This document shows, in pieces, positions 1-64,000 of a stretch of 64,000 bases of DNA. Origin of the DNA: Marinigracilibium pacificum. GTDB taxonomy: Bacteria > Bacteroidota > Bacteroidia > Cytophagales > Cyclobacteriaceae. The first letter of the stretch is position 1; every line of letters starts with the position of its first letter. The stretch spans positions 310,001 to 374,000 of the forward strand of contig NZ_JABBNU010000002.1 of the NCBI RefSeq assembly GCF_012926615.1, given 5' to 3'. The notes beneath the pieces are model-generated. The model saw only the letters and a list, made by a program, of their open reading frames with translations. It did not search any database and was not told where the DNA came from. The translations under genes were made by a program, and so were the position numbers.

Positions 1-1
1 T

Positions 2-946
2 GTATTAGGTATTGATACAAAAACAGTAGGTGATATAGCTTCAATTGATGGTGGATTCCCTCCATTCCATATTCCTGATGTTCCGTTTAATTTGGAAATG
101 CTCAAGCTTATTTTTCCTTATGCATTAGTTGTTGCTGGAGTAGGTTTAATAGAATCATTATTGACTCTTAATATTGTCGATGAAATCACCCAAACACGTG
201 GTAGAGGTAATAAAGAAGCTGTTGCCCAGGGTACTGCAAATATTCTTTCAGGTATGTTCTCGGGAATGGGAGGATGTGCAATGATTGGTCAGAGTTTGAT
301 TAATATTTCTTCAGGGGCAAGAGCACGACTTTCAGGTATTACGGCATCTGTAATGCTATTGATGTTTATCATGTTTGGTTCAGGTATTATTGAGATGGTT
401 CCTATGGCTGCCTTGACTGGTGTAATGATAATGGTTTCGATTGGAACATTTGAGTGGGCAAGTTTAAAAACATTTAGAAGAATGCCTACATCAGATGTTA
501 TAGTTATGGTGGTTGTGGTTATCACTGTTTTGATGTTTGATCTTGCAGTAGCTGTTTTAATAGGTGTTATAATCGCAGCGCTTGTATTTGCTTGGGACAA
601 TGCGAAGAGAATTCGAGCAAGAAAGCACGTAGATGAAAACGGTATTAAACATTATGAAATATACGGTCCATTATTTTTTGGCTCTGTTAGTGTTTTTAAT
701 GAGAAATTTGATGTTAAGAATGATCCTGAGGAGGTAATAATTGATTTTGCCGAAAGCCGTGTTGTAGATATGTCTGCTATTGAAGCATTAAATAAATTGA
801 CAGAAAGGTATCAAAAAGAAGGGAAGGTGATTCACCTTAAGCATTTAAGTGAGGACTGTCGAAAGCTTTTAAACAATGCAGAGAAATTGATAGATGTAAA
901 TGTAATGGAAGACCCTACCTATAAAGTCGTGGTTGATAAAGTATAA
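2..946 (+). CDS. SulP family anion transporter with STAS domain, 3' part
   Basis: The gene is cut by the left edge: the frame is open from base 2, so the true start lies outside. The visible ~314 residues hold the last hydrophobic membrane segments of a SulP-type transporter and, after a basic stretch (KRIRARKH), a C-terminal STAS domain of about 100 residues. SulP proteins move inorganic anions such as sulfate or bicarbonate across the inner membrane; the substrate cannot be told from this part. It runs convergent to the MBL-fold gene, with a shared hairpin between them. Family call is firm, substrate unknown. Confidence 0.9.
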   Translation, partial: VLGIDTKTVGDIASIDGGFPPFHIPDVPFNLEMLKLIFPYALVVAGVGLIESLLTLNIVDEITQTRGRGNKEAVAQGTANILSGMFSGMGGCAMIGQSLINISSGARARLSGITASVMLLMFIMFGSGIIEMVPMAALTGVMIMVSIGTFEWASLKTFRRMPTSDVIVMVVVVITVLMFDLAVAVLIGVIIAALVFAWDNAKRIRARKHVDENGIKHYEIYGPLFFGSVSVFNEKFDVKNDPEEVIIDFAESRVVDMSAIEALNKLTERYQKEGKVIHLKHLSEDCRKLLNNAEKLIDVNVMEDPTYKVVVDKV

Positions 947-949
947 GAA

Positions 950-978
950 AAAGCCGGAGTTAATCTCCGGCTTTTTTT
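950..978. terminator. Bidirectional intrinsic terminator
   Basis: A hairpin with arms AGCCGGAG and CTCCGGCT (5-nt loop TTAAT) is flanked by an A-run on the left and a T-run on the right. It sits between two convergent genes and can end both transcripts. Confidence 0.85.
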
Positions 979-2026
979 ATGATATAGTTTCCCACCATAA
1001 ATTATGATTATCAAATTCATTAAATGAAAATATCTCACCTAATGAAGGTGTGTAAATATTTACTCCATCTTGTTTTGCTTGAGAGACAAATCTTTCTATC
1101 GGATCTTTCCAGCTATGTAAAGCCAATGCAAATCCACCCCAATGTACGGGGATGGCTGTTTTTACATTTGAGTCAATTGCTGCCTGAATGGCTTCTTCAG
1201 GGTACATATGTATTTGGTGCCAGTGTTCATTATATTGGCCACATTCCATAAAACCGACATCAAATGAACCGAACTTTTTCCTAACTTCTTTGAAGTGAGT
1301 GTCATATCCTCCATCGCCACTCCAATACACAGAGTGATTGTCTGTTTGGAATACCCATCCACCCCAAAGTGATTTCGCCCTGTCAAGCAACCCTCTACCT
1401 GAAAAATGTCTGCTTGGTGTGAACGTGATTTTTATATCTTTAAAATTAGTGCTATCCCACCAGTCAAATTCCTTTATTTTATCTTTGTCTACACCCCATT
1501 TCTCTAAATGTCTTGATACTCCTAAGGCAACAAACCATTTGCTTACTTTAGCTGTTAATTTTTTAATACTTCTAAGATCGAGATGGTCATAATGATCATG
1601 AGTAATAAATACAGCATCCAAGTTTGGGAGCTGGTCAATTATGTTTAGTGTATTTTCACTAAATCGCTTAGTTTTAAAGGGAGCAATAGGAGAGGCATCT
1701 TCACCAAACATTGGGTCAATTAGAATGTTTTGATCATTTAGTCGCATCAAAAGTACTGAATGCCCATACCAGGCAAATCCTGGAGAATTTTGAATATTTA
1801 AAAAATGATTTTTATCAAATGGTATAACCTCTAATGGCATTGCAGGAGTCCTGATTTTTTTGTTTGTGAAGTTTTGTTTTAAAAGGCCTGGGAGTTTTTG
1901 AAGATTAATATTCATTGTCGTTTCAGACAAATTCACAAACTTTTCACCATCCCAATTAGGTGAATTCTTGAACTTTATTAAGTCCTTTTTTCTTACAGAT
2001 TTCCCGAATTGCGGAGACTTTACCAT
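977..2026 (-). CDS. MBL-fold metal-dependent hydrolase (NAPE-PLD/UlaG-like)
   Basis: A 349-residue metallo-beta-lactamase-fold protein. The metal motif THDHYDHLD (HxHxDH) is clear, preceded by the usual ILIDPMF strand and followed by later ligand motifs (SRHFSGRG, WSGDGGYD, HWGGFAL). Spacing and flanks resemble the NAPE-PLD/UlaG-like branch, which hydrolyses phosphodiester or lactone bonds; the actual substrate is unknown. No signal peptide is seen, although the N-terminus is basic. It stands alone, convergent with the SulP gene and separated by about 60 bases from the lipoprotein gene upstream. Confidence 0.85.
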   Translation of the reverse strand: MVKSPQFGKSVRKKDLIKFKNSPNWDGEKFVNLSETTMNINLQKLPGLLKQNFTNKKIRTPAMPLEVIPFDKNHFLNIQNSPGFAWYGHSVLLMRLNDQNILIDPMFGEDASPIAPFKTKRFSENTLNIIDQLPNLDAVFITHDHYDHLDLRSIKKLTAKVSKWFVALGVSRHLEKWGVDKDKIKEFDWWDSTNFKDIKITFTPSRHFSGRGLLDRAKSLWGGWVFQTDNHSVYWSGDGGYDTHFKEVRKKFGSFDVGFMECGQYNEHWHQIHMYPEEAIQAAIDSNVKTAIPVHWGGFALALHSWKDPIERFVSQAKQDGVNIYTPSLGEIFSFNEFDNHNLWWETIS

Positions 2027-2087
2027 TGATTTGATTTTTAGTCAATAACGGTTTACTCAGATAGAAAGTTTAAGTAAGATCGATTGA

Positions 2088-3014
2088 TTAAATATTTGCA
2101 TATGCAGCTTGAAAAAACTTAAGGTTCCTTTCTAGTTTGCCTAGTCCTTTTTCTTTCGGAAATTCAGTCTTTCTTAAGGTTTCAACCAGCAACTCATGTG
2201 CCTTGTTAAATTCTTCTTCTTTCTTGAATGTGCTCTTCCAAGGTCGGATTTTTTCATTGTCTATTGAGTAAACGGTTAATCCAATGCTATAAAATCTAAA
2301 TGGGCAAAGGTAGTATTTAGAGCTTTTAATTAAGGGCTCTTCATTTACGATGAGATCATCAAATACATATATCCAGAATTTGATAAGGTTTTTCACTTTT
2401 GTTTTTGCATCCAGGTCTCTATTTCTCCAGCGGTTGTTTTCAGGTAGTCTGTGCTTTGGTAATTTTGAGCTTTCCAAGGCAAGTACTCTATCATATACCC
2501 ATAAAGTGGTAGCATCATGGGTAATGTTTTTGAAAGAGTAATTTTCATTTTCATAGATAAGTTTCAGCTCAATAGGAGAAGAATAAAAATCATTATTATC
2601 GATATTAAGCATAATAGTATTTTCGTCTTTTTCTTCCCAGGTGCCTTCAAAATAATACGGATCGATGTAGTAATTAAATGTATTATCTTCTTTGATTGAT
2701 ATGAAGGAATTATTTGTTTTCACAGAATACATATCAATATATGCAGCTTTAACAAGATTGTCTATAGTCTCCTTATCGAGGTTCTTTTTGTTATTTTCAA
2801 TTATTTTACCGATAACGGTTTCAGAGAGGGATTCATCAACAACTTTAATATCCTTCACGATACTTAGTTTATCTTCTCTTGTAAGGTTTTTAACTTGTTC
2901 ATTTAAACCATCATGGTCATATATTGCAGGGATTTCCCAGTCTCCAACCGGTGATTTCTTGCCACAACTAAAAATTAAAAATGTTAGAATTAAAAATGCT
3001 GCTCTTTTTATCAT
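2088..3014 (-). CDS. Putative lipoprotein of unknown function
   Basis: A 308-residue protein with a lipoprotein signal (MIKRAAFLILTFLIFSC, lipobox IFSC), so it should be anchored in the outer or inner membrane. The rest is rich in charged residues and has a central stretch (about residues 95-150) with the alternating pattern of a lipocalin-like beta structure (FEGTWEEKDENTIML). I do not recognise the family. It lies 25 bases downstream of the GyrI-like gene on the same strand and may be co-transcribed with it. Confidence 0.7.
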   Translation of the reverse strand: MIKRAAFLILTFLIFSCGKKSPVGDWEIPAIYDHDGLNEQVKNLTREDKLSIVKDIKVVDESLSETVIGKIIENNKKNLDKETIDNLVKAAYIDMYSVKTNNSFISIKEDNTFNYYIDPYYFEGTWEEKDENTIMLNIDNNDFYSSPIELKLIYENENYSFKNITHDATTLWVYDRVLALESSKLPKHRLPENNRWRNRDLDAKTKVKNLIKFWIYVFDDLIVNEEPLIKSSKYYLCPFRFYSIGLTVYSIDNEKIRPWKSTFKKEEEFNKAHELLVETLRKTEFPKEKGLGKLERNLKFFQAAYANI

Positions 3015-3039
3015 GATTAAAAAAAATATTAATGGTATT

Positions 3040-3510
3040 TTACTTTATAGGAATCCAGATTTCTTCTTCTGAATCGGGGGATGTGTTGCTGTATTTTTCT
3101 CCCAAAACTTCAAAATGAGGTCGGTTATCTAACTGATATCCCGAGTTTGGTAGCCATTCAGTGAATATATATTGAAAAATTTGAGGGTTATTTGCTGGGC
3201 CTAAATAGTTAAAAACTGCATATGCTCCCTCAGGAATTATTAGTGTATTTAAATTTTCTGGGATATTGGAGTTTTTATTAACTAATACTCCTGCCCATTT
3301 AATGAATTCTGTATTTGGGTTGAATGAAGAGAAATAATCGTCTGGATAAATTTGAAGTGATATTTTTTCGCTCGATTTTCTGTTAGGGATAGATTTTACC
3401 AAAGGCTCAAAGGCTGACCATAATTTCCCTGTTTGATTATTGGTTAAAGACATTGGTAAATTGATTCCTACTAGTATTGATTCTGATAGTTTCTTGATTT
3501 CCGCGGTCAT
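3040..3510 (-). CDS. GyrI-like / AraC effector-binding domain protein
   Basis: A 156-residue stand-alone small-molecule-binding domain of the GyrI-like (SOUL/AraC C-terminal effector-binding) type. The signature is the C-terminal part, where the segment NRPHFEVLGEKY is followed by an acidic run and EEIWIPI, the usual ending of this fold; the LIIPEGAYAVFNYLGP segment in the middle also fits. No DNA-binding domain is attached. Such proteins bind hydrophobic or cationic ligands, or in E. coli protect gyrase; the role here is unknown. Confidence 0.8.
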   Translation of the reverse strand: MTAEIKKLSESILVGINLPMSLTNNQTGKLWSAFEPLVKSIPNRKSSEKISLQIYPDDYFSSFNPNTEFIKWAGVLVNKNSNIPENLNTLIIPEGAYAVFNYLGPANNPQIFQYIFTEWLPNSGYQLDNRPHFEVLGEKYSNTSPDSEEEIWIPIK

Positions 3511-3554
3511 AGTAAATCTAAAAATTCAAATACGAATCTCGGAATTAAAAGGAA

Positions 3555-3580
3555 TAAAAAAAAGGGATTTATCATCCCTC
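3555..3580 (-). terminator. Intrinsic terminator of the blaI-M56/amidase operon
   Basis: Arms AGGGAT and ATCCCT around a 5-nt loop. On the minus strand they are followed by a run of eight T, just after the M56/amidase stop codon at 3606. Confidence 0.75.
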
Positions 3581-3605
3581 TTTTTGTTGGCTTTGCAATG
3601 TTTTA

Positions 3606-5018
3606 TTAAAATTCTTGAATTGAGTTGTAAATGGATTGAGCAATTTCTTTCTGATGAGTAGGGTCTGTGAGCCTTTGCAGATCAGTTTTGTTTGATAAAA
3701 ACCCTAATTCAATTAGTACACCAGGTATTTTAACATCACGTATTATTTTATAATTGGCAGTATTAATTTTACCAATATCCGTTATTGTTTTAACTTGGTC
3801 TGAGACAATTAGCTTACTCAATTTTCTAGCTTGTTCTTGATTTTTACCTTCAGGATAGTAGAATGCTTCAATTCCTTTCATTGATTCATCATTGTCGGAA
3901 TTACAATGAAGGCTTATTAACAAATCTGCTTTACTGTTATTTATGAATTTCACTCTATCTTCTAATGAAATAAATTTATCAGTTGTCCTGCTTAATATTA
4001 TTTTGATATTACTCTTTTGACTTAATTCACTAATATGCTTTGCTATCATTAAATTAATGTCTTTTTCATTATTTATACCTGGATCTTTTCCTCCATGTCC
4101 TGCATCAATAATTACAGTAAGTGGTTTTGAGTTATCCTTTTTAGGTGTGAAAGATGTTCCTGCCAAAATGGTTGCGAATATAATGATTGCTATTGAAGGA
4201 AAAAACCATCTGGTCTGCTTTGAATGATTGTTCGTTGATAACATATTTATTCTGTTTTTAGTTATTAAAAAGCTGAAGGCACTAGCTAGATTTTGATTTG
4301 ATAGTTTAATATTTTCAATAATATGGGCTGCATATTTTGATATGTTGATTCCGGAATTAATAACGGCTCTGTCTGCCAGGTATTCGTGATTTTCTTTCAC
4401 TTCTTTTTTATAAATCCATACAATTGGATTGAACCAGAAAGTGCAGCATAAAAGTTCGATTAAAATTATATCTAAAGAATGAAGCTGGCGGCTATGTGCT
4501 TGCTCATGATTTAAAATTGAATTGAAAAGTTCTTTATCTTTTATGTATTTATTGGAAACAAAAAGAAAATTGAAAAAGCTATGAGGAGATTTTGAGTTTT
4601 CAGTAATAATTAATTTCAGGCCTTTAATTTCCTTGTGTTTAGATGATCCTATTTGAATGCATATCGCAATTATGTTAAAGGTAAATCTACAGATTAGGAG
4701 TGAAAATATTACTGAGTATAATGATTGTAATATTTTAGAGAAATCAAATTCTGACCTTTCAATGATTTCGATTGTATTCTTATTTATATCTGGATTTGGA
4801 TATATTATTTCTTCTATGTTTGAATATGAAATCTCTGGTTTGTCTGGGAGAAATGTGTTGATTTCAATTTCAAATAATGGAAATGTAATACAAAGTATTA
4901 ATGTAAAAAGTAAATACCATCTATTAAATATCAAGTTTGAATCCTTCTTCAAAAATATTTTGTATAGAAATAAAGCTGAAGCAAGTGAAATCGAAGAGTA
5001 AATTATATAATTAAGCAT
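3606..5018 (-). CDS. BlaR1-like M56 membrane peptidase fused to N-acetylmuramoyl-L-alanine amidase
   Basis: 470 residues from the ATG at 5018, which lies 1 base after the blaI stop and behind a strong AAGGAAGG site; an upstream start at 5063 would overlap blaI and is less likely. Residues 1-290 form a BlaR1/MecR1-type M56 membrane protease: helices near 3-22, 33-50, 97-122 and 182-202, and the zinc site HEQAH (171-175) with a downstream E..ADRAV motif. A helix at about 271-289 leads into an Amidase_3 domain (about 300-470). It keeps all expected zinc and catalytic residues: H308 (DAGHGG), E318, H371 (SLHCNS) and E437 (LIELGFLSN). Canonical BlaR1 carries a penicillin-binding sensor instead, so the amidase probably replaces the sensor, reporting on or cutting peptidoglycan. 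The partner repressor is encoded directly upstream. Confidence 0.88.
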   Translation of the reverse strand: MLNYIIYSSISLASALFLYKIFLKKDSNLIFNRWYLLFTLILCITFPLFEIEINTFLPDKPEISYSNIEEIIYPNPDINKNTIEIIERSEFDFSKILQSLYSVIFSLLICRFTFNIIAICIQIGSSKHKEIKGLKLIITENSKSPHSFFNFLFVSNKYIKDKELFNSILNHEQAHSRQLHSLDIILIELLCCTFWFNPIVWIYKKEVKENHEYLADRAVINSGINISKYAAHIIENIKLSNQNLASAFSFLITKNRINMLSTNNHSKQTRWFFPSIAIIIFATILAGTSFTPKKDNSKPLTVIIDAGHGGKDPGINNEKDINLMIAKHISELSQKSNIKIILSRTTDKFISLEDRVKFINNSKADLLISLHCNSDNDESMKGIEAFYYPEGKNQEQARKLSKLIVSDQVKTITDIGKINTANYKIIRDVKIPGVLIELGFLSNKTDLQRLTDPTHQKEIAQSIYNSIQEF

Positions 5019-5019
5019 A

Positions 5020-5400
5020 TTAACCTTCCTTCTTTTTAATTTGGTTCTTAATGATTTCTTCAAGCTCTTTTAATTCATCAATGCTCATATCAGTGCTTTT
5101 AGTAAAGAAGGAAGCAAATTGAGTTGATGAATTATTGAAAAAGTCGCTTACTATTGAACCTATTTGACCTTTGAAATATTCATTCTTTTTTATGAGTGGA
5201 TAGTATTGTTTGTCGCGACCAAGTTTTGTGAAACCAATAAGTTTTTTATCAACCATTCGATTAACTAAAGTGGAAATGGTTGTGTATGCAGGTCCGTCAG
5301 AAGGAAACTGATCCACTATATCTTTCATGAATCCTTTTTCAATTTTCCAAAGGTATTTCATGATTTGCAATTCTGAATTATTTAAAGGCTTTACGTCCAC
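5020..5400 (-). CDS. BlaI/MecI-type transcriptional repressor
   Basis: 126 residues, GTG start at 5400. The N-terminal winged helix (LNNSELQIMKYLWKIEKG, AYTTISTLVNRMVDKKLI) is typical of the BlaI/MecI/CopY family, and the C-terminal half is the helical dimerisation region. Family members repress their own operon until a partner M56 protease cleaves them. Here that partner is the next gene, one base away, so the two are clearly one operon. Two operator-like sites lie within 50 bases upstream, which supports autoregulation. No beta-lactamase gene is nearby, so the inducing signal is more likely cell-wall status than a drug. Confidence 0.93.
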   Translation of the reverse strand: MDVKPLNNSELQIMKYLWKIEKGFMKDIVDQFPSDGPAYTTISTLVNRMVDKKLIGFTKLGRDKQYYPLIKKNEYFKGQIGSIVSDFFNNSSTQFASFFTKSTDMSIDELKELEEIIKNQIKKKEG

Positions 5401-5416
5401 AAAAGTAGTTTTTTAA

Positions 5417-5449
5417 TTACAAATGTAAATTAGTTACTACAATTGTAGT
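5417..5449. promoter_or_regulatory. Tandem BlaI-type operators overlapping the blaI promoter
   Basis: ACTACAATTGTAGT (5436-5449) is a perfect 14-bp palindrome with the TACA..TGTA core of BlaI/MecI operators. A second site, TTACAAATGTAA (5417-5428), has the same core with a central mismatch. The centres are 20 bp apart, about two helical turns, so two dimers would sit on one DNA face. The second site contains, on the minus strand, TACATTTG, a match to the Bacteroidota -7 box TAnnTTTG; I found no TTG at the usual -33 distance. Confidence 0.82.
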
Positions 5450-5482
5450 TAAAAGAATTATAAAAATCAAATATTTAAGCAT

Positions 5483-5510
5483 AAAAAAAGGGAGGCAACA
5501 GCCTCCCTTT
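5483..5510 (-). terminator. Intrinsic terminator of the LVIVD-protein gene
   Basis: Arms GGGAGGC and GCCTCCC (5490-5496 / 5501-5507), 4-nt loop AACA. On the minus strand a T-run follows. It lies just past the end of the LVIVD-protein gene (5530) and insulates blaI from it. Confidence 0.85.
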
Positions 5511-5529
5511 ATAAATTTAATCTTAAAAT

Positions 5530-6621
5530 TTATTCCGCACTCTTAAATATGTAGAGTCCATTTCTTGAATCACTTACGTATTTATAACCACTATCTGAAA
5601 TTCCGTAAATACCCCATGCACCACTGAAAACTTCTCCTGTTTCGGTAGGAGCAGTGTCATACTCAAATGCAAGTGTTGGATTTGCAGGGTCTGAAATATC
5701 ATATACCTTGTAGCCTGCTGTATAGTATGAGAAATATGCATAATCTCCAACAATGTGAACATTATGTAGGATAGATGTTTCATCACTAATAGAGGTTAGT
5801 AAAACCGGATTAGTTTTGTCAGTAATATCATAGATATAAAAGTCATCTCCTGTTGGGTTGCTTTGGAATGCAAGCTCATCACACATTACTAAAACAGTTT
5901 GGTCTGCATTGGTCCATCCACTATGATAATATCTAACTTCTGGTGTTTGAATTGCACCTATTGAATCTGGGTTTGAAGGATCAGAAATATTATAAATTAT
6001 TGCCCCCAGTGAACCATGGAAATCATATAAGTAGTCTCCGTTTACATGAGCTTCATGGCCATCGCCTTTATTGTCAGACCATAAAAATGTTGGATTTTCA
6101 GGGTCTGTAGCTATATCATAAATTTTAATACCCGGAGAACTAGCTATCAGAAGACCAGTTTCGGTAGTTAATATGTTGTGTGCACCAGAGAACTCACTTA
6201 CAACTACTGGTGATTTTGGGTTGCTTAAATCAATAATGTAACCAGGATCTGATGGTCTGCCTGAAACTGTATATGCATAATTGCCATAAGTTTTTATGTC
6301 AAATCCATATACACCGGGTACTGAGCTTATTTGTTTTGGGTTTTCAATATCAGAATGGTCGACAACATACATTCCTCCTTGACCAAAAAATGAATTGTCA
6401 TTTTGAGCTTTATAGCCTACAAGAATATATTCTTGGTTTTGAGTTGGAGATTCAAATGCCCAAATGTCTTTAATATCATTCATGAAATTAAGTCTTCCTG
6501 CAAGTTCATTAGGAGAGTGATTGTATACCGGTGGTTCTTTATCCTCAGGTTTAACATCTTCTTTTGTACATGCTGATATAAATAATACTAGTAGCGAGAA
6601 AAAGATTAAATTATTTTTCAT
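5530..6621 (-). CDS. LVIVD-repeat beta-propeller lipoprotein
   Basis: 363 residues with lipobox ISAC at about residues 15-18. The body is a series of repeats of the form YVVDHSDIENP, YIIDLSNPKSP, KIYDIATDPENP, IIYNISDPSNP, YIYDITDKTNP and KVYDISDPANP, the LVIVD pattern that forms a beta-propeller. The protein is expected on the cell surface or in the periplasm. LVIVD proteins are often called 'choice-of-anchor' or hypothetical proteins; no enzymatic residue set is evident. It has its own terminator and seems to be a single-gene transcript. Confidence 0.8.
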   Translation of the reverse strand: MKNNLIFFSLLVLFISACTKEDVKPEDKEPPVYNHSPNELAGRLNFMNDIKDIWAFESPTQNQEYILVGYKAQNDNSFFGQGGMYVVDHSDIENPKQISSVPGVYGFDIKTYGNYAYTVSGRPSDPGYIIDLSNPKSPVVVSEFSGAHNILTTETGLLIASSPGIKIYDIATDPENPTFLWSDNKGDGHEAHVNGDYLYDFHGSLGAIIYNISDPSNPDSIGAIQTPEVRYYHSGWTNADQTVLVMCDELAFQSNPTGDDFYIYDITDKTNPVLLTSISDETSILHNVHIVGDYAYFSYYTAGYKVYDISDPANPTLAFEYDTAPTETGEVFSGAWGIYGISDSGYKYVSDSRNGLYIFKSAE

Positions 6622-6769
6622 TGAATTATTAATGTTGATTGATAGATGAGATAGAATTTATTAAGAATTTTATACACTTTAAATGTTGAAATTAATCTCT
6701 ATTGATAACTATTCAAACCTTTTCAATTAAAACTATTAGTGTTAGCTATAATTAAACTGCTTGAGATAT

Positions 6770-6797
6770 AAAAGAGGAAAGAATTCTCTCCTCTTTT
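6770..6797 (-). terminator. Hairpin terminator after the Gre-like gene
   Basis: Arms AAAAGAGGA and TCCTCTTTT enclose an inner GAATTC palindrome. The minus strand ends in TTTT. It is placed 66 bases after the Gre-like stop codon, probably ending the 8833-6863 gene run. The rest of the 6622-6862 gap shows nothing I can name. Confidence 0.6.
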
Positions 6798-6862
6798 GTA
6801 GTGGGGTAATCATAAAAAACATATTTGAATGATTCTCAAAAACCATTCCAATGAAGGTGATG

Positions 6863-7327
6863 TTATAATATATTTTTTATTTTAAATTCCTTATTTCTAA
6901 AAACAAAGATGTCATCCTTTTTTAAGTTGAGTAATGCATTAGCAAGTGGTGTTATAGGTGATATAGCAAAAAAGTCAGTGTTGTCAATTACAATTTTTCC
7001 AAGACTTACGGATATGTAGTAATTTCCAGAAGTTGTAAAAACTAAAGCACCTGACTCAACAATAGAATGATTTTTATTTAGGTTTATACTATTTAAAACC
7101 TGTAATATCTTTCTGTTTTCTGCTAACTGTGCCGAAAATTTATCTTTTTCCAGTTGAGCCATTGCTCTACCAGTTTCATACTTATCACCAGCACTACTTT
7201 TAGTTTCATTGTTTGCAGAGTCCTGAGCTTCTTTCATGCCTTGCTCTATTAAGGCAATCTTTTTAGTGGTTTCATCAATACAGTATTGGTGAATTTTATT
7301 CTTTAATTCTGTTTCTTTATTAGTCAT
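6863..7327 (-). CDS. GreA/GreB-like protein
   Basis: 154 residues. The N-terminal ~75 residues are a charged antiparallel coiled-coil candidate (ALIEQGMKEAQDSANNETKSSAGDKYETGRAMAQLEKDKF) resembling the arm of Gre transcript-cleavage factors, with acidic residues near the turn. The C-terminal half (ESGALVFTTSGNYYISVSLGKI..ISPITPLANALLNLKKDD) resembles the FKBP-like Gre domain, with the usual 'SPITPLANALL' segment. Homologues in Bacteroidota are often labelled '3-oxoacyl-ACP synthase', which the sequence does not support. A role on RNA polymerase is inferred from the fold only. Confidence 0.65.
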   Translation of the reverse strand: MTNKETELKNKIHQYCIDETTKKIALIEQGMKEAQDSANNETKSSAGDKYETGRAMAQLEKDKFSAQLAENRKILQVLNSINLNKNHSIVESGALVFTTSGNYYISVSLGKIVIDNTDFFAISPITPLANALLNLKKDDIFVFRNKEFKIKNIL

Positions 7328-7338
7328 TGTAAAAATTG

Positions 7339-8091
7339 CTATTCCAATCTTTTATAAATATACTGCTGATTCCCTCCTTTAATTGTAAGGATATTGGAAT
7401 TAAGATTGAAAGTTAAATCTTTACTTTTAATAAACTCTAAATATTGAGGCTCAAGATTATCATCAGGGCAACTGTTTTCAGTTACTGTTAAACTGTTTAA
7501 TAAAATAGATGAATCTTTAATTTCTAAATTCCCTTTATACATGTTGCAGCCAGAATAACCAATAACTTTTTTATTAGCGACATCAAATTGAATATTTGGC
7601 TTCTTTCTCTCAGATGAAATAGTGTTACCATTAATGCTATTTAATATCCAAACACCATTAATAGCTGCCTGTCCACGATAATTACCACATCCTTCATAAC
7701 TATTGATTTCATTTGATGTATTATTTATAAGTTGGACTGTAACGGTGTAGTTGCTTTCTGGCAAACATTTTTCTGGCCTAATCATAATGTTAATTGCATG
7801 CTCATCATTTTTTGATCTGTATGAAGTTGCATTTACATCCTGAATAGGAATTGGTGCATTTGTAGGAAATATATATTCAAGATCTTCATCGTTATCAATG
7901 ATTTTTAAAATTATGTTTTGATCAAATGTCAACAAAAGGTTCCATGTATTTGAGTCTGTGGCTTCAAAATCAACTTTTCCAATTTTAGTATTAATGGTCT
8001 TGTTGTCATCGTTTACACCTGATTCATTCCTTGGGCTACAACTAATGAAAAGCAACAAAAGGACTGAGAGTTTAAGAGCTGTGTAGTTCAT
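7339..8091 (-). CDS. META (HslJ-like) domain lipoprotein
   Basis: 250 residues with lipobox ISC near residue 18. The C-terminal ~110 residues are a META/HslJ domain (GVWILNSINGNTI, IQFDVANKKVIGYSGCNMYKGNLEI, LTVTENSCPDDNLEPQYLEFI). The N-terminal part (residues 30-135) is unassigned, with a cysteine pair that may form a disulfide. HslJ-type domains are linked to outer-membrane stress tolerance, but the function here is unknown. It lies 11 bases upstream of the Gre-like gene on the same strand. Confidence 0.8.
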   Translation of the reverse strand: MNYTALKLSVLLLLFISCSPRNESGVNDDNKTINTKIGKVDFEATDSNTWNLLLTFDQNIILKIIDNDEDLEYIFPTNAPIPIQDVNATSYRSKNDEHAINIMIRPEKCLPESNYTVTVQLINNTSNEINSYEGCGNYRGQAAINGVWILNSINGNTISSERKKPNIQFDVANKKVIGYSGCNMYKGNLEIKDSSILLNSLTVTENSCPDDNLEPQYLEFIKSKDLTFNLNSNILTIKGGNQQYIYKRLE

Positions 8092-8111
8092 TTAATACTT
8101 TAATTTATGGT

Positions 8112-8468
8112 TTAATATTCAGGGAAATTTTGTTTTATAGCCCTTTCTGTTTTAAAATATGAGATAATAAATGAAGCAAAAATTATACTTAAAGAAATGA
8201 AGATTTCAAGGTTTTCATTGATGGATAATATTGAGCCAATTAATCCTAAAACAATCATTGAAAATCCCCAGCCAAGTAATTCTTTCGAAGAGTATTTTTG
8301 AGCAAAGTCCCATTTTTCTTGAGAATTCATAACGGACTTGGATCGGTAACCATAAGCCCAGTTAGGTGTTTTTGGTGGCCACTTTTTCATTATTAAACCG
8401 GCAATTATCATTGACAAACCAGTCAGCGATAATACAATGAAGAGTACTGATTGAAAGTTGAAATTCAT
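8112..8468 (-). CDS. SdpI-family membrane protein
   Basis: 118 residues with three hydrophobic segments (about 7-27, 66-85, 88-106). The segment WPPKTPNWAYGYRSKSVMNSQEKWDFAQKYSSK, split here as NWAYGYRSKSVMNS and EKWDFAQKY, is the SdpI C-terminal signature. SdpI in Bacillus gives immunity to the SdpC toxin; most homologues have no known role. The start codon overlaps the stop of the VOC gene by four bases (ATGA), so the two are translationally coupled. Confidence 0.8.
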   Translation of the reverse strand: MNFNFQSVLFIVLSLTGLSMIIAGLIMKKWPPKTPNWAYGYRSKSVMNSQEKWDFAQKYSSKELLGWGFSMIVLGLIGSILSINENLEIFISLSIIFASFIISYFKTERAIKQNFPEY

Positions 8469-8833
8469 AATCCTTGTCCAAATGTTAATAAATACCCATC
8501 CGGATCAATTATATCAAAATCACGCATTTGATAATCTCTGTTTCCGATAGGGTTATGTATAGGTGTATTGTTTTTTATTAACTCACTATAATATGAGTCT
8601 ATATTTTCAACGAAAATATACATAATAGGGATGGGATTTTTATTTTCACTATAGCTGTTTTTTTTTGATAAGTGGATAGATAATCTGTCACCAGCTGATA
8701 AAATAGCATAAGTAATTGGGATCTCCCATGTGAAATTAGATGTAAAACCTATTTTTTGGACATAGAATTCTATTGATTTATTAATGTCGTTAACATGAAG
8801 TATTGTAGCACCATGAGAAATCATGTGTTTCAT
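8465..8833 (-). CDS. VOC (glyoxalase/bleomycin-resistance) family protein
   Basis: 122 residues with the two-module VOC fold: GATILHVNDINKSIEFYVQKIGF at the start and YIFVENIDSYYSELIKN..RDYQMRDFDIIDPDGYLLTFGQ at the end. His8 of the first module and a Glu/Asp near the end could be metal ligands. These proteins range from drug-binding resistance proteins to dioxygenases and lyases, and no substrate can be assigned. It overlaps the SdpI gene by four bases. Confidence 0.85.
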   Translation of the reverse strand: MKHMISHGATILHVNDINKSIEFYVQKIGFTSNFTWEIPITYAILSAGDRLSIHLSKKNSYSENKNPIPIMYIFVENIDSYYSELIKNNTPIHNPIGNRDYQMRDFDIIDPDGYLLTFGQGL

Positions 8834-8901
8834 TAAATCTAAATAATGTATTATCAGAATGTTTTAACTAAAATGAATTTCGTGATTTATTAAAATCTTT
8901 A

Positions 8902-9468
8902 TTACCACATTCTGGAAATTAATAAAGATATTGTCCAGCTATCATAGGCATTAAGGCGGATATCATAGGTTAAGGGTATAGCAACTTCCCACTTTTCATT
9001 CACATGAGTGCTAAATTCATAACCTACCCTGAAAATAGATAAAGTTTTTTGAGGAGCATATTCGAACCCACCACCAAAGACTACACTACTATGATCTGTA
9101 AATTTATATGTTGCCATCAGAGCAGGGGCAATTGGTCTTTCACGTTCTACAATTTCTTTTTCATTACTATTGCGAAGGTTTTCCTCTACTTCGAAAGTTT
9201 CAATGATGATATCTACATGAATACCCAGACTCCAACGTCTATTGAAATGATAATCATAAACTATGGCAAATGAAGGGACGGTTAACCATTTTATTCCTTC
9301 AGCAGTACTTCCACGTGATACGTGCGTATGTCCAAGGCCTACACCAAGTTTGTTATGATAAACATGATGTTGCAGGTTTTCAGGTTGGGTATCATGATCA
9401 TGATCATGTTGAGCCATACCTACAAAGGATAATAATATTGAAAACAAAATAATTAGGAGGTACTTCAT
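8902..9468 (-). CDS. Small outer-membrane beta-barrel protein with His-rich N-terminus
   Basis: 188 residues. A signal peptide (MKYLLIILFSILLSFVGMAQ) is followed by a His/Asp cluster (HDHDHD, then HHVYHNKLGVGLGHTHVS) and eight or so alternating beta strands, ending in an aromatic residue (LLISRMW), as outer-membrane barrels do. The His-rich head suggests metal binding, possibly zinc, copper or nickel, but that is inference. It lies 20 bases after the OmpA-like gene on the same strand. Confidence 0.6.
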   Translation of the reverse strand: MKYLLIILFSILLSFVGMAQHDHDHDTQPENLQHHVYHNKLGVGLGHTHVSRGSTAEGIKWLTVPSFAIVYDYHFNRRWSLGIHVDIIIETFEVEENLRNSNEKEIVERERPIAPALMATYKFTDHSSVVFGGGFEYAPQKTLSIFRVGYEFSTHVNEKWEVAIPLTYDIRLNAYDSWTISLLISRMW

Positions 9469-9488
9469 AACTAAAATAGTTTGCGAGA

Positions 9489-10136
9489 TTACTCAAGTGT
9501 TCCGGCTTTGGCATCACTTACCATATCTTCATTAGCATAAATTGCTAACTCAACTCTTCTGTTTTTTGCACGGTTTGCTTCATCATTCGGGTATTTGGGT
9601 TGGTTTTCTCCATACCATTTTGAAGTTAATCTAGACCGATCAATTCCTTGGGCAACAAGATAGTTTTCAACGGCCTTTGCTCTTTTTTCTGATAGGGCCA
9701 TATTGTAATCAGCAGCACCAGTATCATCTGTATGTCCTTCAATTAAAATATTAGTATCCTCGTATTTTTTAAAAACATCTGCAGCAGCATTTAAGTCTTC
9801 TTTATAGCTTTCGCTGATATCTGATGAATTAATTTTAAACGCAAGACTGGCATCAAATGTCATGTTAATACCTTCGCCAACTCGTTGTACCTCTGCCGTT
9901 GGTACTGCCTGTTCAAGCTCACGAGCTTGTTTGTCCATTTTTTTGCCAATAAGGTTACCTGCTGTTCCACCAATAGCTGCTCCGGCAAGGATGCCCCAGA
10001 TGCTACCTTTTGAAACTGCTGCCCCAATGGCTGCCCCACCTGCAGCACCAACTGCGGTTCCTTTTTGTTGTTTATTCCAATTTGAACATCCGAAAATTAA
10101 GGATGCAACAATCAAGTATGATACTATTTTTTTCAT
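9489..10136 (-). CDS. OmpA-family lipoprotein with glycine-zipper domain
   Basis: 215 residues from the ATG at 10136; an upstream in-frame ATG at 10166 would break the signal peptide and overlap the TPR gene. Lipobox FGC lies near residue 17. Residues 24-70 are a glycine zipper (GTAVGAAGGAAIGAAVSKGS, GILAGAAIGGTAGNLIGKKMD). Residues ~95-205 are an OmpA C-terminal peptidoglycan-binding domain (ILIEGHTDDTGAADYNMALSEKRA, NRRVEL), with the conserved Asp and Arg that bind diaminopimelate. It should anchor the outer membrane to the cell wall. Downstream of the TPR gene by 16 bases. Confidence 0.92.
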   Translation of the reverse strand: MKKIVSYLIVASLIFGCSNWNKQQKGTAVGAAGGAAIGAAVSKGSIWGILAGAAIGGTAGNLIGKKMDKQARELEQAVPTAEVQRVGEGINMTFDASLAFKINSSDISESYKEDLNAAADVFKKYEDTNILIEGHTDDTGAADYNMALSEKRAKAVENYLVAQGIDRSRLTSKWYGENQPKYPNDEANRAKNRRVELAIYANEDMVSDAKAGTLE

Positions 10137-10152
10137 AACGGTTTCGATTATA

Positions 10153-10986
10153 TTATTTACAAACAAGAGCAGCGAACATGTCTTTATTCATGTCTTCGAG
10201 CCCAAGTTCAATTGCTTTGTTTAATTCTGTACAGACTAGATTTTTTTCGTCTGGAGTCATTTTTTCTTTTAGTTCCTTTGCTTTGGTAGTTCCATACTTG
10301 TCACTTACCATTCTAAGAGCAGTATTACTTCTGATGGAGTACATATCAAGGTCGGCTTTACCCATTGCTACGGCTTTGTCAAAAGCAGAGAATGCTTCAT
10401 CATACTGGCCGGACATCACGTACATTTCTCCTTTTTGAATCCAGAATTCTGTGTTGTCAGGATCTAATGCCATAGCCTGATCAAGAAAGATCAAGGCAGA
10501 GTCTCTGTCTCCAAGCTGTCGGTCGTAAATTGCTGCCATTAATGCATAATTTGCAGCTCTTTCTGAGGTATTCTGATTGTTTTCAGTAAGCTCGATAACT
10601 TTGGCAAGCTCACTTTTTGAGGCTTCGGTATTTCCCAATTTGCTATATGCAACGCCTTTTTGGAAGTGTGCTGACAAATTTCTGTCTTTAGTTATTTTGA
10701 GTGCTGCATCAGCTTCACTAATAGCCTGATCGTACTGGCCAAGTCCATTGTATGCTTCAGCACGACCAACTGCACTTAATACTTTAGCATCTTTGGTTTT
10801 GCAATCGTCTGAAAAAGCTGTGAATTGAGAAAGTGCATCATTGTACGATTTGTTGTGCAATGCTTCATTAGCAGTATTTAATAGCTCTCTGCACTTTTTG
10901 CCCATTGTAAATGTCTGGGAGAAAGTAATAGCTGGAGTGTAGATAATCATTATGAATATGATCACTCTTGTGAAGATCAATTTCAT
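10153..10986 (-). CDS. Exported tetratricopeptide-repeat protein
   Basis: 277 residues, N-terminal signal peptide (MKLIFTRVIIFIMIIYTPAITFSQ), then about five TPR units (for example AVGRAEAYNGLGQYDQAISEADAALK and EFWIQKGEMYVMSGQYDEAF). TPR arrays bind protein partners; no catalytic domain is present. It is followed on the same strand by the OmpA-like gene, so a role in the cell envelope is likely but unproven. Confidence 0.85.
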   Translation of the reverse strand: MKLIFTRVIIFIMIIYTPAITFSQTFTMGKKCRELLNTANEALHNKSYNDALSQFTAFSDDCKTKDAKVLSAVGRAEAYNGLGQYDQAISEADAALKITKDRNLSAHFQKGVAYSKLGNTEASKSELAKVIELTENNQNTSERAANYALMAAIYDRQLGDRDSALIFLDQAMALDPDNTEFWIQKGEMYVMSGQYDEAFSAFDKAVAMGKADLDMYSIRSNTALRMVSDKYGTTKAKELKEKMTPDEKNLVCTELNKAIELGLEDMNKDMFAALVCK

Positions 10987-11020
10987 TTTGTGGGTCTTTG
11001 TGTGTAGTAAAATTTATTTT

Positions 11021-12049
11021 TCAATCATCAAAAGGATGAATTTTATTCCAATCATTTTTCATATCAACGATTGTCCATCCTTTGTCCATGGCAATGTCAA
11101 GTGCATTATTGAATTGCCCTACAGAAGACTCACGGTCGTAAGCCCATTCTCTTTCGTCATCAGTATGATGTACAAACAAAATAAAGTGATTATTGTTTGA
11201 GGCTGTCCATTGCGCCATTTGTAGATCACCATCAGAATTACCAGCAGTAAATATTGGTTTCTTACCAATAATGCGATTAATAGCTAGGGGTTTACCTTCT
11301 TTATCATCTATAAAATCTATCTCAGGTAATTTTTTGATTATCGGGTCTCCATTAACAATTGAAAATTCTGATTTAATTGTTGATCCTATTATTTGTTCTT
11401 TTGGAATACTGTAGGCTTTTTCTACCCACGGTCTCATAAATTCTACTCCACCCCCGGAAACGATATAAACTTTAAATTGATTTTTTTGTAGGTATTCAAC
11501 CAACTCTATCATTGGCTGAAATGTCATTTCGTTAAAATGCTTGCCTGATTTTGGATGAGCACTTTTGTTTATCCAATCAATAACAGCCTTTTCAAACTCC
11601 ACTGTAGTTACTCCGGCATGAGACTTCATTACAAGCTCCATCAATTCATGCATAGTAATGGAGGAAAGGACTTCTGGGTTGTCGCTATTTAATTTTGTGA
11701 ATAAAGCGTCCTTTTGCCATTCAGGATGATTATTTGAGAGTTTTTTGTATCTGTCAATTGCAAAAAAGACCTGGAAATAGAATGGTTTTTCTGACCAAAG
11801 TGTTCCGTCATTATCAAATGTGGCGATTCTATCAGCAGGCTTAACAAAATTTTTTGAAGTTTCATTTGTTATAGCTTCTACAAAATCAATAATGCTTTGT
11901 TTAGTATTTCCTTCATTCCAGGATGGCAGCGGATCAGCAATCACGTCGGTAGTTATTACCTCAGATTCTTTCTTTGGCTGTTCATCATTTGAATTCTGGC
12001 AATTAGAAAATAGAATCAAAAGAATTAATAATGATGCTTTTAGTCGCAT
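11021..12049 (-). CDS. HAD-superfamily phosphatase lipoprotein
   Basis: 342 residues with lipobox FSNC at about 14-17. HAD motifs are all present: motif I DNDGTLW (nucleophile and general acid Asp), motif II VSGGG, a Lys before motif III, and GNSDGD as the acidic metal motif. The long cap after motif I resembles periplasmic acid phosphatases or phosphoserine-phosphatase-like proteins. It should act outside the cytoplasm on phosphate monoesters; the substrate is unknown. It is separated from the TPR gene by 34 bases. Confidence 0.85.
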   Translation of the reverse strand: MRLKASLLILLILFSNCQNSNDEQPKKESEVITTDVIADPLPSWNEGNTKQSIIDFVEAITNETSKNFVKPADRIATFDNDGTLWSEKPFYFQVFFAIDRYKKLSNNHPEWQKDALFTKLNSDNPEVLSSITMHELMELVMKSHAGVTTVEFEKAVIDWINKSAHPKSGKHFNEMTFQPMIELVEYLQKNQFKVYIVSGGGVEFMRPWVEKAYSIPKEQIIGSTIKSEFSIVNGDPIIKKLPEIDFIDDKEGKPLAINRIIGKKPIFTAGNSDGDLQMAQWTASNNNHFILFVHHTDDEREWAYDRESSVGQFNNALDIAMDKGWTIVDMKNDWNKIHPFDD

Positions 12050-12195
12050 ATGATTGTATTTAATTTAATTTCTTTGGTATAGATTAAAAAATACAATTGA
12101 TCATGCATTTGAAACCACATCTGAAATTGGTTGTTATGGTTGTCTGCTTATAGTAATTTATTAAAAAATAAAAAGATTGTGTGGGGATTGGGGAT

Positions 12196-12229
12196 AAAAA
12201 AAAGCAAGGGAATTTCCTTGCTTTAAAAA
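12196..12229 (-). terminator. Intrinsic terminator after the lipocalin-like gene
   Basis: Arms AAAGCAAGG (12201-12209) and CCTTGCTTT (12216-12224), 6-nt loop. A run of T on the minus strand follows. It lies between the lipocalin-like gene and the HAD gene. Confidence 0.8.
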
Positions 12230-12265
12230 ATTGATCAAATTTCTAAGACTCAGCTTAATAGCTCC

Positions 12266-12739
12266 CTAGGGTAAGGCTGCTATATATTTTTCATTTTTAT
12301 TATTGTATGAATAATTAATTTCTTCCAGATCACTAACCTTTTTAACTGTTAATACAAAAGGCGTCTGTTGTACATAGAATTTCATTGTGTTGTTGAACAC
12401 AGGACTAACAAATATCTGCATTAAGCAAGATTTGGTGTTTTTGTCTCTGATGGTAATAGTCCTTGAATCTTCATTGTAAACCCAAAAAGCATTATAGATA
12501 TAATAGTCAGAAAGCCTGATATTAAAGTTAGCTTGTTGTTTGGAATCAAATTCGAATGAAGATCTGTTGAATTCTGTAATAATGAGGTCCATCATTTCGC
12601 GTTGGTCCTCCGTCATGTTAAGCCGCACTGGTAGTTCTGCTTTTTGAACCACCCATTTTCCTGTTATCTCAGTTTTGTTCTGGCCGAAAGACCCAAAATA
12701 TAACAAAATTGAGATGAAGACAATCGATAAAACTTTCAT
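12266..12739 (-). CDS. Exported lipocalin-like protein of unknown function
   Basis: 157 residues from the ATG at 12739, chosen because it opens a clean signal peptide (MKVLSIVFISILLYFGSFGQ); a start at 12784 adds 15 basic residues. After the signal, TEITGKWVVQKAELP and the following strand-rich pattern resemble lipocalin-like 'GxW' proteins. No close family is recognised. It is a single gene with its own promoter candidate and terminator. Confidence 0.6.
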   Translation of the reverse strand: MKVLSIVFISILLYFGSFGQNKTEITGKWVVQKAELPVRLNMTEDQREMMDLIITEFNRSSFEFDSKQQANFNIRLSDYYIYNAFWVYNEDSRTITIRDKNTKSCLMQIFVSPVFNNTMKFYVQQTPFVLTVKKVSDLEEINYSYNNKNEKYIAALP

Positions 12740-12825
12740 TTGATGGTAAAACAGTGCTTTAAAAGTGTTTTTAAATTTTGGCAATTCTTGGTATTAAAAG
12801 TAAAATAATTACGATTAAGTCACTT

Positions 12826-12857
12826 CAAAGATAGGTTAATGATTATTAATTTTCAAA
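12826..12857 (-). promoter_or_regulatory. Bacteroidota-type promoter for the lipocalin-like gene
   Basis: On the minus strand TATCTTTG (12833-12826) matches the -7 box TAnnTTTG, and TTTG (12857-12854) lies 20 bases upstream as a -33 box. The gene starts about 80 bases further on. The rest of the 12740-13079 gap is AT-rich with no ORF. Confidence 0.5.
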
Positions 12858-13079
12858 TAATGTCTTGCATTTATTTGTCTTCATAGGTGTTTTTTTATGA
12901 TTAATCGAAATTATTATAGAATAAACTTAAGTTTTTTATTACTAAAGGGGTTACCTTTTTGTAATGGTATTTTTTCAATTATAAATTGAATTATAGTTAT
13001 TTTTCCGTTATAAATAATCGTTATAATTCATATAATCGAAATAAAGTTTTGTAGTATTTAAAGATTGTTATGAATTGTA

Positions 13080-13610
13080 TTATTCAAAAAAAGCTTTTGG
13101 ATAGGCTACTGTTCCACTTATATTACTTAACGAATTGGGAATCAGTTCTATTGCCATGCAATATTGGGGAGGGATATTGAAGGTAGTTTTGAGATTGAAC
13201 TCCGACATTTGTTTGTATCCAAATCGAGGGTAATAATCTTCATGTCCGATAAGAACAATTGAATTAAATCCTTTTTTCAGGGCTCTTATGTGAGCTTCTT
13301 TAATAAGCTGTCCGCCTATACCTTTATTTTGATATTTTGGTAGAACACACACAGGTGCCATAGCCAGAGCCTCAAAGATTTCATTATCTGTTATAATTGA
13401 GATTTTTATAAGCAGGATAAAACCAATCACTTGATTTTTATATTCAGCAACTAAAGCAAGGTCTGGAATGTAATTACTAGTCATCCTTAGCCTTTCGACC
13501 AAATATTCCTCATTATGATCACTTTCAGGAACATTTTTGAAAGCTTTGGAAATAACCTGAGTAACACATTCGTAATCAGATTGGGATTCCGGCCGGATTG
13601 TTACCTTCAT
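13080..13610 (-). CDS. GNAT-family N-acetyltransferase
   Basis: 176 residues. The acetyl-CoA loop is visible as LPKYQNKGIGGQLIKEA (Q-x-x-G-x-G), after the strand EALAMAPVCVLP, and the C-terminal FGYKQMSEF segment fits the YhbS-like branch, which often acetylates small molecules or free amino groups. The substrate is not predictable. Single gene; no operon partner on its strand within 150 bases. Confidence 0.85.
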   Translation of the reverse strand: MKVTIRPESQSDYECVTQVISKAFKNVPESDHNEEYLVERLRMTSNYIPDLALVAEYKNQVIGFILLIKISIITDNEIFEALAMAPVCVLPKYQNKGIGGQLIKEAHIRALKKGFNSIVLIGHEDYYPRFGYKQMSEFNLKTTFNIPPQYCMAIELIPNSLSNISGTVAYPKAFFE

Positions 13611-13769
13611 GATTATCTGCTAATATATTTTTATAAAATGAAACCTTATAAATTAACTCTGATTAGCTAACTATAGGCAAACTGAACTTTGTCTGTTGAA
13701 TATAGTCAATATATAAAAATAATTGAAATCATATTAGTATGTTGAAAACAACTGGTAAGCATCGATTAG

Positions 13770-14438
13770 TTATTTTATTTCTGAACTTATTAAATAGTCA
13801 GTACCTAAATAACGTTTATCTCCCAAAGTATACCAACTTCTCTTTTGGGGTATTTTCATTCCCTCTACTTCAATTTCATCTTCAAGATAAATAATTTCAC
13901 CACCACCTGATTTTTTTACAAACTGATAGCCTATCATCCGGTAGTTGTCTTTCATGATAAAGTAATCCCAGATATCTGTATCGTATTCAACTGTGATTTT
14001 ATAGACCGGAATGTCATTAAAAACTGTATCAGAATATTCATCTTTAAATGATGTTCCAGGATCTGTCAGCTTCATTGGGAGACCCCAAAGGTAGGTGTAG
14101 TAATTTCGTAATTTGAATACACGACCGCAATCAACATCACCCTTAGTTATAAAGCAGGAATCATTGACTACTCCATGGATTTCGGTATCTCCACGGTTAA
14201 TCCTGAATTCGTTTTTGTTATTGTCTAGCCATACGGTAGTATTTCGGATCACTTGTGAATCTCCTGACAAATGTATTTCTTCATATTTTAATTGACCTTT
14301 AAATTTTGGCCAGTTTCCCTGAGGATCATGATAAGCTATTGATTTGCCTATGATATACTTAGGATCTTGCTTCTTTCCACAAGAAAATATGAAACAGCAA
14401 ATAATTAAAAAGGTAAATAACGATGATTTTTTTCCCAT
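13770..14438 (-). CDS. Lipoprotein of the outer-membrane sorting (LolA-like fold) type
   Basis: 222 residues from the ATG at 14438, which begins a lipoprotein signal (MGKKSSLFTFLIICCFIFSC); an upstream start at 14489 is unlikely. The rest is beta-rich, with the pattern FKGQLKYEEIHLSGDS, NEFRINRGDTEIHGVVNDSCF, PVYKITVEYDTDIWDYFIMKDNYRMIGYQF and PQKRSWYT, as in LolA/LolB-like or DUF6503-type lipoproteins of Bacteroidota. The gene lies 53 bases downstream of the Gfo/Idh gene on the same strand. Function unknown. Confidence 0.6.
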   Translation of the reverse strand: MGKKSSLFTFLIICCFIFSCGKKQDPKYIIGKSIAYHDPQGNWPKFKGQLKYEEIHLSGDSQVIRNTTVWLDNNKNEFRINRGDTEIHGVVNDSCFITKGDVDCGRVFKLRNYYTYLWGLPMKLTDPGTSFKDEYSDTVFNDIPVYKITVEYDTDIWDYFIMKDNYRMIGYQFVKKSGGGEIIYLEDEIEVEGMKIPQKRSWYTLGDKRYLGTDYLISSEIK

Positions 14439-14491
14439 GAATTTTGTACTTGAATTTATAAATAAAACTCCCTTTTTATGAATAAGCAATT

Positions 14492-15451
14492 TTAGAAGTG
14501 ATTTAAAATTGTCTGCATTTGTTTTTGAAAGAAAATAGATGTTTCTGGAGGAATGACTTCCGAAGTTTTTCTATTTTCAAGTATATCCATTGAGACTGCA
14601 TCTATCTCAAATTCAAAGCCTTTACCTTTTCGATTGTCAAAATATTCATCAACCTTTTCTTCAACTTTGAATAAACTGCATGATTTTGCTCTCCAAAAAT
14701 CTGGTATATCGATATATCCCTCTTCTCCGATAATATAAGTGTGGTTATTAAGTTTTGATCTGAATGAGGTATGTAAAGAAGCCGACCTGGAATTTGAATA
14801 GTGGAAAAGCATATTTACTTCATCATCTGCCCCAGTAGGTGCACGATGTCCGAAAATGTCAATTTTCATTGGATCGTCTTTCATGAATAATCGGGCCATT
14901 GCAAGGGTATAAATTCCCATATCCAGCAATGATCCTCCAGCTAATTCCGGATTAAACAATCTTGATTTCGGGTCGAAAGGCTTCGGGTATCCAAAGTCTG
15001 ACTTAACTGTTAGAACTTCACCTATCCTACCTTCATTTATCCATTCTTGTGCTTTGATAATTGCCGGCAGGAAGTAGGTCCACATGCCTTCAATCAGATA
15101 TTGGTTATTAGATTTTGCGGTTTCAAATAATTCAATTGCCTCTTCAGGATTTACTGTAAGCGGTTTTTCACATAAAATGGCTTTGCCGGCATTAAGTGCA
15201 TCACTTGAATTTTTAAAATGAAAATTATGGGGTGTTGCTACATAAACTGCATCCACATCAGGTGAATTGTAAAGATCAGAATAGTTATAGAACGTAGAAG
15301 GGATTTTATACTGCTTCGCAAAGTCATCTGCTCTGTTTTTATTATTTGAAGCCACAGCAGTAATTTCACCATACTTAGAAAATTTAATGTCTGAAGCAAA
15401 CTGATGGGCAATTCTTCCCGGGCCTACAATACCCCATTTGATCTTTTTCAT
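14492..15451 (-). CDS. Gfo/Idh/MocA oxidoreductase, dihydrodiol/xylose dehydrogenase-like
   Basis: 319 residues with no signal peptide, so cytoplasmic. The N-terminal Rossmann fold (KWGIVGPGRIAHQFASDI) binds NAD(P), and CEKPL carries the catalytic Lys. The segment EGMWTYFLPAIIKAQEWI and GGSLLDMGIYTLAMA are typical of the dimeric dihydrodiol dehydrogenase / NADP-dependent D-xylose 1-dehydrogenase branch. It is divergent from the xylulokinase-HTH gene, 194 bases away, so an action on xylose is plausible but inferred only from branch and context. Other sugars are possible. Confidence 0.8.
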   Translation of the reverse strand: MKKIKWGIVGPGRIAHQFASDIKFSKYGEITAVASNNKNRADDFAKQYKIPSTFYNYSDLYNSPDVDAVYVATPHNFHFKNSSDALNAGKAILCEKPLTVNPEEAIELFETAKSNNQYLIEGMWTYFLPAIIKAQEWINEGRIGEVLTVKSDFGYPKPFDPKSRLFNPELAGGSLLDMGIYTLAMARLFMKDDPMKIDIFGHRAPTGADDEVNMLFHYSNSRSASLHTSFRSKLNNHTYIIGEEGYIDIPDFWRAKSCSLFKVEEKVDEYFDNRKGKGFEFEIDAVSMDILENRKTSEVIPPETSIFFQKQMQTILNHF

Positions 15452-15497
15452 TTTATAATTAAAGATTTTTTCATAAAGTTAAAAGACTTCTCTATAT

Positions 15498-15630
15498 GAG
15501 CAACTTCAATTCTTGGTAAGAATGACATTTATTTCTATTGCATTAATTATTTATTAGGTCTATTTAATTGTTTTCACAATATTTGAGTGAATTGGAAGTC
15601 AATAATTTTTGACGTATTATTGAAGTGACC
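15498..15630. promoter_or_regulatory. Divergent intergenic region with TGAAGT half-sites
   Basis: Between the divergent Gfo/Idh and xylulokinase-HTH genes (15452-15645). It holds GAGCAACTTCA (15498-15508), whose reverse complement reads TGAAGTTGCTC, and TGAAGTGACC (15621-15630). ATTGGAAGTCAATAAT (15591-15606) recurs, with one inserted base, before the second xylulokinase gene. These are candidate regulator sites; no clear -33/-7 promoter is seen. Confidence 0.4.
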
Positions 15631-15645
15631 AGATGATTTTTTTAT

Positions 15646-17625
15646 ATGTATTTGATAGGATATGACATAGGAAGTTCTTCAATTAAAGCAGCATTATTTA
15701 ATGCCGAAACGAATGAAACTGTTGCAGTGGTTCAATATCCTGAATCAGACATGGATATGATGTCAAGACAAAGTGGCTGGGCAGAACAGCAACCTGAAGT
15801 TTGGTGGAATGATTTTATTTCAGTTTCAAGAAAGTTATTGTCGGTTACATCTGTTAAATCTTCTGATATTCAATCTATTGGGCTTTCCTATCAAATGCAT
15901 AGTTTGGTTCTTATTGATAAATACAATCAGGTTCTCAGACCATCGATAATCTGGTGTGATAGTCGTGCAGTTGAAATTGGCAAAAAGGCATTTGAGATCT
16001 TAGGAAAGACTAAAACGCTACAACACTTGTTAAATTCTCCAGGTAATTTTACTGCATCAAAGTTAAAATGGGTCAAGGATAACGAACCCCACATTTATGA
16101 AAATACACATAAAGTATTATTGCCTGGAGATTACATTGCGATGCGCCTTACAGGTGAAATTAATACTACAATACCTGGGCTTTCTGAAGGCATATTCTGG
16201 GATTTTAAAAATAAGCGGATTTCTGAAGAATTACTTGAATATTATGGTATTGAACACAATTTAATACCTGAAACAACTTCTGTTCTCGGAATTCAGGGCA
16301 GAGTTACGAAACAAGCTGCCGAAATTACAGGTTTGGCGAAGGGAATTCCGGTGACTTACCGCGCTGGTGATCAACCTACGAATGCGATGTCTCTTAATGT
16401 TATGAGACCTAATGAAATAGCAGCTACATGTGGTACTTCAGGAGTAGTATATGGTGTGGTTGATAAGCTTTTATATGATGAAAAGTCGCGGGTGAATTCG
16501 TTTGCGCATGTTAACTATGAAGATAATTTCGATAGAATAGGTGTGTTATTGTGTCTGAATGGTGCAGGTGTTCAATATAGTTGGATGAAAAATCAAATAG
16601 CCCGATCGGGTAGAAGCTATTCAGATATGGAAAGAATGGTTTCAACAGTCCCAATTGGAAGTGATGGGTTGTGTATTCTCCCTTTTGGTAACGGGGCTGA
16701 ACGAATGCTGGAAAATAAAAATGTAAACTCTCATATATTTAACATTCAATTTAACAGACATAGCAGAGCTCATTTATATCGCGCAGCATTAGAAGGAGTT
16801 GCGTTTTCGTTCGTACATGGTGTGAATATATTAAAGGAAATGGGACTCAAAGTTGATGTGATGCGTGTAGGTAATGATAATATGTTTCAGTCAGAAGTGT
16901 TTTCTTCAACTATCGCTACAATGCTTGATTGCCATATTGAAGTTGTTGATACAACAGGTGCTATTGGAGCAGCAAGGGCAGCAGGTGTTGGTGCCGGTAT
17001 TTATAAAAGTCTGGAAGAGGCATTACAAGGGATTAGCCCCTCAATAGTCTATGGGCCGCAATTCAATAAAATTAATTGTCAGCAAGCTTATTATTTATGG
17101 GAATCTTGTCTTGAAACAGCACTTATTTCAAATCCTAGAAAGGATAACCCTGAAAAGTTAAAAGCTGAGCTGGAAAGCCTTGAAAAATCATTAAGTAAAA
17201 AGAGTATGGATATAACTTCTCTTCATTTGCAGCTGCAAGCCAGGGATGAGGTTCTAAATGAAGTTAAAAATGATCTGAAGAAACTATCTGATCATATCTC
17301 TGATGACAAGAAAAAAGTATTTGAACGAGTTATAAGAAAAATCAATCAAAATTTCTCTGCTGATACCCAATGGAAAAAGTTTGAAGATCATTTTGAACTT
17401 ATCCATAGTGATTTCTTTAAAGGGCTTAAAAATAGTTATCCGGACCTTTCAACCGCTGAGATTAAACTTTTGGCTTTATTGAAAATGAAATTAACAACCA
17501 AAGATATTGCCAGTCAATTGAATTTGTCAGTTAGAGGAGTCGAAACAAAGAGGTACAGGCTTCGTAAGAAACTAGATTTAAATAAAGAGTTAAGCCTTGA
17601 AGATTTTCTGGAGCAGGTATCCTGA
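15646..17625 (+). CDS. FGGY xylulokinase-like protein fused to C-terminal LuxR-type HTH module
   Basis: 659 residues in one uninterrupted frame. Residues 1-495 are a full FGGY kinase of the xylulokinase type: DIGSSS phosphate motif, QMHS (83-86), catalytic Asp242 in AGDQPTNA, and GTSG (263-266). Residues 496-600 are a coiled coil and linker. Residues 601-659 are a LuxR-type helix-turn-helix (LTTKDIASQLNLSVRGVETKRYRLRKKLDL). The linker pattern WKKFEDHFELIHSDFF plus 'SYPDLSTAEIKLLALL' is that of the C-terminal module of Bacteroidota TPR or Y_Y_Y regulators. The paralogue downstream lacks this tail. Against it, the kinase half has QMHS for QMHG and TCGTSG for TGGTSG, so it may have become a sensor that binds xylulose/ATP and controls the xylose genes. 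Catalysis cannot be excluded. Confidence 0.88.
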   Translation: MYLIGYDIGSSSIKAALFNAETNETVAVVQYPESDMDMMSRQSGWAEQQPEVWWNDFISVSRKLLSVTSVKSSDIQSIGLSYQMHSLVLIDKYNQVLRPSIIWCDSRAVEIGKKAFEILGKTKTLQHLLNSPGNFTASKLKWVKDNEPHIYENTHKVLLPGDYIAMRLTGEINTTIPGLSEGIFWDFKNKRISEELLEYYGIEHNLIPETTSVLGIQGRVTKQAAEITGLAKGIPVTYRAGDQPTNAMSLNVMRPNEIAATCGTSGVVYGVVDKLLYDEKSRVNSFAHVNYEDNFDRIGVLLCLNGAGVQYSWMKNQIARSGRSYSDMERMVSTVPIGSDGLCILPFGNGAERMLENKNVNSHIFNIQFNRHSRAHLYRAALEGVAFSFVHGVNILKEMGLKVDVMRVGNDNMFQSEVFSSTIATMLDCHIEVVDTTGAIGAARAAGVGAGIYKSLEEALQGISPSIVYGPQFNKINCQQAYYLWESCLETALISNPRKDNPEKLKAELESLEKSLSKKSMDITSLHLQLQARDEVLNEVKNDLKKLSDHISDDKKKVFERVIRKINQNFSADTQWKKFEDHFELIHSDFFKGLKNSYPDLSTAEIKLLALLKMKLTTKDIASQLNLSVRGVETKRYRLRKKLDLNKELSLEDFLEQVS

Positions 17626-17665
17626 ATTTGTTAAGAAGTTTGAAAGCAACTATTTTATTTTGATT

Positions 17666-17707
17666 TTATTGAAGTGAGTAACTTCATTATATTGGAAGGT
17701 CAATAAT
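17666..17707. promoter_or_regulatory. Inverted repeat and shared motif before the second xylulokinase
   Basis: TGAAGT (17670-17675), 5-nt spacer, ACTTCA (17681-17686) is an inverted repeat. TTATTGAAGTGA (17666-17677) also occurs at 15617-15628, and ATTGGAAGGTCAATAAT (17691-17707) matches 15591-15606 with one extra base. A looser copy, TGTAGTGAGCTAACTCCG, is at 22461-22478 after the symporter gene. This is a candidate operator for the kinase-HTH protein. The 293-base gap 17626-17918 has no other gene. Confidence 0.45.
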
Positions 17708-17918
17708 CTGTTTAATTGAATTCTTTGATTACTTTCAATTACCCTCATATATTATTCTTTTTTTCTACATATAAGAAATTGACGTAGTGATGAATGGATT
17801 TTGACGAATCCTTGTAGGGCTATGTTTTTTAGAAATATGGAAAATATCACTGTCTTTTGTTAAGGCTCGAATAAAAGCTGAAATCAAATACCAGATGAAA
17901 TTGAAAAGTAAGAAATAA

Positions 17919-19412
17919 ATGAGTAGCTATTTAATTGGATTTGACATTGGGAGTTCGTCAGTAAAGGCATCTTTAGTAAATGCAGATACAAGCGAGACAA
18001 TCCGAAGTGTCCATTATCCTCCGACTGAGATGGATGTGGTCTCCAGGCAAAAGGGCTGGGCGGAGCAAAATCCTGAATTATGGTGGGAAAATGTATGTAA
18101 TGCCAGTGAAAAACTACTTTCAGATATTTCAATAGACGTCTCAAAGATAATTGGAATTGGTTTAAGTTATCAAATGCATGGGCTTGTTTTAGTTGATGAA
18201 AATTATCAAGTACTCAGACCTTCAATAATCTGGAGTGATAGCAGGGCTGTAGAAATTGGAAACAAAGCCTTTATTGAAATTGGAGAGAAAAAATGTCTTG
18301 ATCACCTGATGAATTCTCCAGGTAATTTCACCATGTCAAAACTAAAGTGGGTCTTTGAAAACGAACCTGAAATTTATGAACAAGTCCACAAGTTTATGCT
18401 TCCGGGAGACTTTATTGCAATGAAAATGACCGGCAGGATCACCTCAACCATTCCTGGAATGTCTGAAGCTATGCTCTGGGACTTTAAAAATAATAAAATT
18501 GCAGATTTTGTACTTCAATATTTTGGCTTTGATCAAAAGGTAGTTCCTGAAATATTACCAACTTTTTCGATTCAAGGTAACTTAACGCCTGGTTCAGCAA
18601 AGCAGCTGGGATTATGTCCTGGAATACCAATAGCGTATCGCGCCGGCGACCAGCCAAATAATGCAATGTCATTAAACGTATTTAACCCGGGCGAAATTGC
18701 AGCAACTGGGGGTACTTCAGGGGTTGTGTATGCAGTCGTTGATCATCCTGTTTCTGATGAGCAGTCAAGGGTTAATGGTTTTGCACATGTTAATTATACC
18801 AAGTTGGATCCTAAAATTGGAGTTCTTTTATGTATCAATGGAACCGGCAGCCTTTACCGGTGGATAAGACAGCAGGTTGCAACTGATAATATTTCTTATA
18901 ATGATATGGAAAAGGCAGCATCAGCCGTTCCAGTGGGTTCAGATGGACTAAGAGTTATTCCATTTGGAAATGGAGCTGAGAGAATGCTCAACAATAGAAA
19001 TATTGGTTCACAAATAGTAAACCTTCAGTTTAACAGGCACACTAGAAGTCATCTATACAGAGCAGCTTTGGAAGGTATTGCTTTTTCATTTGTATATGGA
19101 ATCAAAATTCTAAACGAAATAGGGATCAGGTCACATGTGATTAGAGTAGGTAATGATAATCTCTTTCAGTCTGAAATTTTTGCTACTACGGTTTCAGCAT
19201 TAACAAAATGTAAAATCGAAGTCATAGGAACAACAGGTGCTGCGGGAGCTGCTCTAGGAGCGGGAATAGGTGTTGGGCGATATGAAAATACTCAACAGGC
19301 CTTTGGTAAAATTGAAGTTAAAGATGTGATTGATAAGCAAGATTTAAAAGGGAGCTACTCCATTGCCTATAAAAATTGGACAAAAGATCTTGGCAAGCTT
19401 ATCATTGATTAG
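17919..19412 (+). CDS. xylB: Xylulokinase
   Basis: 497 residues, the usual length for XylB. It phosphorylates D-xylulose with ATP to xylulose 5-phosphate in the cytoplasm. Motifs are intact: DIGSSSVKA, QMHG, the catalytic Asp (about 244) in AGDQPNNA, TGGTSG, and the C-terminal GTTGAAGAALGAGIG. It is closely similar over its whole length to the kinase half of the preceding fusion protein, so the two are tandem paralogues; this one carries no regulator domain. xylA follows 28 bases downstream and the symporter after that, forming a xylose operon. Confidence 0.93.
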   Translation: MSSYLIGFDIGSSSVKASLVNADTSETIRSVHYPPTEMDVVSRQKGWAEQNPELWWENVCNASEKLLSDISIDVSKIIGIGLSYQMHGLVLVDENYQVLRPSIIWSDSRAVEIGNKAFIEIGEKKCLDHLMNSPGNFTMSKLKWVFENEPEIYEQVHKFMLPGDFIAMKMTGRITSTIPGMSEAMLWDFKNNKIADFVLQYFGFDQKVVPEILPTFSIQGNLTPGSAKQLGLCPGIPIAYRAGDQPNNAMSLNVFNPGEIAATGGTSGVVYAVVDHPVSDEQSRVNGFAHVNYTKLDPKIGVLLCINGTGSLYRWIRQQVATDNISYNDMEKAASAVPVGSDGLRVIPFGNGAERMLNNRNIGSQIVNLQFNRHTRSHLYRAALEGIAFSFVYGIKILNEIGIRSHVIRVGNDNLFQSEIFATTVSALTKCKIEVIGTTGAAGAALGAGIGVGRYENTQQAFGKIEVKDVIDKQDLKGSYSIAYKNWTKDLGKLIID

Positions 19413-19440
19413 CATTTAAGATACAGATAAACATAGAAAA

Positions 19441-20808
19441 ATGAGTAAAAAAATGAAAACACTAAATGATCAGGGAGAAGGGGTTGTTTTAGGTGAAAAA
19501 GAATACTTTAAGGGTATTTCTAAAATAGAATTTGAAGGGAGAGATTCTGATAATCCACTTGCTTTTAAATATTATGATGAGAATAAGAAAGTTGGTGGTA
19601 AAACACTCAAAGAGCATTTTCGATTTGCAGTTGCCTATTGGCATACATTCTGCGGTACTGGTGATGATCCGTTTGGGGTAGGCACAAAAGAATTCCCCTG
19701 GTTGGAAAAAGCAGATGCAATCGGAAAGGCAAAAGATAAAATGGACGCTGCATTTGAGTTTATTTCCAAACTAGGTGTTCCTTATTATTGTTTCCATGAT
19801 TTTGATCTGGTTGAAGAGGGGGGTACAATCACAGAATCCGAAAAGAGGCTCGATGAAATTTCTGATTATGCTTTAGAAAAACAAAAGGCTTCAGGGGTTA
19901 AACTTCTGTGGGGGACAGCCAATTTATTCAGTCATCCTAGATTTATGAATGGAGCCATTACAAATCCGGATTTTGATATTTTGGCTCATGCAGGTGCACA
20001 GGTTAAAAATGCACTTGATGTTACGATCAAACTGGGTGGAGAAAATTATGTTTTTTGGGGAGGACGCGAGGGGTATATGTCTCTCCTGAATACTAATATG
20101 AAGAAGGAGCAGGAACATTTTGCCAGATTTCTTCATATGGCGAAAGATTATGCAAGAGCTAATGGTTTTAAGGGGCAGTTTTTTATAGAGCCAAAGCCAG
20201 CAGAACCAACTAAGCATCAGTATGATTTCGATGCAGCTACTGTAATTGGTTTTTTAAGACATAATGGGTTGGATAAAGACTTTAAATTAAACCTTGAAGT
20301 AAATCATGCCACACTGGCTAATCATACTTTTGCCCATGAGCTACAAGTAGCTGTTGATGCCGGAATGCTAGGGAGTATTGATGCAAACAGGGGTGATTAC
20401 CAGAATGGCTGGGATACTGATCAATTTCCCGTTAATATTTATGAAGTTGTTCAGGAAATGATGATTATCCTTCAGGGAAATGGGTTTAAAGGTGGAGGAG
20501 TTAATTTTGATGCAAAACTAAGAAGAAATTCAACCGATCTGGAAGATATATTTTACGCTCATATCGGAGCAATGGATGTATATGCCCGGGCATTGATGAT
20601 AGCTCATGATATACTCGAAAATTCGGATTTCATGAATATGAGAAAAGCACGATATAGTTCTTTCAATACATTGGAAGGGACAGCTTTCGAATCCGGGAAA
20701 TTATCATTAGAGGATCTTCATAAAATTGCACACCGTAACGGAGAACCACGATTACGAAGTGGAAAGCAGGAGCTGTTTGAAAATATTATTAACCAATATA
20801 TCCGATAA
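19441..20808 (+). CDS. xylA: Xylose isomerase
   Basis: 455 residues, a class II-length xylose isomerase that converts D-xylose to D-xylulose. Visible signatures are [14 protein letters not shown], the catalytic His in CFHDFDL, the metal-binding region [31 protein letters not shown], and [17 protein letters not shown]. It acts with the kinase upstream; the symporter starts 3 bases after its stop. Together they make the standard isomerase route into the pentose phosphate pathway. Confidence 0.97.
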
Positions 20809-20811
20809 TAT

Positions 20812-22425
20812 ATGAATGTAAGACTTGAGGCCCTTGACTGGGTAATTATCGGTATTTATTTTGTGGTTCTTTTTGCGATTGCCATATGGGTAATCAGAAG
20901 GCGTAAAGACAATACGGAAGACTATTTTTTAGCTGGAAGAAATGCAGGATGGTTTGTTGTCGGAGCCTCCATTTTTGCTTCGAATATTGGTTCAGAACAC
21001 GTAGTTGGGTTGGCGGGCACAGGAGCTGAAAGTGGAATGCCAATGGCGCACTTTGAATTACATGCATGGATAGTTCTGTTACTGGGATGGGTTTTTTTAC
21101 CATTCTATGTGAGAAGTGGAGTGTTTACTATGCCGGAATTTCTTGAGAAAAGATTTAATAGCACTGCCAGATGGTGGTTATCAATTATTTCACTCATTGG
21201 ATATGTCTTGACCAAGGTTTCAGTATCAGTATATGCAGGAGGAATTGTTATTGAAGCATTAACCGGGCTTGATTTCTGGACTGGAGCTTTAATTACTGTA
21301 ATTATTACAGGTTTGTACACTGTTTTAGGGGGAATGAGAGCTGTAATATATACTGAAACTCTGCAGACAATAGTCCTTATTGTCGGATCTCTGTTGGTTA
21401 CAGTTTTGGGACTAATGAAAATTGGTGGATGGAGTGAATTGAAATCAATTGCAGGCAGCAGTCATTTTAATATGTGGCGGCCTTCAGATGATCCCGATTT
21501 TCCATGGACTGGATTAGTCTTTGGAGGTTCCATTGTTGGAATCTGGTATTGGTGTACTGATCAATACATTGTGCAACGAACCCTTGCTGCAAAAAATATT
21601 AAAGTCGGTCTACAAGGGTCAATTTTTGGTGCTTACCTGAAGTTGACTCCGGTGTTTTTATTCCTTGTTCCAGGTATAATTGCCTATGCTTTAAATAAAA
21701 CAGGGCAGTTGCAATTGGAATCATCCGACCAGGCACTTCCAACCCTGATGGCTGCATTGTTACCAACTGGAATAAGAGGTGTCGTGGCCGCAGGATTACT
21801 TGCTGCCTTAATGAGTTCACTGGCATCTGTTTTTAATTCCTGTTCAACACTCTTTACTGTTGATATTTATAAGAAGCTACATCCTGGAGTATCTGAAAAA
21901 AAGCTAGTGAATATTGGTCGGATAGCCACTTTTGTTGTTGTTATTCTGGGAATATTATGGATACCGGTAATGGCTAATATCTCCGGGGTTCTCTATGAAT
22001 ATCTTCAAAGTGTCCAGGCTTATATTGCACCACCTGTAACAGCAACCTTTTTACTGGGTATATTCTGGAAAAGAATAAACTCAAAAGGAGCCCTTGCTAC
22101 ACTGATTGGAGGCTTTGTTCTCGGAATGAGTCGCTTAATTGCCGAGCTAAAAAAGGATTCTCTTACAGGGATTCTTCATGATTGGGCAACAATCAACTTT
22201 CTGCACTTTTGTGTGTTGTTGTTTGTGATTTGTGTAATCATTTGTATTACTGTTTCATTATTATCTGCAGCTCCTGATGCTAAAAAGATAGAAGGGCTAA
22301 CTTATGGGACATTATCTGGTAATGACAAAATAAGTAACAGGAATCGTTACGGATTAAAGGAGATTTTTTTATCAATAGGTTTGATAGTAATTATAATTTG
22401 GATCTTAACCTATTTTACTGGTTAA
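20812..22425 (+). CDS. Sodium/solute symporter (SSS, SGLT-like), probable xylose uptake
   Basis: 537 residues with about 14 hydrophobic segments. The N-terminus (EDYFLAGRNAGWFVVGASIFASNIGSEHVVG, shown here in parts) is typical of SGLT-type sugar/sodium symporters, including the GSEH motif, and WCTDQYIVQR and ALMSSLASVFNSCSTLFT match the sodium-site helices. Its place as last gene of the xylB-xylA operon suggests xylose as substrate; this is from context, since SSS transporters are broad. It starts 3 bases after the xylA stop. Confidence 0.88.
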   Translation: MNVRLEALDWVIIGIYFVVLFAIAIWVIRRRKDNTEDYFLAGRNAGWFVVGASIFASNIGSEHVVGLAGTGAESGMPMAHFELHAWIVLLLGWVFLPFYVRSGVFTMPEFLEKRFNSTARWWLSIISLIGYVLTKVSVSVYAGGIVIEALTGLDFWTGALITVIITGLYTVLGGMRAVIYTETLQTIVLIVGSLLVTVLGLMKIGGWSELKSIAGSSHFNMWRPSDDPDFPWTGLVFGGSIVGIWYWCTDQYIVQRTLAAKNIKVGLQGSIFGAYLKLTPVFLFLVPGIIAYALNKTGQLQLESSDQALPTLMAALLPTGIRGVVAAGLLAALMSSLASVFNSCSTLFTVDIYKKLHPGVSEKKLVNIGRIATFVVVILGILWIPVMANISGVLYEYLQSVQAYIAPPVTATFLLGIFWKRINSKGALATLIGGFVLGMSRLIAELKKDSLTGILHDWATINFLHFCVLLFVICVIICITVSLLSAAPDAKKIEGLTYGTLSGNDKISNRNRYGLKEIFLSIGLIVIIIWILTYFTG

Positions 22426-22533
22426 CTTAATGATTTAAAGCATTTATTTTAATGAATTTATGTAGTGAGCTAACTCCGATTATTTAAGAGTATCAATTAT
22501 GTTTTATTTGTGTCTATTTGGGTTTTTCACAAT

Positions 22534-22566
22534 AAGTCACCATGATTTTCATGGTGGCTTTTTTTT
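22534..22566 (+). terminator. Intrinsic terminator of the xylose operon
   Basis: Arms AAGTCACCATGA (22534-22545) and TCATGGTGGCTT (22549-22560) with one non-Watson-Crick pair, 3-nt loop, then a T-run. It ends the xylB-xylA-symporter transcript. The rest of the 22426-22741 gap holds the 22461 half-site, the operator-like site at 22717, and no ORF. Confidence 0.85.
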
Positions 22567-22716
22567 AAAAAAAACATTCAATTTATGCTGCAAAATAAAA
22601 TATTGCCTAATTGATATATTGTATTTTTTAATTGTTATAAAATTCTAAAAAACAGTAGTTGAATTTTACCGAAAACCTTTGCGAACAAAAAAAAATTGTT
22701 ATACATTCAGGTTATT

Positions 22717-22735
22717 GTTTGTATAATATACACAG
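22717..22735. promoter_or_regulatory. Operator-like site before the ECF sigma gene
   Basis: GTTTGTATAATATACACAG, 7 bases before the sigma start codon, contains the inverted repeat TGTATA-A-TATACA. By hand alignment 15 of its 19 positions equal the core (61118-61136) of the perfect palindrome before the SDR gene. It is a candidate site for the NUDIX-type regulator encoded at 60389. Confidence 0.5.
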
Positions 22736-22741
22736 AAAAAA

Positions 22742-23317
22742 ATGAAGGCGAATAGCTTAACCATATTCCCCAAAGAAAATAGCAGTGATGAATACTTATG
22801 GTCATGTTTAAAAAATGGGGATCGTAAAGCGCTTGATGAAATTTATTATGGGCATGTGCCTGCTTTGATTGCCTATGGACATCAGTTTACAGCTAAAAAA
22901 GAATTGGTAGATGATTGTATTCAGGAATTATTTATTGATTTGTGGCAAAAAAGAAATCGATTAGGGGAGACTTCATCCATTCGTTTTTATTTAATAAAAA
23001 GTATAAAGAGGAGAATTCTTAGACAAATCAAAAAATCAGATAAATGTAAAGCCTTCAGCGAGTTTAATGAGTTTTTTATAGAAAATCAGATGGATACAAA
23101 TATTTCTAATGAATCTGAAGTAATTGTTTCTACTCAAAAACTACGACGTTCATTTCAGGCTCTATCACCACTTCAACGAGAGCTCATCTACCTGAAATAT
23201 TACAATAATTTAGATTGTGATCAAATGAAAGATGTACTTGATTTAACTAAAAAACAAGTATACAATGCACTTTCAAAGGCAATGATATCACTTCGGCAAA
23301 GCCTTGTTGTAAATTAA
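22742..23317 (+). CDS. ECF sigma factor (FecI-like)
   Basis: 191 residues. Region 2 is seen at about residues 25-95 (ALIAYGHQFTAKKELVDDCIQELFIDLWQKR) and region 4 at about 125-185 (LSPLQRELIYLKYYNNLDCDQMKDVLDLTKKQVYNALSKAM). Bacteroidota PULs often pair such a sigma factor with a FecR anti-sigma factor and an STN-bearing SusC, so that glycan uptake induces its own transporter. All three partners follow here in order. The gene has its own upstream region with the operator-like site at 22717. Confidence 0.93.
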   Translation: MKANSLTIFPKENSSDEYLWSCLKNGDRKALDEIYYGHVPALIAYGHQFTAKKELVDDCIQELFIDLWQKRNRLGETSSIRFYLIKSIKRRILRQIKKSDKCKAFSEFNEFFIENQMDTNISNESEVIVSTQKLRRSFQALSPLQRELIYLKYYNNLDCDQMKDVLDLTKKQVYNALSKAMISLRQSLVVN

Positions 23318-23857
23318 AAACGCACGTAAAAATTTCATTTTTCATTACAATATTTTTGAGAATATTGTAGGATTGTAATGTTCTAATGTAATTTTTTTCA
23401 AATAAAATTCATTATTATTATTAATGTCATTCAATAATACCTGTAAAGTGCCTTGATTTTTACCAACATAGTGCAAATTCTTGTATTTAAAATAAACTTT
23501 CTGTTTATGCAACCTAAATCATACTAGTTCAGTTTTAGGTTTAAATCAAAATTATCAAAGCCATATTCTAATACTTTTTATTATTATTTATAATAATAGA
23601 ACTTATCAAATTATTATTAAAAATTATCTTTGATGTATTAACTAATTGATATTTATATAATTAAAATAATTGTTATATATAAGTTCATGTAAAAAATTAA
23701 TGATAAAAAATTATTATTAATTATGTAATTTATTGATGTATTTATTGAAAAATAGTTGCTTTTAGGTTTAATATGTTAAATATATTGTAAATAATTAAAT
23801 TTTCAGGAGTAATATAAGAGTGTTAGGTATTTATACACTAAACGAAGAATAATTACC
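23318..23857. other. 540-base AT-rich gap between sigma and FecR genes
   Basis: No ORF of note on either strand. The stretch is strongly AT-rich. Two -7-like boxes on the plus strand, TATTTTTG (23351-23358) and TATCTTTG (23625-23632), lack a TTG at the usual distance, so I do not call promoters. A sigma/anti-sigma pair is normally only a few bases apart; the gap suggests separate transcription of FecR onward, perhaps by the ECF sigma itself. Confidence 0.5.
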
Positions 23858-24922
23858 TTGAAAATTTCAAAACATAAATATTCAAATTACACACTTGCTG
23901 ATTTTCTGCAAGATGAATCATTTATTGATTGGGTATTAAATGATAAACCGGTAAGCAATCCATGGTTTGATAGATTAAATAATGATGAATCAATTGTACG
24001 CCATGCGTTACAAGCTGAAACATTAATTCGTAAGATCAAACCGTTAAAACCTGTTTTTGATGATAGTCGTGTTGAAAGATTGAAGTTGCGGATTGATGAA
24101 TCTATCGACAAAAAGGAGTCTTCGTTAGATAGCAGACAATTATCAAGTAAATCATATAATTATTACTATGGGGTATCAGTAGCAGCATGTATTGCATTTA
24201 TAATAATATTGACCTTTTTTTTGTTACCCGGTAATTTAAGTAATGGTAATTTTGAATCACAAACGATAACATGGGTAAAGAAGTCTACTAAAGATGGACA
24301 AAGACTGACCTTATTTTTAACCGATGGATCTAAAATTAAACTCAATTCAAGAAGTGAAATTCAGTATCAACAATCATTTAATGAAAATGAGGTAAGACTT
24401 ATAAAACTTAAAGGAGAAGCATTTTTTGAAGTAGCAGAAGATTCAACTCGTCCCTTCAGGGTTTATGCTGGTTCAACAATTACAGAGGCCTTAGGTACCT
24501 CATTTAATATTAAAAGTGAAGTAAATCAAACAGGCATCTCCTTAGTTACTGGTAAAGTAAAAGTTTCTGATTTACAAACATCCAAACGAAATGAGATTTT
24601 AATTCCTGGCAATAAGTTATTGGTAATTTCAGATTCCTGGAAAAGTATATCAGAATTCGATTTTGATGAAGAAATTGCCTGGAAAGATGAAGTTTTAGTA
24701 TTTAAAAACGCGGATAGTCAGGAAGTCTTTAGTCGATTGTCAAAATGGTTTGGTGTAAAATTTAATTTATCTGAATACGACAATCAAATCACATGGAATT
24801 ATACTGGGAAGTTCAAAAATCAGACACTTAAAAGTGTTCTCACCAGTATTGGTTACTCCGAAAAATTTGAATTTAAAATAGATGATAAGGAAATAATTAT
24901 TAAGCCTATGGAAAATAAGTAA
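23858..24922 (+). CDS. FecR-family anti-sigma factor
   Basis: 354 residues, TTG start at 23858; no in-frame ATG exists before the FecR domain, so a non-ATG start is needed. The N-terminal ~100 residues are the cytoplasmic sigma-binding part, a single helix is at about 104-124 (YYGVSVAACIAFIIILTFFL), and the periplasmic part has the FecR domain (GQRLTLFLTDGSKIKLNSRSEIQY, LKGEAFFEVAEDSTRPFRVY) and the C-terminal DUF4974-type domain (VFKNADSQEVFSRLSKWFGVKF). It should hold the ECF sigma factor until the SusC STN domain signals. Confidence 0.93.
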   Translation: MKISKHKYSNYTLADFLQDESFIDWVLNDKPVSNPWFDRLNNDESIVRHALQAETLIRKIKPLKPVFDDSRVERLKLRIDESIDKKESSLDSRQLSSKSYNYYYGVSVAACIAFIIILTFFLLPGNLSNGNFESQTITWVKKSTKDGQRLTLFLTDGSKIKLNSRSEIQYQQSFNENEVRLIKLKGEAFFEVAEDSTRPFRVYAGSTITEALGTSFNIKSEVNQTGISLVTGKVKVSDLQTSKRNEILIPGNKLLVISDSWKSISEFDFDEEIAWKDEVLVFKNADSQEVFSRLSKWFGVKFNLSEYDNQITWNYTGKFKNQTLKSVLTSIGYSEKFEFKIDDKEIIIKPMENK

Positions 24923-25019
24923 TACAAAATTTACCTATTCAGGTATTAAAATCGTTACATGGCAATTGAATTTGCCAGATTGATAAAAAACCAAATAATA
25001 ACCTATAACATGAAAACTT

Positions 25020-28000
25020 ATGCAAAAACTTAGACTTAAATTCCTGTTGAATTTTTACGTGCTGGTGTTTAGTGCTCCGGTACTTTTCGCGGGAGAGCAC
25101 AGTTATGCCAAAATTGATGAACAAGTAAAAAGTGTGAAAGAAATTACTGTTCAACTTGATTTAGAAAATGCGTCTCTTCGTGAAAGTTTTAATGAAATCG
25201 AAAATCAAACTAATCTTAATTTTTCTTATGATGAGAAATTGATTTCATCAAAAGAAGTGAATGTTAGTTTTAACAGAAAGAATGCAACGGTTGAAAATTT
25301 CTTAATTCACGTTAGTAAGCTTACAAATTTAAAATTTAAGCAAGTGAATACTGTTATTAGCGTTCAAGGTATTAACCACACGGATAATGAGGTTCACGTA
25401 GAGGTGGTACTTGCAGATCTTGTTGTAACTGGACATGTTTACGATGAGAATGGAGGTGGCTTACCAGGAGCAACTATATTGGAAAAAGGAACTGCTAATG
25501 GAACAGTTACTGATGTAAATGGAAATTATTCTATCACAGTAAATGAAGGAGCTATTTTACAATTTTCATTTGTTGGCTATGAAACTCAAGAGGTTAATAT
25601 AGGTAGCCGCACTTCATTAGATGTTACACTTTACCCGGCATTATCTACGCTAGAAGAGGTTGTCGTAATTGGATATGGTACCCAGAGTAGAAGAGATATT
25701 ACCACATCAGTTTCTTCCGTTAGTTCTGAAGAGTTGGAGGGTGTGCCTGTTACGGGTGTTGATGCAATGTTACAAGGCAGAGCTTCGGGTGTCCAGGTTG
25801 TACAAAATTCAGGTGCTCCAGGAGCAGAAAATTATGTGCGAATTAGAGGGAATGGTTCTTTATTAGGTCAAAACCGTCCGTTATATATTGTTGATGGCGT
25901 TCAGATGAATAATATTACAACCAATGTTTTGGATGCCGGAGGACAATTAACTACTTCTACTAATGATATAAACCCAAATGATATAGAATCAGTAGAAATT
26001 TTAAAGGATGCAGCTGCTACGGCAATCTACGGTGCCAGAGCATCTAATGGCGTTGTTTTAATTACAACTAAAAGAGGTAAAACGGGTAAGTCCAGATTTC
26101 AATTGGGAATGTATACCGGTATGCAAAAGGTCTCCAATAAGCTGGACTTACTAAACGGAAGTCAATATGTTGATTTTATTACTGAATCTATTGCAAACAC
26201 AAATGACCTGTTAGGTGGAAATATAGAGGTGCCTGATTTCATTGAAGATACCGGGATAAATACTGACTGGCAGGATGAGGTTTTCCGATCTGCCCCTGTT
26301 TCAGATTTTAGTTTGAGCATGACAGGTGGAAGTGAAAAAACACAATACTTTGTGTCATTAGGTTATTTTGATCAGAAAGGTACCATCAGAAATCAGGCAT
26401 ATGATCGATTTAATGCACGAGTTAATGTTGATCATCAGGCATCAAAGAAATTAAAAATCGGAAATAGTATTACACTGAGTTTATCAGATAACGATCGGGT
26501 ATTTACAGATTTTAATAGTTTGAATCCTTTAGCTACAGCGCTTGTATGGAATCCTAATTTCCCCGTTTATAATGAAGATGGAAGCTATTTTCTGGATCCA
26601 AATAATCAAGATCCTTTGGGGAACCCGGTTCAGTTAGCTGAAGAAATCACTTTTAACTCAAAACAAAAAAGAGTATTAGGCAACGTTTACGCAGAATATG
26701 ATATAATAGAGGGTTTAACTTTTAGAACTACTTTCGGAGTTGATTACCTGAATGATAGACAACAAAGATTTATTCCAAATACGATTGAAGGTTTCGGTAA
26801 TGGAGCCGAGGCTACAGCAGCAAATTTTGAACAAATTTTATGGAGTTGGGAAAATACTTTGTCATATGCTACCTCAATTGGTGATGACCACAGTATAAAC
26901 GCATTGATAGGATATAGTTTGTTGTCGAGAGAAGAGTATTTATTAAGGGCTGGTGGAAGTCTTGCCGGATCTAATATTGTAACTACAATAGCCATATCTA
27001 ATCCTTCTATACCTGATAATTACCTAACTAATTATGGTTTAGTTTCATATTTTGGTCGGGTTAACTACGCATATAAAGATAAATATTTAGTTGGCGCCAC
27101 ATTACGTGCCGATGGATCTTCCAGATTTGGTGAAAATAATCGCTTCGGATATTTCCCATCAGCGTCTGTAGGATGGCGTATTTCTGAAGAGTCTTTTATG
27201 AGTGGAGTTAATTTTATTAATGACTTTAAGTTAAGAGGTAGTTTAGGGGTAACCGGTAATCAGGAAGGTTTGTCAGGAGATTTCCCTTCATTGGCATTAT
27301 ATGGAACTGGAATAGATTATTTATCGAATTTTCCCGGTATTGCTCAAACAAGTATTGCTAACCCTAATTTGACCTGGGAAGAAACAACGCAATATGACAT
27401 CGGATTTGATCTGACATTTTTAAATTCCAGAGTGAATATTATCGCTGATGTGTACTTGAAGAAGACTGATAATCTATTGTTTTTCAGGCAATTACCATGG
27501 TCTTCCGGATTCTCTCAAGACAACGGGTCGAACATTGGGAAAATGGAAAATAAAGGGCTTGAAATTGAAATGGTAACGCAGAATCTTAAGGGTGAGTTTA
27601 CCTGGACAACAAGCTTTAATATCAGTTTTAACCGAAATAAAATTACTTCTCTTCCGGATTTTGATCCTGAAAATCCGATTGGTTCAGACTTTTCTCAACA
27701 ACAACCTGATGCCTTCGGTACTGATGGTACGCGTAGTGTATTTAGAGTTGGAGAATCTTTTGGTTCATTCTACGGATATAAAGTTTTGGGAGTTGATCCT
27801 GAAACCGGAAGTATTATTTATGAAAACTTAGATGGAAGTGTAGATGAAAATGGTAACCCGACCATCGGTATTAGTGACAGACAGATCTTTGGAAATGCTT
27901 TACCAAAACACACTGGTGGTTTTACTAATGAGTTTGGTTACAAAGGATTTACCTTAAATATTTTCATGCAGTGGTCTTACGGAAATGATATCTATAATCA

Positions 28001-28421
28001 AACTGCAGCGGTTCTTGAAAGTATGACGGGATACAGAAACCAGGGTGCTGATGTTTTAAACAGATGGCAAAACCCGGGAGACATGACCGATATTCCACAA
28101 GCACGATTTGAGGATCCTACTGGCGTCGCAGCAATTGGAGCAAACAACCGTGAGATTTCTGACCGATTCCTTGAAGATGGATCATTTCTACGGGTTAAAG
28201 ATATCAGGTTGGGGTACAGATTCCCGAATTCTATAGCGGAAAAGCTAAACCTGGGTTCATTAGATGTATATACTTCTTTACGAAATGCATATACGTGGAC
28301 AAATTATTCAGGGTTTGACCCCGAATCACAAAATAATAGTGTGGTAACAGCTGTAGGTATAGATTACCTTGTTCAGCCACAACCACGGACTTTTATTGTT
28401 GGGTTAAATGTTAACTTTTAA
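25020..28421 (+). CDS. SusC-like TonB-dependent transporter with STN signalling domain
   Basis: 1133 residues. A signal peptide ends near the GEHSYAK region (about residue 24-30). Next come an STN domain (about 40-115, VQLDLENASLRESFNEIENQTNLNF), a carboxypeptidase-regulatory-like domain (about 140-225, VTGHVYDENGGGLPGATI), the SusC plug (EEVVVIGYGTQSRRDITTSVS, PLYIVDGVQ, NDIESVEILKDAAATAIYGARA) and the beta-barrel. It imports oligosaccharides with the SusD lipoprotein. The STN domain marks it as the input arm of the sigma/FecR circuit upstream. An ATG at 25010 is out of frame and was rejected. Confidence 0.96.
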   Translation: MQKLRLKFLLNFYVLVFSAPVLFAGEHSYAKIDEQVKSVKEITVQLDLENASLRESFNEIENQTNLNFSYDEKLISSKEVNVSFNRKNATVENFLIHVSKLTNLKFKQVNTVISVQGINHTDNEVHVEVVLADLVVTGHVYDENGGGLPGATILEKGTANGTVTDVNGNYSITVNEGAILQFSFVGYETQEVNIGSRTSLDVTLYPALSTLEEVVVIGYGTQSRRDITTSVSSVSSEELEGVPVTGVDAMLQGRASGVQVVQNSGAPGAENYVRIRGNGSLLGQNRPLYIVDGVQMNNITTNVLDAGGQLTTSTNDINPNDIESVEILKDAAATAIYGARASNGVVLITTKRGKTGKSRFQLGMYTGMQKVSNKLDLLNGSQYVDFITESIANTNDLLGGNIEVPDFIEDTGINTDWQDEVFRSAPVSDFSLSMTGGSEKTQYFVSLGYFDQKGTIRNQAYDRFNARVNVDHQASKKLKIGNSITLSLSDNDRVFTDFNSLNPLATALVWNPNFPVYNEDGSYFLDPNNQDPLGNPVQLAEEITFNSKQKRVLGNVYAEYDIIEGLTFRTTFGVDYLNDRQQRFIPNTIEGFGNGAEATAANFEQILWSWENTLSYATSIGDDHSINALIGYSLLSREEYLLRAGGSLAGSNIVTTIAISNPSIPDNYLTNYGLVSYFGRVNYAYKDKYLVGATLRADGSSRFGENNRFGYFPSASVGWRISEESFMSGVNFINDFKLRGSLGVTGNQEGLSGDFPSLALYGTGIDYLSNFPGIAQTSIANPNLTWEETTQYDIGFDLTFLNSRVNIIADVYLKKTDNLLFFRQLPWSSGFSQDNGSNIGKMENKGLEIEMVTQNLKGEFTWTTSFNISFNRNKITSLPDFDPENPIGSDFSQQQPDAFGTDGTRSVFRVGESFGSFYGYKVLGVDPETGSIIYENLDGSVDENGNPTIGISDRQIFGNALPKHTGGFTNEFGYKGFTLNIFMQWSYGNDIYNQTAAVLESMTGYRNQGADVLNRWQNPGDMTDIPQARFEDPTGVAAIGANNREISDRFLEDGSFLRVKDIRLGYRFPNSIAEKLNLGSLDVYTSLRNAYTWTNYSGFDPESQNNSVVTAVGIDYLVQPQPRTFIVGLNVNF

Positions 28422-28431
28422 AAAGAAAGTC

Positions 28432-29898
28432 ATGAAAAACTACTCAAAAATACTTGCTGCAATATTTATATTTAGTATGTCTGGTTGTGATATATTAGAT
28501 CCGCAGCCAATAAGTGATATCTCAAGTGAAAACTTTTTTCAGAGTGCAGAACATGTTGAAGCTGCAATGAGTGCTACATACGATGTTTTGCAAAGCAACA
28601 GTATCGGAAGAGATTTTAAGGCATCTGCAACCGCAGGTTCTGATGAAGCCGATACTGATCCGGGTTCAGGTGGTAATAATAACCGTATGAATCGTCATGA
28701 GGTAAATGCTGACCATGGACCGGCAAGAGATTTATGGCGTGAATTATATCAGGGAATTCACCGAGCAAATGATATTCTGGAGCGACTTCCTGGTGTTTCT
28801 GATCCGGCATTGGAAATTAATAATAAAAGAGAGCAACTGCTGGGTGAAGCTCATTTTCTCAGAGGTTTCTTTTATTGGAATTTAGCTAAATGGTATGGAG
28901 ATGTTCCTATCATTTTACAAACAACTACCTCGTCTGATCCGGATGTATTAAATGTTGAAAGAGATCCACTGCCTGAAGTTTATGACCAAATAATAGCAGA
29001 TCTAACGTTTGCCGAGGCAAATTTGCCGGAGTCTTATGAAACCAATCAATTTACAAGGGGCAGAGCCACTACAGGGGCGGCAGCAGCAGTTTTATCAAAA
29101 GTTTATTTAAGAAGAGCATATACTGAATTTGCCGGAAGCAACGATTTTGAAATGGCAGCTGCAAGTGCACAACGAGTTATTGATAATCCAAATTATAGTT
29201 TGGTGGCACCTCAGGACTTTTTTAGTATGTTCGCTGCCGATGGTGGAAATACTGTTGAGTCTATTTTTGAAATTCAAACTGAAAACATTGAACTAAACAG
29301 TGGTGATGATCTTTACCGTGAGTTTGAGGCTTCAGAAAACGGACCGAGGGCAAGAGCTCGAATTATTCCTAATCAAAAACTAATTGATGCCTATAATGCC
29401 AATCCTGGAGATATCCGTAAGGATGCTGTGCTAAAACCGATGGATCCTGCACAAAATTCAGGTTTTGAATTTTACATTAACAAACACGATGTTGGTGAAG
29501 GACAATTGATTCCTAACCTGGTTATTCTAAGGTTAGCAGATATCATTTTAGTTCGTGCAGAGGCATTAAATGCAATTGGTCAAACACCAGAGGCGATCAA
29601 TCTATTAAATATGATTAGAGATCGTGCTCAAATCGGAAACACGACAGCGACAACCCCTGATGAGGTATTTCAGGCAATTCAGGACGAACGTTTCGTTGAA
29701 TTGGCCTTTGAAGGACATAGATGGCATGATTTGTCAAGATTCCCTGCTAATAACTTTGAGTGGGGTCGAAATGAGTTAGCAACAGCTGCTGAGGTTAGTT
29801 TTATGGATGAGAATCAGACATATCAGTTTCTATGGCCGATTAACAACCGTGAGTTAGATATAAATAAGAACCTGAGACAAAATCCAGGGTATAATTAA
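28432..29898 (+). CDS. SusD/RagB-family surface glycan-binding lipoprotein
   Basis: 488 residues from the ATG at 28432; an earlier in-frame ATG at 28408 overlaps susC and spoils the lipoprotein signal (MKNYSKILAAIFIFSMSGC). The TPR-like helical fold of SusD is clear (LRGFFYWNLAKWYGDVPII, GAAAAVLSKVYLRRAYTEFAG, LADIILVRAEALNAIG, INLLNMIRDRAQIG, ERFVELAFEGHRWHDLSRF). It caps the SusC transporter outside the cell and captures the glycan; the glycan cannot be read from the sequence. A terminator follows. Confidence 0.96.
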   Translation: MKNYSKILAAIFIFSMSGCDILDPQPISDISSENFFQSAEHVEAAMSATYDVLQSNSIGRDFKASATAGSDEADTDPGSGGNNNRMNRHEVNADHGPARDLWRELYQGIHRANDILERLPGVSDPALEINNKREQLLGEAHFLRGFFYWNLAKWYGDVPIILQTTTSSDPDVLNVERDPLPEVYDQIIADLTFAEANLPESYETNQFTRGRATTGAAAAVLSKVYLRRAYTEFAGSNDFEMAAASAQRVIDNPNYSLVAPQDFFSMFAADGGNTVESIFEIQTENIELNSGDDLYREFEASENGPRARARIIPNQKLIDAYNANPGDIRKDAVLKPMDPAQNSGFEFYINKHDVGEGQLIPNLVILRLADIILVRAEALNAIGQTPEAINLLNMIRDRAQIGNTTATTPDEVFQAIQDERFVELAFEGHRWHDLSRFPANNFEWGRNELATAAEVSFMDENQTYQFLWPINNRELDINKNLRQNPGYN

Positions 29899-29908
29899 TG
29901 GTTTAGGT

Positions 29909-29951
29909 GATCCCGACATTTCAGTCATTTGTGAGGTGTCGGGATTTTTTC
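29909..29951 (+). terminator. Intrinsic terminator after susD
   Basis: Arms ATCCCGACA (29910-29918) and TGTCGGGAT (29937-29945), 18-nt loop, then TTTTTT. It should limit transcription into the downstream enzyme block, which may therefore be expressed at a lower level or from its own promoter near 29952-30015. Confidence 0.8.
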
Positions 29952-30015
29952 CTAACCATTTAAAATTTCAATCAATTACCTAATTCAATGATACTCCTTA
30001 ACAGGATCACTTATT

Positions 30016-30927
30016 ATGTCTGAACACATTACTCATATTGCAGTATTTGAAGATACTACGCGGTTCATAAATCAAATGAACGTTTCAAAAGATTTCCAGC
30101 TGGCTGTAAAAAAGGCTCCTGATGCCGGACTTATATCCAGTGGAGCAAGAGGTAATCACCTGTTTGCTATTCCAATAATCGAAGAGGCCAAAAGTCGAAA
30201 AGATAATTTAAGTGAAGATGATTTTAAGAAACTAGCTGCTGCAATAGGTTGGTTAAGTCATCGTGCCATTGACTTGCAGGTTAAACCAAATTATTTAAAG
30301 TCTGCTGAAATAAAAAATCCACATTTTTCTACTTACGAGCACCAGATTTACTGTGATGCAGTAACATTTGATGAAGTCTACGACAGCGGAAGTAGACCTT
30401 CCATTTCTTCAAATGTTGCATTCTCAAAAGCTACGTTAGAGAAGGATATGCAATCGCATCCCGGTACTAAGTTGCTTTATCAGCCGCTGTTAGAAGAGAT
30501 ACTTTGCAGACAAACTCAGCATGAAATGCTGGCCATAAGAGCGTTTAATCGAACTTCAGCCTCAATCGATGATTGGCTCGATGATTTTCCTGAAAATTAC
30601 CAAAAGCTGAGTGAAAATTTGGAGGTATATATTGAAGCCTATCAAAATCCAGATCCTGAAAAGACTAAGCGATATATAAAGGATTGGAATTTTTATAATG
30701 AAAAAGATGAGTTGATTCAGTTTGTCAGGGATATTCAGTTATCAGGTAAAACAAAAATAGATTTAGATAAAGCTGTAAAACTCGCGGAAGAACAAAGTCA
30801 TTATGCACAGGGATTATCCAGATCATATCGGTTTATTTCAGCCGCAAATGAATTTTACAATGATAAAATCGATAAAAACGAAGTTTACGACCGAGTTGAA
30901 ATTTTTAATGAATCTCACAGGATATAA
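30016..30927 (+). CDS. Putative zinc-dependent phospholipase C-like protein
   Basis: 303 residues, largely helical. The pattern EHITHIAVFEDTTRF at the N-terminus, GWLSHRAIDLQVKP near residue 80, HQIYCDAVTF and QTQHEMLAIRAFN spaces His and Asp residues as in the zinc-dependent phospholipase C / S1-P1 nuclease fold. No signal peptide is visible. The closest call is therefore a metal-dependent hydrolase of that fold, but residue-level proof is lacking. It opens the enzyme block after the susD terminator, 3 bases before the Tat-type gene, and the two are likely co-expressed. Confidence 0.5.
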   Translation: MSEHITHIAVFEDTTRFINQMNVSKDFQLAVKKAPDAGLISSGARGNHLFAIPIIEEAKSRKDNLSEDDFKKLAAAIGWLSHRAIDLQVKPNYLKSAEIKNPHFSTYEHQIYCDAVTFDEVYDSGSRPSISSNVAFSKATLEKDMQSHPGTKLLYQPLLEEILCRQTQHEMLAIRAFNRTSASIDDWLDDFPENYQKLSENLEVYIEAYQNPDPEKTKRYIKDWNFYNEKDELIQFVRDIQLSGKTKIDLDKAVKLAEEQSHYAQGLSRSYRFISAANEFYNDKIDKNEVYDRVEIFNESHRI

Positions 30928-30930
30928 ATT

Positions 30931-31896
30931 ATGAATACGACAATTAAACATACCGATCGAAGAGATTTTATTAAGAAAAGTGGAATATTTCTTTCAGGAA
31001 TGATGTTACTCCCTAGTGTACTGACTGGTAATCCATTCGCAACTGCGATCAGGAAGTCACTTTTAACACCACAGGGTAGTTATCTAAGTCCGTTTATTTT
31101 AATTAACCGGTTACAAACCCTTGCAATTGGGTCGAGTTTTATTGGAAGTGATATACAGTATGCTCTTACAAAAGACTTAAATCATCTGGCTCCAGGAAAT
31201 GCTTTTCATCATGGCTTAAGTATACCTTTTGATGTTAATGATCAAATCGATTCCCTGGTGAAGCTTCGTGGAAATGTAAATCCGGGTTCCCTGTCTGATA
31301 GTCAGGGCCAACGACTAGCTTTATTGTTAGGAGGGATTTCAGGTTCGGTAATAAAAAATGAACTACAAAAAGCCTATTCAGCTAATAAAAGTTCTGAAGC
31401 TGAAACTAAGATTCTGCATGACCTTGCTTTAATTAATATTTACATTTCAAGAGGTAATTCTTTTACAGGTAAGAGTGATGATGTCTATCAGCTATTTAAA
31501 GAAATCACCCCAAGAACGTTTACTCGGTTTCATACGATTAAGCCGGATGAGGCTATGGGTCCTCTCTGGGTATTGAAAATGCAGGAATGGCGTAATCAGA
31601 ATGATGATTTTAACGAAAATATAGCTAAAAACCTAAGTGGTTCAACCGCTCAGGAGATAATGGAAAAAGCTACTGCAACAGGATTTATTAAGGAAAATGA
31701 ATCAATACTTTTAAAGGTGTCATCATTCAATGATATCGATGAAATATCAGCAAAAGACGCAGAGAATTTAATTGAAAGTGGCGTCTCCACAGCAGGGAAA
31801 GCTATAGGAGGTGCATATCAGCAGATAATAAATATTAATGATTTTTGGAGTGGAAATATGACTAAAGAAGAATTAAAGTCATTAGTAAACAAATAA
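30931..31896 (+). CDS. Tat-exported protein of unknown function
   Basis: 321 residues. The N-terminus has a twin-arginine motif (TDRRDFIKKSGIFLSG) and a hydrophobic stretch, so it is exported folded. The remainder is mostly helical, with no motif I recognise. It starts 3 bases after the phospholipase-like gene and ends 4 bases before capA-like, so the three form one unit; a periplasmic partner role is inferred from that. Confidence 0.6.
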   Translation: MNTTIKHTDRRDFIKKSGIFLSGMMLLPSVLTGNPFATAIRKSLLTPQGSYLSPFILINRLQTLAIGSSFIGSDIQYALTKDLNHLAPGNAFHHGLSIPFDVNDQIDSLVKLRGNVNPGSLSDSQGQRLALLLGGISGSVIKNELQKAYSANKSSEAETKILHDLALINIYISRGNSFTGKSDDVYQLFKEITPRTFTRFHTIKPDEAMGPLWVLKMQEWRNQNDDFNENIAKNLSGSTAQEIMEKATATGFIKENESILLKVSSFNDIDEISAKDAENLIESGVSTAGKAIGGAYQQIININDFWSGNMTKEELKSLVNK

Positions 31897-31900
31897 TAAC

Positions 31901-33001
31901 ATGAAGAGAATATTTATACTTGTTTTTTTATTTATCAGTAAAATTATAATAGCTCAGGATTCTGAAACTTCCTCAATACTGGTATTAGGAGATAATAATT
32001 TTCAGCATCGGAAAAATCCCGAGCATGCCTTTAAATACATTGAGAAAGAGTTAAATGCGGCGGATTTCACCTTTTTAAATCTGGAAGGGCCATTCGCAGG
32101 AGGTACAGATGATACAACCAAAAGTGATATTCCACATAAAAACTGGCGTTATTCCAATCCTGATCAGGTGGCAGCGCTCACTAATGCTAAAATAGATGCT
32201 GTTGGAGTGGCCAATAATGTTACCTATCCCTGGCAGGCTTTGATGAAAAGCCTCAAAGTACTGGATAGTGCAGGTGTAAAATATGCAGGAGGAGGTGAAA
32301 ACCTCGAAGCGGCTCATCGTCCGGTTATAATTGAAAAAAACGGATTAAAAGTAGGGTTTATGCAATATGCAGCAACAGTTTATCCTACCAATCATGCTGC
32401 ACTTAAAAATCAGCCGGGAATAGCTGAAATCAAAGTCCATACGGCCTATCAGGCACCTAAGAATCTGGATAAACCCGGACAACCACCTTATGTCATTACC
32501 TGGATGGATGAAGAAAGTAAAAAATTGATGGTTGAGGATGTTAAAAAACTAAAAGCTCAGGTTGATATTGTGGTGTTAAGTTACCACTGGGGAGTATCAA
32601 GTACTTATGAACCGGTCAGCTATCAGGAAGATATTGCCCATGCTGTGATTGATGCCGGTGCCGATGTTGTTTTTGGTCACGGTCCTCACCGATACCAAAA
32701 AGTAGAAGTTTATAATGGCAAACCAATTATGTATAGTCTGGCACAAGCGGTATTTGATGACCGTAGAGTCGACAGATACTTAAATAATAAGGAAGGCCTT
32801 ATTGGTGAAATAATTGTTTCAAACAAAAAAATTAAATCCCTTTACTTACTGCCAACGTGGAGAGAGGATGATAATGAAGTAAGAATTTATGATGCAAGCA
32901 AAGGTAAAGGAAAAGAACTGACAGAATATCTCTATCGGGTTAATGCGGGTGGAGCAGAATTGAAGGTTGAGGGAGATAAAATTAAAGTCATTCTGGAGTG
33001 A
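31901..33001 (+). CDS. CapA/PGA_cap-family phosphoesterase-like exported protein
   Basis: 366 residues with a signal peptide (MKRIFILVFLFISKIIIAQ). The metallophosphatase-like fold of the CapA (poly-gamma-glutamate capsule) family is shown by LGDNNFQH, FLNLEGPFAG, VGVANNVTYPW, LDSAGVKYAGGGENL, VVLSYHWGVSS and VVFGHGPHRYQ. CapA homologues are common in glycan loci but their reaction there is unproven; they could cleave phosphoester or ester substituents. Its last codons overlap the CE15 start (GTGA), so translation is coupled. Confidence 0.85.
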   Translation: MKRIFILVFLFISKIIIAQDSETSSILVLGDNNFQHRKNPEHAFKYIEKELNAADFTFLNLEGPFAGGTDDTTKSDIPHKNWRYSNPDQVAALTNAKIDAVGVANNVTYPWQALMKSLKVLDSAGVKYAGGGENLEAAHRPVIIEKNGLKVGFMQYAATVYPTNHAALKNQPGIAEIKVHTAYQAPKNLDKPGQPPYVITWMDEESKKLMVEDVKKLKAQVDIVVLSYHWGVSSTYEPVSYQEDIAHAVIDAGADVVFGHGPHRYQKVEVYNGKPIMYSLAQAVFDDRRVDRYLNNKEGLIGEIIVSNKKIKSLYLLPTWREDDNEVRIYDASKGKGKELTEYLYRVNAGGAELKVEGDKIKVILE

Positions 33002-34224
33002 AGGCATCATTATTCATATTGATAAACTTTTTAATCACAACTACTATCTGTGCTCAGGTAGCTGAATTTGAAAAATTATTCACTGATTATATGCCATCAA
33101 AACAACAGTGGGAGGAGAACATCCGGCCCGAGGTGAAGAAAATTTTTCAGTCACAAATTTATGGCGTATTGCCAAGTGAAGATCTATATGTTTCAAAAAA
33201 CATAGCTACCATTCCATTTACAATCGGGGACCAGGAGGCTATAATGAAACAGATTGAATTAAATTTTCACGCTTCATCTTCTTCAGATTCGGCTACTGTC
33301 AATGTACTATTGATTACTCCAATTGATCAGATCTCACCGGTTTTCGTCGGTATAAATTCCTATGGAAATCATACCATTCATAGCCATGATCAGATAGAAA
33401 TACATGATAATTATGTAAAAAATAAACCGGAGTACGAAATCTTTAATAATCATGCAGGCGAATCAGCGAGAGGTGTGCAGGCACATCGCTGGCCGGTAGA
33501 AAGAATTCTGAAAAGAGGTTATGGTCTGGCAACCTTTCATATTTCAGAAATATACCCTGATCGAAACGATGGCGAGGATAAAAGCAATTTAAGATTATTT
33601 GAAGATTATAATCCGGATCCCGGGCAAAGAGCAGGAGCTCTTGCAATGTGGGCATGGGCGATCAGTCGAGTAATTGATCATTTACAAAGTGAACCGCTCG
33701 TTAACAAGAACCAGATTTTTGTAATTGGTCATTCGCGAAGAGGTAAAGCAGCTCTACTCGCTGGTGCAATGGACGAACGTATTGCTGCTGTTTTTTCTAA
33801 TGATTCAGGTTGTGGAGGCGCAGCCCTTTCTAAAAGTAAAACTGGAGAGTCTGTTGCTCAAATAAACGATCAGTTTCCACATTGGTTTGCTGGAAATTTT
33901 AAGAAATATAATAATGCAGCGGATGAACTTCCTGTAGATCAGCACCTGCTATTGGCTCTTGTAGCACCAAGATTATTATATGTGGCGAGCGCAGAACAGG
34001 ATGCCTGGGCCGATCCGGCAAGTGAGTTTCTTTCTGCCAGAATAGCTTCAGCAGCCTGGAATTTGTATGATTTGAATGGGTTGGAAGGGAAAACTCAACC
34101 GGAAGTAAATATTGCGCTTAATAGAGGATCCGTAGGGTATCACATCAGAAGTGGTAATCATGACCTGACAAGATTTGACTGGGAGCGATTCATGGATTTT
34201 ACTGATATACATTTCAAAAATTGA
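32998..34224 (+). CDS. CE15 glucuronoyl esterase-like protein
   Basis: 408 residues, GTG start overlapping the capA stop. Signal peptide MKASLFILINFLITTTICAQ. The catalytic serine lies in GHSRRGKAAL (Ser246), the CE15 signature, and a late His (about 388, SGNHDLT) completes the triad with an acidic residue between. CE15 enzymes cut the ester between glucuronic acid and lignin or methyl groups in glucuronoxylan. This is the clearest pointer in the locus to a glucuronic-acid-bearing polymer. Periplasmic or secreted. Confidence 0.9.
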   Translation: MKASLFILINFLITTTICAQVAEFEKLFTDYMPSKQQWEENIRPEVKKIFQSQIYGVLPSEDLYVSKNIATIPFTIGDQEAIMKQIELNFHASSSSDSATVNVLLITPIDQISPVFVGINSYGNHTIHSHDQIEIHDNYVKNKPEYEIFNNHAGESARGVQAHRWPVERILKRGYGLATFHISEIYPDRNDGEDKSNLRLFEDYNPDPGQRAGALAMWAWAISRVIDHLQSEPLVNKNQIFVIGHSRRGKAALLAGAMDERIAAVFSNDSGCGGAALSKSKTGESVAQINDQFPHWFAGNFKKYNNAADELPVDQHLLLALVAPRLLYVASAEQDAWADPASEFLSARIASAAWNLYDLNGLEGKTQPEVNIALNRGSVGYHIRSGNHDLTRFDWERFMDFTDIHFKN

Positions 34225-34231
34225 AGCATTG

Positions 34232-35503
34232 ATGAAATCTACAAGAAGAAATTTTTTTAAAAAGGCTGCATTGACCGGATTGGCCGGGTCGGTATCGCTG
34301 AGTACGTTTGGTGCTGTTGGAAATAAATGGGCCAACTCTTCAAATGTAAACGAAAAATATAAAAAGCTCGATGAAATTTTAACACAGCCAGTATTAAAAA
34401 AAGACCTGTTTAAAAGTCCCCTAATCATAAAAAATGTCGAGTTAAGTGAGTATCAGGGCAATTATATTTGTCAGGTTACTACAGAAGATGGGCATAAGGG
34501 TATATCCGTAAGTAACAACTTAAGGATGCATTACTTATACCCCATTTTTGTCAAACAGGTTGCTCCATATTTTATAGGGAAAGATGCCAGAGAGCTTGAT
34601 GCATTAATCGAAGGTGTTTATACATTCAAGAGCAATTACAAAATGCAAAGCTATGCTCTTTGGGTGCCAGTGGCTACGCTGGAGTTTGCCATTCTGGATT
34701 TGCTGGGAAAAATTGCAGGATTACCAATGGGTCAGCTTGTGGGTGATGTTTACAATAAGGAAGTAGGAGTTTATCAGGCAAATAATTACCGTGGTAAGTC
34801 TGCAGAAGAATCGATAGAACTTCTTGCTGAAAAATTAGCAGAGACAAAATCCAAGGCGCTGAAATTTAAAATTGGCGGACGAATGAATAATCCGGATACT
34901 CCTCCGGGAAGAAGTGAAAAATTAATTCCATTAGTTAGAAAACGGTTCGGTGATGATATCGCAGTATATGTTGACGCCAACAGTTCTTACAATGTAGAAG
35001 AAGCCATTAAAATTGGGCGATTGATTGAAGAAAATAACTTTAATTTTTTCGAAGAGCCAATTCCTTTTGATTGGTATGAAGAAATCAAAGTAGTAAAAGA
35101 CGCTCTAAAAGTACCCATCGCAGGCGGCGAACAAGAAGGGAGTATGCATAACTTTCGTTGGTTGCTTGCCAATGATGCTCTGGACATTGTACAGCAGGAT
35201 ATTTTCTATTTCGGCGGGATGATCAGGGCCATGAAAGTGGCAAAAATGGCACATGCATTAGGAAAAACATGTGTGCCTCATATTTCTGGTTCAGGCCTTG
35301 GCTATTTATACATGTTGCATTTCGTTTCGGTAATTCCGAATGCAGGACCTCACCATGAATTTAAAGGTTTCAATGAGGAAATACCTTTTGAATGTGATTC
35401 GTGTGACATGAAAATTGTTGATGGAAAAATCAAAGTACCTACCGGGCCAGGCTCGTCGATTGAAATTGATCCTGATTTTATTAATAAACATGTGAAGATA
35501 TGA
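34232..35503 (+). CDS. Tat-exported enolase-superfamily (mandelate racemase/muconate lactonizing-type) enzyme
   Basis: 423 residues from the ATG at 34232, which begins a Tat signal (MKSTRRNFFKKAALTG); an upstream alternative at 34175 lies inside the CE15 gene. Barrel residues are complete: KFK (211-213), metal ligands Asp248 (VDANSS), Glu274 (FFEEP) and Glu300 (GGEQ), and His350 (PHIS). Members dehydrate or racemise sugar acids or cyclise muconates, normally in the cytoplasm. Export through Tat is unusual and suggests a folded metalloenzyme acting on an acid sugar in the periplasm. Which acid is not decidable here. Confidence 0.85.
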   Translation: MKSTRRNFFKKAALTGLAGSVSLSTFGAVGNKWANSSNVNEKYKKLDEILTQPVLKKDLFKSPLIIKNVELSEYQGNYICQVTTEDGHKGISVSNNLRMHYLYPIFVKQVAPYFIGKDARELDALIEGVYTFKSNYKMQSYALWVPVATLEFAILDLLGKIAGLPMGQLVGDVYNKEVGVYQANNYRGKSAEESIELLAEKLAETKSKALKFKIGGRMNNPDTPPGRSEKLIPLVRKRFGDDIAVYVDANSSYNVEEAIKIGRLIEENNFNFFEEPIPFDWYEEIKVVKDALKVPIAGGEQEGSMHNFRWLLANDALDIVQQDIFYFGGMIRAMKVAKMAHALGKTCVPHISGSGLGYLYMLHFVSVIPNAGPHHEFKGFNEEIPFECDSCDMKIVDGKIKVPTGPGSSIEIDPDFINKHVKI

Positions 35504-36612
35504 GAATGAGAAGAATTATTTATGCCTTGCTAGTTTTGTGTTTATGTGAGACTGCAGAAGCTCAAAATTATTTAAACTACCAATTACGGTTGGAACCGGT
35601 CTGGTCACGTGTAGCAGATGCTTTGGGAGAACCGGGTTCGGTGGAAAGTGTTGAGTTTTCAAATAATGGTAAATATATAGTTAGTGGCACCAAGTATGAC
35701 AATTCGGTTATAATGTGGCGTACCTCTGACGGAGCCGAATTGTGGAGAAACTATACTGAGCAGGAGGTTGAACGTGTGGGGTGGTCTTCAAATGACCAAT
35801 ATGTTGCTGCAGTAAGCGAGGATTATTTAATTACAATTTACGATAGCAAATCAGGAGATGTAACGAAAACCTACAAGTTAAATAAAGCAGCCGACGGACT
35901 AACCTGGTCAAATAATGGGTTAATTATGGCTGTCGGTGAAGAGCGAACTGAGAAAAGTGATGGTACAACCGAAGGATGGATCAGAATATATGACCTGGAA
36001 AATGATGATGAACCCGAGTCAATTAATTTTGGCAATACGGTAAATGAATTATTTTTTACGAATGATGATAAATACCTTCTTGCTGTTGGTCACGGAGCAG
36101 TAAAAGTTTACAATACTTCAAACTGGAAGCTAGAGCAAACCCTGAATCCGGATTATTATGTGACATTCACGAGTGGAATCTTTTCACCAGATGCAAAATA
36201 CGTAGTCGCCGTTGGCCAGGGAGGCACATCGAGAGGAACAGTTTTTTTATGGGAATGGAAAACCGGTGAATTAGTTAAAACCTTTAACCATACCGGTAAA
36301 AAAATTGAATCAGTTACCTGGCATCCAAACGGTCAGTACATAGCTCATGCCGGTCATGATCCTTACATCTATGTTTATCGCCTAAATGATATTTTAAATA
36401 ATGGAAATGACGCTATTCCGGTAGCCCATCGTGTATGGGCGAGTGATCATGCGGAGTATATTGACTTTAATAAAGATGGCAGCTTCTTATGTAGTGCACA
36501 TCAAAATGGCCTGATAAAGCTTTGGGTATGGATGGGTGAAGATTCTTCGGTTAATTCCAGACGACATGATTGGGTAAGAGAAAATCAAAAGGACAATGAA
36601 AATGGAAACTAA
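35500..36612 (+). CDS. Exported WD40-repeat beta-propeller protein
   Basis: 370 residues with signal peptide (MRMRRIIYALLVLCLCETAEAQ). About seven WD40-like units are seen (for example VEFSNNGKYIVSGTKYDNSVIMW, WSSNDQYVAAVSEDYLITIY, WHPNGQYIAHAGHDPYIYVY). No catalytic residues are apparent, so a binding role is likely. Its start overlaps the stop of the enolase-superfamily gene by 4 bases (ATGA), which couples the two. Confidence 0.85.
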   Translation: MRMRRIIYALLVLCLCETAEAQNYLNYQLRLEPVWSRVADALGEPGSVESVEFSNNGKYIVSGTKYDNSVIMWRTSDGAELWRNYTEQEVERVGWSSNDQYVAAVSEDYLITIYDSKSGDVTKTYKLNKAADGLTWSNNGLIMAVGEERTEKSDGTTEGWIRIYDLENDDEPESINFGNTVNELFFTNDDKYLLAVGHGAVKVYNTSNWKLEQTLNPDYYVTFTSGIFSPDAKYVVAVGQGGTSRGTVFLWEWKTGELVKTFNHTGKKIESVTWHPNGQYIAHAGHDPYIYVYRLNDILNNGNDAIPVAHRVWASDHAEYIDFNKDGSFLCSAHQNGLIKLWVWMGEDSSVNSRRHDWVRENQKDNENGN

Positions 36613-36670
36613 TTGTCATCATACTATAGAATCCATTGAAAGCGTCGGTAGTAAGAAAGAGAAAGGCTTT

Positions 36671-38065
36671 ATGACAATTCTTTTTAAGTCAACCTTTATT
36701 TACCTTTTATTACTATTATCCACAGGACTGGTATCTTTTGCCCAAACGGAAAAGCCGAATATAATTATTATAATGGCTGATGATTTAGGCTATGGAGATG
36801 TAGGGTTCAATGGAAACGATATTGTAAAAACTCCTGAGCTGGATCAAATGGCTGCTGAATCATTAGTGATGGACCGATTTTATGCAGCAGCACCTATTTG
36901 TTCTCCAACCAGAGCCAGTGTACTAACTGGTCGTAATGCTTTCAGACAAGGAATTTTTGCTCCTCACACTGCCGGAATGAGAGTAGGTGAGACTACACTG
37001 GCAGAAGTATTAAAAGAAGAGGGCTATAAAACCGGGATTTTTGGTAAATGGCATCTTGGCTGGATAATGCCTGATGCCGAACTTGATACCAGAGGGTTTT
37101 ATTCTCCACCATGGCACCATGGATTTGAAGAGAGTTTTGTGACAAAATCGGCAATGCCTACCTGGAACCCTTCTGTAACTCCATGGGATATCTGGAACAA
37201 TAAAGAGGGCGAAATGTGGACCACTTCGGTATATCTCGAAAACAAGGTCCTTGTAAAAGATAATCTCGCAGGTGATGACAGCCGGGTAATCATGGACAGA
37301 GTAATTCCTTTTATTGAACGTTCAGTTGACCAAAATAAACCTTTTTTCTCCTGTATTTGGTTGCATACGCCTCACGAACCAGTAGTTGCTGGTCCGGAAT
37401 ATAAAGCAATGTATGAGGGCATGTCAGAAGATGCCAAAAACTATTACGGTACAATAACTGCTATGGACGAGCAAATTGGCCGGTTGAGAAGAAAGCTTAA
37501 AGAATTGAATATCGACAGAAAAACAATAGTTTGGTTTTTCAGTGATAATGGCCCAAATAAGGAGTTTGTCGAAAAAGGAGTCGCTTCTGCAGGTAAATTC
37601 CGCGGTACAAAGCATACTATTTATGAAGGTGGCCTAAGAGTGCCTTCATTGATTGAATGGCCAGGGAAAATTCAACCAAACAGGACTGATGCTATGTCTG
37701 TCACCAGTGACATAATGCCGACCTTATTGGAGTTAATTAATAGTGGTTATACTTCCGAAGTTCCGCTGGATGGGATCAGTTTAAGGCCACTTGTTTTGAA
37801 TGAAAACTCATTACAGGATAGGTATATCGCTTTCGGATACATGAGAAGATGGGATAACACCAATCAGCTGGCAATCATGAATGATAATTATAAACTGGTA
37901 ATCGACGGTGATAAGAAGGAATTATATGATCTGAAGAATGATCCTGAGGAGACTAAAAATCTAAAGGATACAAAACCAGATATTTATGACATGTTACTCC
38001 AGGAGCTTACCAGGTGGCAAGATTCTGCAAGAATGAGTCGAGAGGGATCAGATTATAAATATTAA
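36671..38065 (+). CDS. Formylglycine-dependent sulfatase (S1 family)
   Basis: 464 residues from the ATG at 36671, picked because it opens a signal peptide (MTILFKSTFIYLLLLLSTGLVSFAQ) right behind an A/G-rich stretch; upstream starts at 36596 or 36602 lie inside the WD40 gene. The N-terminal IIIMADDLGYGD gives the metal Asp pair, and CSPTR (Cys77) is the sulfatase motif, converted to formylglycine by a maturase not in the window. SDNGPN and GKFRGTKHTIYEGG are the later active-site blocks. It removes sulfate from a sugar in the periplasm. Confidence 0.95.
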   Translation: MTILFKSTFIYLLLLLSTGLVSFAQTEKPNIIIIMADDLGYGDVGFNGNDIVKTPELDQMAAESLVMDRFYAAAPICSPTRASVLTGRNAFRQGIFAPHTAGMRVGETTLAEVLKEEGYKTGIFGKWHLGWIMPDAELDTRGFYSPPWHHGFEESFVTKSAMPTWNPSVTPWDIWNNKEGEMWTTSVYLENKVLVKDNLAGDDSRVIMDRVIPFIERSVDQNKPFFSCIWLHTPHEPVVAGPEYKAMYEGMSEDAKNYYGTITAMDEQIGRLRRKLKELNIDRKTIVWFFSDNGPNKEFVEKGVASAGKFRGTKHTIYEGGLRVPSLIEWPGKIQPNRTDAMSVTSDIMPTLLELINSGYTSEVPLDGISLRPLVLNENSLQDRYIAFGYMRRWDNTNQLAIMNDNYKLVIDGDKKELYDLKNDPEETKNLKDTKPDIYDMLLQELTRWQDSARMSREGSDYKY

Positions 38066-38075
38066 GAAACGACCA

Positions 38076-39767
38076 ATGACATTAAATGAGGTTTTCATAC
38101 TTGCCATTTTGCCAATCGTATTGGCCGGACTTCTTCTGGTAGTGTTTAGGTTGCCGGCAAAGGTCGTTATGCCATTTGCTTTATTCGCAACCATTATAAT
38201 TGCCTATACAGGATGGGGTATATCGTTAATCGATATTGCAGCCTCCTTTCTACAGGGCTTAGTTATCACCGCTGATATTCTTTACATAATTTTTGGAGCC
38301 ATTCTCTTATTAAATGTTATAAAATATTCCGGAGGTATCAGTATAATTCGACAGAGTTTCATTGAAATAAGTCCGGATAGAAGGGTGCAGGTTGTGATGA
38401 TTGCCTGGCTTTTTGGATCTTTTATTGAGGGTGCTGCGGGTTTCGGAGCTCCGGCTGCAGTTGTCGCTCCACTATTGGTAGCGCTGGGTTTTCCGGCAAT
38501 GGCAGCGGTTATGCTGGGATTAATGGTACAAAGTACTGCGGTTACTTTTGGTAGTGTAGGAACACCTATGCTGATTGGGGTAACACAAGGGATCCAAAAT
38601 CCTTTACTTGAAGAGCAATTGGCTGCTTCAGGAATAACTTTCGCAGATTATTTGCAATTAATTACCAATCATGTTGTCGTTTTTCATGCCATTGCTGGTG
38701 TTCTGATGCCTACATTCATGGTCGTTATGATGACCCGCTTTTTTGGGAAAAATAAATCATGGAAAGAAGGGCTCGATATTTTTCCATTTGCTCTGTTAGG
38801 TGGATTGGTATTTATCATTCCTTATGTTTTGACCGGTTGGTTTCTTGGACCGGAATTCCCTTCGTTAATTGGTTCTTTCATTGGGATTTTTGTAATGATT
38901 CCATTAGCCAGAAAGGGAATTTTGATACCAAAAAAAGTATGGGACTTCCCTGATCAGAATAGCTGGCCAAAAAACTGGTTTGGTAAGATTAAAGTAGAAG
39001 AAAATTTAAGTACTGGAAATTCCGGATCACATAGATTCTTAAAAGTTTGGAGTCCATACATTTTACTGGCTGCACTCCTGGTGATCAGCAGACTTCCTCA
39101 ATTACCAATAAAGGAATTTTTGACTGGAGCAAGTATTAATTTTAATGATATTCTTGGTACAGGGCTTTCGGCTTCCTCATCACCGCTTTACTTACCCGGA
39201 ACTGTGTTTTTATTAGTTAGCATATTTTCAATTTTCCTCTTTAAAGTAAAGATCAATACAGCGATGAGTGCGCTGAAAGATAGCGGTAGAATGCTTTTAG
39301 GCGCTGCATTGGTTTTAGTTTTTACTATACCGATGGTCAGGATCTATATCAATTCAGGTAACAACCCACTCGAAATGGTTTCAATGCCTATAGCCATGGC
39401 TGAATGGATGGCAATTAATGTTGGAAATGCTTACCCGTTAATTGCTCCGGATATTGGTGCATTGGGGGCATTCATTGCGGGTAGTAATACAGTAAGTAAT
39501 TTAATGTTTAGTCTGTTTCAGTTTGGCGTTGCAGAACAACTCCAAATGTCGACGATAATCATTGTTTCACTTCAGGCAGTAGGTGCTGCTGCCGGAAATA
39601 TGATCGCTATCCATAATGTTGTCGCAGCGTGTGCTACAGTCGGTTTGCTGGGTAGCGAAGGGTTGGTGTTACGGAAGACTATTATTCCTACGGTCTATTA
39701 TCTGTTTGTAGTAGGACTACTTGGCCTTTTGGCAATCCATGGATTTGACCTTGTTGATAATTTCTAA
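38076..39767 (+). CDS. L-lactate/glycolate permease-type transporter (LctP family)
   Basis: 563 residues with about 13 hydrophobic segments and the LctP hallmarks (FGSFIEGAAGFGAPAAVVAPLLVALGF in part, TFGSVGTPMLIG, GALGAFIAGSNTVSNLMF). LctP members carry L-lactate, D-lactate or glycolate with protons into the cell. The next gene is malate synthase, which uses glyoxylate, so glycolate is a reasonable substrate, but this is inference. It lies 10 bases after the sulfatase stop. Confidence 0.92.
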   Translation: MTLNEVFILAILPIVLAGLLLVVFRLPAKVVMPFALFATIIIAYTGWGISLIDIAASFLQGLVITADILYIIFGAILLLNVIKYSGGISIIRQSFIEISPDRRVQVVMIAWLFGSFIEGAAGFGAPAAVVAPLLVALGFPAMAAVMLGLMVQSTAVTFGSVGTPMLIGVTQGIQNPLLEEQLAASGITFADYLQLITNHVVVFHAIAGVLMPTFMVVMMTRFFGKNKSWKEGLDIFPFALLGGLVFIIPYVLTGWFLGPEFPSLIGSFIGIFVMIPLARKGILIPKKVWDFPDQNSWPKNWFGKIKVEENLSTGNSGSHRFLKVWSPYILLAALLVISRLPQLPIKEFLTGASINFNDILGTGLSASSSPLYLPGTVFLLVSIFSIFLFKVKINTAMSALKDSGRMLLGAALVLVFTIPMVRIYINSGNNPLEMVSMPIAMAEWMAINVGNAYPLIAPDIGALGAFIAGSNTVSNLMFSLFQFGVAEQLQMSTIIIVSLQAVGAAAGNMIAIHNVVAACATVGLLGSEGLVLRKTIIPTVYYLFVVGLLGLLAIHGFDLVDNF

Positions 39768-39799
39768 TATAAATTTTGAACCTTGAAAAAAAATCAGAT

Positions 39800-41404
39800 A
39801 TGAAAGCAGAGAATGTTGCAGATATTGAAATTACAGGGAAAATTAAACCTGAATACGATAAAATATTAACACCGGAGGCTGTTGAGTTTATAGCCATATT
39901 ACATGCAAAGTTTAATGGGACAAGGAAGAAATTATTAGCTGAACGCGAAATAATACAACGCGCCATTAATGCCGGGAATTTCCCTTCATTTAGAGATGAA
40001 ACAAAAGATATCCGGGAAGGAGACTGGCAAATATCAGGAGTGCCGGATGATCTTCAGGATAGAAGAACCGAGATAACCGGACCAACTAATCGTAAAATGG
40101 TTATCAATGCACTGAATAGTGGTGCAAAGGTGTTTATGGCAGATTTTGAAGACGCTAATTCACCTTCTTGGGAAAACACACTTGACGGTCAGGTTAATCT
40201 GTATGATGCCAACAGAAATCAAATTGATTTTACAGCAGAAAATGGCAAAAGTTATAAACTGAATGAATCTCACGCCACACTTAAAGTACGTGCACGGGGC
40301 TGGCACCTGGATGAAAAACACGTATTAATTCATGGTGAGCCGGTTTCAGCATCAATATTCGATTTTGGATTGTATTTTTTCCACAATGCCAAATACCTTC
40401 TGGAAAATGGTTCAGGGCCATATTTTTACCTGCCAAAGCTTGAAAATCACAGAGAGGCACGATTGTGGAACGATGTATTTATCGAAGCTCAAGATCTGTT
40501 GGGTATTCCTCAGGGAAGCATTAAAGTAACAGTACTCATCGAAACAATCACTGCTGCTTTTGAGATGGAAGAAATTATCTATGAATTAAGGAATCACCTT
40601 GTTGCATTAAATGCCGGTCGTTGGGATTATATTTTTAGCGTCATTAAAAAGTTTAGAAACTTTAAAAGTTTTGTGTTACCTGACAGAAGCCAGGTAACGA
40701 TGGGTGTTCCTTTTATGAAAGCCTATGCTATGCAGGTAGTAAAAGCCTGTCACAAACGAGGTGCTCATGCCATTGGAGGTATGTCTGCGTTTATCCCTTC
40801 AAAATCAGAAGAGGCTAATAAAAAAGCATTCGAAAAAGTTAAAGCAGATAAAAGTACTGAAGCATCGCAAGGCTATGACGGCACTTGGGTTGCACACCCT
40901 TTCCTGGTACCGGTAGCAATAGAAGAGTTTAATAAAGCACTGGGTGATAAACCACATCAAAAGCATGTTCTCCATGAAGATTATGAATTGTCGGGCGAAG
41001 AGCTAATTGATGTGAAAATTCCGGGAGGAACCATTACTGAGGCTGGAGTCAGAACGAATATAAATGTGGGTATTTTATACATAGAATCATGGCTTCATGG
41101 TGTAGGTGCTGCGGCTTTGTATGATTTGATGGAAGATGCCGCTACGGCTGAGATTAGTCGGGCCCAGGTATGGCAATGGTTGCATGTTGACTCGGCAAAA
41201 CTTGATGACGGAAGACATTTGGATATGAATCTATACAAAAAATTACTCAGTGAAGAAGTAGAAAAGTGTAAAGAGTTATTGGGTGAAGAAAGGCTTTCAA
41301 CCGGCAATCTTGACAAGGCAGTTGAACTGTTCGACGAACTGGTCACTAACTCTAATTTCAAAGAATTTTTAACTCTTGATGCATATAAAATTTTAAAAGG
41401 ATAA
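39800..41404 (+). CDS. aceB: Malate synthase (type A)
   Basis: 534 residues from the ATG at 39800 (a TTG at 39776 would add 8 residues). It condenses glyoxylate with acetyl-CoA to malate. The type A features are clear: VFMADFEDANSPSWENTLDGQVNL, the HVLIHGEPVSASIFDFGLY region, SIKVTVLIETITAAFEMEEI and the 'GRWDYIFS' block, which hold the catalytic Asp/Arg and magnesium ligands. No isocitrate lyase or glycolate oxidase is in the window, so the source of glyoxylate is open. Position between a permease and a GH2 enzyme, all in one direction, argues that it belongs to the glycan locus. Confidence 0.96.
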   Translation: MKAENVADIEITGKIKPEYDKILTPEAVEFIAILHAKFNGTRKKLLAEREIIQRAINAGNFPSFRDETKDIREGDWQISGVPDDLQDRRTEITGPTNRKMVINALNSGAKVFMADFEDANSPSWENTLDGQVNLYDANRNQIDFTAENGKSYKLNESHATLKVRARGWHLDEKHVLIHGEPVSASIFDFGLYFFHNAKYLLENGSGPYFYLPKLENHREARLWNDVFIEAQDLLGIPQGSIKVTVLIETITAAFEMEEIIYELRNHLVALNAGRWDYIFSVIKKFRNFKSFVLPDRSQVTMGVPFMKAYAMQVVKACHKRGAHAIGGMSAFIPSKSEEANKKAFEKVKADKSTEASQGYDGTWVAHPFLVPVAIEEFNKALGDKPHQKHVLHEDYELSGEELIDVKIPGGTITEAGVRTNINVGILYIESWLHGVGAAALYDLMEDAATAEISRAQVWQWLHVDSAKLDDGRHLDMNLYKKLLSEEVEKCKELLGEERLSTGNLDKAVELFDELVTNSNFKEFLTLDAYKILKG

Positions 41405-41409
41405 AACGA

Positions 41410-43209
41410 ATGAAATCATTGTTTATTAGATGCATATTATCACTATTTTTTTTAATACCTGCTTACAGTGTATTAGCCCAGGGATCATTAATTCAAAATG
41501 TTGAAGGACGAACCTCCATGTCACTGGATGGTCGCTGGCAGATTATAATTGATCCATTGGAAAATGGTTATTACAATCATCGATACAAACCTAAAGAAAA
41601 TGGGTTTTTTATGAATGCAAAAATGCAAAGCCCAACAGATTTGATTGAATACAATTTTGATGAGGGCTATGAATTGCAGGTGCCGGGTGATTGGAATACC
41701 CAAATGAAGGAACTGTATTATTATGAAAGTACGGTATGGTATAAACGATCATTTGACTATGATGTAAATCAGGGGAAAAGAGTCTTTGTTCATTTTGGGG
41801 CAATTAATTATGATGCCAAGGTTTATCTCAACGGAGAACATGTTGGAGATCATATTGGGGGATATACATCTTTCAATTTTGAGGTAACTGACCTTCTTAA
41901 ATCCGAAGATAATTTCTTGGTTGTTAAGGTAAATAACACAAGAAAAAGAGAGGCAATTCCAACGGTAAATACCGATTGGTGGAACTATGGTGGTATTACC
42001 AGAAGTGTTTCATTGATCGAAACTCCTTCAAATTTCATCAAAGATTACTTTATTCAATTAAAGAAAGGGAGTAAAAATGAAATAAGTGGCTGGGTTCAGC
42101 TTGACAAAGGGACATCGAAAGAAATAGTTATCGAAATACCTGAGTTAAAATTGAACAAAACATTTCAGACTGATGCCAATGGAAGAGCGGAAATCTCGTT
42201 CAAAGCAAAAATTGATCTCTGGTCTCCTCAAAACCCGAAACTTTATGAAGTGAAACTATCTTCAGGAGATGATAATCTTGTCGATCATATCGGTTTCCGT
42301 ACAATTACTACGGAGGGACATAAAATTTTATTAAATGGTGAACCAATTTTCCTTTCGGGTATAAGCATCCATGAGGAAGCACCGTTTGGAGCAGGTCGGG
42401 TTACTTCTGAGGCCGAATGTCAGGTTCTTATCGATTGGGCGAAGGAACTGGGATGCAACTTCGTTCGACTGGCTCACTACCCTCACAGTGAACAAATGGT
42501 GAAAGTAGCTGAAAAGAACGGGCTTCTTGTCTGGTCTGAAATACCGGTCTACTGGACAGTTTTATTTGATAATCCGGACACCTATGCAAATGCGGAAAAT
42601 CAACTGACAGAAATGATCTCCAGAGATAAAAACCGGACAAATATAATCTTATGGTCAGTGGCAAATGAAACTCCGGTAAGTGAATCGAGGGTGAAATTTC
42701 TTTCCAACCTGGTTAAAAAGGTCAAGTCAATTGATAATACCAGGCTGACCACAGCAGCGCTTGATACGCAATCTTCACAAGATGGATACAATATGATCGA
42801 TGATCCGCTGGGAGAATACATCGATGTCATTGGCATTAACCAATATTGTGGATGGTATTTTGGAAATAATGAAGATTGTGCTAATTCAAAATGGAAGATC
42901 GGATTTGATAAGCCATTGATAATTAGTGAGTTCGGAGGAGGTGCACTACAGGGATATCACGGAAGTGAAAATGAACGGTGGACTGAAGAATACCAGGATG
43001 CGCTGTATAAATACAACCTGAAAATGCTGGATAATATTGAGTTTCTGGCTGGTATGACACCCTGGATACTTAATGACTTCTTATCACCACGAAGAAATTT
43101 AAATAAGATTCAGAATGATTTTAATCGTAAAGGACTGATTTCCGAAGATGGCATCAAGAAAAAAGCCTTCTTCAGATTACAGGAATATTATAAAAACAAA
43201 ACTTTATAA
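41410..43209 (+). CDS. GH2 family beta-glycosidase, beta-glucuronidase-like
   Basis: 599 residues with signal peptide (ending VLAQ near 24). Domain order is a galactose-binding-like jelly roll (about 35-205), an immunoglobulin-like domain (about 210-300), and a TIM barrel from about 305. Catalytic acid/base is Glu420 (WSVANETP) and nucleophile Glu507 (ISEFGGGA). The length and the HYPHSEQMVKVAEKNGLLVWSEIP barrel segment fit the beta-glucuronidase side of GH2, but other activities are common in this family. Lies 5 bases after malate synthase. Confidence 0.92.
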   Translation: MKSLFIRCILSLFFLIPAYSVLAQGSLIQNVEGRTSMSLDGRWQIIIDPLENGYYNHRYKPKENGFFMNAKMQSPTDLIEYNFDEGYELQVPGDWNTQMKELYYYESTVWYKRSFDYDVNQGKRVFVHFGAINYDAKVYLNGEHVGDHIGGYTSFNFEVTDLLKSEDNFLVVKVNNTRKREAIPTVNTDWWNYGGITRSVSLIETPSNFIKDYFIQLKKGSKNEISGWVQLDKGTSKEIVIEIPELKLNKTFQTDANGRAEISFKAKIDLWSPQNPKLYEVKLSSGDDNLVDHIGFRTITTEGHKILLNGEPIFLSGISIHEEAPFGAGRVTSEAECQVLIDWAKELGCNFVRLAHYPHSEQMVKVAEKNGLLVWSEIPVYWTVLFDNPDTYANAENQLTEMISRDKNRTNIILWSVANETPVSESRVKFLSNLVKKVKSIDNTRLTTAALDTQSSQDGYNMIDDPLGEYIDVIGINQYCGWYFGNNEDCANSKWKIGFDKPLIISEFGGGALQGYHGSENERWTEEYQDALYKYNLKMLDNIEFLAGMTPWILNDFLSPRRNLNKIQNDFNRKGLISEDGIKKKAFFRLQEYYKNKTL

Positions 43210-43218
43210 GCTGACAGA

Positions 43219-44673
43219 ATGAAAAATCGGCCTTTTTATATTTCTGGTTTAACAGGTATTTGGATCATAGTACTTTTCTGCACTATTACTGCATGCAATC
43301 AAGGTGGGGGATTCACTGTTGAATATGCCAATAAAATACAGGATTCAGCCTGGAATAGTATTGATCAAATTGAGTCGAGAATAATCAAGCCTGAAATTCC
43401 TGCCAGAACTATTGATATTAGAACATTCGGCGCAAAAGGTGATTCGATATCCAATGATTTACCAGTAGTTATCCAGGCGATCGATTCTTTGACAGCCATT
43501 GGTGGCGGGAAAATCATCTTTCCAAAAGGACAGTATTATATGAAAGGGCCGATTCATTTTAAAAGTAACATAGAATTACACTTTGAGGATTCTGCAAGGA
43601 TATTTTTTAGCAGCACACCTTCAGACTACTTACCTCTTGTCAAAGTACGATGGGAAGGAACCGTTTGCTATAATTATTCACCTTTAATTTACGGAATAGG
43701 GTTAAAAAATATTGCGCTTACCGGTAACGGGATAATCGATGGAGCGGGAAAAGACTGGTCAGTTGAATGGAGAAAGGTGCAGGATAATGACAAACAGGTA
43801 TTAAGACAGATGGGCAATGATGTTATCCCTGAGGAAGAAAGAGTATTTGGAAATGGGTTTCTCGATTTGGATGGTGATGGACAAGATGATGGCCATGGAG
43901 ATCAAAAGCAGCATTTTCTCAGACCTACTTTGGTAGAGTTTTATGAATCTGAAAATGTCCTGATAGAAGGGTTGACCTTCCTGGATAGTCCTTTTTGGAC
44001 CATACATCCTGTCTTTTGTAAAAATGTCATCATAAAGAATTTAACTGTTTTTGGATCGGTATTAAATGATGATGGTGTTGACCCCGATAGTTGCGAAGAT
44101 GTATTGATCGAGGGGTGTGAGATTCAGACTCATGACGATGCGATTTCTATAAAAGCAGGCAGGGATCAGGATGCATGGAACAGACCAGGTAGTAAAAATA
44201 TAATAATCAGAAACAACAAATTACTCAGTGGTGTCAATGCATTATGTATTGGATCTGAAATGTCAGGGGGAGTAAGTAATGTTTTTGCGGAGAATAATCA
44301 GATATCTAATGGTAAACATGCAATCAATTTTAAATGTAACCTCGACCGAGGAGGACAGGTGCAACATGTTTATATCAGGAATATTTCGATTGATGCCTGT
44401 GAGGATGCGATGTTTATTTTTCGGATGGACTACCACGGTTACAGAGGTAATAATTTCCCGACTCAGTTTAATGATTTTTATATCTCAGATATCACCTGTG
44501 ATTTAGTAGAAAAGACGCCATTCAAAATTGTTGGTGTAGAAGAAAAACCAATTGAAAAAGTGTTCTTAGCAGACATTAATATTGAAAAGGCTGGTGAAGA
44601 AAATGCAATTGAATTTGCTACAGACATTTTGTTCAATAATGTCAAAATAGAAGGAAAAGAAATAAAAAATTAA
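43219..44673 (+). CDS. GH28 polygalacturonase-like lipoprotein
   Basis: 484 residues with a lipoprotein signal (ITAC at about 23-26). The parallel beta-helix carries the GH28 active-site blocks: LNDDGVDPDS (Asp284/285), THDDAISIKAG (Asp306/307) and GSEMSGG. GH28 enzymes usually cut galacturonan or remove terminal galacturonic acid; some act on other uronic or deoxy sugars. An acidic insert at about 215-229 (DLDGDGQDDGHGD) looks like a calcium-binding EF-hand-type loop. Between GH2 and GH3, separated by under 15 bases from both. Confidence 0.92.
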   Translation: MKNRPFYISGLTGIWIIVLFCTITACNQGGGFTVEYANKIQDSAWNSIDQIESRIIKPEIPARTIDIRTFGAKGDSISNDLPVVIQAIDSLTAIGGGKIIFPKGQYYMKGPIHFKSNIELHFEDSARIFFSSTPSDYLPLVKVRWEGTVCYNYSPLIYGIGLKNIALTGNGIIDGAGKDWSVEWRKVQDNDKQVLRQMGNDVIPEEERVFGNGFLDLDGDGQDDGHGDQKQHFLRPTLVEFYESENVLIEGLTFLDSPFWTIHPVFCKNVIIKNLTVFGSVLNDDGVDPDSCEDVLIEGCEIQTHDDAISIKAGRDQDAWNRPGSKNIIIRNNKLLSGVNALCIGSEMSGGVSNVFAENNQISNGKHAINFKCNLDRGGQVQHVYIRNISIDACEDAMFIFRMDYHGYRGNNFPTQFNDFYISDITCDLVEKTPFKIVGVEEKPIEKVFLADINIEKAGEENAIEFATDILFNNVKIEGKEIKN

Positions 44674-44686
44674 AAAGAATATTCAA

Positions 44687-46939
44687 ATGAATAATACTAT
44701 ACCGTCAATGTTAAAAATCACTTCATTAATAGTGATATTTTTTTCAACGTTAATCAGTTGTAGTAAAAGTGAATCTGCCAATCAGGAAGAGACTAAAAAG
44801 GAACAACAAGTTTATGAATATAATTTTCAAAATCCGGAGTTATCCATCGATGATCGGGTAAATGATCTGTTAGGTCAACTAACACTGGAAGAAAAAATCG
44901 CTCAACTCAATTATAATGCTCCGGCTATACCTCGACTAGGTATTCCTGCATACAATTGGTGGAATGAGGCACTACATGGTGTGGCGAGAGCCGGAAAGGC
45001 GACTGTATTTCCTCAGGCTATAGGTATGGCTTCAACTTTTGATTCTGCATTAATACACCGTGTTGCTACAGCTGTTTCAGATGAAGCAAGGGCGAAATTT
45101 AATGCAAATGTTGAAAACGATAATCGAATCAGATACGCCGGGCTTACCTTCTGGACGCCCAATATTAATATTTTTAGAGATCCCCGATGGGGACGTGGTC
45201 AGGAGACTTATGGAGAAGACCCATATCTAACCGGGATATTAGGAACTGCTTTTGTAAAAGGATTACAAGGTGATAATCCGAATTTTCTGAAAACAGCAGC
45301 TTGTGCCAAGCACTATGTAGTTCATAGCGGACCGGAAAAGGACCGGCATGTATTCGACGCTGTGGCCAGTGATAAAGATTTGTATGAAACGTATTTACCT
45401 GCCTTCAAAAAACTTGTTGAGGCAGATGTAGAAGCAGTAATGTGTGCTTACAACCGGACCAATGGTGAGCCATGTTGTGGGAGTGAAAAACTATTGCAAA
45501 CTATCTTGAGAGAAGATTTTGGCTTCGAAGGTCACGTTGTCTCTGATTGCTGGGCGCTGGTTGATTTTCACGATGGTCATAAAGTAACTGAAGGTCCGGC
45601 TGAATCGGCAGCCTTAGCAATAAAGAGTGGTGTTGATCTGAATTGCGGCGATACCTATCCCGCTCTCAAGGAGGCGTTGGAAAAAGGATTAATTACAGAG
45701 GATTTGATCGATAAAGCTTTCGTTAGATTGATCAAAACACGATTTAAACTCGGTCTTTTTGATCCGGAAGAAAATAACCCATATACTCAAATTGGTCCGG
45801 AAGTGATTAACAGTGAAAAGCATCGAAAGCTAGCATTGGAGACTGCTCAGAAATCAATCGTCCTTCTAAAAAATGCAAATAACGTCCTTCCTTTAAGTAA
45901 GGATATTAGATACTTGTTTGTAACGGGACCACACGCCGCCGGTACTGAAGTGTTAATGGGAAATTACTATGGTTCAAGTCCAAACATGGTCACTATCCTG
46001 GAAGGAGTAACCAATACGGTTTCCGATGGTACGATTGTACAATATAAACAAGGGTTTCTGATGGACAGGCCAAATGTAAATCCAATGGACTGGACAACCG
46101 GAGATGCCCAGGATGCAGATGCTATAATTGTGACGTTGGGAATTTCAGGCTTACTGGAAGGAGAAGAAGGGGAATCGATTGCTTCTCCTACCAAAGGAGA
46201 TCGGTTTGATATGAGTATTCCGCCAAATCAAATTGAATTTTTAAAGGGGTTAAGAAAAGACAATGATAAACCAATTATTTCCATTGTTACTGGTGGAAGT
46301 CCTATGGACATGAAGGCCGTACATGAATTGTCTGACGCAGTACTTTATGCCTGGTATCCGGGAGAACAAGGCGGGCAGGCCTTAGCCGATCTTATTTTTG
46401 GTAATGTAAGTCCTTCCGGAAGATTGCCAATTACCTTCCCAATGTCAATCGATGATCTGCCGCCATATCCGGATTATAATATGCAAAACAGGACCTACCG
46501 TTATGCAACTGCAGAACCTATGTATCCTTTTGGTTTTGGATTAAGTTATGCGGACTTCAGTTATTCAAATCTGAGTGTTGATAATGCTGATTTTACCGGA
46601 AATGATGAAATCACTGTGTCTGTTATGCTAACCAATTTTTCGGATAATCCTGCTAGAGAGATCGTACAGCTCTATATCAGCGATGTAGACGCATCTTTCA
46701 CTGTACCAAGATCAAGTTTGAAGAGAGTAAAAACTGTTGAACTAAAAGGAAAAGAATCAAAGGAAATAACTTTTAAAATAAATCGAGAGGACCTTGTACA
46801 GATAAACGATGATGGAAAATCAGTCATTGAACCAGGTGAGTACAAAATTTATGTAGGAGGAATTTCTCCAGGAGGAGATTATAGCAGATTAAATGCTGAG
46901 TCTCCTAAAGAAATTTCGATTAATGTAGCCTCTATTTAA
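44687..46939 (+). CDS. GH3 beta-xylosidase-like lipoprotein
   Basis: 750 residues, lipoprotein signal with lipobox ISC at about 23-25. The (beta/alpha)8 domain has the nucleophile in VVSDCWAL (Asp287), and NEALHGVARAGKATVFPQAIGMASTFD is the typical beta-xylosidase/arabinofuranosidase stretch. The alpha/beta sandwich and a fibronectin-type C-terminal domain (from about 640, VSVMLTNFSDNPAREIVQLYISD) follow. It releases terminal xylose, which fits the xylose genes upstream. A weak hairpin follows. Confidence 0.93.
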   Translation: MNNTIPSMLKITSLIVIFFSTLISCSKSESANQEETKKEQQVYEYNFQNPELSIDDRVNDLLGQLTLEEKIAQLNYNAPAIPRLGIPAYNWWNEALHGVARAGKATVFPQAIGMASTFDSALIHRVATAVSDEARAKFNANVENDNRIRYAGLTFWTPNINIFRDPRWGRGQETYGEDPYLTGILGTAFVKGLQGDNPNFLKTAACAKHYVVHSGPEKDRHVFDAVASDKDLYETYLPAFKKLVEADVEAVMCAYNRTNGEPCCGSEKLLQTILREDFGFEGHVVSDCWALVDFHDGHKVTEGPAESAALAIKSGVDLNCGDTYPALKEALEKGLITEDLIDKAFVRLIKTRFKLGLFDPEENNPYTQIGPEVINSEKHRKLALETAQKSIVLLKNANNVLPLSKDIRYLFVTGPHAAGTEVLMGNYYGSSPNMVTILEGVTNTVSDGTIVQYKQGFLMDRPNVNPMDWTTGDAQDADAIIVTLGISGLLEGEEGESIASPTKGDRFDMSIPPNQIEFLKGLRKDNDKPIISIVTGGSPMDMKAVHELSDAVLYAWYPGEQGGQALADLIFGNVSPSGRLPITFPMSIDDLPPYPDYNMQNRTYRYATAEPMYPFGFGLSYADFSYSNLSVDNADFTGNDEITVSVMLTNFSDNPAREIVQLYISDVDASFTVPRSSLKRVKTVELKGKESKEITFKINREDLVQINDDGKSVIEPGEYKIYVGGISPGGDYSRLNAESPKEISINVASI

Positions 46940-46968
46940 TCAGCCAAAACTGTGATTTGCCTGGCTGA
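46940..46968 (+). terminator. Possible weak terminator or RNA hairpin after GH3
   Basis: Arms TCAGCCA and TGGCTGA (15-nt loop), directly at the GH3 stop codon, followed by A-rich rather than T-rich sequence. It may slow or part-terminate transcription. Confidence 0.3.
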
Positions 46969-47033
46969 AAAATAGATGATTGTTAAAATATGTGTCTTGA
47001 TGAAGTAAAAAATTAACCATAACCAAATATATC

Positions 47034-49319
47034 ATGAAACGCTATGTAGTAATTATTCTAACAATTTTCTGCTGCTATCAGCAGGGCTTGGCTCAGTATC
47101 AGGCCAGACTTAATTTTAATGCAAAATTCGAACCTACGAACAAAATTTTGCACGGTGCGGGGCAGTCTAACGAAATCGAATTCAGTAGTTATGCCGATTT
47201 CCTTGGAAATAACAGATACCCAACAATTTTCATGTTCTATACCACTGCCAATCGAAACGCAACTGAACAGGAAGATAGAATGAACGAGTATCTGGACTTT
47301 ATCGATAAGCACCCTGACGGTGTTATGCCTCAGATCGGACTTGCTTTTACCCGAAATGGAGTAGAATACGCAAATGAAGTATTATCTGGTCAGCACGATG
47401 CCGGGCTGATTAAAATGGCTCAAGTACTTAATAATTGGGGGAAACCTGTTTTTGTACGAATTGGATATGAGGCAAACGGTTTCTGGAATGCCTATTCAAG
47501 TTCGAGTTATAAGCAGGCCTTTCAATACATAACCAATATTTTCAGGAGTAATGCTTCAAATATTGCAACAGTCTGGTGTGTTCACCCAATCACAAACCTA
47601 AACAATATGATGTCGTATTATCCGGGTGATAGCTATGTTGATTGGTGGTCTATCGATCTTTTTGAGCCTAATTTTCTAAGTTCACCGAACACACAAGATT
47701 ATTTAGACGAGGCCGTACTTCATTCAAAACCAGTCATGATTGGTGAATCTTGTCCTTCGGAAGTAGGAGTAGACGGAGGTCAGCAAAGCTGGAACAATTG
47801 GTATGTGTCTTATTTCAATATCATCAAAAATAACCCTGTTATTAAAGCTTTTTGCTATATAAACAGAAACTGGAAGACTAGTAGCAGCTTACCGCAGTGG
47901 CTTGATTGCCGTGTTTATAAGAACAGTACCGTTGGTAGTTTATATCAAAATGAATTGTCGAATAGCATCTACCAACATGTGAGTGTTCCTTCTAATTATA
48001 AAATCGATGCTATTCAGCCAGGTGACGATGCCTATGTCAGAGATGGAACGTATAGCAGTAATACATATGATAGCCAGGATCCACTTAGGTTAAGAGTAAA
48101 AAATTCTGCTGTAAGTGGGTTTACCCGAGAAAGTTATATTTCTTTCGATATTTCAGGAATAAGTAATGTTACCAGTGCCAGACTATGGTTTTTTGGGAGG
48201 AATGATAATACAGTAGATATTAATACAACTGTCTTTGAAGTTTCAAATAATTCATGGAGCGAGAATACACTCAATTATAACAACAAACCAAATACAGGAA
48301 ATTCCCTTGGTCTTGTTGAAATTAGTGATGAAGATGAAGAATGGGGAAGTCTGGATGTAACCACATACGTAGCTAATGCTACTTCAGGTTCAAAAGTATC
48401 TTTTGCGATAATAAATCAGGGAGCACTGGAACTAACTCTTGATATAGATTCAAGGGAAACTATAGATGGTAATCCGCCATTTTTAGTTATCCATTCCAGT
48501 AGTGGGTCTACCACAGTATCCGGACAGGTAACAGTTTCAAATTCTTCAGATGATGCTGAGCAAGGGTCAAGTACGATGGATCTAACTAGTGGAGATCTTG
48601 ATTTTGGTGAAAAACTATCAGGAATAAGATTTACCAATGTTACCATTCCTAATGGTGCGATAATACAAAATGCTTACATTCAATTTACAGCTGATAATGA
48701 TGGTCAAAACAGCAATGCCAGTTATACCATCAAAGGTCAGGATGTAAATAATGCCGGTACATTTACGACTGCGACAAATAACATTTCCAATCGAACAACA
48801 ACCTCAGCCTCTGTTAGCTGGAATAATGTTCCAGCATGGAATTCAGCCGGGCAAGCGGGCACAAATCAAAGAACACCGGATATTAGTTCAATTATTCAGG
48901 AAATAGTGAATCGTGGAGGATGGATCAGTGGAAATAATATGGTTTTAATGGTAGATGGAACAAGTGGGAAACGTTCAGCGAAAACCTATGACGGAGATCC
49001 TTCTAAGGCACCTAAATTGGTTTATACCTATACTTCTTCAGCAGGAGCCAGAGCATTAAAAACTGAGCAAACAACTATTGAAGTAAATTCGCTGGAATAT
49101 TCGGAATTAAAGTTATATCCAAATCCTGTAAGTGATTACTTTAAATTGGAATTACCTGAGGGAAGTAATGAAATAACAATTCTGGATGTAAATGGAAGGG
49201 TTTTAAAAACAATAAAAGCTGAATCAAGGTCGGCAGTCATATCCGTGACAGATCTTGAACCGGGTATATATATTCTAAACACCAATAATTCACGTGTGAG
49301 ATTTATTATTGATAGGTGA
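47034..49319 (+). CDS. GH26-like secreted glycosidase with two beta-domains and T9SS sorting domain
   Basis: 761 residues. After a signal peptide (ending LAQ at 20-21) residues ~30-310 form a clan-A barrel of the GH26/mannanase-like type with acid/base Glu146 (RIGYEANGFW) and nucleophile Glu238 (MIGESCPSE). Next are a DNRLRE (CBM96-like) domain (about 327-495, DDAYVRDGTYSSNTYDS), a second beta-sandwich module (about 508-670, opening DDAEQGSSTMDL) and a type IX secretion C-terminal domain (about 685-761, LKLYPNPVSDYF, LEPGIYIL). It is the only obvious T9SS cargo in the locus, so probably the enzyme that meets the polymer first. GH26 mannanase, xylanase and lichenase activities all exist, so specificity is open. 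Confidence 0.85.
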   Translation: MKRYVVIILTIFCCYQQGLAQYQARLNFNAKFEPTNKILHGAGQSNEIEFSSYADFLGNNRYPTIFMFYTTANRNATEQEDRMNEYLDFIDKHPDGVMPQIGLAFTRNGVEYANEVLSGQHDAGLIKMAQVLNNWGKPVFVRIGYEANGFWNAYSSSSYKQAFQYITNIFRSNASNIATVWCVHPITNLNNMMSYYPGDSYVDWWSIDLFEPNFLSSPNTQDYLDEAVLHSKPVMIGESCPSEVGVDGGQQSWNNWYVSYFNIIKNNPVIKAFCYINRNWKTSSSLPQWLDCRVYKNSTVGSLYQNELSNSIYQHVSVPSNYKIDAIQPGDDAYVRDGTYSSNTYDSQDPLRLRVKNSAVSGFTRESYISFDISGISNVTSARLWFFGRNDNTVDINTTVFEVSNNSWSENTLNYNNKPNTGNSLGLVEISDEDEEWGSLDVTTYVANATSGSKVSFAIINQGALELTLDIDSRETIDGNPPFLVIHSSSGSTTVSGQVTVSNSSDDAEQGSSTMDLTSGDLDFGEKLSGIRFTNVTIPNGAIIQNAYIQFTADNDGQNSNASYTIKGQDVNNAGTFTTATNNISNRTTTSASVSWNNVPAWNSAGQAGTNQRTPDISSIIQEIVNRGGWISGNNMVLMVDGTSGKRSAKTYDGDPSKAPKLVYTYTSSAGARALKTEQTTIEVNSLEYSELKLYPNPVSDYFKLELPEGSNEITILDVNGRVLKTIKAESRSAVISVTDLEPGIYILNTNNSRVRFIIDR

Positions 49320-49668
49320 TTTGATTTCTATTATTTAGGATGTCTTTATTTGACTTTTAATTATTCACATAAATGCTTTCAGGTTGATGAGTTCGGCTTT
49401 GATCTAGTGTGAAGTTGGATTTATCTTCCTGAGAGCTATTTTAATACAATGCCATTTGGTAAGATTTTAATTAATGAAAGAAACTTAGTGAAACACTTTA
49501 GCTCAGAGGATAAAACTGTTAGGATGTGTCAGATATCTATTAACACATTGTATGAATCCCTTAGTTGAGTTAGAATATTTCCATTTATCTATTATAGGGC
49601 GTAAATCAGTATAAAGCGAGAATGAATAGGTATGGGATACAAAGTTTTATGGCATAAAAAACATATAC
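49320..49668 (+). other. Gene-free gap before the DUF1080 gene
   Basis: 349 bases with no ORF longer than a short peptide (an 11-residue frame at 49622), no clear terminator hairpin and no TTG/TAnnTTTG promoter. A promoter for the downstream block may lie here. Confidence 0.5.
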
Positions 49669-51051
49669 ATGATGAAAAGAAAACTGTGGTTATTTTTTTT
49701 CCTTTTACTAATGATAGATACTATGCCTTTGAATGCCCAATGGAGAGAGCTTTTTAATGGCAAAGACCTTAATGGCTGGAAGCAATTAGGAGGTACAGCA
49801 ACATACAGCATAGAAAATGAAGAAATAGTAGGTACAGCTGTATTAAATTCCCCAAATAGTTTTTTGGTAACAGAACAGCCTTATTCAGATTTTATTTTGG
49901 AACTGGAAATATATGTTTCGTCTCAACTCAATTCAGGTATCCAGATAAGGTCAAATAGTGATAAGGATTATTTAAATGGTATTTTTCATGGCTATCAAGT
50001 CGAAATTGACCCTTCCGACAGGGCTTTCAGCGGAGGGATTTATGATGAGAAAAGAAGAGGATGGCTGTATCCCTTAAGTAGAAATGAAGCTGCTAAAACA
50101 GCCTTAAAATTGAACCAATGGAATAAAGTCCACATTGAAGCAATTGGAAATTCGATCAATACATGGATTAATGGAATACACTGTGCAAGACTGATGGATA
50201 ATGAAACTTCAAGTGGTCATATTGGGTTACAAGTCCATAGTATCAGTGCAGAATCCGGGCTGGAAGGAACGCAAATCAAATGGAGAAATATTAGAATAAC
50301 TACTGATAATCTCACAGAGTATAAGTTGGCAAAGCATCCTGAGGTTCCGGAGATCAGCTATTTAAAAAATACAATTACTGATTGGGAAGCTCGTAATGGA
50401 TTTCGCTTACTCTGGGACGGTGAAACAACAACTGGATGGAGGGGGGCCAAATTAGAAGGTTTTCCTGAAAAAGGATGGAACATCAACAACGGTGTATTGA
50501 CAATTCTTAAAACAGATGGAGGCGAATCCACTGGTCCGGGAGACATAGTGACAAAAAACAAGTACGCCAATTTTGAACTTGAACTTCAATTCAAAATTAC
50601 AGAAGGTGCCAATAGTGGGATCAAATACTATGTTGACCCTGCCTTAAATAAAGGTGAAGGATCAGCCATCGGATGTGAATTTCAAATACTCGATGATGAC
50701 AAGCACCCGGATGCAAAATTAGGTGTTAATGGTAATCGCACTGTTGGATCATTGTATGATTTGATAACAGCAACAAACCTTTCTGTGCCGGGCCGGGCAA
50801 AACAATTCAAAGGTGTTGGTAAATGGAATACTGCTAGAATTGTAGCCAGAGATGGTAAAGTTGAACATTGGCTAAATAATGAAAAGGTGGTGGAATACGA
50901 CCGCTTTTCTCAAATGTTCAAAGCATTGGTGGCTTATAGCAAATACGCCAGATGGGACAATTTTGGTCAGTGGGAGGAAGGATCAATTTTACTCCAGGAT
51001 CATGGAGATGAAGTGAGTTATCACAGTATTAAAATCAGAGAATTGAATTAG
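49669..51051 (+). CDS. Secreted protein with two DUF1080 (3-keto-disaccharide hydrolase-type) domains
   Basis: 460 residues, signal peptide to about residue 23. Two copies of the DUF1080 (3keto-disac_hyd) jelly roll are present: about 25-210 ([18 protein letters not shown]) and about 237-459 ([28 protein letters not shown]). Members hydrolyse or eliminate from glycosides whose C3 has been oxidised to a ketone. The next gene is a Gfo/Idh dehydrogenase with a Tat signal 3 bases away, and a second one follows, the enzyme pair expected to supply 3-keto substrates. Duplication in one chain is notable; it may bind two sites or have one active half. Confidence 0.88.
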
Positions 51052-51054
51052 CAA

Positions 51055-52263
51055 ATGGGGTTGAAATCGAGAAGGACTTTTATAAGATCAGGATTATTGG
51101 CCGGTGCCGGCTTACTTACCGGGGCAAGTTACTTATATGGCAGACAGCTTTCTTTTGGAAATGAAAGAGTTAGGATCGGTATCATAGGTACTGGTAGTCG
51201 GGGTAAAGGTTTGGGTATTTTGATCAATCAAATTGATGGATTGAAAGTAGTAGCGTGTGCCGATGTAATTCCTTTCAGATTAGAAGAAGGGCTAAGGGTA
51301 TGTAAAAATGCCAAGGGCTATGCTAACTATGAAGAGCTTCTGGATGATAAGAATGTGGATGCAGTAATTATCGCAACCCCGTTTAGTATGCATGATGAAA
51401 TGTCGATAGCAGCTTTGGATGCAGGAAAACATGTCTATTGCGAAAAAACAATGGCAAAAGGGATCAATGAGATCCAGGAGGTGATTTCCAGTGTTGCTCA
51501 ACAGTCATTGGTTTTTCAAACAGGCCATCAATATCATAGCAGCCCGTTGTATCAGCGAGCGAGACAAATTATCAAGGAAGGAAATTTAGGTGAAATCACA
51601 GCATATAAATGTCAATGGAATCGTAATGGAGACTGGCGCAGACCTGTGCCTGACCCCAAATGGGAACGATTGATTAACTGGAGGATGTATAAAGAATACT
51701 CGGGTGGTCTGATAGCTGAACTTATGTCGCACCAAATAGACTTTATTAACTGGGTCACCGGCTCGCATCCTGAAAAGATAGTTGGATTTGGTGGCATAGA
51801 TTACTGGAATGATGGTCGTGAGACCTATGATAATGTTAATGTAATGTATGAATACCCCACCGGACTTGATGCCAGTTTTACTTGCACTACCTCAAACTCG
51901 TATGACGATTACCAGATAAAAGTACTGGGTTCTGAAGGAACCATGATATTGGGCTATACTGAAGGAACAGTTTACAGAGAACAGAAAACTTCAAAGGAAA
52001 TAGGTGTCGTTGATGGCGTTTCAGGAGCCACCTTAAAGGCCTGGGACAGTGGTGAGGGTGTGTCGGTAGAGGCACATGCTAAGGACCCTACTTTAGATGC
52101 TTTAAAGCAGTTTTATGATGCGATCGTTCATGATAAAAAAGTAGAATCAAATATAAATACTGGTGCACTTACAGCTAAATGTGTTCAAGTTTCACTCGAC
52201 GCACTCTACACAGAGGAAATAAAATATTGGAAGGATTATCCTGAATTGATGGTCGTTCCCTGA
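51055..52263 (+). CDS. Tat-exported Gfo/Idh/MocA dehydrogenase (first copy)
   Basis: 402 residues. The N-terminus has a twin-arginine signal (LKSRRTFIRSGLLAGAG). Then comes the Rossmann fold (VRIGIIGTGSRGKGLGIL) and the catalytic Lys in CEKTM (YCEKTMAKG), in place of the usual EKP. Because it is exported folded, its NAD(P) would be held tightly and used as a redox relay, as proposed for 3-keto-forming dehydrogenases. Starts 3 bases after the DUF1080 stop, giving strong linkage. Confidence 0.88.
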   Translation: MGLKSRRTFIRSGLLAGAGLLTGASYLYGRQLSFGNERVRIGIIGTGSRGKGLGILINQIDGLKVVACADVIPFRLEEGLRVCKNAKGYANYEELLDDKNVDAVIIATPFSMHDEMSIAALDAGKHVYCEKTMAKGINEIQEVISSVAQQSLVFQTGHQYHSSPLYQRARQIIKEGNLGEITAYKCQWNRNGDWRRPVPDPKWERLINWRMYKEYSGGLIAELMSHQIDFINWVTGSHPEKIVGFGGIDYWNDGRETYDNVNVMYEYPTGLDASFTCTTSNSYDDYQIKVLGSEGTMILGYTEGTVYREQKTSKEIGVVDGVSGATLKAWDSGEGVSVEAHAKDPTLDALKQFYDAIVHDKKVESNINTGALTAKCVQVSLDALYTEEIKYWKDYPELMVVP

Positions 52264-52393
52264 TTTAAAAACCTAAAGTGAAAAGGTTTGGGGAAAGTGT
52301 TAAGCGAAGAGTACTTTTTGATAATGGATGTTTCCCTGAAAACTGAAAATTTAAGTATAAGAAAACGGTTTTATTCGTACTCAAGACAACCAA

Positions 52394-53725
52394 ATGAAAA
52401 ATATTAACCGCAGAAATTTTGTGAAAAAGACCGCAATGGCCGGGATTGGACTTAGTGTTTTTATGTCCGGCAATTCGGCATGGGCCTTTTCGCCCAATGA
52501 AACTGTCAATGTAGCAATTATCGGCACTGGAGGCAGGTCTTATGCGTTAATAAAGGCACTTTCTTTTAATAAAAACAATAAAGTTACGGTAGCCTGTGAT
52601 GTTGACAGAGAACGGTTGGATAAATTTGTCACAGAAGCTGAAAATAACTTTGGGTTCAAAATAAAGAAAGAAGGGGATTTCAGGAAAATATTAAGCAACA
52701 AGGATATAGATGCTGTATTTATTGTGACCCCAGAACATTGGCATGCACCAATGGCAATTATGTCAATGCAGGCAGGTAAACACGTTTATGTGGAAAAGCC
52801 ATGCAGTCATAACCTTGCAGAGAATAACCTGCTCGTCGCCGCACAACAACAGTATGGTAAAGTGTGCCAGATGGGTAACCAGCAGCGTTCATCCGTAACC
52901 TCCTCTGAAGCGGTTAATAAAATAAATGATGGCATAATTGGTAAGGCTTATTTTGCCCGTGCCTGGTATGCCAATACACGAGGGTCAATAGGAATTGGTG
53001 AAAAAATTACTGTGCCCTCAACGCTAAATTGGGACTTGTGGCAGGGACCAGCACCACGTCAGGAATATTACAATAATATTCATCCATACCATTGGCATTG
53101 GTTCAAAAAATGGGGTACGGGAGAAATTCATAACAATGGAACACACGAGATCGATATCTGCCGTTGGGCATTGGGTGTAAACTATCCTAATCGGGTAGTT
53201 TCTACCGGGGGCAGGTATGCCTTTAATGACGATTGGGAATTTTATGATACTCAGAATGTTGAATTCGACTTCGACGACAAAACGATAGCATGGGAAGGCC
53301 GAAGCTGTAATGGTAAGAAATTGTTTAATCGAGATCGTGGAGCAATTGTATATGGAACTGAAGGGTCTGTGATATTAGATAGAGCCGGATATGAAATATT
53401 TGACTTAGCAGGCAATCTTAAAGATACTGCCACCGAAGGATCAGGAAGTGCAGCCACTTCTTCAGCAGATACCACTGGGTTTGATACCTTAACCGTAGCT
53501 CATGTAGGTAATTTTCTGTCTGCAATCAGGGAAAGTTTGCCTTTAAATGCACCGATTGTAGATGCTAGCATATCTACGCATTTATGCCATTTAGGAAATA
53601 TAGCTCAGGAATTAAAATCAACATTAAAAGTAGATGTCAATTCGGGTGATGTACTTGATAACGATAGAGCATCAAACCTTTGGTCACGGGAGTACGAGAA
53701 TGGCTGGGAACCTTCGATTGATTAA
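52394..53725 (+). CDS. Tat-exported Gfo/Idh/MocA dehydrogenase (second copy)
   Basis: 443 residues, Tat signal (MKNINRRNFVKKTAMAGIG). The Rossmann motif is VNVAIIGTGGRSYAL and the catalytic motif is VEKPCSHN, with Lys in EKP. It is of the larger type of exported Gfo/Idh (about 440 residues, with WHWFKKWGTGEIHNNGTHEIDICRWALG), distinct from the first copy rather than a recent duplicate. It probably oxidises or reduces a sugar unit in the periplasm. The 130-base gap to the first copy shows no ORF. Confidence 0.88.
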   Translation: MKNINRRNFVKKTAMAGIGLSVFMSGNSAWAFSPNETVNVAIIGTGGRSYALIKALSFNKNNKVTVACDVDRERLDKFVTEAENNFGFKIKKEGDFRKILSNKDIDAVFIVTPEHWHAPMAIMSMQAGKHVYVEKPCSHNLAENNLLVAAQQQYGKVCQMGNQQRSSVTSSEAVNKINDGIIGKAYFARAWYANTRGSIGIGEKITVPSTLNWDLWQGPAPRQEYYNNIHPYHWHWFKKWGTGEIHNNGTHEIDICRWALGVNYPNRVVSTGGRYAFNDDWEFYDTQNVEFDFDDKTIAWEGRSCNGKKLFNRDRGAIVYGTEGSVILDRAGYEIFDLAGNLKDTATEGSGSAATSSADTTGFDTLTVAHVGNFLSAIRESLPLNAPIVDASISTHLCHLGNIAQELKSTLKVDVNSGDVLDNDRASNLWSREYENGWEPSID

Positions 53726-53738
53726 TTAAAAAAAAGAG

Positions 53739-53882
53739 ATGAAAATGGAAAAGTTTAAAATATTAGAATATAAGAATTTGTTGATTGCTTTCGCAATAAC
53801 GGAAATCGCTCAAAATATGGTCTACAGGAGGTTTAATAGATTTAAACAATTGTCCAGACCGCATTTATCAAATGGAATTTGA
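53739..53882 (+). CDS. Possible 47-residue small ORF
   Basis: ATG at 53739, 47 residues, preceded by AAAAAAGAG. It is rich in basic and hydrophobic residues (LIAFAITEIAQNMVYRRF). It fills most of the gap between two genes and ends inside the upstream region of the NHL gene. Nothing recognisable; it may be a chance frame or a remnant. Confidence 0.2.
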   Translation: MKMEKFKILEYKNLLIAFAITEIAQNMVYRRFNRFKQLSRPHLSNGI

Positions 53883-53895
53883 AGAAACTACAAAG

Positions 53896-54870
53896 ATGAA
53901 AAACAATCTATTCATTGCACTGATTTTATTTATTTTTTCCATAGATCTATCGGCTCAGTCGCCAAATAATAGTGCTAGAAGATATCATTATGATACAACA
54001 TGGCAAGTAGAAAATAAACTAGGTCAGCCAGCGGGATTAGGAATAAACAGCAAAGGTAATCTGGTAGTATTCCATCGGGCAGGGGTAGATCCAAACAGGG
54101 ATCCGTTAACCTTGATTTCTAAACCCACCATTGCAATTATCGATGTCAATACAGGTAAAATTGTATCAGAATTTGGCAGTGGAATGTTCATATTACCTCA
54201 TGGTCTTACAGTAGACGAAGAGGATAATATCTGGGTGACTGATACCGGTCTTGATCAGGTATTTAAATTTAATAGGAAAGGAAAATTGTTAATGACTTTA
54301 GGCATCGCACACGAAAAGGGAGATGACCATATTCATTTTAATCGTCCCACTGATGTAGCAGTTCTGAAAGGCGGATCATTTTATGTGAGCGATGGATATG
54401 GGAATAGCCGGGTGATCAAATTCTCAAAGGAAGGCAAATTTCAATTCCAATGGGGTGAAAAAGGCAGTAATGAAGGTCAATTTAACCTGCCCCATGCGAT
54501 TGATGTGGATTTTGAGGGTAATGTCTATGTCGCAGACAGAGAGAATGGACGAGTTCAGAAATTTGATTCCAATGGAAAATTTTTAAAGAGCTGGGATACA
54601 CCATCTGGAGCCGCGGTGTATTCTTTGACAGTAGATCCGCAATCAAAAGCCTTATTTACAGTTGACTACCAAAAAAAGGGAAATGACATCCTGGGATCGG
54701 ACATAAGTTACCTGACATTGGATCTTTATCAACAATGGATTCAGGGTAGAAGTGGTCAATACTCAGGATCAATATGCCGATACCACGATATAACCCTTGA
54801 CGACAAAGGGAATATTTATGTAGCAGATTTATTGAATAACCTAATTCAAAAATTTAAACCGATAGAATGA
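53896..54870 (+). CDS. NHL-repeat protein, peptidyl-alpha-hydroxyglycine amidating lyase-like
   Basis: 324 residues from the ATG at 53896 (signal MKNNLFIALILFIFSIDLSAQ); the frame also allows 53872. About six NHL units form a propeller (HGLTVDEEDNIWVTDTGLDQVFKF, PTDVAVLKGGSFYVSDGYGNSRVIKF, HAIDVDFEGNVYVADRENGRVQKF). The order of these segments closely follows the lyase half of peptidylglycine amidating monooxygenase. Bacterial homologues in sugar loci have no proven reaction. It overlaps the sulfatase gene by 4 bases (ATGA), which couples translation. Confidence 0.8.
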   Translation: MKNNLFIALILFIFSIDLSAQSPNNSARRYHYDTTWQVENKLGQPAGLGINSKGNLVVFHRAGVDPNRDPLTLISKPTIAIIDVNTGKIVSEFGSGMFILPHGLTVDEEDNIWVTDTGLDQVFKFNRKGKLLMTLGIAHEKGDDHIHFNRPTDVAVLKGGSFYVSDGYGNSRVIKFSKEGKFQFQWGEKGSNEGQFNLPHAIDVDFEGNVYVADRENGRVQKFDSNGKFLKSWDTPSGAAVYSLTVDPQSKALFTVDYQKKGNDILGSDISYLTLDLYQQWIQGRSGQYSGSICRYHDITLDDKGNIYVADLLNNLIQKFKPIE

Positions 54871-56609
54871 ATATATTACGTTATCATATAATAATTTGTC
54901 TATTAGTTGCTTTTTTAGCTGCCTGCAATTTTGAAAATGAAGATCGGGTAGAAAACAAGATTGAAACCAAATATCCTTCATTTGATTTTCAGCCAAATAT
55001 TATCTGGATTGTGGCTGAGGATATGAGTGGGAATATTCCTGCTTTTGGAGATTCAACCATTAAAACTCCAACGTTATCTTCACTGGCCAGTGAGGGTATC
55101 TGCTACGATAATTTTTTCACACCATCGCCGGTTTGTGCACCTGCCCGATCTGCAATAATAACTGGGATGTACCCAACAGCAATCGGAACACATAATATGC
55201 GAACGGGTCCATGGTGGGTAGGCATTCCCAATGAAGCTCAACTAAAAAGATATAATCAGTTTGTGCCTGAAGGAATTGGTGCCTATGAGGCAGTCCCGCC
55301 ACCTGAAGTTAAGCTGTTTACCGAATACTTAAGAAAAGCGGGGTACTACACCACAAACAATGCAAAGGAAGATTATCAATTTTTAAAAACACCAACCGCC
55401 TGGGATGAATGCAGTGATAATGCTCATTGGCGCAATCGAAAGCCTGGACAACCATTTTTTTCGGTTTTTAATTTATTTGTAACTCATGAATCACAAATCT
55501 GGGAAAAATCAGAAGATAGTTTATGGGTTGATCCAAATCTAAAAGTACCAGTTCCACCTTATCTGCCAGATACTAATACAGGCAGGAAAGATATTAGGAG
55601 AATGTATTCTAATATTTTAGAAATGGATCATCAGGTGTCAGAAATATTACAACAACTGGAAGATGATGGACTGCTGGATAGCACAATTGTGATGTGGTAT
55701 ACCGATCATGGAGGGCCACTTCCCAGACAAAAAAGATCACTTCATGATTCCGGAATTAAAGTGCCATTAATCGTGCGGTTTCCAAACAATTTCAACTCCG
55801 GTAATCGAGATGACCGGATGATAAGTTTTGTTGATTTGGCCCCAACTGTACTTTCACTTGCAGGTATAAAACCACCAGAATATATGCAAGGCCATGCTTT
55901 TTTAGGTACATATATTCAAGCTGATTCAAGCCCTTATATTTTTGCAGCAACTGATCGGTTTGATAAAAATTATGACCAATCACGTGCTGTTCGAGACAAG
56001 CGCTTTAAATATATAAGGAACTATATCACCAATAAATCGACATATCTGCCAATATCATATCGTGAAAATATGGCGATAATGCAGGAGTTAATTCGTTTGA
56101 AAGATAAAGACAGCCTGACTGAAGTACAAAAGTTGTGGTTTAAAAATCCTAAGTCTCAAGAATTGCTTTACGACCTGCAAAATGATCCTCACGAAATAAA
56201 TGACTTGTCTGATAATCCGCAGTATGCTGATAAGTTAAAATCACTCAGGGAAGCTAATGAATTTTTTATCAAAGAAATTAATGATAAAGGATTTATAGAT
56301 GAAAAGGTTTTGCTTGAACAATTTGAACCTGGAGGAAAGCAACTAAAAACCAACACTCCAGTGCCAGAATATAATGATGGGACGATCAAACTTACTTGCG
56401 ATACCGATGGGGCCAGTCTGGGATTTAGAAAGATAACACCGGGAGTAAGAAGTTCATTTTTTCCATATAAAGAAAATTTAGTGGTTAATTCCGGAGAAAG
56501 ATATCAGGTCATAGCTCACCGGCTAGGCTACTTACCCAGTGATACTGTCACCATCAGAATAATTGATGACAGTATTGAAACAAATGTCAAATTTAAATCA
56601 GATTTTTAA
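54867..56609 (+). CDS. Formylglycine-dependent sulfatase (S1 family), lipoprotein
   Basis: 580 residues, lipobox AAC at about 18-20. The sulfatase signature is CAPAR (Cys90), with metal motif IWIVAEDMSGN near the N-terminus and WYTDHGGPLPRQK later. It differs from the first sulfatase in length and by a C-terminal beta extension (about 500-580, ending in a carboxypeptidase-like repeat). Heparan-N-sulfatase-like members resemble it, but the substrate is uncertain. Overlaps the NHL gene by 4 bases and is adjacent to the DASS transporter. Confidence 0.95.
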   Translation: MNILRYHIIICLLVAFLAACNFENEDRVENKIETKYPSFDFQPNIIWIVAEDMSGNIPAFGDSTIKTPTLSSLASEGICYDNFFTPSPVCAPARSAIITGMYPTAIGTHNMRTGPWWVGIPNEAQLKRYNQFVPEGIGAYEAVPPPEVKLFTEYLRKAGYYTTNNAKEDYQFLKTPTAWDECSDNAHWRNRKPGQPFFSVFNLFVTHESQIWEKSEDSLWVDPNLKVPVPPYLPDTNTGRKDIRRMYSNILEMDHQVSEILQQLEDDGLLDSTIVMWYTDHGGPLPRQKRSLHDSGIKVPLIVRFPNNFNSGNRDDRMISFVDLAPTVLSLAGIKPPEYMQGHAFLGTYIQADSSPYIFAATDRFDKNYDQSRAVRDKRFKYIRNYITNKSTYLPISYRENMAIMQELIRLKDKDSLTEVQKLWFKNPKSQELLYDLQNDPHEINDLSDNPQYADKLKSLREANEFFIKEINDKGFIDEKVLLEQFEPGGKQLKTNTPVPEYNDGTIKLTCDTDGASLGFRKITPGVRSSFFPYKENLVVNSGERYQVIAHRLGYLPSDTVTIRIIDDSIETNVKFKSDF

Positions 56610-58064
56610 GTGTATACTAAACTTTTTGGAAGGGTTGCAGGCCCGTTGCTATTTGTATTGATTTACTTTTTTTTGCCTCTGGAAGGACTATCAGCTGAAG
56701 GTAGGGCCACATTAGCTTGTGCTGCATGGGTAGCCTGCTGGTGGATGACTGAAGCTATTCCTATAGCTGTAACGGCATTGATTCCTATAATAATTTTCCC
56801 CTTAAGTGGTGCAGCTACTATTAATACAATTACTGAAGCTTATGGACATCCATTTATATTTTTATTTGTCGGGGGATTTCTAATTGGTAAAACCATTGAA
56901 CGCTGGAATTTACATAAACGAATAGCATTGAATATTATCAACCTGATCGGGGGAAATGTAGCATTGATTATTCTTGGGTTTATGATTGCTACCGCATTTT
57001 TGTCTATGTGGATATCGAATACAGCCACAAGTGTAATGATGTTGCCCATCGGGTTGGCAGTGGTGCACCAGGTGTCAGGATCAACAGAATTTAGTAAGGA
57101 ACAGCATAAGTACTTTAGTAAAGCATTGATGATTTCTATTGCCTATGCTGCTTCGATCGGTGGAATAGCTACATTGATCGGGACTCCACCAAACCTGGTC
57201 TTAGCTGGTATAATGGAGGAAACATTTAATATTGAAATTACCTTTAGCCAATGGGTCGTAATCGGACTTCCTTTTTCTATTTTTTTACTTTTCATTTGCT
57301 GGCAATACCTTATTCGGGTTGCATTTCCAGTACGAGGATTATCATTACCAGGAGGGCGAAGTGCAATTGCTGTTGAGCTCCGATCGTTGGGCAAGATTAC
57401 TTATGAGGAAAAAATGGTTTCAATAGTATTTGGTCTTACTGCCTTTTGCTGGGTTACAAAATCCATTTTACTGGAAAAGATTTTTCCGGAGATCAATGAT
57501 ACTATTATTGGTGTAACCGGAGCTGTACTGTTATTTCTTATTCCAAGTAAAGCTCGCAAAGGACATCTTATTACCTGGGAGGAAGGTGTTAAATTACCCT
57601 GGGGAGTGTTATTGTTGTACGGAGGAGGTCTGTCCATAGCAGCATCTTTTCAAACCAGTGGTCTGGCAGAGTGGATCGGAAATCAAATGACTATCATTGA
57701 TGGAGTATCAATATTCCTGATGGTTTTAATTATAGTGTTAATAGTCAATTTTATGACTGAACTTACCTCTAACCTTGCCACCACAGCGATGTTACTTCCG
57801 ATATTAGCTTCGATGGCAGTGGCCTTACAGGTAAATCCGTATTTGTTTATGGTTGGGGCAACAATTGCCGCTTCCTGTGCATTTATGCTTCCGGTTGCGA
57901 CACCACCTAATGCAGTGGTATTTGGTTCCGGTAAGCTGGAAATCAAAGATATGATCAGAACAGGGTTTTGGATGAACCTGATTTCAGTGTTGTTTCTGAC
58001 ACTGATAATTTATTATATACTTCCTTTAGTGTGGGATTTTGATGTATTCGAAAATATACTATGA
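56610..58064 (+). CDS. DASS/SLC13-family sodium:carboxylate symporter
   Basis: 484 residues, GTG start right behind the sulfatase stop. About 12 hydrophobic segments; SNTATSVMMLPI and SNLATTAMLLPI are the two sodium-binding SNT/SNL motifs, and GTPPNLV and ATPPNAVVFG their partners. Members import dicarboxylates, tricarboxylates or sulfate. Beside the sulfatase it could import released sulfate or an organic acid product. The start of the next gene overlaps its stop by 4 bases (ATGA). Confidence 0.93.
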   Translation: MYTKLFGRVAGPLLFVLIYFFLPLEGLSAEGRATLACAAWVACWWMTEAIPIAVTALIPIIIFPLSGAATINTITEAYGHPFIFLFVGGFLIGKTIERWNLHKRIALNIINLIGGNVALIILGFMIATAFLSMWISNTATSVMMLPIGLAVVHQVSGSTEFSKEQHKYFSKALMISIAYAASIGGIATLIGTPPNLVLAGIMEETFNIEITFSQWVVIGLPFSIFLLFICWQYLIRVAFPVRGLSLPGGRSAIAVELRSLGKITYEEKMVSIVFGLTAFCWVTKSILLEKIFPEINDTIIGVTGAVLLFLIPSKARKGHLITWEEGVKLPWGVLLLYGGGLSIAASFQTSGLAEWIGNQMTIIDGVSIFLMVLIIVLIVNFMTELTSNLATTAMLLPILASMAVALQVNPYLFMVGATIAASCAFMLPVATPPNAVVFGSGKLEIKDMIRTGFWMNLISVLFLTLIIYYILPLVWDFDVFENIL

Positions 58065-60352
58065 TTGTATTTGTATCACATACCATTAAGTCGTTAAGAT
58101 TTTTAGTGTTTCTATCTCTCTTAACCGGATCTTTAACTGCTCAAGATCGAATCAATTATGACCTAACTAATTATAAGGATCAGGAAGGGTTGAAGGTTAC
58201 AGTCCTGAAAAATAAATTAGAGTTAACATGGGAGGGTAAAAGTGCACATTTTAAAATTCTATTTATGGTTCAGGATGGAATTCCAGTAATTAGTCGACTT
58301 GAAAACAGTACTAATTCCGTTCACTGGAATTTGATGGAAGAAAATTTGATTCCTGAATATCGTATCGTTAGTGGCGTAAGAAGGGTGACTCAACAACAAA
58401 CTGAATCAATCGAAAAGCTTGGAATTCCATTAACTGCAAAGAAAATTGATGAAATAAAATGGGACGCTTTTTGGGATGCCCCATTATACATATCTGATGA
58501 ACCACCACTGTCGCATGCATCGTCGATTCCTGCAGAAAAACCGTTTGCCAATCATCCCGGAATGCCTAGAAATTTTAAGGAGGTAAGCAGGACGACAGCA
58601 GTTTATAACGTGAAAAAATGCAGGGTACTAACTGAAGGCACCCGAATAAAAATTATTTTTGAAAATGTAAACGCAGGTATCTTTGCCGGGTATCTGCAAT
58701 ATGATATTTATAAAGGATCGAACCTGGTCAGGCAAACCTTAATTGCAAAAACAGAAGAAACCTCAGTTGCATTTAAATATGATGCCGGATTAACGGGCCT
58801 ATCGGCACATAAAGGTAAAATGGTCTGGCGAGATATTACGAATCAATGGCAATCTCATGTATTCAATGATTATGTCAATTCAGAACCGGTCATTATTAAA
58901 AGTAATAACAGGCTGATCGCAGCTGAATTAGAATCTGGTTCAATCACATCTTTTCCGCCGCCACACAGTTTTTACTGGGCAAGAGAGTCAGAGCAAAATC
59001 TTGGATATGCCTGGTATCGATTAGATTCTAATAAAGAATTTTCATTCGGAATCAGACAGGCTGAACATGAAGAAGATCCTGAATTCTACCATAATTTTGC
59101 ATTGTATAATGCACGACCGGGAACCTGGCAAAAAATGCCTGTTTTTTTTTACCTGTCCCCGGGTAGTGGACAAGAAGCAGTGGAATCTACTTTGAAATTT
59201 ACAAATAGTGACAAGTTTAAACCATTACCAGGGCATAAAGTGATGGGTGCACATTATCATGTCGGATTAGTAAAACGTCTTAAGAAGAAGGGTGGTCTGG
59301 ATCAGCGAATCAATGATGTGGCCACGATGAAAGCTATTGGGGTTAATATTTACGGTGTAATAGATGGAGCCCGTGGTCCGGGGAGGCATGATAAGGGAGA
59401 ATTATTTTTGAAAGATCTGGAAGAATATTATGAAGCTGCACGGAGTCAATCGGATGAAAACTTCCTGCTAATGCCCAATGATGAAAACAGTACAGGTGGC
59501 CGGCCTCCCTTTCTTGGAGGGCACTATGATATCATAATATCCAAACCCTTATACTGGAAACCTTCAAGAGCAGCTGGTCAGCCATTGTCTGAGGAGCATC
59601 CCAAATATGGTAAGGTTTATAATATAGGAACGCCTGCAGATTTGATGTCTATGGCAGAAATTGAAAATGTGTTGATATCAATGCCTCATCCGGATACGAA
59701 AAGATCTTCTGGATTTCCTCAGGCAATTATGGATTCAGCTTATTTTATGCACGAGAATTATTTTGGTCTGGGTTACCGTTGGGGAATGGGTATTGATGCC
59801 TCAGCAAGTCGCCTGGGAGAGTACCGGTTTCTCAAAATATGGGATCATACCAATAACAGGATGGTTAAAAATGGTAAGTCATTAAAATTCGCTCTGGCAA
59901 TTTCTGAATCTCGATCTGATATCGGGGAAAGGGGTAAACCACCTTATGACGATACTTATGGAATGTCGCCGGTAAATTACCTGCAACTTGATCATGTTCC
60001 GACAATAGATGATATGAGCCCGATTGTGAATACTTTAAAGGCAGGCAATTTCTTTGTGACTACCGGAGAGGTGTTAATTCCTTCATATCAAATAAAGGGT
60101 GAAGGAAACCAAAAGACTATCATAGCAGATATTATGTGGACTTTCCCACTTGATTTTGTTGAAATTGTTTGGGGTGATGGAGAGAAAACTGGTAGCATAA
60201 TAATTCCAACATCCGATCTTTCTTCTTTTGGAAGAAAAACCTTCGAAATTCCATTTGATGCAAAAGGGATGAAATGGGTTCGGTTTGCTGCCTGGGATGT
60301 AGCAACAAATGGTGCTTTGGTTCAACCAATTCGCCTAAAATCAGTAGATTGA
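58061..60352 (+). CDS. Large secreted protein with PHP-like region, function unknown
   Basis: 763 residues with a signal peptide (to about 27, TAQ). The N-terminal ~380 residues are beta-rich (several sandwich-like strands) with a tyrosine/tryptophan-rich patch near 300-330. From about 390 the pattern GAHYHVG (H398-x-H400), a 'GVNIYGVIDGARG' strand, LLMPNDENS and LISMPHPDTKR resembles the metal-His arrangement of PHP/CehA-type phosphoesterases, but degenerate. I cannot name a reaction. Coupled by 4-base overlap to the DASS gene, hence likely co-functional with uptake of an acid. Confidence 0.55.
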   Translation: MIVFVSHTIKSLRFLVFLSLLTGSLTAQDRINYDLTNYKDQEGLKVTVLKNKLELTWEGKSAHFKILFMVQDGIPVISRLENSTNSVHWNLMEENLIPEYRIVSGVRRVTQQQTESIEKLGIPLTAKKIDEIKWDAFWDAPLYISDEPPLSHASSIPAEKPFANHPGMPRNFKEVSRTTAVYNVKKCRVLTEGTRIKIIFENVNAGIFAGYLQYDIYKGSNLVRQTLIAKTEETSVAFKYDAGLTGLSAHKGKMVWRDITNQWQSHVFNDYVNSEPVIIKSNNRLIAAELESGSITSFPPPHSFYWARESEQNLGYAWYRLDSNKEFSFGIRQAEHEEDPEFYHNFALYNARPGTWQKMPVFFYLSPGSGQEAVESTLKFTNSDKFKPLPGHKVMGAHYHVGLVKRLKKKGGLDQRINDVATMKAIGVNIYGVIDGARGPGRHDKGELFLKDLEEYYEAARSQSDENFLLMPNDENSTGGRPPFLGGHYDIIISKPLYWKPSRAAGQPLSEEHPKYGKVYNIGTPADLMSMAEIENVLISMPHPDTKRSSGFPQAIMDSAYFMHENYFGLGYRWGMGIDASASRLGEYRFLKIWDHTNNRMVKNGKSLKFALAISESRSDIGERGKPPYDDTYGMSPVNYLQLDHVPTIDDMSPIVNTLKAGNFFVTTGEVLIPSYQIKGEGNQKTIIADIMWTFPLDFVEIVWGDGEKTGSIIIPTSDLSSFGRKTFEIPFDAKGMKWVRFAAWDVATNGALVQPIRLKSVD

Positions 60353-60388
60353 CATGATAAAATTGTAAACGCTTTCCGTTATAGAACA

Positions 60389-61075
60389 ATGAATAGTAAA
60401 ATGAATTTAAAGAAAGAATTTCTACAGACGACAGTTAAATCGTCTTATGAAAGCACAATAACGGTAGATGGAGCTGTGTTTGGGTTTCAGGACGGTGAAT
60501 TAAAGCTGTTGCTTGTAAAAAGGGCTTTAGAACCTTTTAAAGGAAGCTGGATGCTCCCGGGAGGAGTGATGGATGAAGGACAATCGCTAGAGGAAGCAAT
60601 AAATAATGTGCTGTTTAAGCTAACAGGTATTAATGATATTCATAAGGAACAGGTAAGATGTTACAGCGATGTCGACAGACACCCGGTTAAAAGAGTGGTA
60701 ACAGTGAGTTTTTATGCATTGATCAAACCAGAAAATCACCCTGTAATACCTAAAAACTATGTTTCTGAGGTAAAATGGTTTGCGCTTGATGAAATCCCTC
60801 AAAAACTTGGTTTTGATCATTCCATTATTTGGCGTGATGCTCTGGAACTGCTTAAAAGAAACATGCAGGAAAAACTGCTTTTTGGTGAGCTATTACCTGC
60901 GAAATTCACACTCAAAGAACTTCAGGACTTATATGAATCAATACTGGGTGAAACCCTGGATAAAAGAAATTTCAGAAAAAAAATCACTCAACTTGGTCTG
61001 GTCAAAGGAACAGGTAAGAAGAAACCAGGAGTAAAAGGCGGTCCGGAGCTGTTCAAACTCAAAAAAAAAAGGTGA
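60389..61075 (+). CDS. NUDIX-type transcriptional regulator (NrtR/AraR-like)
   Basis: 228 residues. A NUDIX fold (about 24-160) is followed by a C-terminal winged helix (about 165-228, FTLKELQDLYESILGETLDKRNFRKKI). The NUDIX box reads GGVMDEGQSLEEAINNVLFKLTGI, with the catalytic REUxEE replaced by NVLxKL, so it binds a ligand rather than hydrolyses it, as in NrtR-family regulators of sugar pathways in Bacteroidota. Directly downstream is a palindrome before the SDR gene, the likely target. Confidence 0.9.
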   Translation: MNSKMNLKKEFLQTTVKSSYESTITVDGAVFGFQDGELKLLLVKRALEPFKGSWMLPGGVMDEGQSLEEAINNVLFKLTGINDIHKEQVRCYSDVDRHPVKRVVTVSFYALIKPENHPVIPKNYVSEVKWFALDEIPQKLGFDHSIIWRDALELLKRNMQEKLLFGELLPAKFTLKELQDLYESILGETLDKRNFRKKITQLGLVKGTGKKKPGVKGGPELFKLKKKR

Positions 61076-61115
61076 TTTACAAGAATAAATATCCTTAATA
61101 TTTTGTTTTTAATTA

Positions 61116-61138
61116 TACTGTGTATATTTTACACAGTA
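61116..61138. promoter_or_regulatory. Perfect palindromic operator before the SDR gene
   Basis: TACTGTGTA, 5-nt spacer TATTT, TACACAGTA: a perfect 9-bp inverted repeat 12 bases before the SDR start codon, just downstream of the regulator gene. A site of similar core lies before the sigma gene (22717-22735). Likely binding site of the NUDIX-type regulator. Confidence 0.7.
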
Positions 61139-61150
61139 AATAAGAGAATC

Positions 61151-61981
61151 ATGGCAGAATTTTCAAACAAAACCGTAGTAATAACAGGAGGGGGAGGAGT
61201 TTTAGGAGGTGAATTAGCAAAATATATCGGAGGTCGAGGAGGTCGTGTTGCAATATTGGATCTGAAAAAAGAGTCTGCTGATAAAGTTGCTGATGCGATC
61301 AATGCAGCAGGAGGCAAGGCCATAGGAGTGGAAGCCAATGTATTAGAGGTTGAAAGCTTGAAGAAAGCACACGAGGAAGTTGTGAAAGCCTTTGGTCCTT
61401 GTGAAATTTTGATCAATGGTGCAGGAGGGAATCATCCAAAGGGTACTACTTCAAAAGAGTTCTTTTCCAGAGAAGATTTGGATGCTCAGGACTTAATTTC
61501 ATTTTTTGACCTGGACCCGGAAGGGGTTTCCTTCGTATTTAATTTGAATTTTCTGGGAACCTTATTGCCAACAAAAGAATTTGCACGTGATATGATTGAT
61601 TCCGGAGGTGTAATCATCAATATTTCATCGATGAATGCATTCACCCCATTAACAAAAATACCTGCTTATAGTGGGGCAAAAGCAGCGGTAAGTAATTTTA
61701 CTCAATGGCTTGCTGTTCATTTTTCCAAAGTGAATATTCGGGTAAACGCGTTGGCACCGGGATTCTTTCTAACAGAACAAAACAGAGCATTATTGACTAA
61801 TAAAGATGGATCACTAACCAACAGAGGTAATACAATCATATCTCAAACTCCTTTAGGTCGGTTTGGAAAACCTGAAGATCTGAACAGCACTCTTTCCTGG
61901 CTTTGTGCAGAAGACAGTGCTTTTATAACCGGGGTAGTTGTACCTATCGATGGCGGATTTAGTGCTTACAGTGGTGTATAA
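61151..61981 (+). CDS. SDR-family D-fructuronate reductase (D-mannonate oxidoreductase)
   Basis: 276 residues from the ATG at 61151; a TTG at 61103 would include the operator and is rejected. The Rossmann motif TGGGGVLGGELA, the catalytic Ser (ISSMNA) and YSGAK (Tyr-x-x-x-Lys) are intact. Its pattern, for example INGAGGNHPKG and NFLGTLLPTKEFA, fits the SDR-type mannonate oxidoreductases that replace UxuB in many bacteria. UxuA follows 19 bases downstream, which supports the glucuronate route: fructuronate to mannonate, then KDG. Confidence 0.88.
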   Translation: MAEFSNKTVVITGGGGVLGGELAKYIGGRGGRVAILDLKKESADKVADAINAAGGKAIGVEANVLEVESLKKAHEEVVKAFGPCEILINGAGGNHPKGTTSKEFFSREDLDAQDLISFFDLDPEGVSFVFNLNFLGTLLPTKEFARDMIDSGGVIINISSMNAFTPLTKIPAYSGAKAAVSNFTQWLAVHFSKVNIRVNALAPGFFLTEQNRALLTNKDGSLTNRGNTIISQTPLGRFGKPEDLNSTLSWLCAEDSAFITGVVVPIDGGFSAYSGV

Positions 61982-62000
61982 TATAAAATAAACTTCAGTT

Positions 62001-63164
62001 ATGAACCTTAAGCAAACATGGCGATGGTATGGTCCGAATGATCCGGTCAGTTTGAATGACGTCAAACAAGCTGGCGCAACAGGAATTGTTTCAGCACTAC
62101 ACCACATTCCAAACGGAGAAATATGGTCAGAAACCGAAATTATTAATAGAAAGGAAATAATCGAGGCCATGGGATTAGAATGGTCTGTGGTTGAAAGTAT
62201 TCCGGTACATGAAAATATAAAGACTCGGTCTGGAGATTATGTCAAATACATTGAAAACTACAAAAAGAGTATCGAAAACCTGGGAAAGGCAGGTATACCG
62301 GTAGTTTGCTATAATTTTATGCCCGTATTAGACTGGACTCGGACTGATTTGGCCTATGAAATGCCGGATGGCTCCAGAGCATTAAGATTTGATTCAACTG
62401 CTTTTGCTGCATTTGAATTGTTTTTACTTAAAAGACCAGATGCTGAAGAGACCTACACTAGTGATCAAATCAGTAAAGCCGAAAAATATTTTCAGCAGTT
62501 AAGTGATACTGATAAGGAGCAATTGGTCAATAACATCATAGCCGGTTTGCCTGGAGCTGAAGAAGGGTATTCTCTTAAGGATTTTCAACATGTTCTCAAT
62601 ACTTATGAAGCCATCGGAGATCAGGAATTAAGATATAATTTATACGAATTTTTACGTGAGATCGTACCCGTTGCCGAAAAGTCAAATATTAAGCTGGCAA
62701 TACATCCTGATGATCCACCATATTCTATTCTGGGATTGCCAAGGGTTGTTAGTACGAGTGAGGATGTCAGAAAACTTCTGAATGTAGTGGATAGCCCGGC
62801 AAACGGATTGTGCTTTTGTACGGGATCTTTTGGAGTAAGGGAAGATAACAATCTGGTGGAAATGGCGGAAGAATTTGGTGATAAGATAAATTTCATTCAT
62901 TTGAGAAGTACTACAAGGGATGAAGATGGTAATTTTTATGAAGCCGATCATCTTGATGGTGATGTAGACATGTATGGTGTGATGAAGGCACTACTCCAGG
63001 TGCAGCGCTCTAAAGATTTTATTATGCCGATGCGACCTGATCACGGACATCAAATGTTAGATGATTTAAATAAAAAAACTAATCCAGGGTATTCGGCTAT
63101 TGGTCGTTTACGTGGGCTTGCCGAGTTACGTGGATTAATGCTGGGGATAAATGGTAATAAATAA
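62001..63164 (+). CDS. uxuA: Mannonate dehydratase
   Basis: 387 residues, dehydrates D-mannonate to 2-keto-3-deoxy-D-gluconate. Family features: [12 protein letters not shown] at the start, [61 protein letters not shown] and RPDHGHQ, which supply the metal ligands Cys and His. It is an exact partner of the SDR gene. No uronate isomerase or KDG kinase/aldolase is in the window. Confidence 0.96.
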
Positions 63165-63325
63165 GGGTCTTCAAAACTGAAGAAATTCTGTTTAAATAAG
63201 CGTGTATGTAGTTAACAGTTAACTGATTTTAGAAGAAATCAACTTCTGACAATTATTTAGGGAATTTATTCCATTGGTCACTCGTAAAAGAGTTTATTTT
63301 TGTGTTTATTTTGGGTAAATAAAAT

Positions 63326-63357
63326 GCCACCATGAAAGCCATGGTGGCTATTTTTTT
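63326..63357. terminator. Bidirectional intrinsic terminator at the right end of the locus
   Basis: Arms GCCACCATG (63326-63334) and CATGGTGGC (63340-63348), 5-nt loop AAAGC, then a T-run; A-rich on the left side. It ends uxuA and, in the other direction, the DsrE-like gene. The hairpin core GCCACCATG resembles the one at 22534, after the xylose operon. The 63165-63371 gap holds nothing else. Confidence 0.85.
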
Positions 63358-63371
63358 GATTTTACTAATAA

Positions 63372-63785
63372 CTAATAACTTTCTTTAATATACCCCCAGC
63401 CCTGCCGTTGTTTGGTGACTATTTCAAGTATGCCATCGGGAACTGGTTCGATACCTGCCAACAGGTCTGCCTCTGTTTTATTGTATCTTTTCATAGTTTG
63501 TTCACACACTTTAAAAGATACATTCGGGTTCTTTGCCAGTGCTTCAATATCATTTGCTACACTTGATTTACCTTTAAGATACATATCGAGTGCTCCGCTG
63601 TATACTACAACTTCAAACTTTGCATCCGGGTATGCGTTAGACATACCTTTTACATGCCTGATAGTTTTTTCATGGATTTTTGTATCAGATCCGGTAACAT
63701 CAAATACTATATTTATTGGATCATTTTGAGAAAATAGCAGGGACGTAATTAACAACCCTGCTATAAATAGAATTGATTTTTTCAT
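63372..63785 (-). CDS. Exported DsrE-like protein
   Basis: 137 residues with signal peptide (MKKSILFIAGLLITSLLFSQ). The body (INIVFDVTGSDTKIHEKTIRHVKGMSNAYPDAKFEVVVYSG..., VSFKVCEQTMKRYNKTEADL) follows the DsrE/DsrF fold, with the Cys of the 'VC(E/N)..M' motif that in sulfur-relay proteins carries sulfur. Its function outside the cytoplasm is unknown. Opposite strand to the PUL, so probably not part of it. Confidence 0.75.
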   Translation of the reverse strand: MKKSILFIAGLLITSLLFSQNDPINIVFDVTGSDTKIHEKTIRHVKGMSNAYPDAKFEVVVYSGALDMYLKGKSSVANDIEALAKNPNVSFKVCEQTMKRYNKTEADLLAGIEPVPDGILEIVTKQRQGWGYIKESY

Positions 63786-63806
63786 TTCAAAATTGCTTTC
63801 ATGAAA

Positions 63807-64000
63807 TTATCCGACACTACTATCTATGTAGCCAATATTGTTTTCAGCCAGCCTACCTAACACCCATACTCCTGATGGAGCCAGATGTATACCAGGTAGT
63901 TTTCCATTTACAAAATCCGAATAAACATCTTCTGGCTTTAAACCCATTTTTTCAGCGATTTTTCCGCTATATACTTTGTAAGCCATATTGCAGACGCATA
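63807..64000 (-). CDS. DsrE-like protein, C-terminal part (cut by window)
   Basis: The visible ~64 residues end at the TAA at 63807-63809 and continue past the right edge. CVCNMAYK, MGLKPEDVYSDFV and GVWVLGRLAENNIGYI match the C-terminal half of DsrE-type proteins, including the motif Cys. It stands 21 bases upstream of the other DsrE-like gene on the same strand, so the two are tandem and likely co-transcribed. Confidence 0.65.
   Translation of the reverse strand, partial: CVCNMAYKVYSGKIAEKMGLKPEDVYSDFVNGKLPGIHLAPSGVWVLGRLAENNIGYIDSSVG

Follow-up and report, generated by a model that had tools for sequence, protein, structure and literature searches.

A xylulokinase-like FGGY kinase with a LuxR-type DNA-binding tail as a candidate xylose regulator in Bacteroidota

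The window analysed here, a stretch of 64,000 nucleotides from Marinigracilibium pacificum, carries two adjoining xylulokinase-like genes, the first of which continues in frame into a helix-turn-helix (HTH). What is a sugar kinase with a DNA-binding tail for? The explanation favoured here, to which as a whole a probability of roughly three in four is given, is that the gene arose long ago, when a duplicated XylB-type FGGY kinase was fused to the coiled-coil/LuxR-type HTH tail taken from a Bacteroidota regulator. Its product would serve as a one-component regulator dedicated to the xylose regulon, the FGGY fold being its sensor; DNA binding, ligand, sign and signal transfer are what we infer.

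The fusion gene, its relatives and its origin

The gene and the parts of its product are as follows.

15646-17625, + strand: fusion gene, 659 aa, with FGGY (xylulokinase-like) fold, coiled coil and LuxR-type HTH (ORF, Pfam, AlphaFold2 and 21 relatives, one of them partial)
15646-17130, + strand: kinase fold, residues 1-495, proposed sugar sensor (Pfam, AlphaFold2, fold matches, motifs)
17149-17292, + strand: long helix or coiled coil, residues 502-549, proposed to act in dimerisation and as signal linker (AlphaFold2 model)
17446-17583, + strand: LuxR-type (GerE) HTH, residues 601-646 (Pfam; alignment to Y_Y_Y-type regulator tails)

The frame starts with ATG and contains no internal stop, and FGGY_N (residues 2-245; 166 bits versus a cut-off of 28.8), FGGY_C (residues 259-449; 42.3 versus 27) and the GerE/LuxR HTH (residues 601-646; 27.6 versus 23.5) all lie above their Pfam cut-offs, which bears out the kinase/HTH fusion proposed from the letters alone in an earlier, sequence-only reading. 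In the AlphaFold2 model (pLDDT 80.5, pTM 0.68), the kinase fold extends to about residue 495 and is followed by the long helix at 502-549, more helices up to residue 597, and the HTH helices at 603-613, 618-625, and 629-642. The closest solved folds to the kinase part are the xylulose kinases 3ifr, 5vm1, and 2itm, with target-normalised TM-scores of 0.82-0.85 against 2itm and 3ifr. The top family match is TIGR01312 (NCBIfam XylB), at 297 bits below the equivalog cut-off of 380.25; xylulokinase identity is therefore assigned by similarity and gene context, and of the earlier label "full FGGY xylulokinase" the FGGY domains stand and the equivalog assignment does not. At E<=1, Pfam gave no match to a Y_Y_Y or propeller sensor, to ROK, or to Nudix, the enzyme-like fold that is combined with an HTH in the NrtR family. 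The comparison with ROK repressors drawn in the same reading thus holds for the logic, not for membership, the HTH being C-terminal rather than N-terminal.

In a search of 295 genomes of the family, including the window's own, in which scoring covered the few best candidates of each genome among the matches listed, fusions were found in 17. The 16 other genomes carry the full architecture without stops, as had been expected of relatives, at 56-72% identity to the window protein (that of L021 has a masked run of N within the kinase part), and a frameshift or assembly artefact is ruled out by these 17 unbroken fusions. One extra fusion (G497) came from a class sample of 395 genomes, and none from an order sample of 291 genomes; the 13 genomes of G497's family (f4) include fusions in G497 and G925. 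These class, order, and f4 searches were run at E<=1e-190, a threshold that divergent or fragmentary fusions would escape. In addition, a scan of named contigs with 17 fusion tails gave nine kinase fusions among the best 80 of 191 relatives. Fusions on named contigs include those of Fulvivirga kasyanovii, Reichenbachiella agariperforans, R. versicolor, and Roseivirga sp.; three further ones, all from MAGs, belong to Lewinella sp., Phaeodactylibacter sp., and, as a partial copy, a member of the Saprospiraceae. The total is 22 fusions (17 of 295 family genomes, 2 of 13 in f4, and 3 more from named contigs), with length, HTH core, and architecture kept across genera and two families.

With regard to origin, a kinase tree of 49 rows places 21 fusions, together with the tail-less L024 of genome G285, on one branch with 100/100 support; the partial fusion (L100) was excluded from this tree and from the operator count, and the tail-less rows (n=27, of which L138 and XL041_9 are one gene) do not include L024, which is counted separately as tail-lost. 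The kinase part of the fusion is of one origin. Relics of the tail are found behind the G285 kinase, and the locus has the same neighbourhood, in ORF order and sizes, as the Roseivirga fusion of G290; tree position, shared neighbourhood, and relics together indicate one secondary tail loss. The tail tree (L081 excluded) has long branches and requires three label changes, so that it lends no support of its own to a single tail origin. The other 71 tails among the best 80 of 191 relatives are carried mostly by proteins of about 900-1000 aa; among those examined, four (L058, L063, L064, and L070) combine Reg_prop/Y_Y_Y with GerE at E<=0.01, and one more combines TPR with GerE. The view that the HTH is of the Bacteroidota Y_Y_Y/TPR-LuxR kind is upheld by these shared tails, and four other tails of the fusion type are present in the window's genome.

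Neighbouring genes and predicted operators

The genes next to the fusion are these.

14492-15451, - strand: Gfo/Idh/MocA oxidoreductase, divergent, sharing the operator-bearing intergenic region (similar genes in relatives)
17919-19412, + strand: tail-less XylB paralogue, proposed working xylulokinase and predicted target (ORF, Pfam, TIGR01312, identity to the fusion)
19441-20808, + strand: XylA xylose isomerase by similarity, predicted target in the xylB operon (AP_endonuc_2 TIM barrel; follows xylB in relatives)
20812-22425, + strand: SSF sodium:solute symporter, probable sugar importer, xylB operon (Pfam; gene order shared by L037-L039)

The tail-less tandem paralogue, already recognised from the letters, is 58% identical to fusion residues 2-494 and also falls under the TIGR01312 cut-off (284.5 versus 380.25 bits). 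Gfo/Idh/MocA relatives of 52-60% identity lie near the fusion or xylB at L040, L042, L045, and L140. Further downstream in the window are a FecI/FecR/SusC-type set (Pfam) and a cluster with GH26, GH3, GH2, GH28, and sulfatases. Among the 17 fusion genomes of the family, the distance between the fusion and xylB and/or xylA is at most 10 kb in 10 and 14 kb in one more; the remaining six fusions have neither in flanks of about 6 to 10 kb per side. In G925, xylB/xylA adjoins the fusion. A GH43 beta-xylosidase occurs in the neighbourhoods of L040-L042, with a sugar transporter near the fusion in L040 and L041, a GH26 match in L040, and a protein resembling the window's GH26 protein in L041 and L042. 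As far as the available text of PMC12125979 goes, beta-1,3-xylan loci comprise GH26, GH3/GH43, XylA, and XylB, the regulator of the Vibrio locus is a homologue of E. coli XylR, and Fulvivirga and Reichenbachiella are not mentioned in its main text.

A direct repeat, TGACGTA-N4-TGACGTA, was first spotted by reading the sequence upstream of genes, and the window holds two predicted sites.

15610-15627, + strand: predicted operator TGACGTATTATTGAAGTG, direct half-sites 11 bp apart, ending 18 bp 5' of the fusion start codon
17780-17819, + strand: predicted four-half-site array before xylB, TGACGTA/TGAATGG/TGACGAA/TGTAGGG, 11-bp period (weak, at the array level only)

An operator-like repeat, whose occurrence in relatives goes with that of the fusion, thus lies in each of the two intergenic regions in which DNA binding had been anticipated (15452-15645 and 17626-17918). 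When TGRMGTA-N4-TGRMGTA (11-bp period) was sought with at most one mismatch within 200 bp before the start codon, it was found at 17 of 21 fusions. Of the exceptions, L077 has a copy with two mismatches, the copy of L022 overlaps the start codon, and no site was found in the 200 bp upstream of L134 and L139. Among the 17, the distance from the end of the repeat to the start codon is 2-24 bp in 14, 77 bp in L019, 82 bp in L017, and 131 bp in L018. A site so close to the start codon suits autorepression, that is, blocking rather than recruitment, and at its own promoter the fusion most likely represses. A conserved -7 box (consensus TAnnTTTG, as we take it) overlapping this operator was also considered; it was seen by eye in a few upstream regions, no column before the repeat reached 60%, and the candidate was rejected.

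Before xylB, the same pattern (at most one mismatch, 400 bp upstream) was found in 14 of 17 fusion genomes and in 0 of 35 genomes without fusion. These 35 controls, namely 12 (L025-L036), 3 (L135-L137), and 20 (L149-L168), are a hand-picked, non-random set of high-scoring XylB matches from genomes, some incomplete, in which no fusion was seen. Half-site pairs at 11 bp number 33 in the fusion genomes versus 0.4 expected from shuffles, with echoes at 22 bp (14) and 33 bp (12), and the control upstreams yielded two pairs at 11 bp. The window's genome is among the three lacking the pattern, the best match before its xylB having three mismatches. A model of four half-sites gives the 17 fusion genomes between 34.3 and -2.6 bits and the best control -6.0, so that all 17 exceed the top control, the window array (6.6 bits) being among the weaker ones. 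From the end of the array to the start codon the distance is 83-129 bp in 13 of 17 genomes, and 99 bp in the window. The xylB upstream of an 18th fusion genome, G497, was added after the 17-genome table and holds no site; this genome has a site upstream of a SusC-type gene that lies 3' of the fusion. The xylB of G290 is cut by a contig end. At xylB, the fusion most likely represses until sugar arrives, activation being less likely.

How specific is the site? In 36 whole genomes (19 with fusion, 1 tail-lost, and 16 without fusion), the looser exact pattern occurs 55 times versus 30 for its reversed control and is by itself unspecific; one copy lies inside an ORF of G251. The strict form TGRCGTA-N4-TGRCGTA is present in 16 of 19 fusion genomes, in none of the 16 without fusion, and not in the tail-lost genome. 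Nineteen of its 22 copies are located at the fusion or xylB; two others lie in identical duplicated gene copies of G036, which appear to us to resemble an IS110-type transposase, and one precedes the SusC-type gene of G497. In the window's genome, a search allowing two mismatches gave 36 matches, fewer than the 71 of the reversed control, and no further convincing site. Among the other ORFs of the fusion neighbourhoods, 15 of 215 have a site with at most one mismatch within 200 bp upstream: six xylB genes, two sugar transporters divergent from xylB, four divergent or neighbouring frames that share the fusion's site, and three from two other weak sites, each next to a Gfo/Idh gene (L040 and L042).

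What speaks most strongly for the fusion as the putative binder is coupling in trans. xylB is unlinked to the fusion in five genomes, on another contig in G002, G007, and G174, about 200 kb away in G124, and more than 600 kb away in G211, and it still has the site, exact in G002, G007, and G124 and with one mismatch in G174 and G211. Likewise, within genus g37, G142 and G185 have neither fusion nor site, and G036, G252, G268, and G279 have both.

Catalytic residues and the proposed mechanism

The window fusion retains D7, Q83-M84-H85, D242, and G263-T264-S265-G266. D242 aligns with Asp233 of E. coli XylB, which we take to be the catalytic Asp, and is kept in 22/22 fusions; QMH is kept in all 21 fusions covering the site. 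The sequence-only reading had pointed to QMHS in place of QMHG and TCGTSG in place of TGGTSG. Both are present, but as signs of a changed enzyme in the window copy they carry little weight: QMHS is lineage-specific (4 of the 21 fusions covering the site), and E. coli XylB has Leu at the position of Cys262, so loss of catalysis in the window copy was not concluded from them. As a family trait, the first Gly of TGGTSG (262) is replaced by Ser or Cys in 22/22 fusions versus 0 of 27 tail-less rows, two of which are one gene. Other fusion-specific changes are L to M at 413 (22/22) and R/K to C at 343 (21/22).

D7 (the Asp6 equivalent) is kept in 16 of 21 fusions and GTSG in 16 of 22. In L017-L020 and L022, D7 is changed to E or Q and Gly-Thr-Ser-Gly to Ala-Glu-Ser-Gly (T264, the Thr255 equivalent, to E); L139 has Asp-Thr-Ser-Gly. 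For the related FGGY kinase SePSK, it was reported in the accessible part of PMC4880283 that Asp8 matters for activity, that its mutation weakens D-ribulose binding by about two thirds, and that Asp221 contacts the sugar. By our own reading, Asp8 belongs to the same N-terminal motif as the Asp6/D7 equivalent. A tail-less XylB is present in 19/19 fusion genomes (the G290 copy being the one cut by the contig end), and together with the five fusions lacking catalytic residues this makes catalysis by the fusion look dispensable. The simplest reading of these alignments is that the kinase part would be a sugar-binding sensor that no longer has to catalyse; with all catalytic motifs kept, the window copy may still turn over substrate, and kinase activity has probably been lost in some relatives.

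In the proposed mechanism, the HTH would bind TGACGTA direct repeats at 11 bp, one helical turn, with one half-site pair at the start codon of the fusion and some four half-sites upstream of xylB-xylA-transporter. A pentose, most likely D-xylulose and possibly together with ATP, would be sensed by the kinase fold, and DNA binding would be altered via the coiled coil when ligand binds or the domains close. Phosphorylation would be left to the adjoining tail-less XylB, the fusion's own kinase activity being unneeded. D-xylulose is the product of XylA, so such a sensor would read pathway flux rather than external xylose. The fullest version, an FGGY pseudo-enzyme that senses D-xylulose, binds phased TGACGTA arrays side by side, represses its own gene, and has abandoned phosphotransfer in the Reichenbachiella branch, is tentative and put at somewhat short of an even chance.

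Rival readings and known systems

The sign of regulation is where a competing reading comes closest. If the sugar-bound protein were an activator, it would recruit RNA polymerase at xylB and act in feedback on its own gene; many LuxR-type HTH proteins do activate, and the distance of 83-129 bp in 13 of 17 genomes leaves room for a promoter between array and xylB. The fusion-gene site, at 2-24 bp from the start codon in 14 of 17 fusions and overlapping it in L022, favours blocking, which leaves activation a lesser though real chance. A bifunctional trigger enzyme, that is, a working xylulokinase whose turnover or xylulose/ATP state sets DNA binding, would fit the D7, QMH, D242, and GTSG of the window copy and the fusions that keep D7 and GTSG. 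It is harder to square with L017-L020 and L022, which have retained the HTH and the sites at fusion and xylB despite the loss of D7 and T264, or with the constant presence of a tail-less XylB and the substitution of Gly262 in every fusion, and it is regarded as rather unlikely.

Further from the evidence is the idea that the TGACGTA repeats are the sites of another xyl regulator, the fusion being a mere target with its HTH otherwise employed. Footprints leave the binder unnamed, and the HTH class is not rare, as four further tails of this kind in the window's genome illustrate; the strict site, however, is nearly limited to fusion and xylB and is absent from the 16 searched genomes without fusion, two of them from genus g37, which makes another binder improbable. 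Least credible of all is an ordinary duplicated xylulokinase with a C-terminal fusion of no meaning. FGGY domains are joined to other domains elsewhere: among five long frames taken from the best matches listed in a PF00370 survey of 296 genomes were a fusion of the kinase/glycerol-3-phosphate-oxidase type in G560 and one long frame consisting of FGGY domains and an unmatched N-terminal stretch. Against this stand the length, HTH core, and architecture conserved over genera and two families and the operator footprint, and a meaningless fusion is considered highly improbable.

The one-component regulator preferred here has partial parallels. In NadR and BirA, a metabolic enzyme fold serves as sensor in a transcription factor, with enzymes, HTHs, and pathways other than those of the fusion. 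In the openly licensed literature, including the available part of PMC10766802, no description of an FGGY-HTH regulator was found, and such proteins are easily annotated as a mere second xylulokinase. ROK-family XylR of Firmicutes likewise combines a sugar-kinase-like fold with an HTH, controls xylose genes that are often adjacent, and is a likely repressor, as described in the accessible sections of PMC2873477. The fusion differs in its FGGY kinase family, its LuxR-type C-terminal HTH after a coiled coil, and its predicted 11-bp direct-repeat operators. If the preferred reading is true, a sugar kinase, here of the FGGY family, would have been turned into a transcription factor independently for a second time, after the ROK repressors with their sugar-kinase-like fold; living genomes show the fusion, the tail-less enzyme from which it derives, degenerate members, a tail lost in nature, and predicted operators, and exact predicted DNA sites are now at hand for testing.

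Within Bacteroidota, NrtR-family XylR (BT0791) and AraR of Bacteroides are also one-component pentose regulators, according to the parts of PMC3878776 and PMC4666351 at hand; their fold is unrelated to the fusion and contains no FGGY domain. The Y_Y_Y/Reg_prop LuxR-type and TPR-LuxR regulators share the C-terminal coiled coil and HTH, but sense by a propeller/Y_Y_Y or TPR region where the fusion has a kinase fold. XylB xylulokinases (E. coli 2itm and R. rubrum 3ifr) share the kinase fold, QMH, and the catalytic Asp, and the fusions depart from them by the added C-terminal regulator tail, the changed Gly262, and, in some, lost catalytic residues. In Cytophagales and Saprospirales, the fusion is a candidate for the control of xylose/xylan loci. 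E. coli-type XylR and XylRA belong to the AraC family. In the portion of PMC12125979 available, XylRA of Vibrio strain EA2 is a single regulator of xylose/xylan loci with an AT-rich direct-repeat motif; it differs from the fusion in being of an unrelated family and an activator whose effector is xylose. The GH26/GH43/MFS/xylAB context of Vibrio EA2 given there (PMC12125979) resembles the neighbourhoods of L040-L042.

Proposed regulon of the fusion and its predicted operator in relatives

A gene for a Gfo/Idh/MocA oxidoreductase (window 14492-15451) lies divergent from the fusion. Genes 52-60% identical to it occur close to the fusion or to xylB, the tail-less paralogue, in four loci of relatives (L040, L042, L045, and L140), and a one-mismatch version of the predicted operator is found upstream of those in L040 and L042. 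Because of this recurrence and these sites, the oxidoreductase may be a member of the regulon of the fusion.

The HTH tail has been naturally lost in the relative G285 (L053 9271-10800), in which the kinase frame is unbroken and is followed by relics of the tail; the predicted operator sequence at this locus is TGAAGTACACTTGAGGTA. In the fusion genome G036, a perfect TGACGTA-N4-TGACGTA is located beside each of two identical gene copies (L147 6855 and 8665), which are presumably transposase-like. These matches are taken as chance, while an operator carried by a mobile element would be a route for operator spread.

Other FGGY fusions

A distinct fusion of 1056 aa (L174 191-3361, minus strand) joins an FGGY kinase to an FAD-dependent enzyme of the glycerol-3-phosphate oxidase type. 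Another FGGY kinase (L175 1602-3812, plus strand; start codon uncertain) has approximately 250 additional N-terminal residues, which matched no Pfam family.

Polysaccharide cluster downstream of the fusion

The cluster downstream of the fusion (window 25020-61000) looks like an algal polysaccharide locus and includes the following genes:

32998, glucuronyl-esterase-like protein
36596 and 54867, sulfatases
41410, GH2 protein
43219, GH28 protein
44687, GH3 protein
47034-49319, GH26+CBM96 protein
49669, 3-keto-disaccharide hydrolase

Within this SusC/SusD-type cluster, a sulfatase stands in a row (34175-41404) with an enzyme of the enolase superfamily, a transporter of the L-lactate permease family, and a malate synthase, the last being an unexpected member of such a cluster. 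A WD40-repeat protein is also encoded there (35500-36612).
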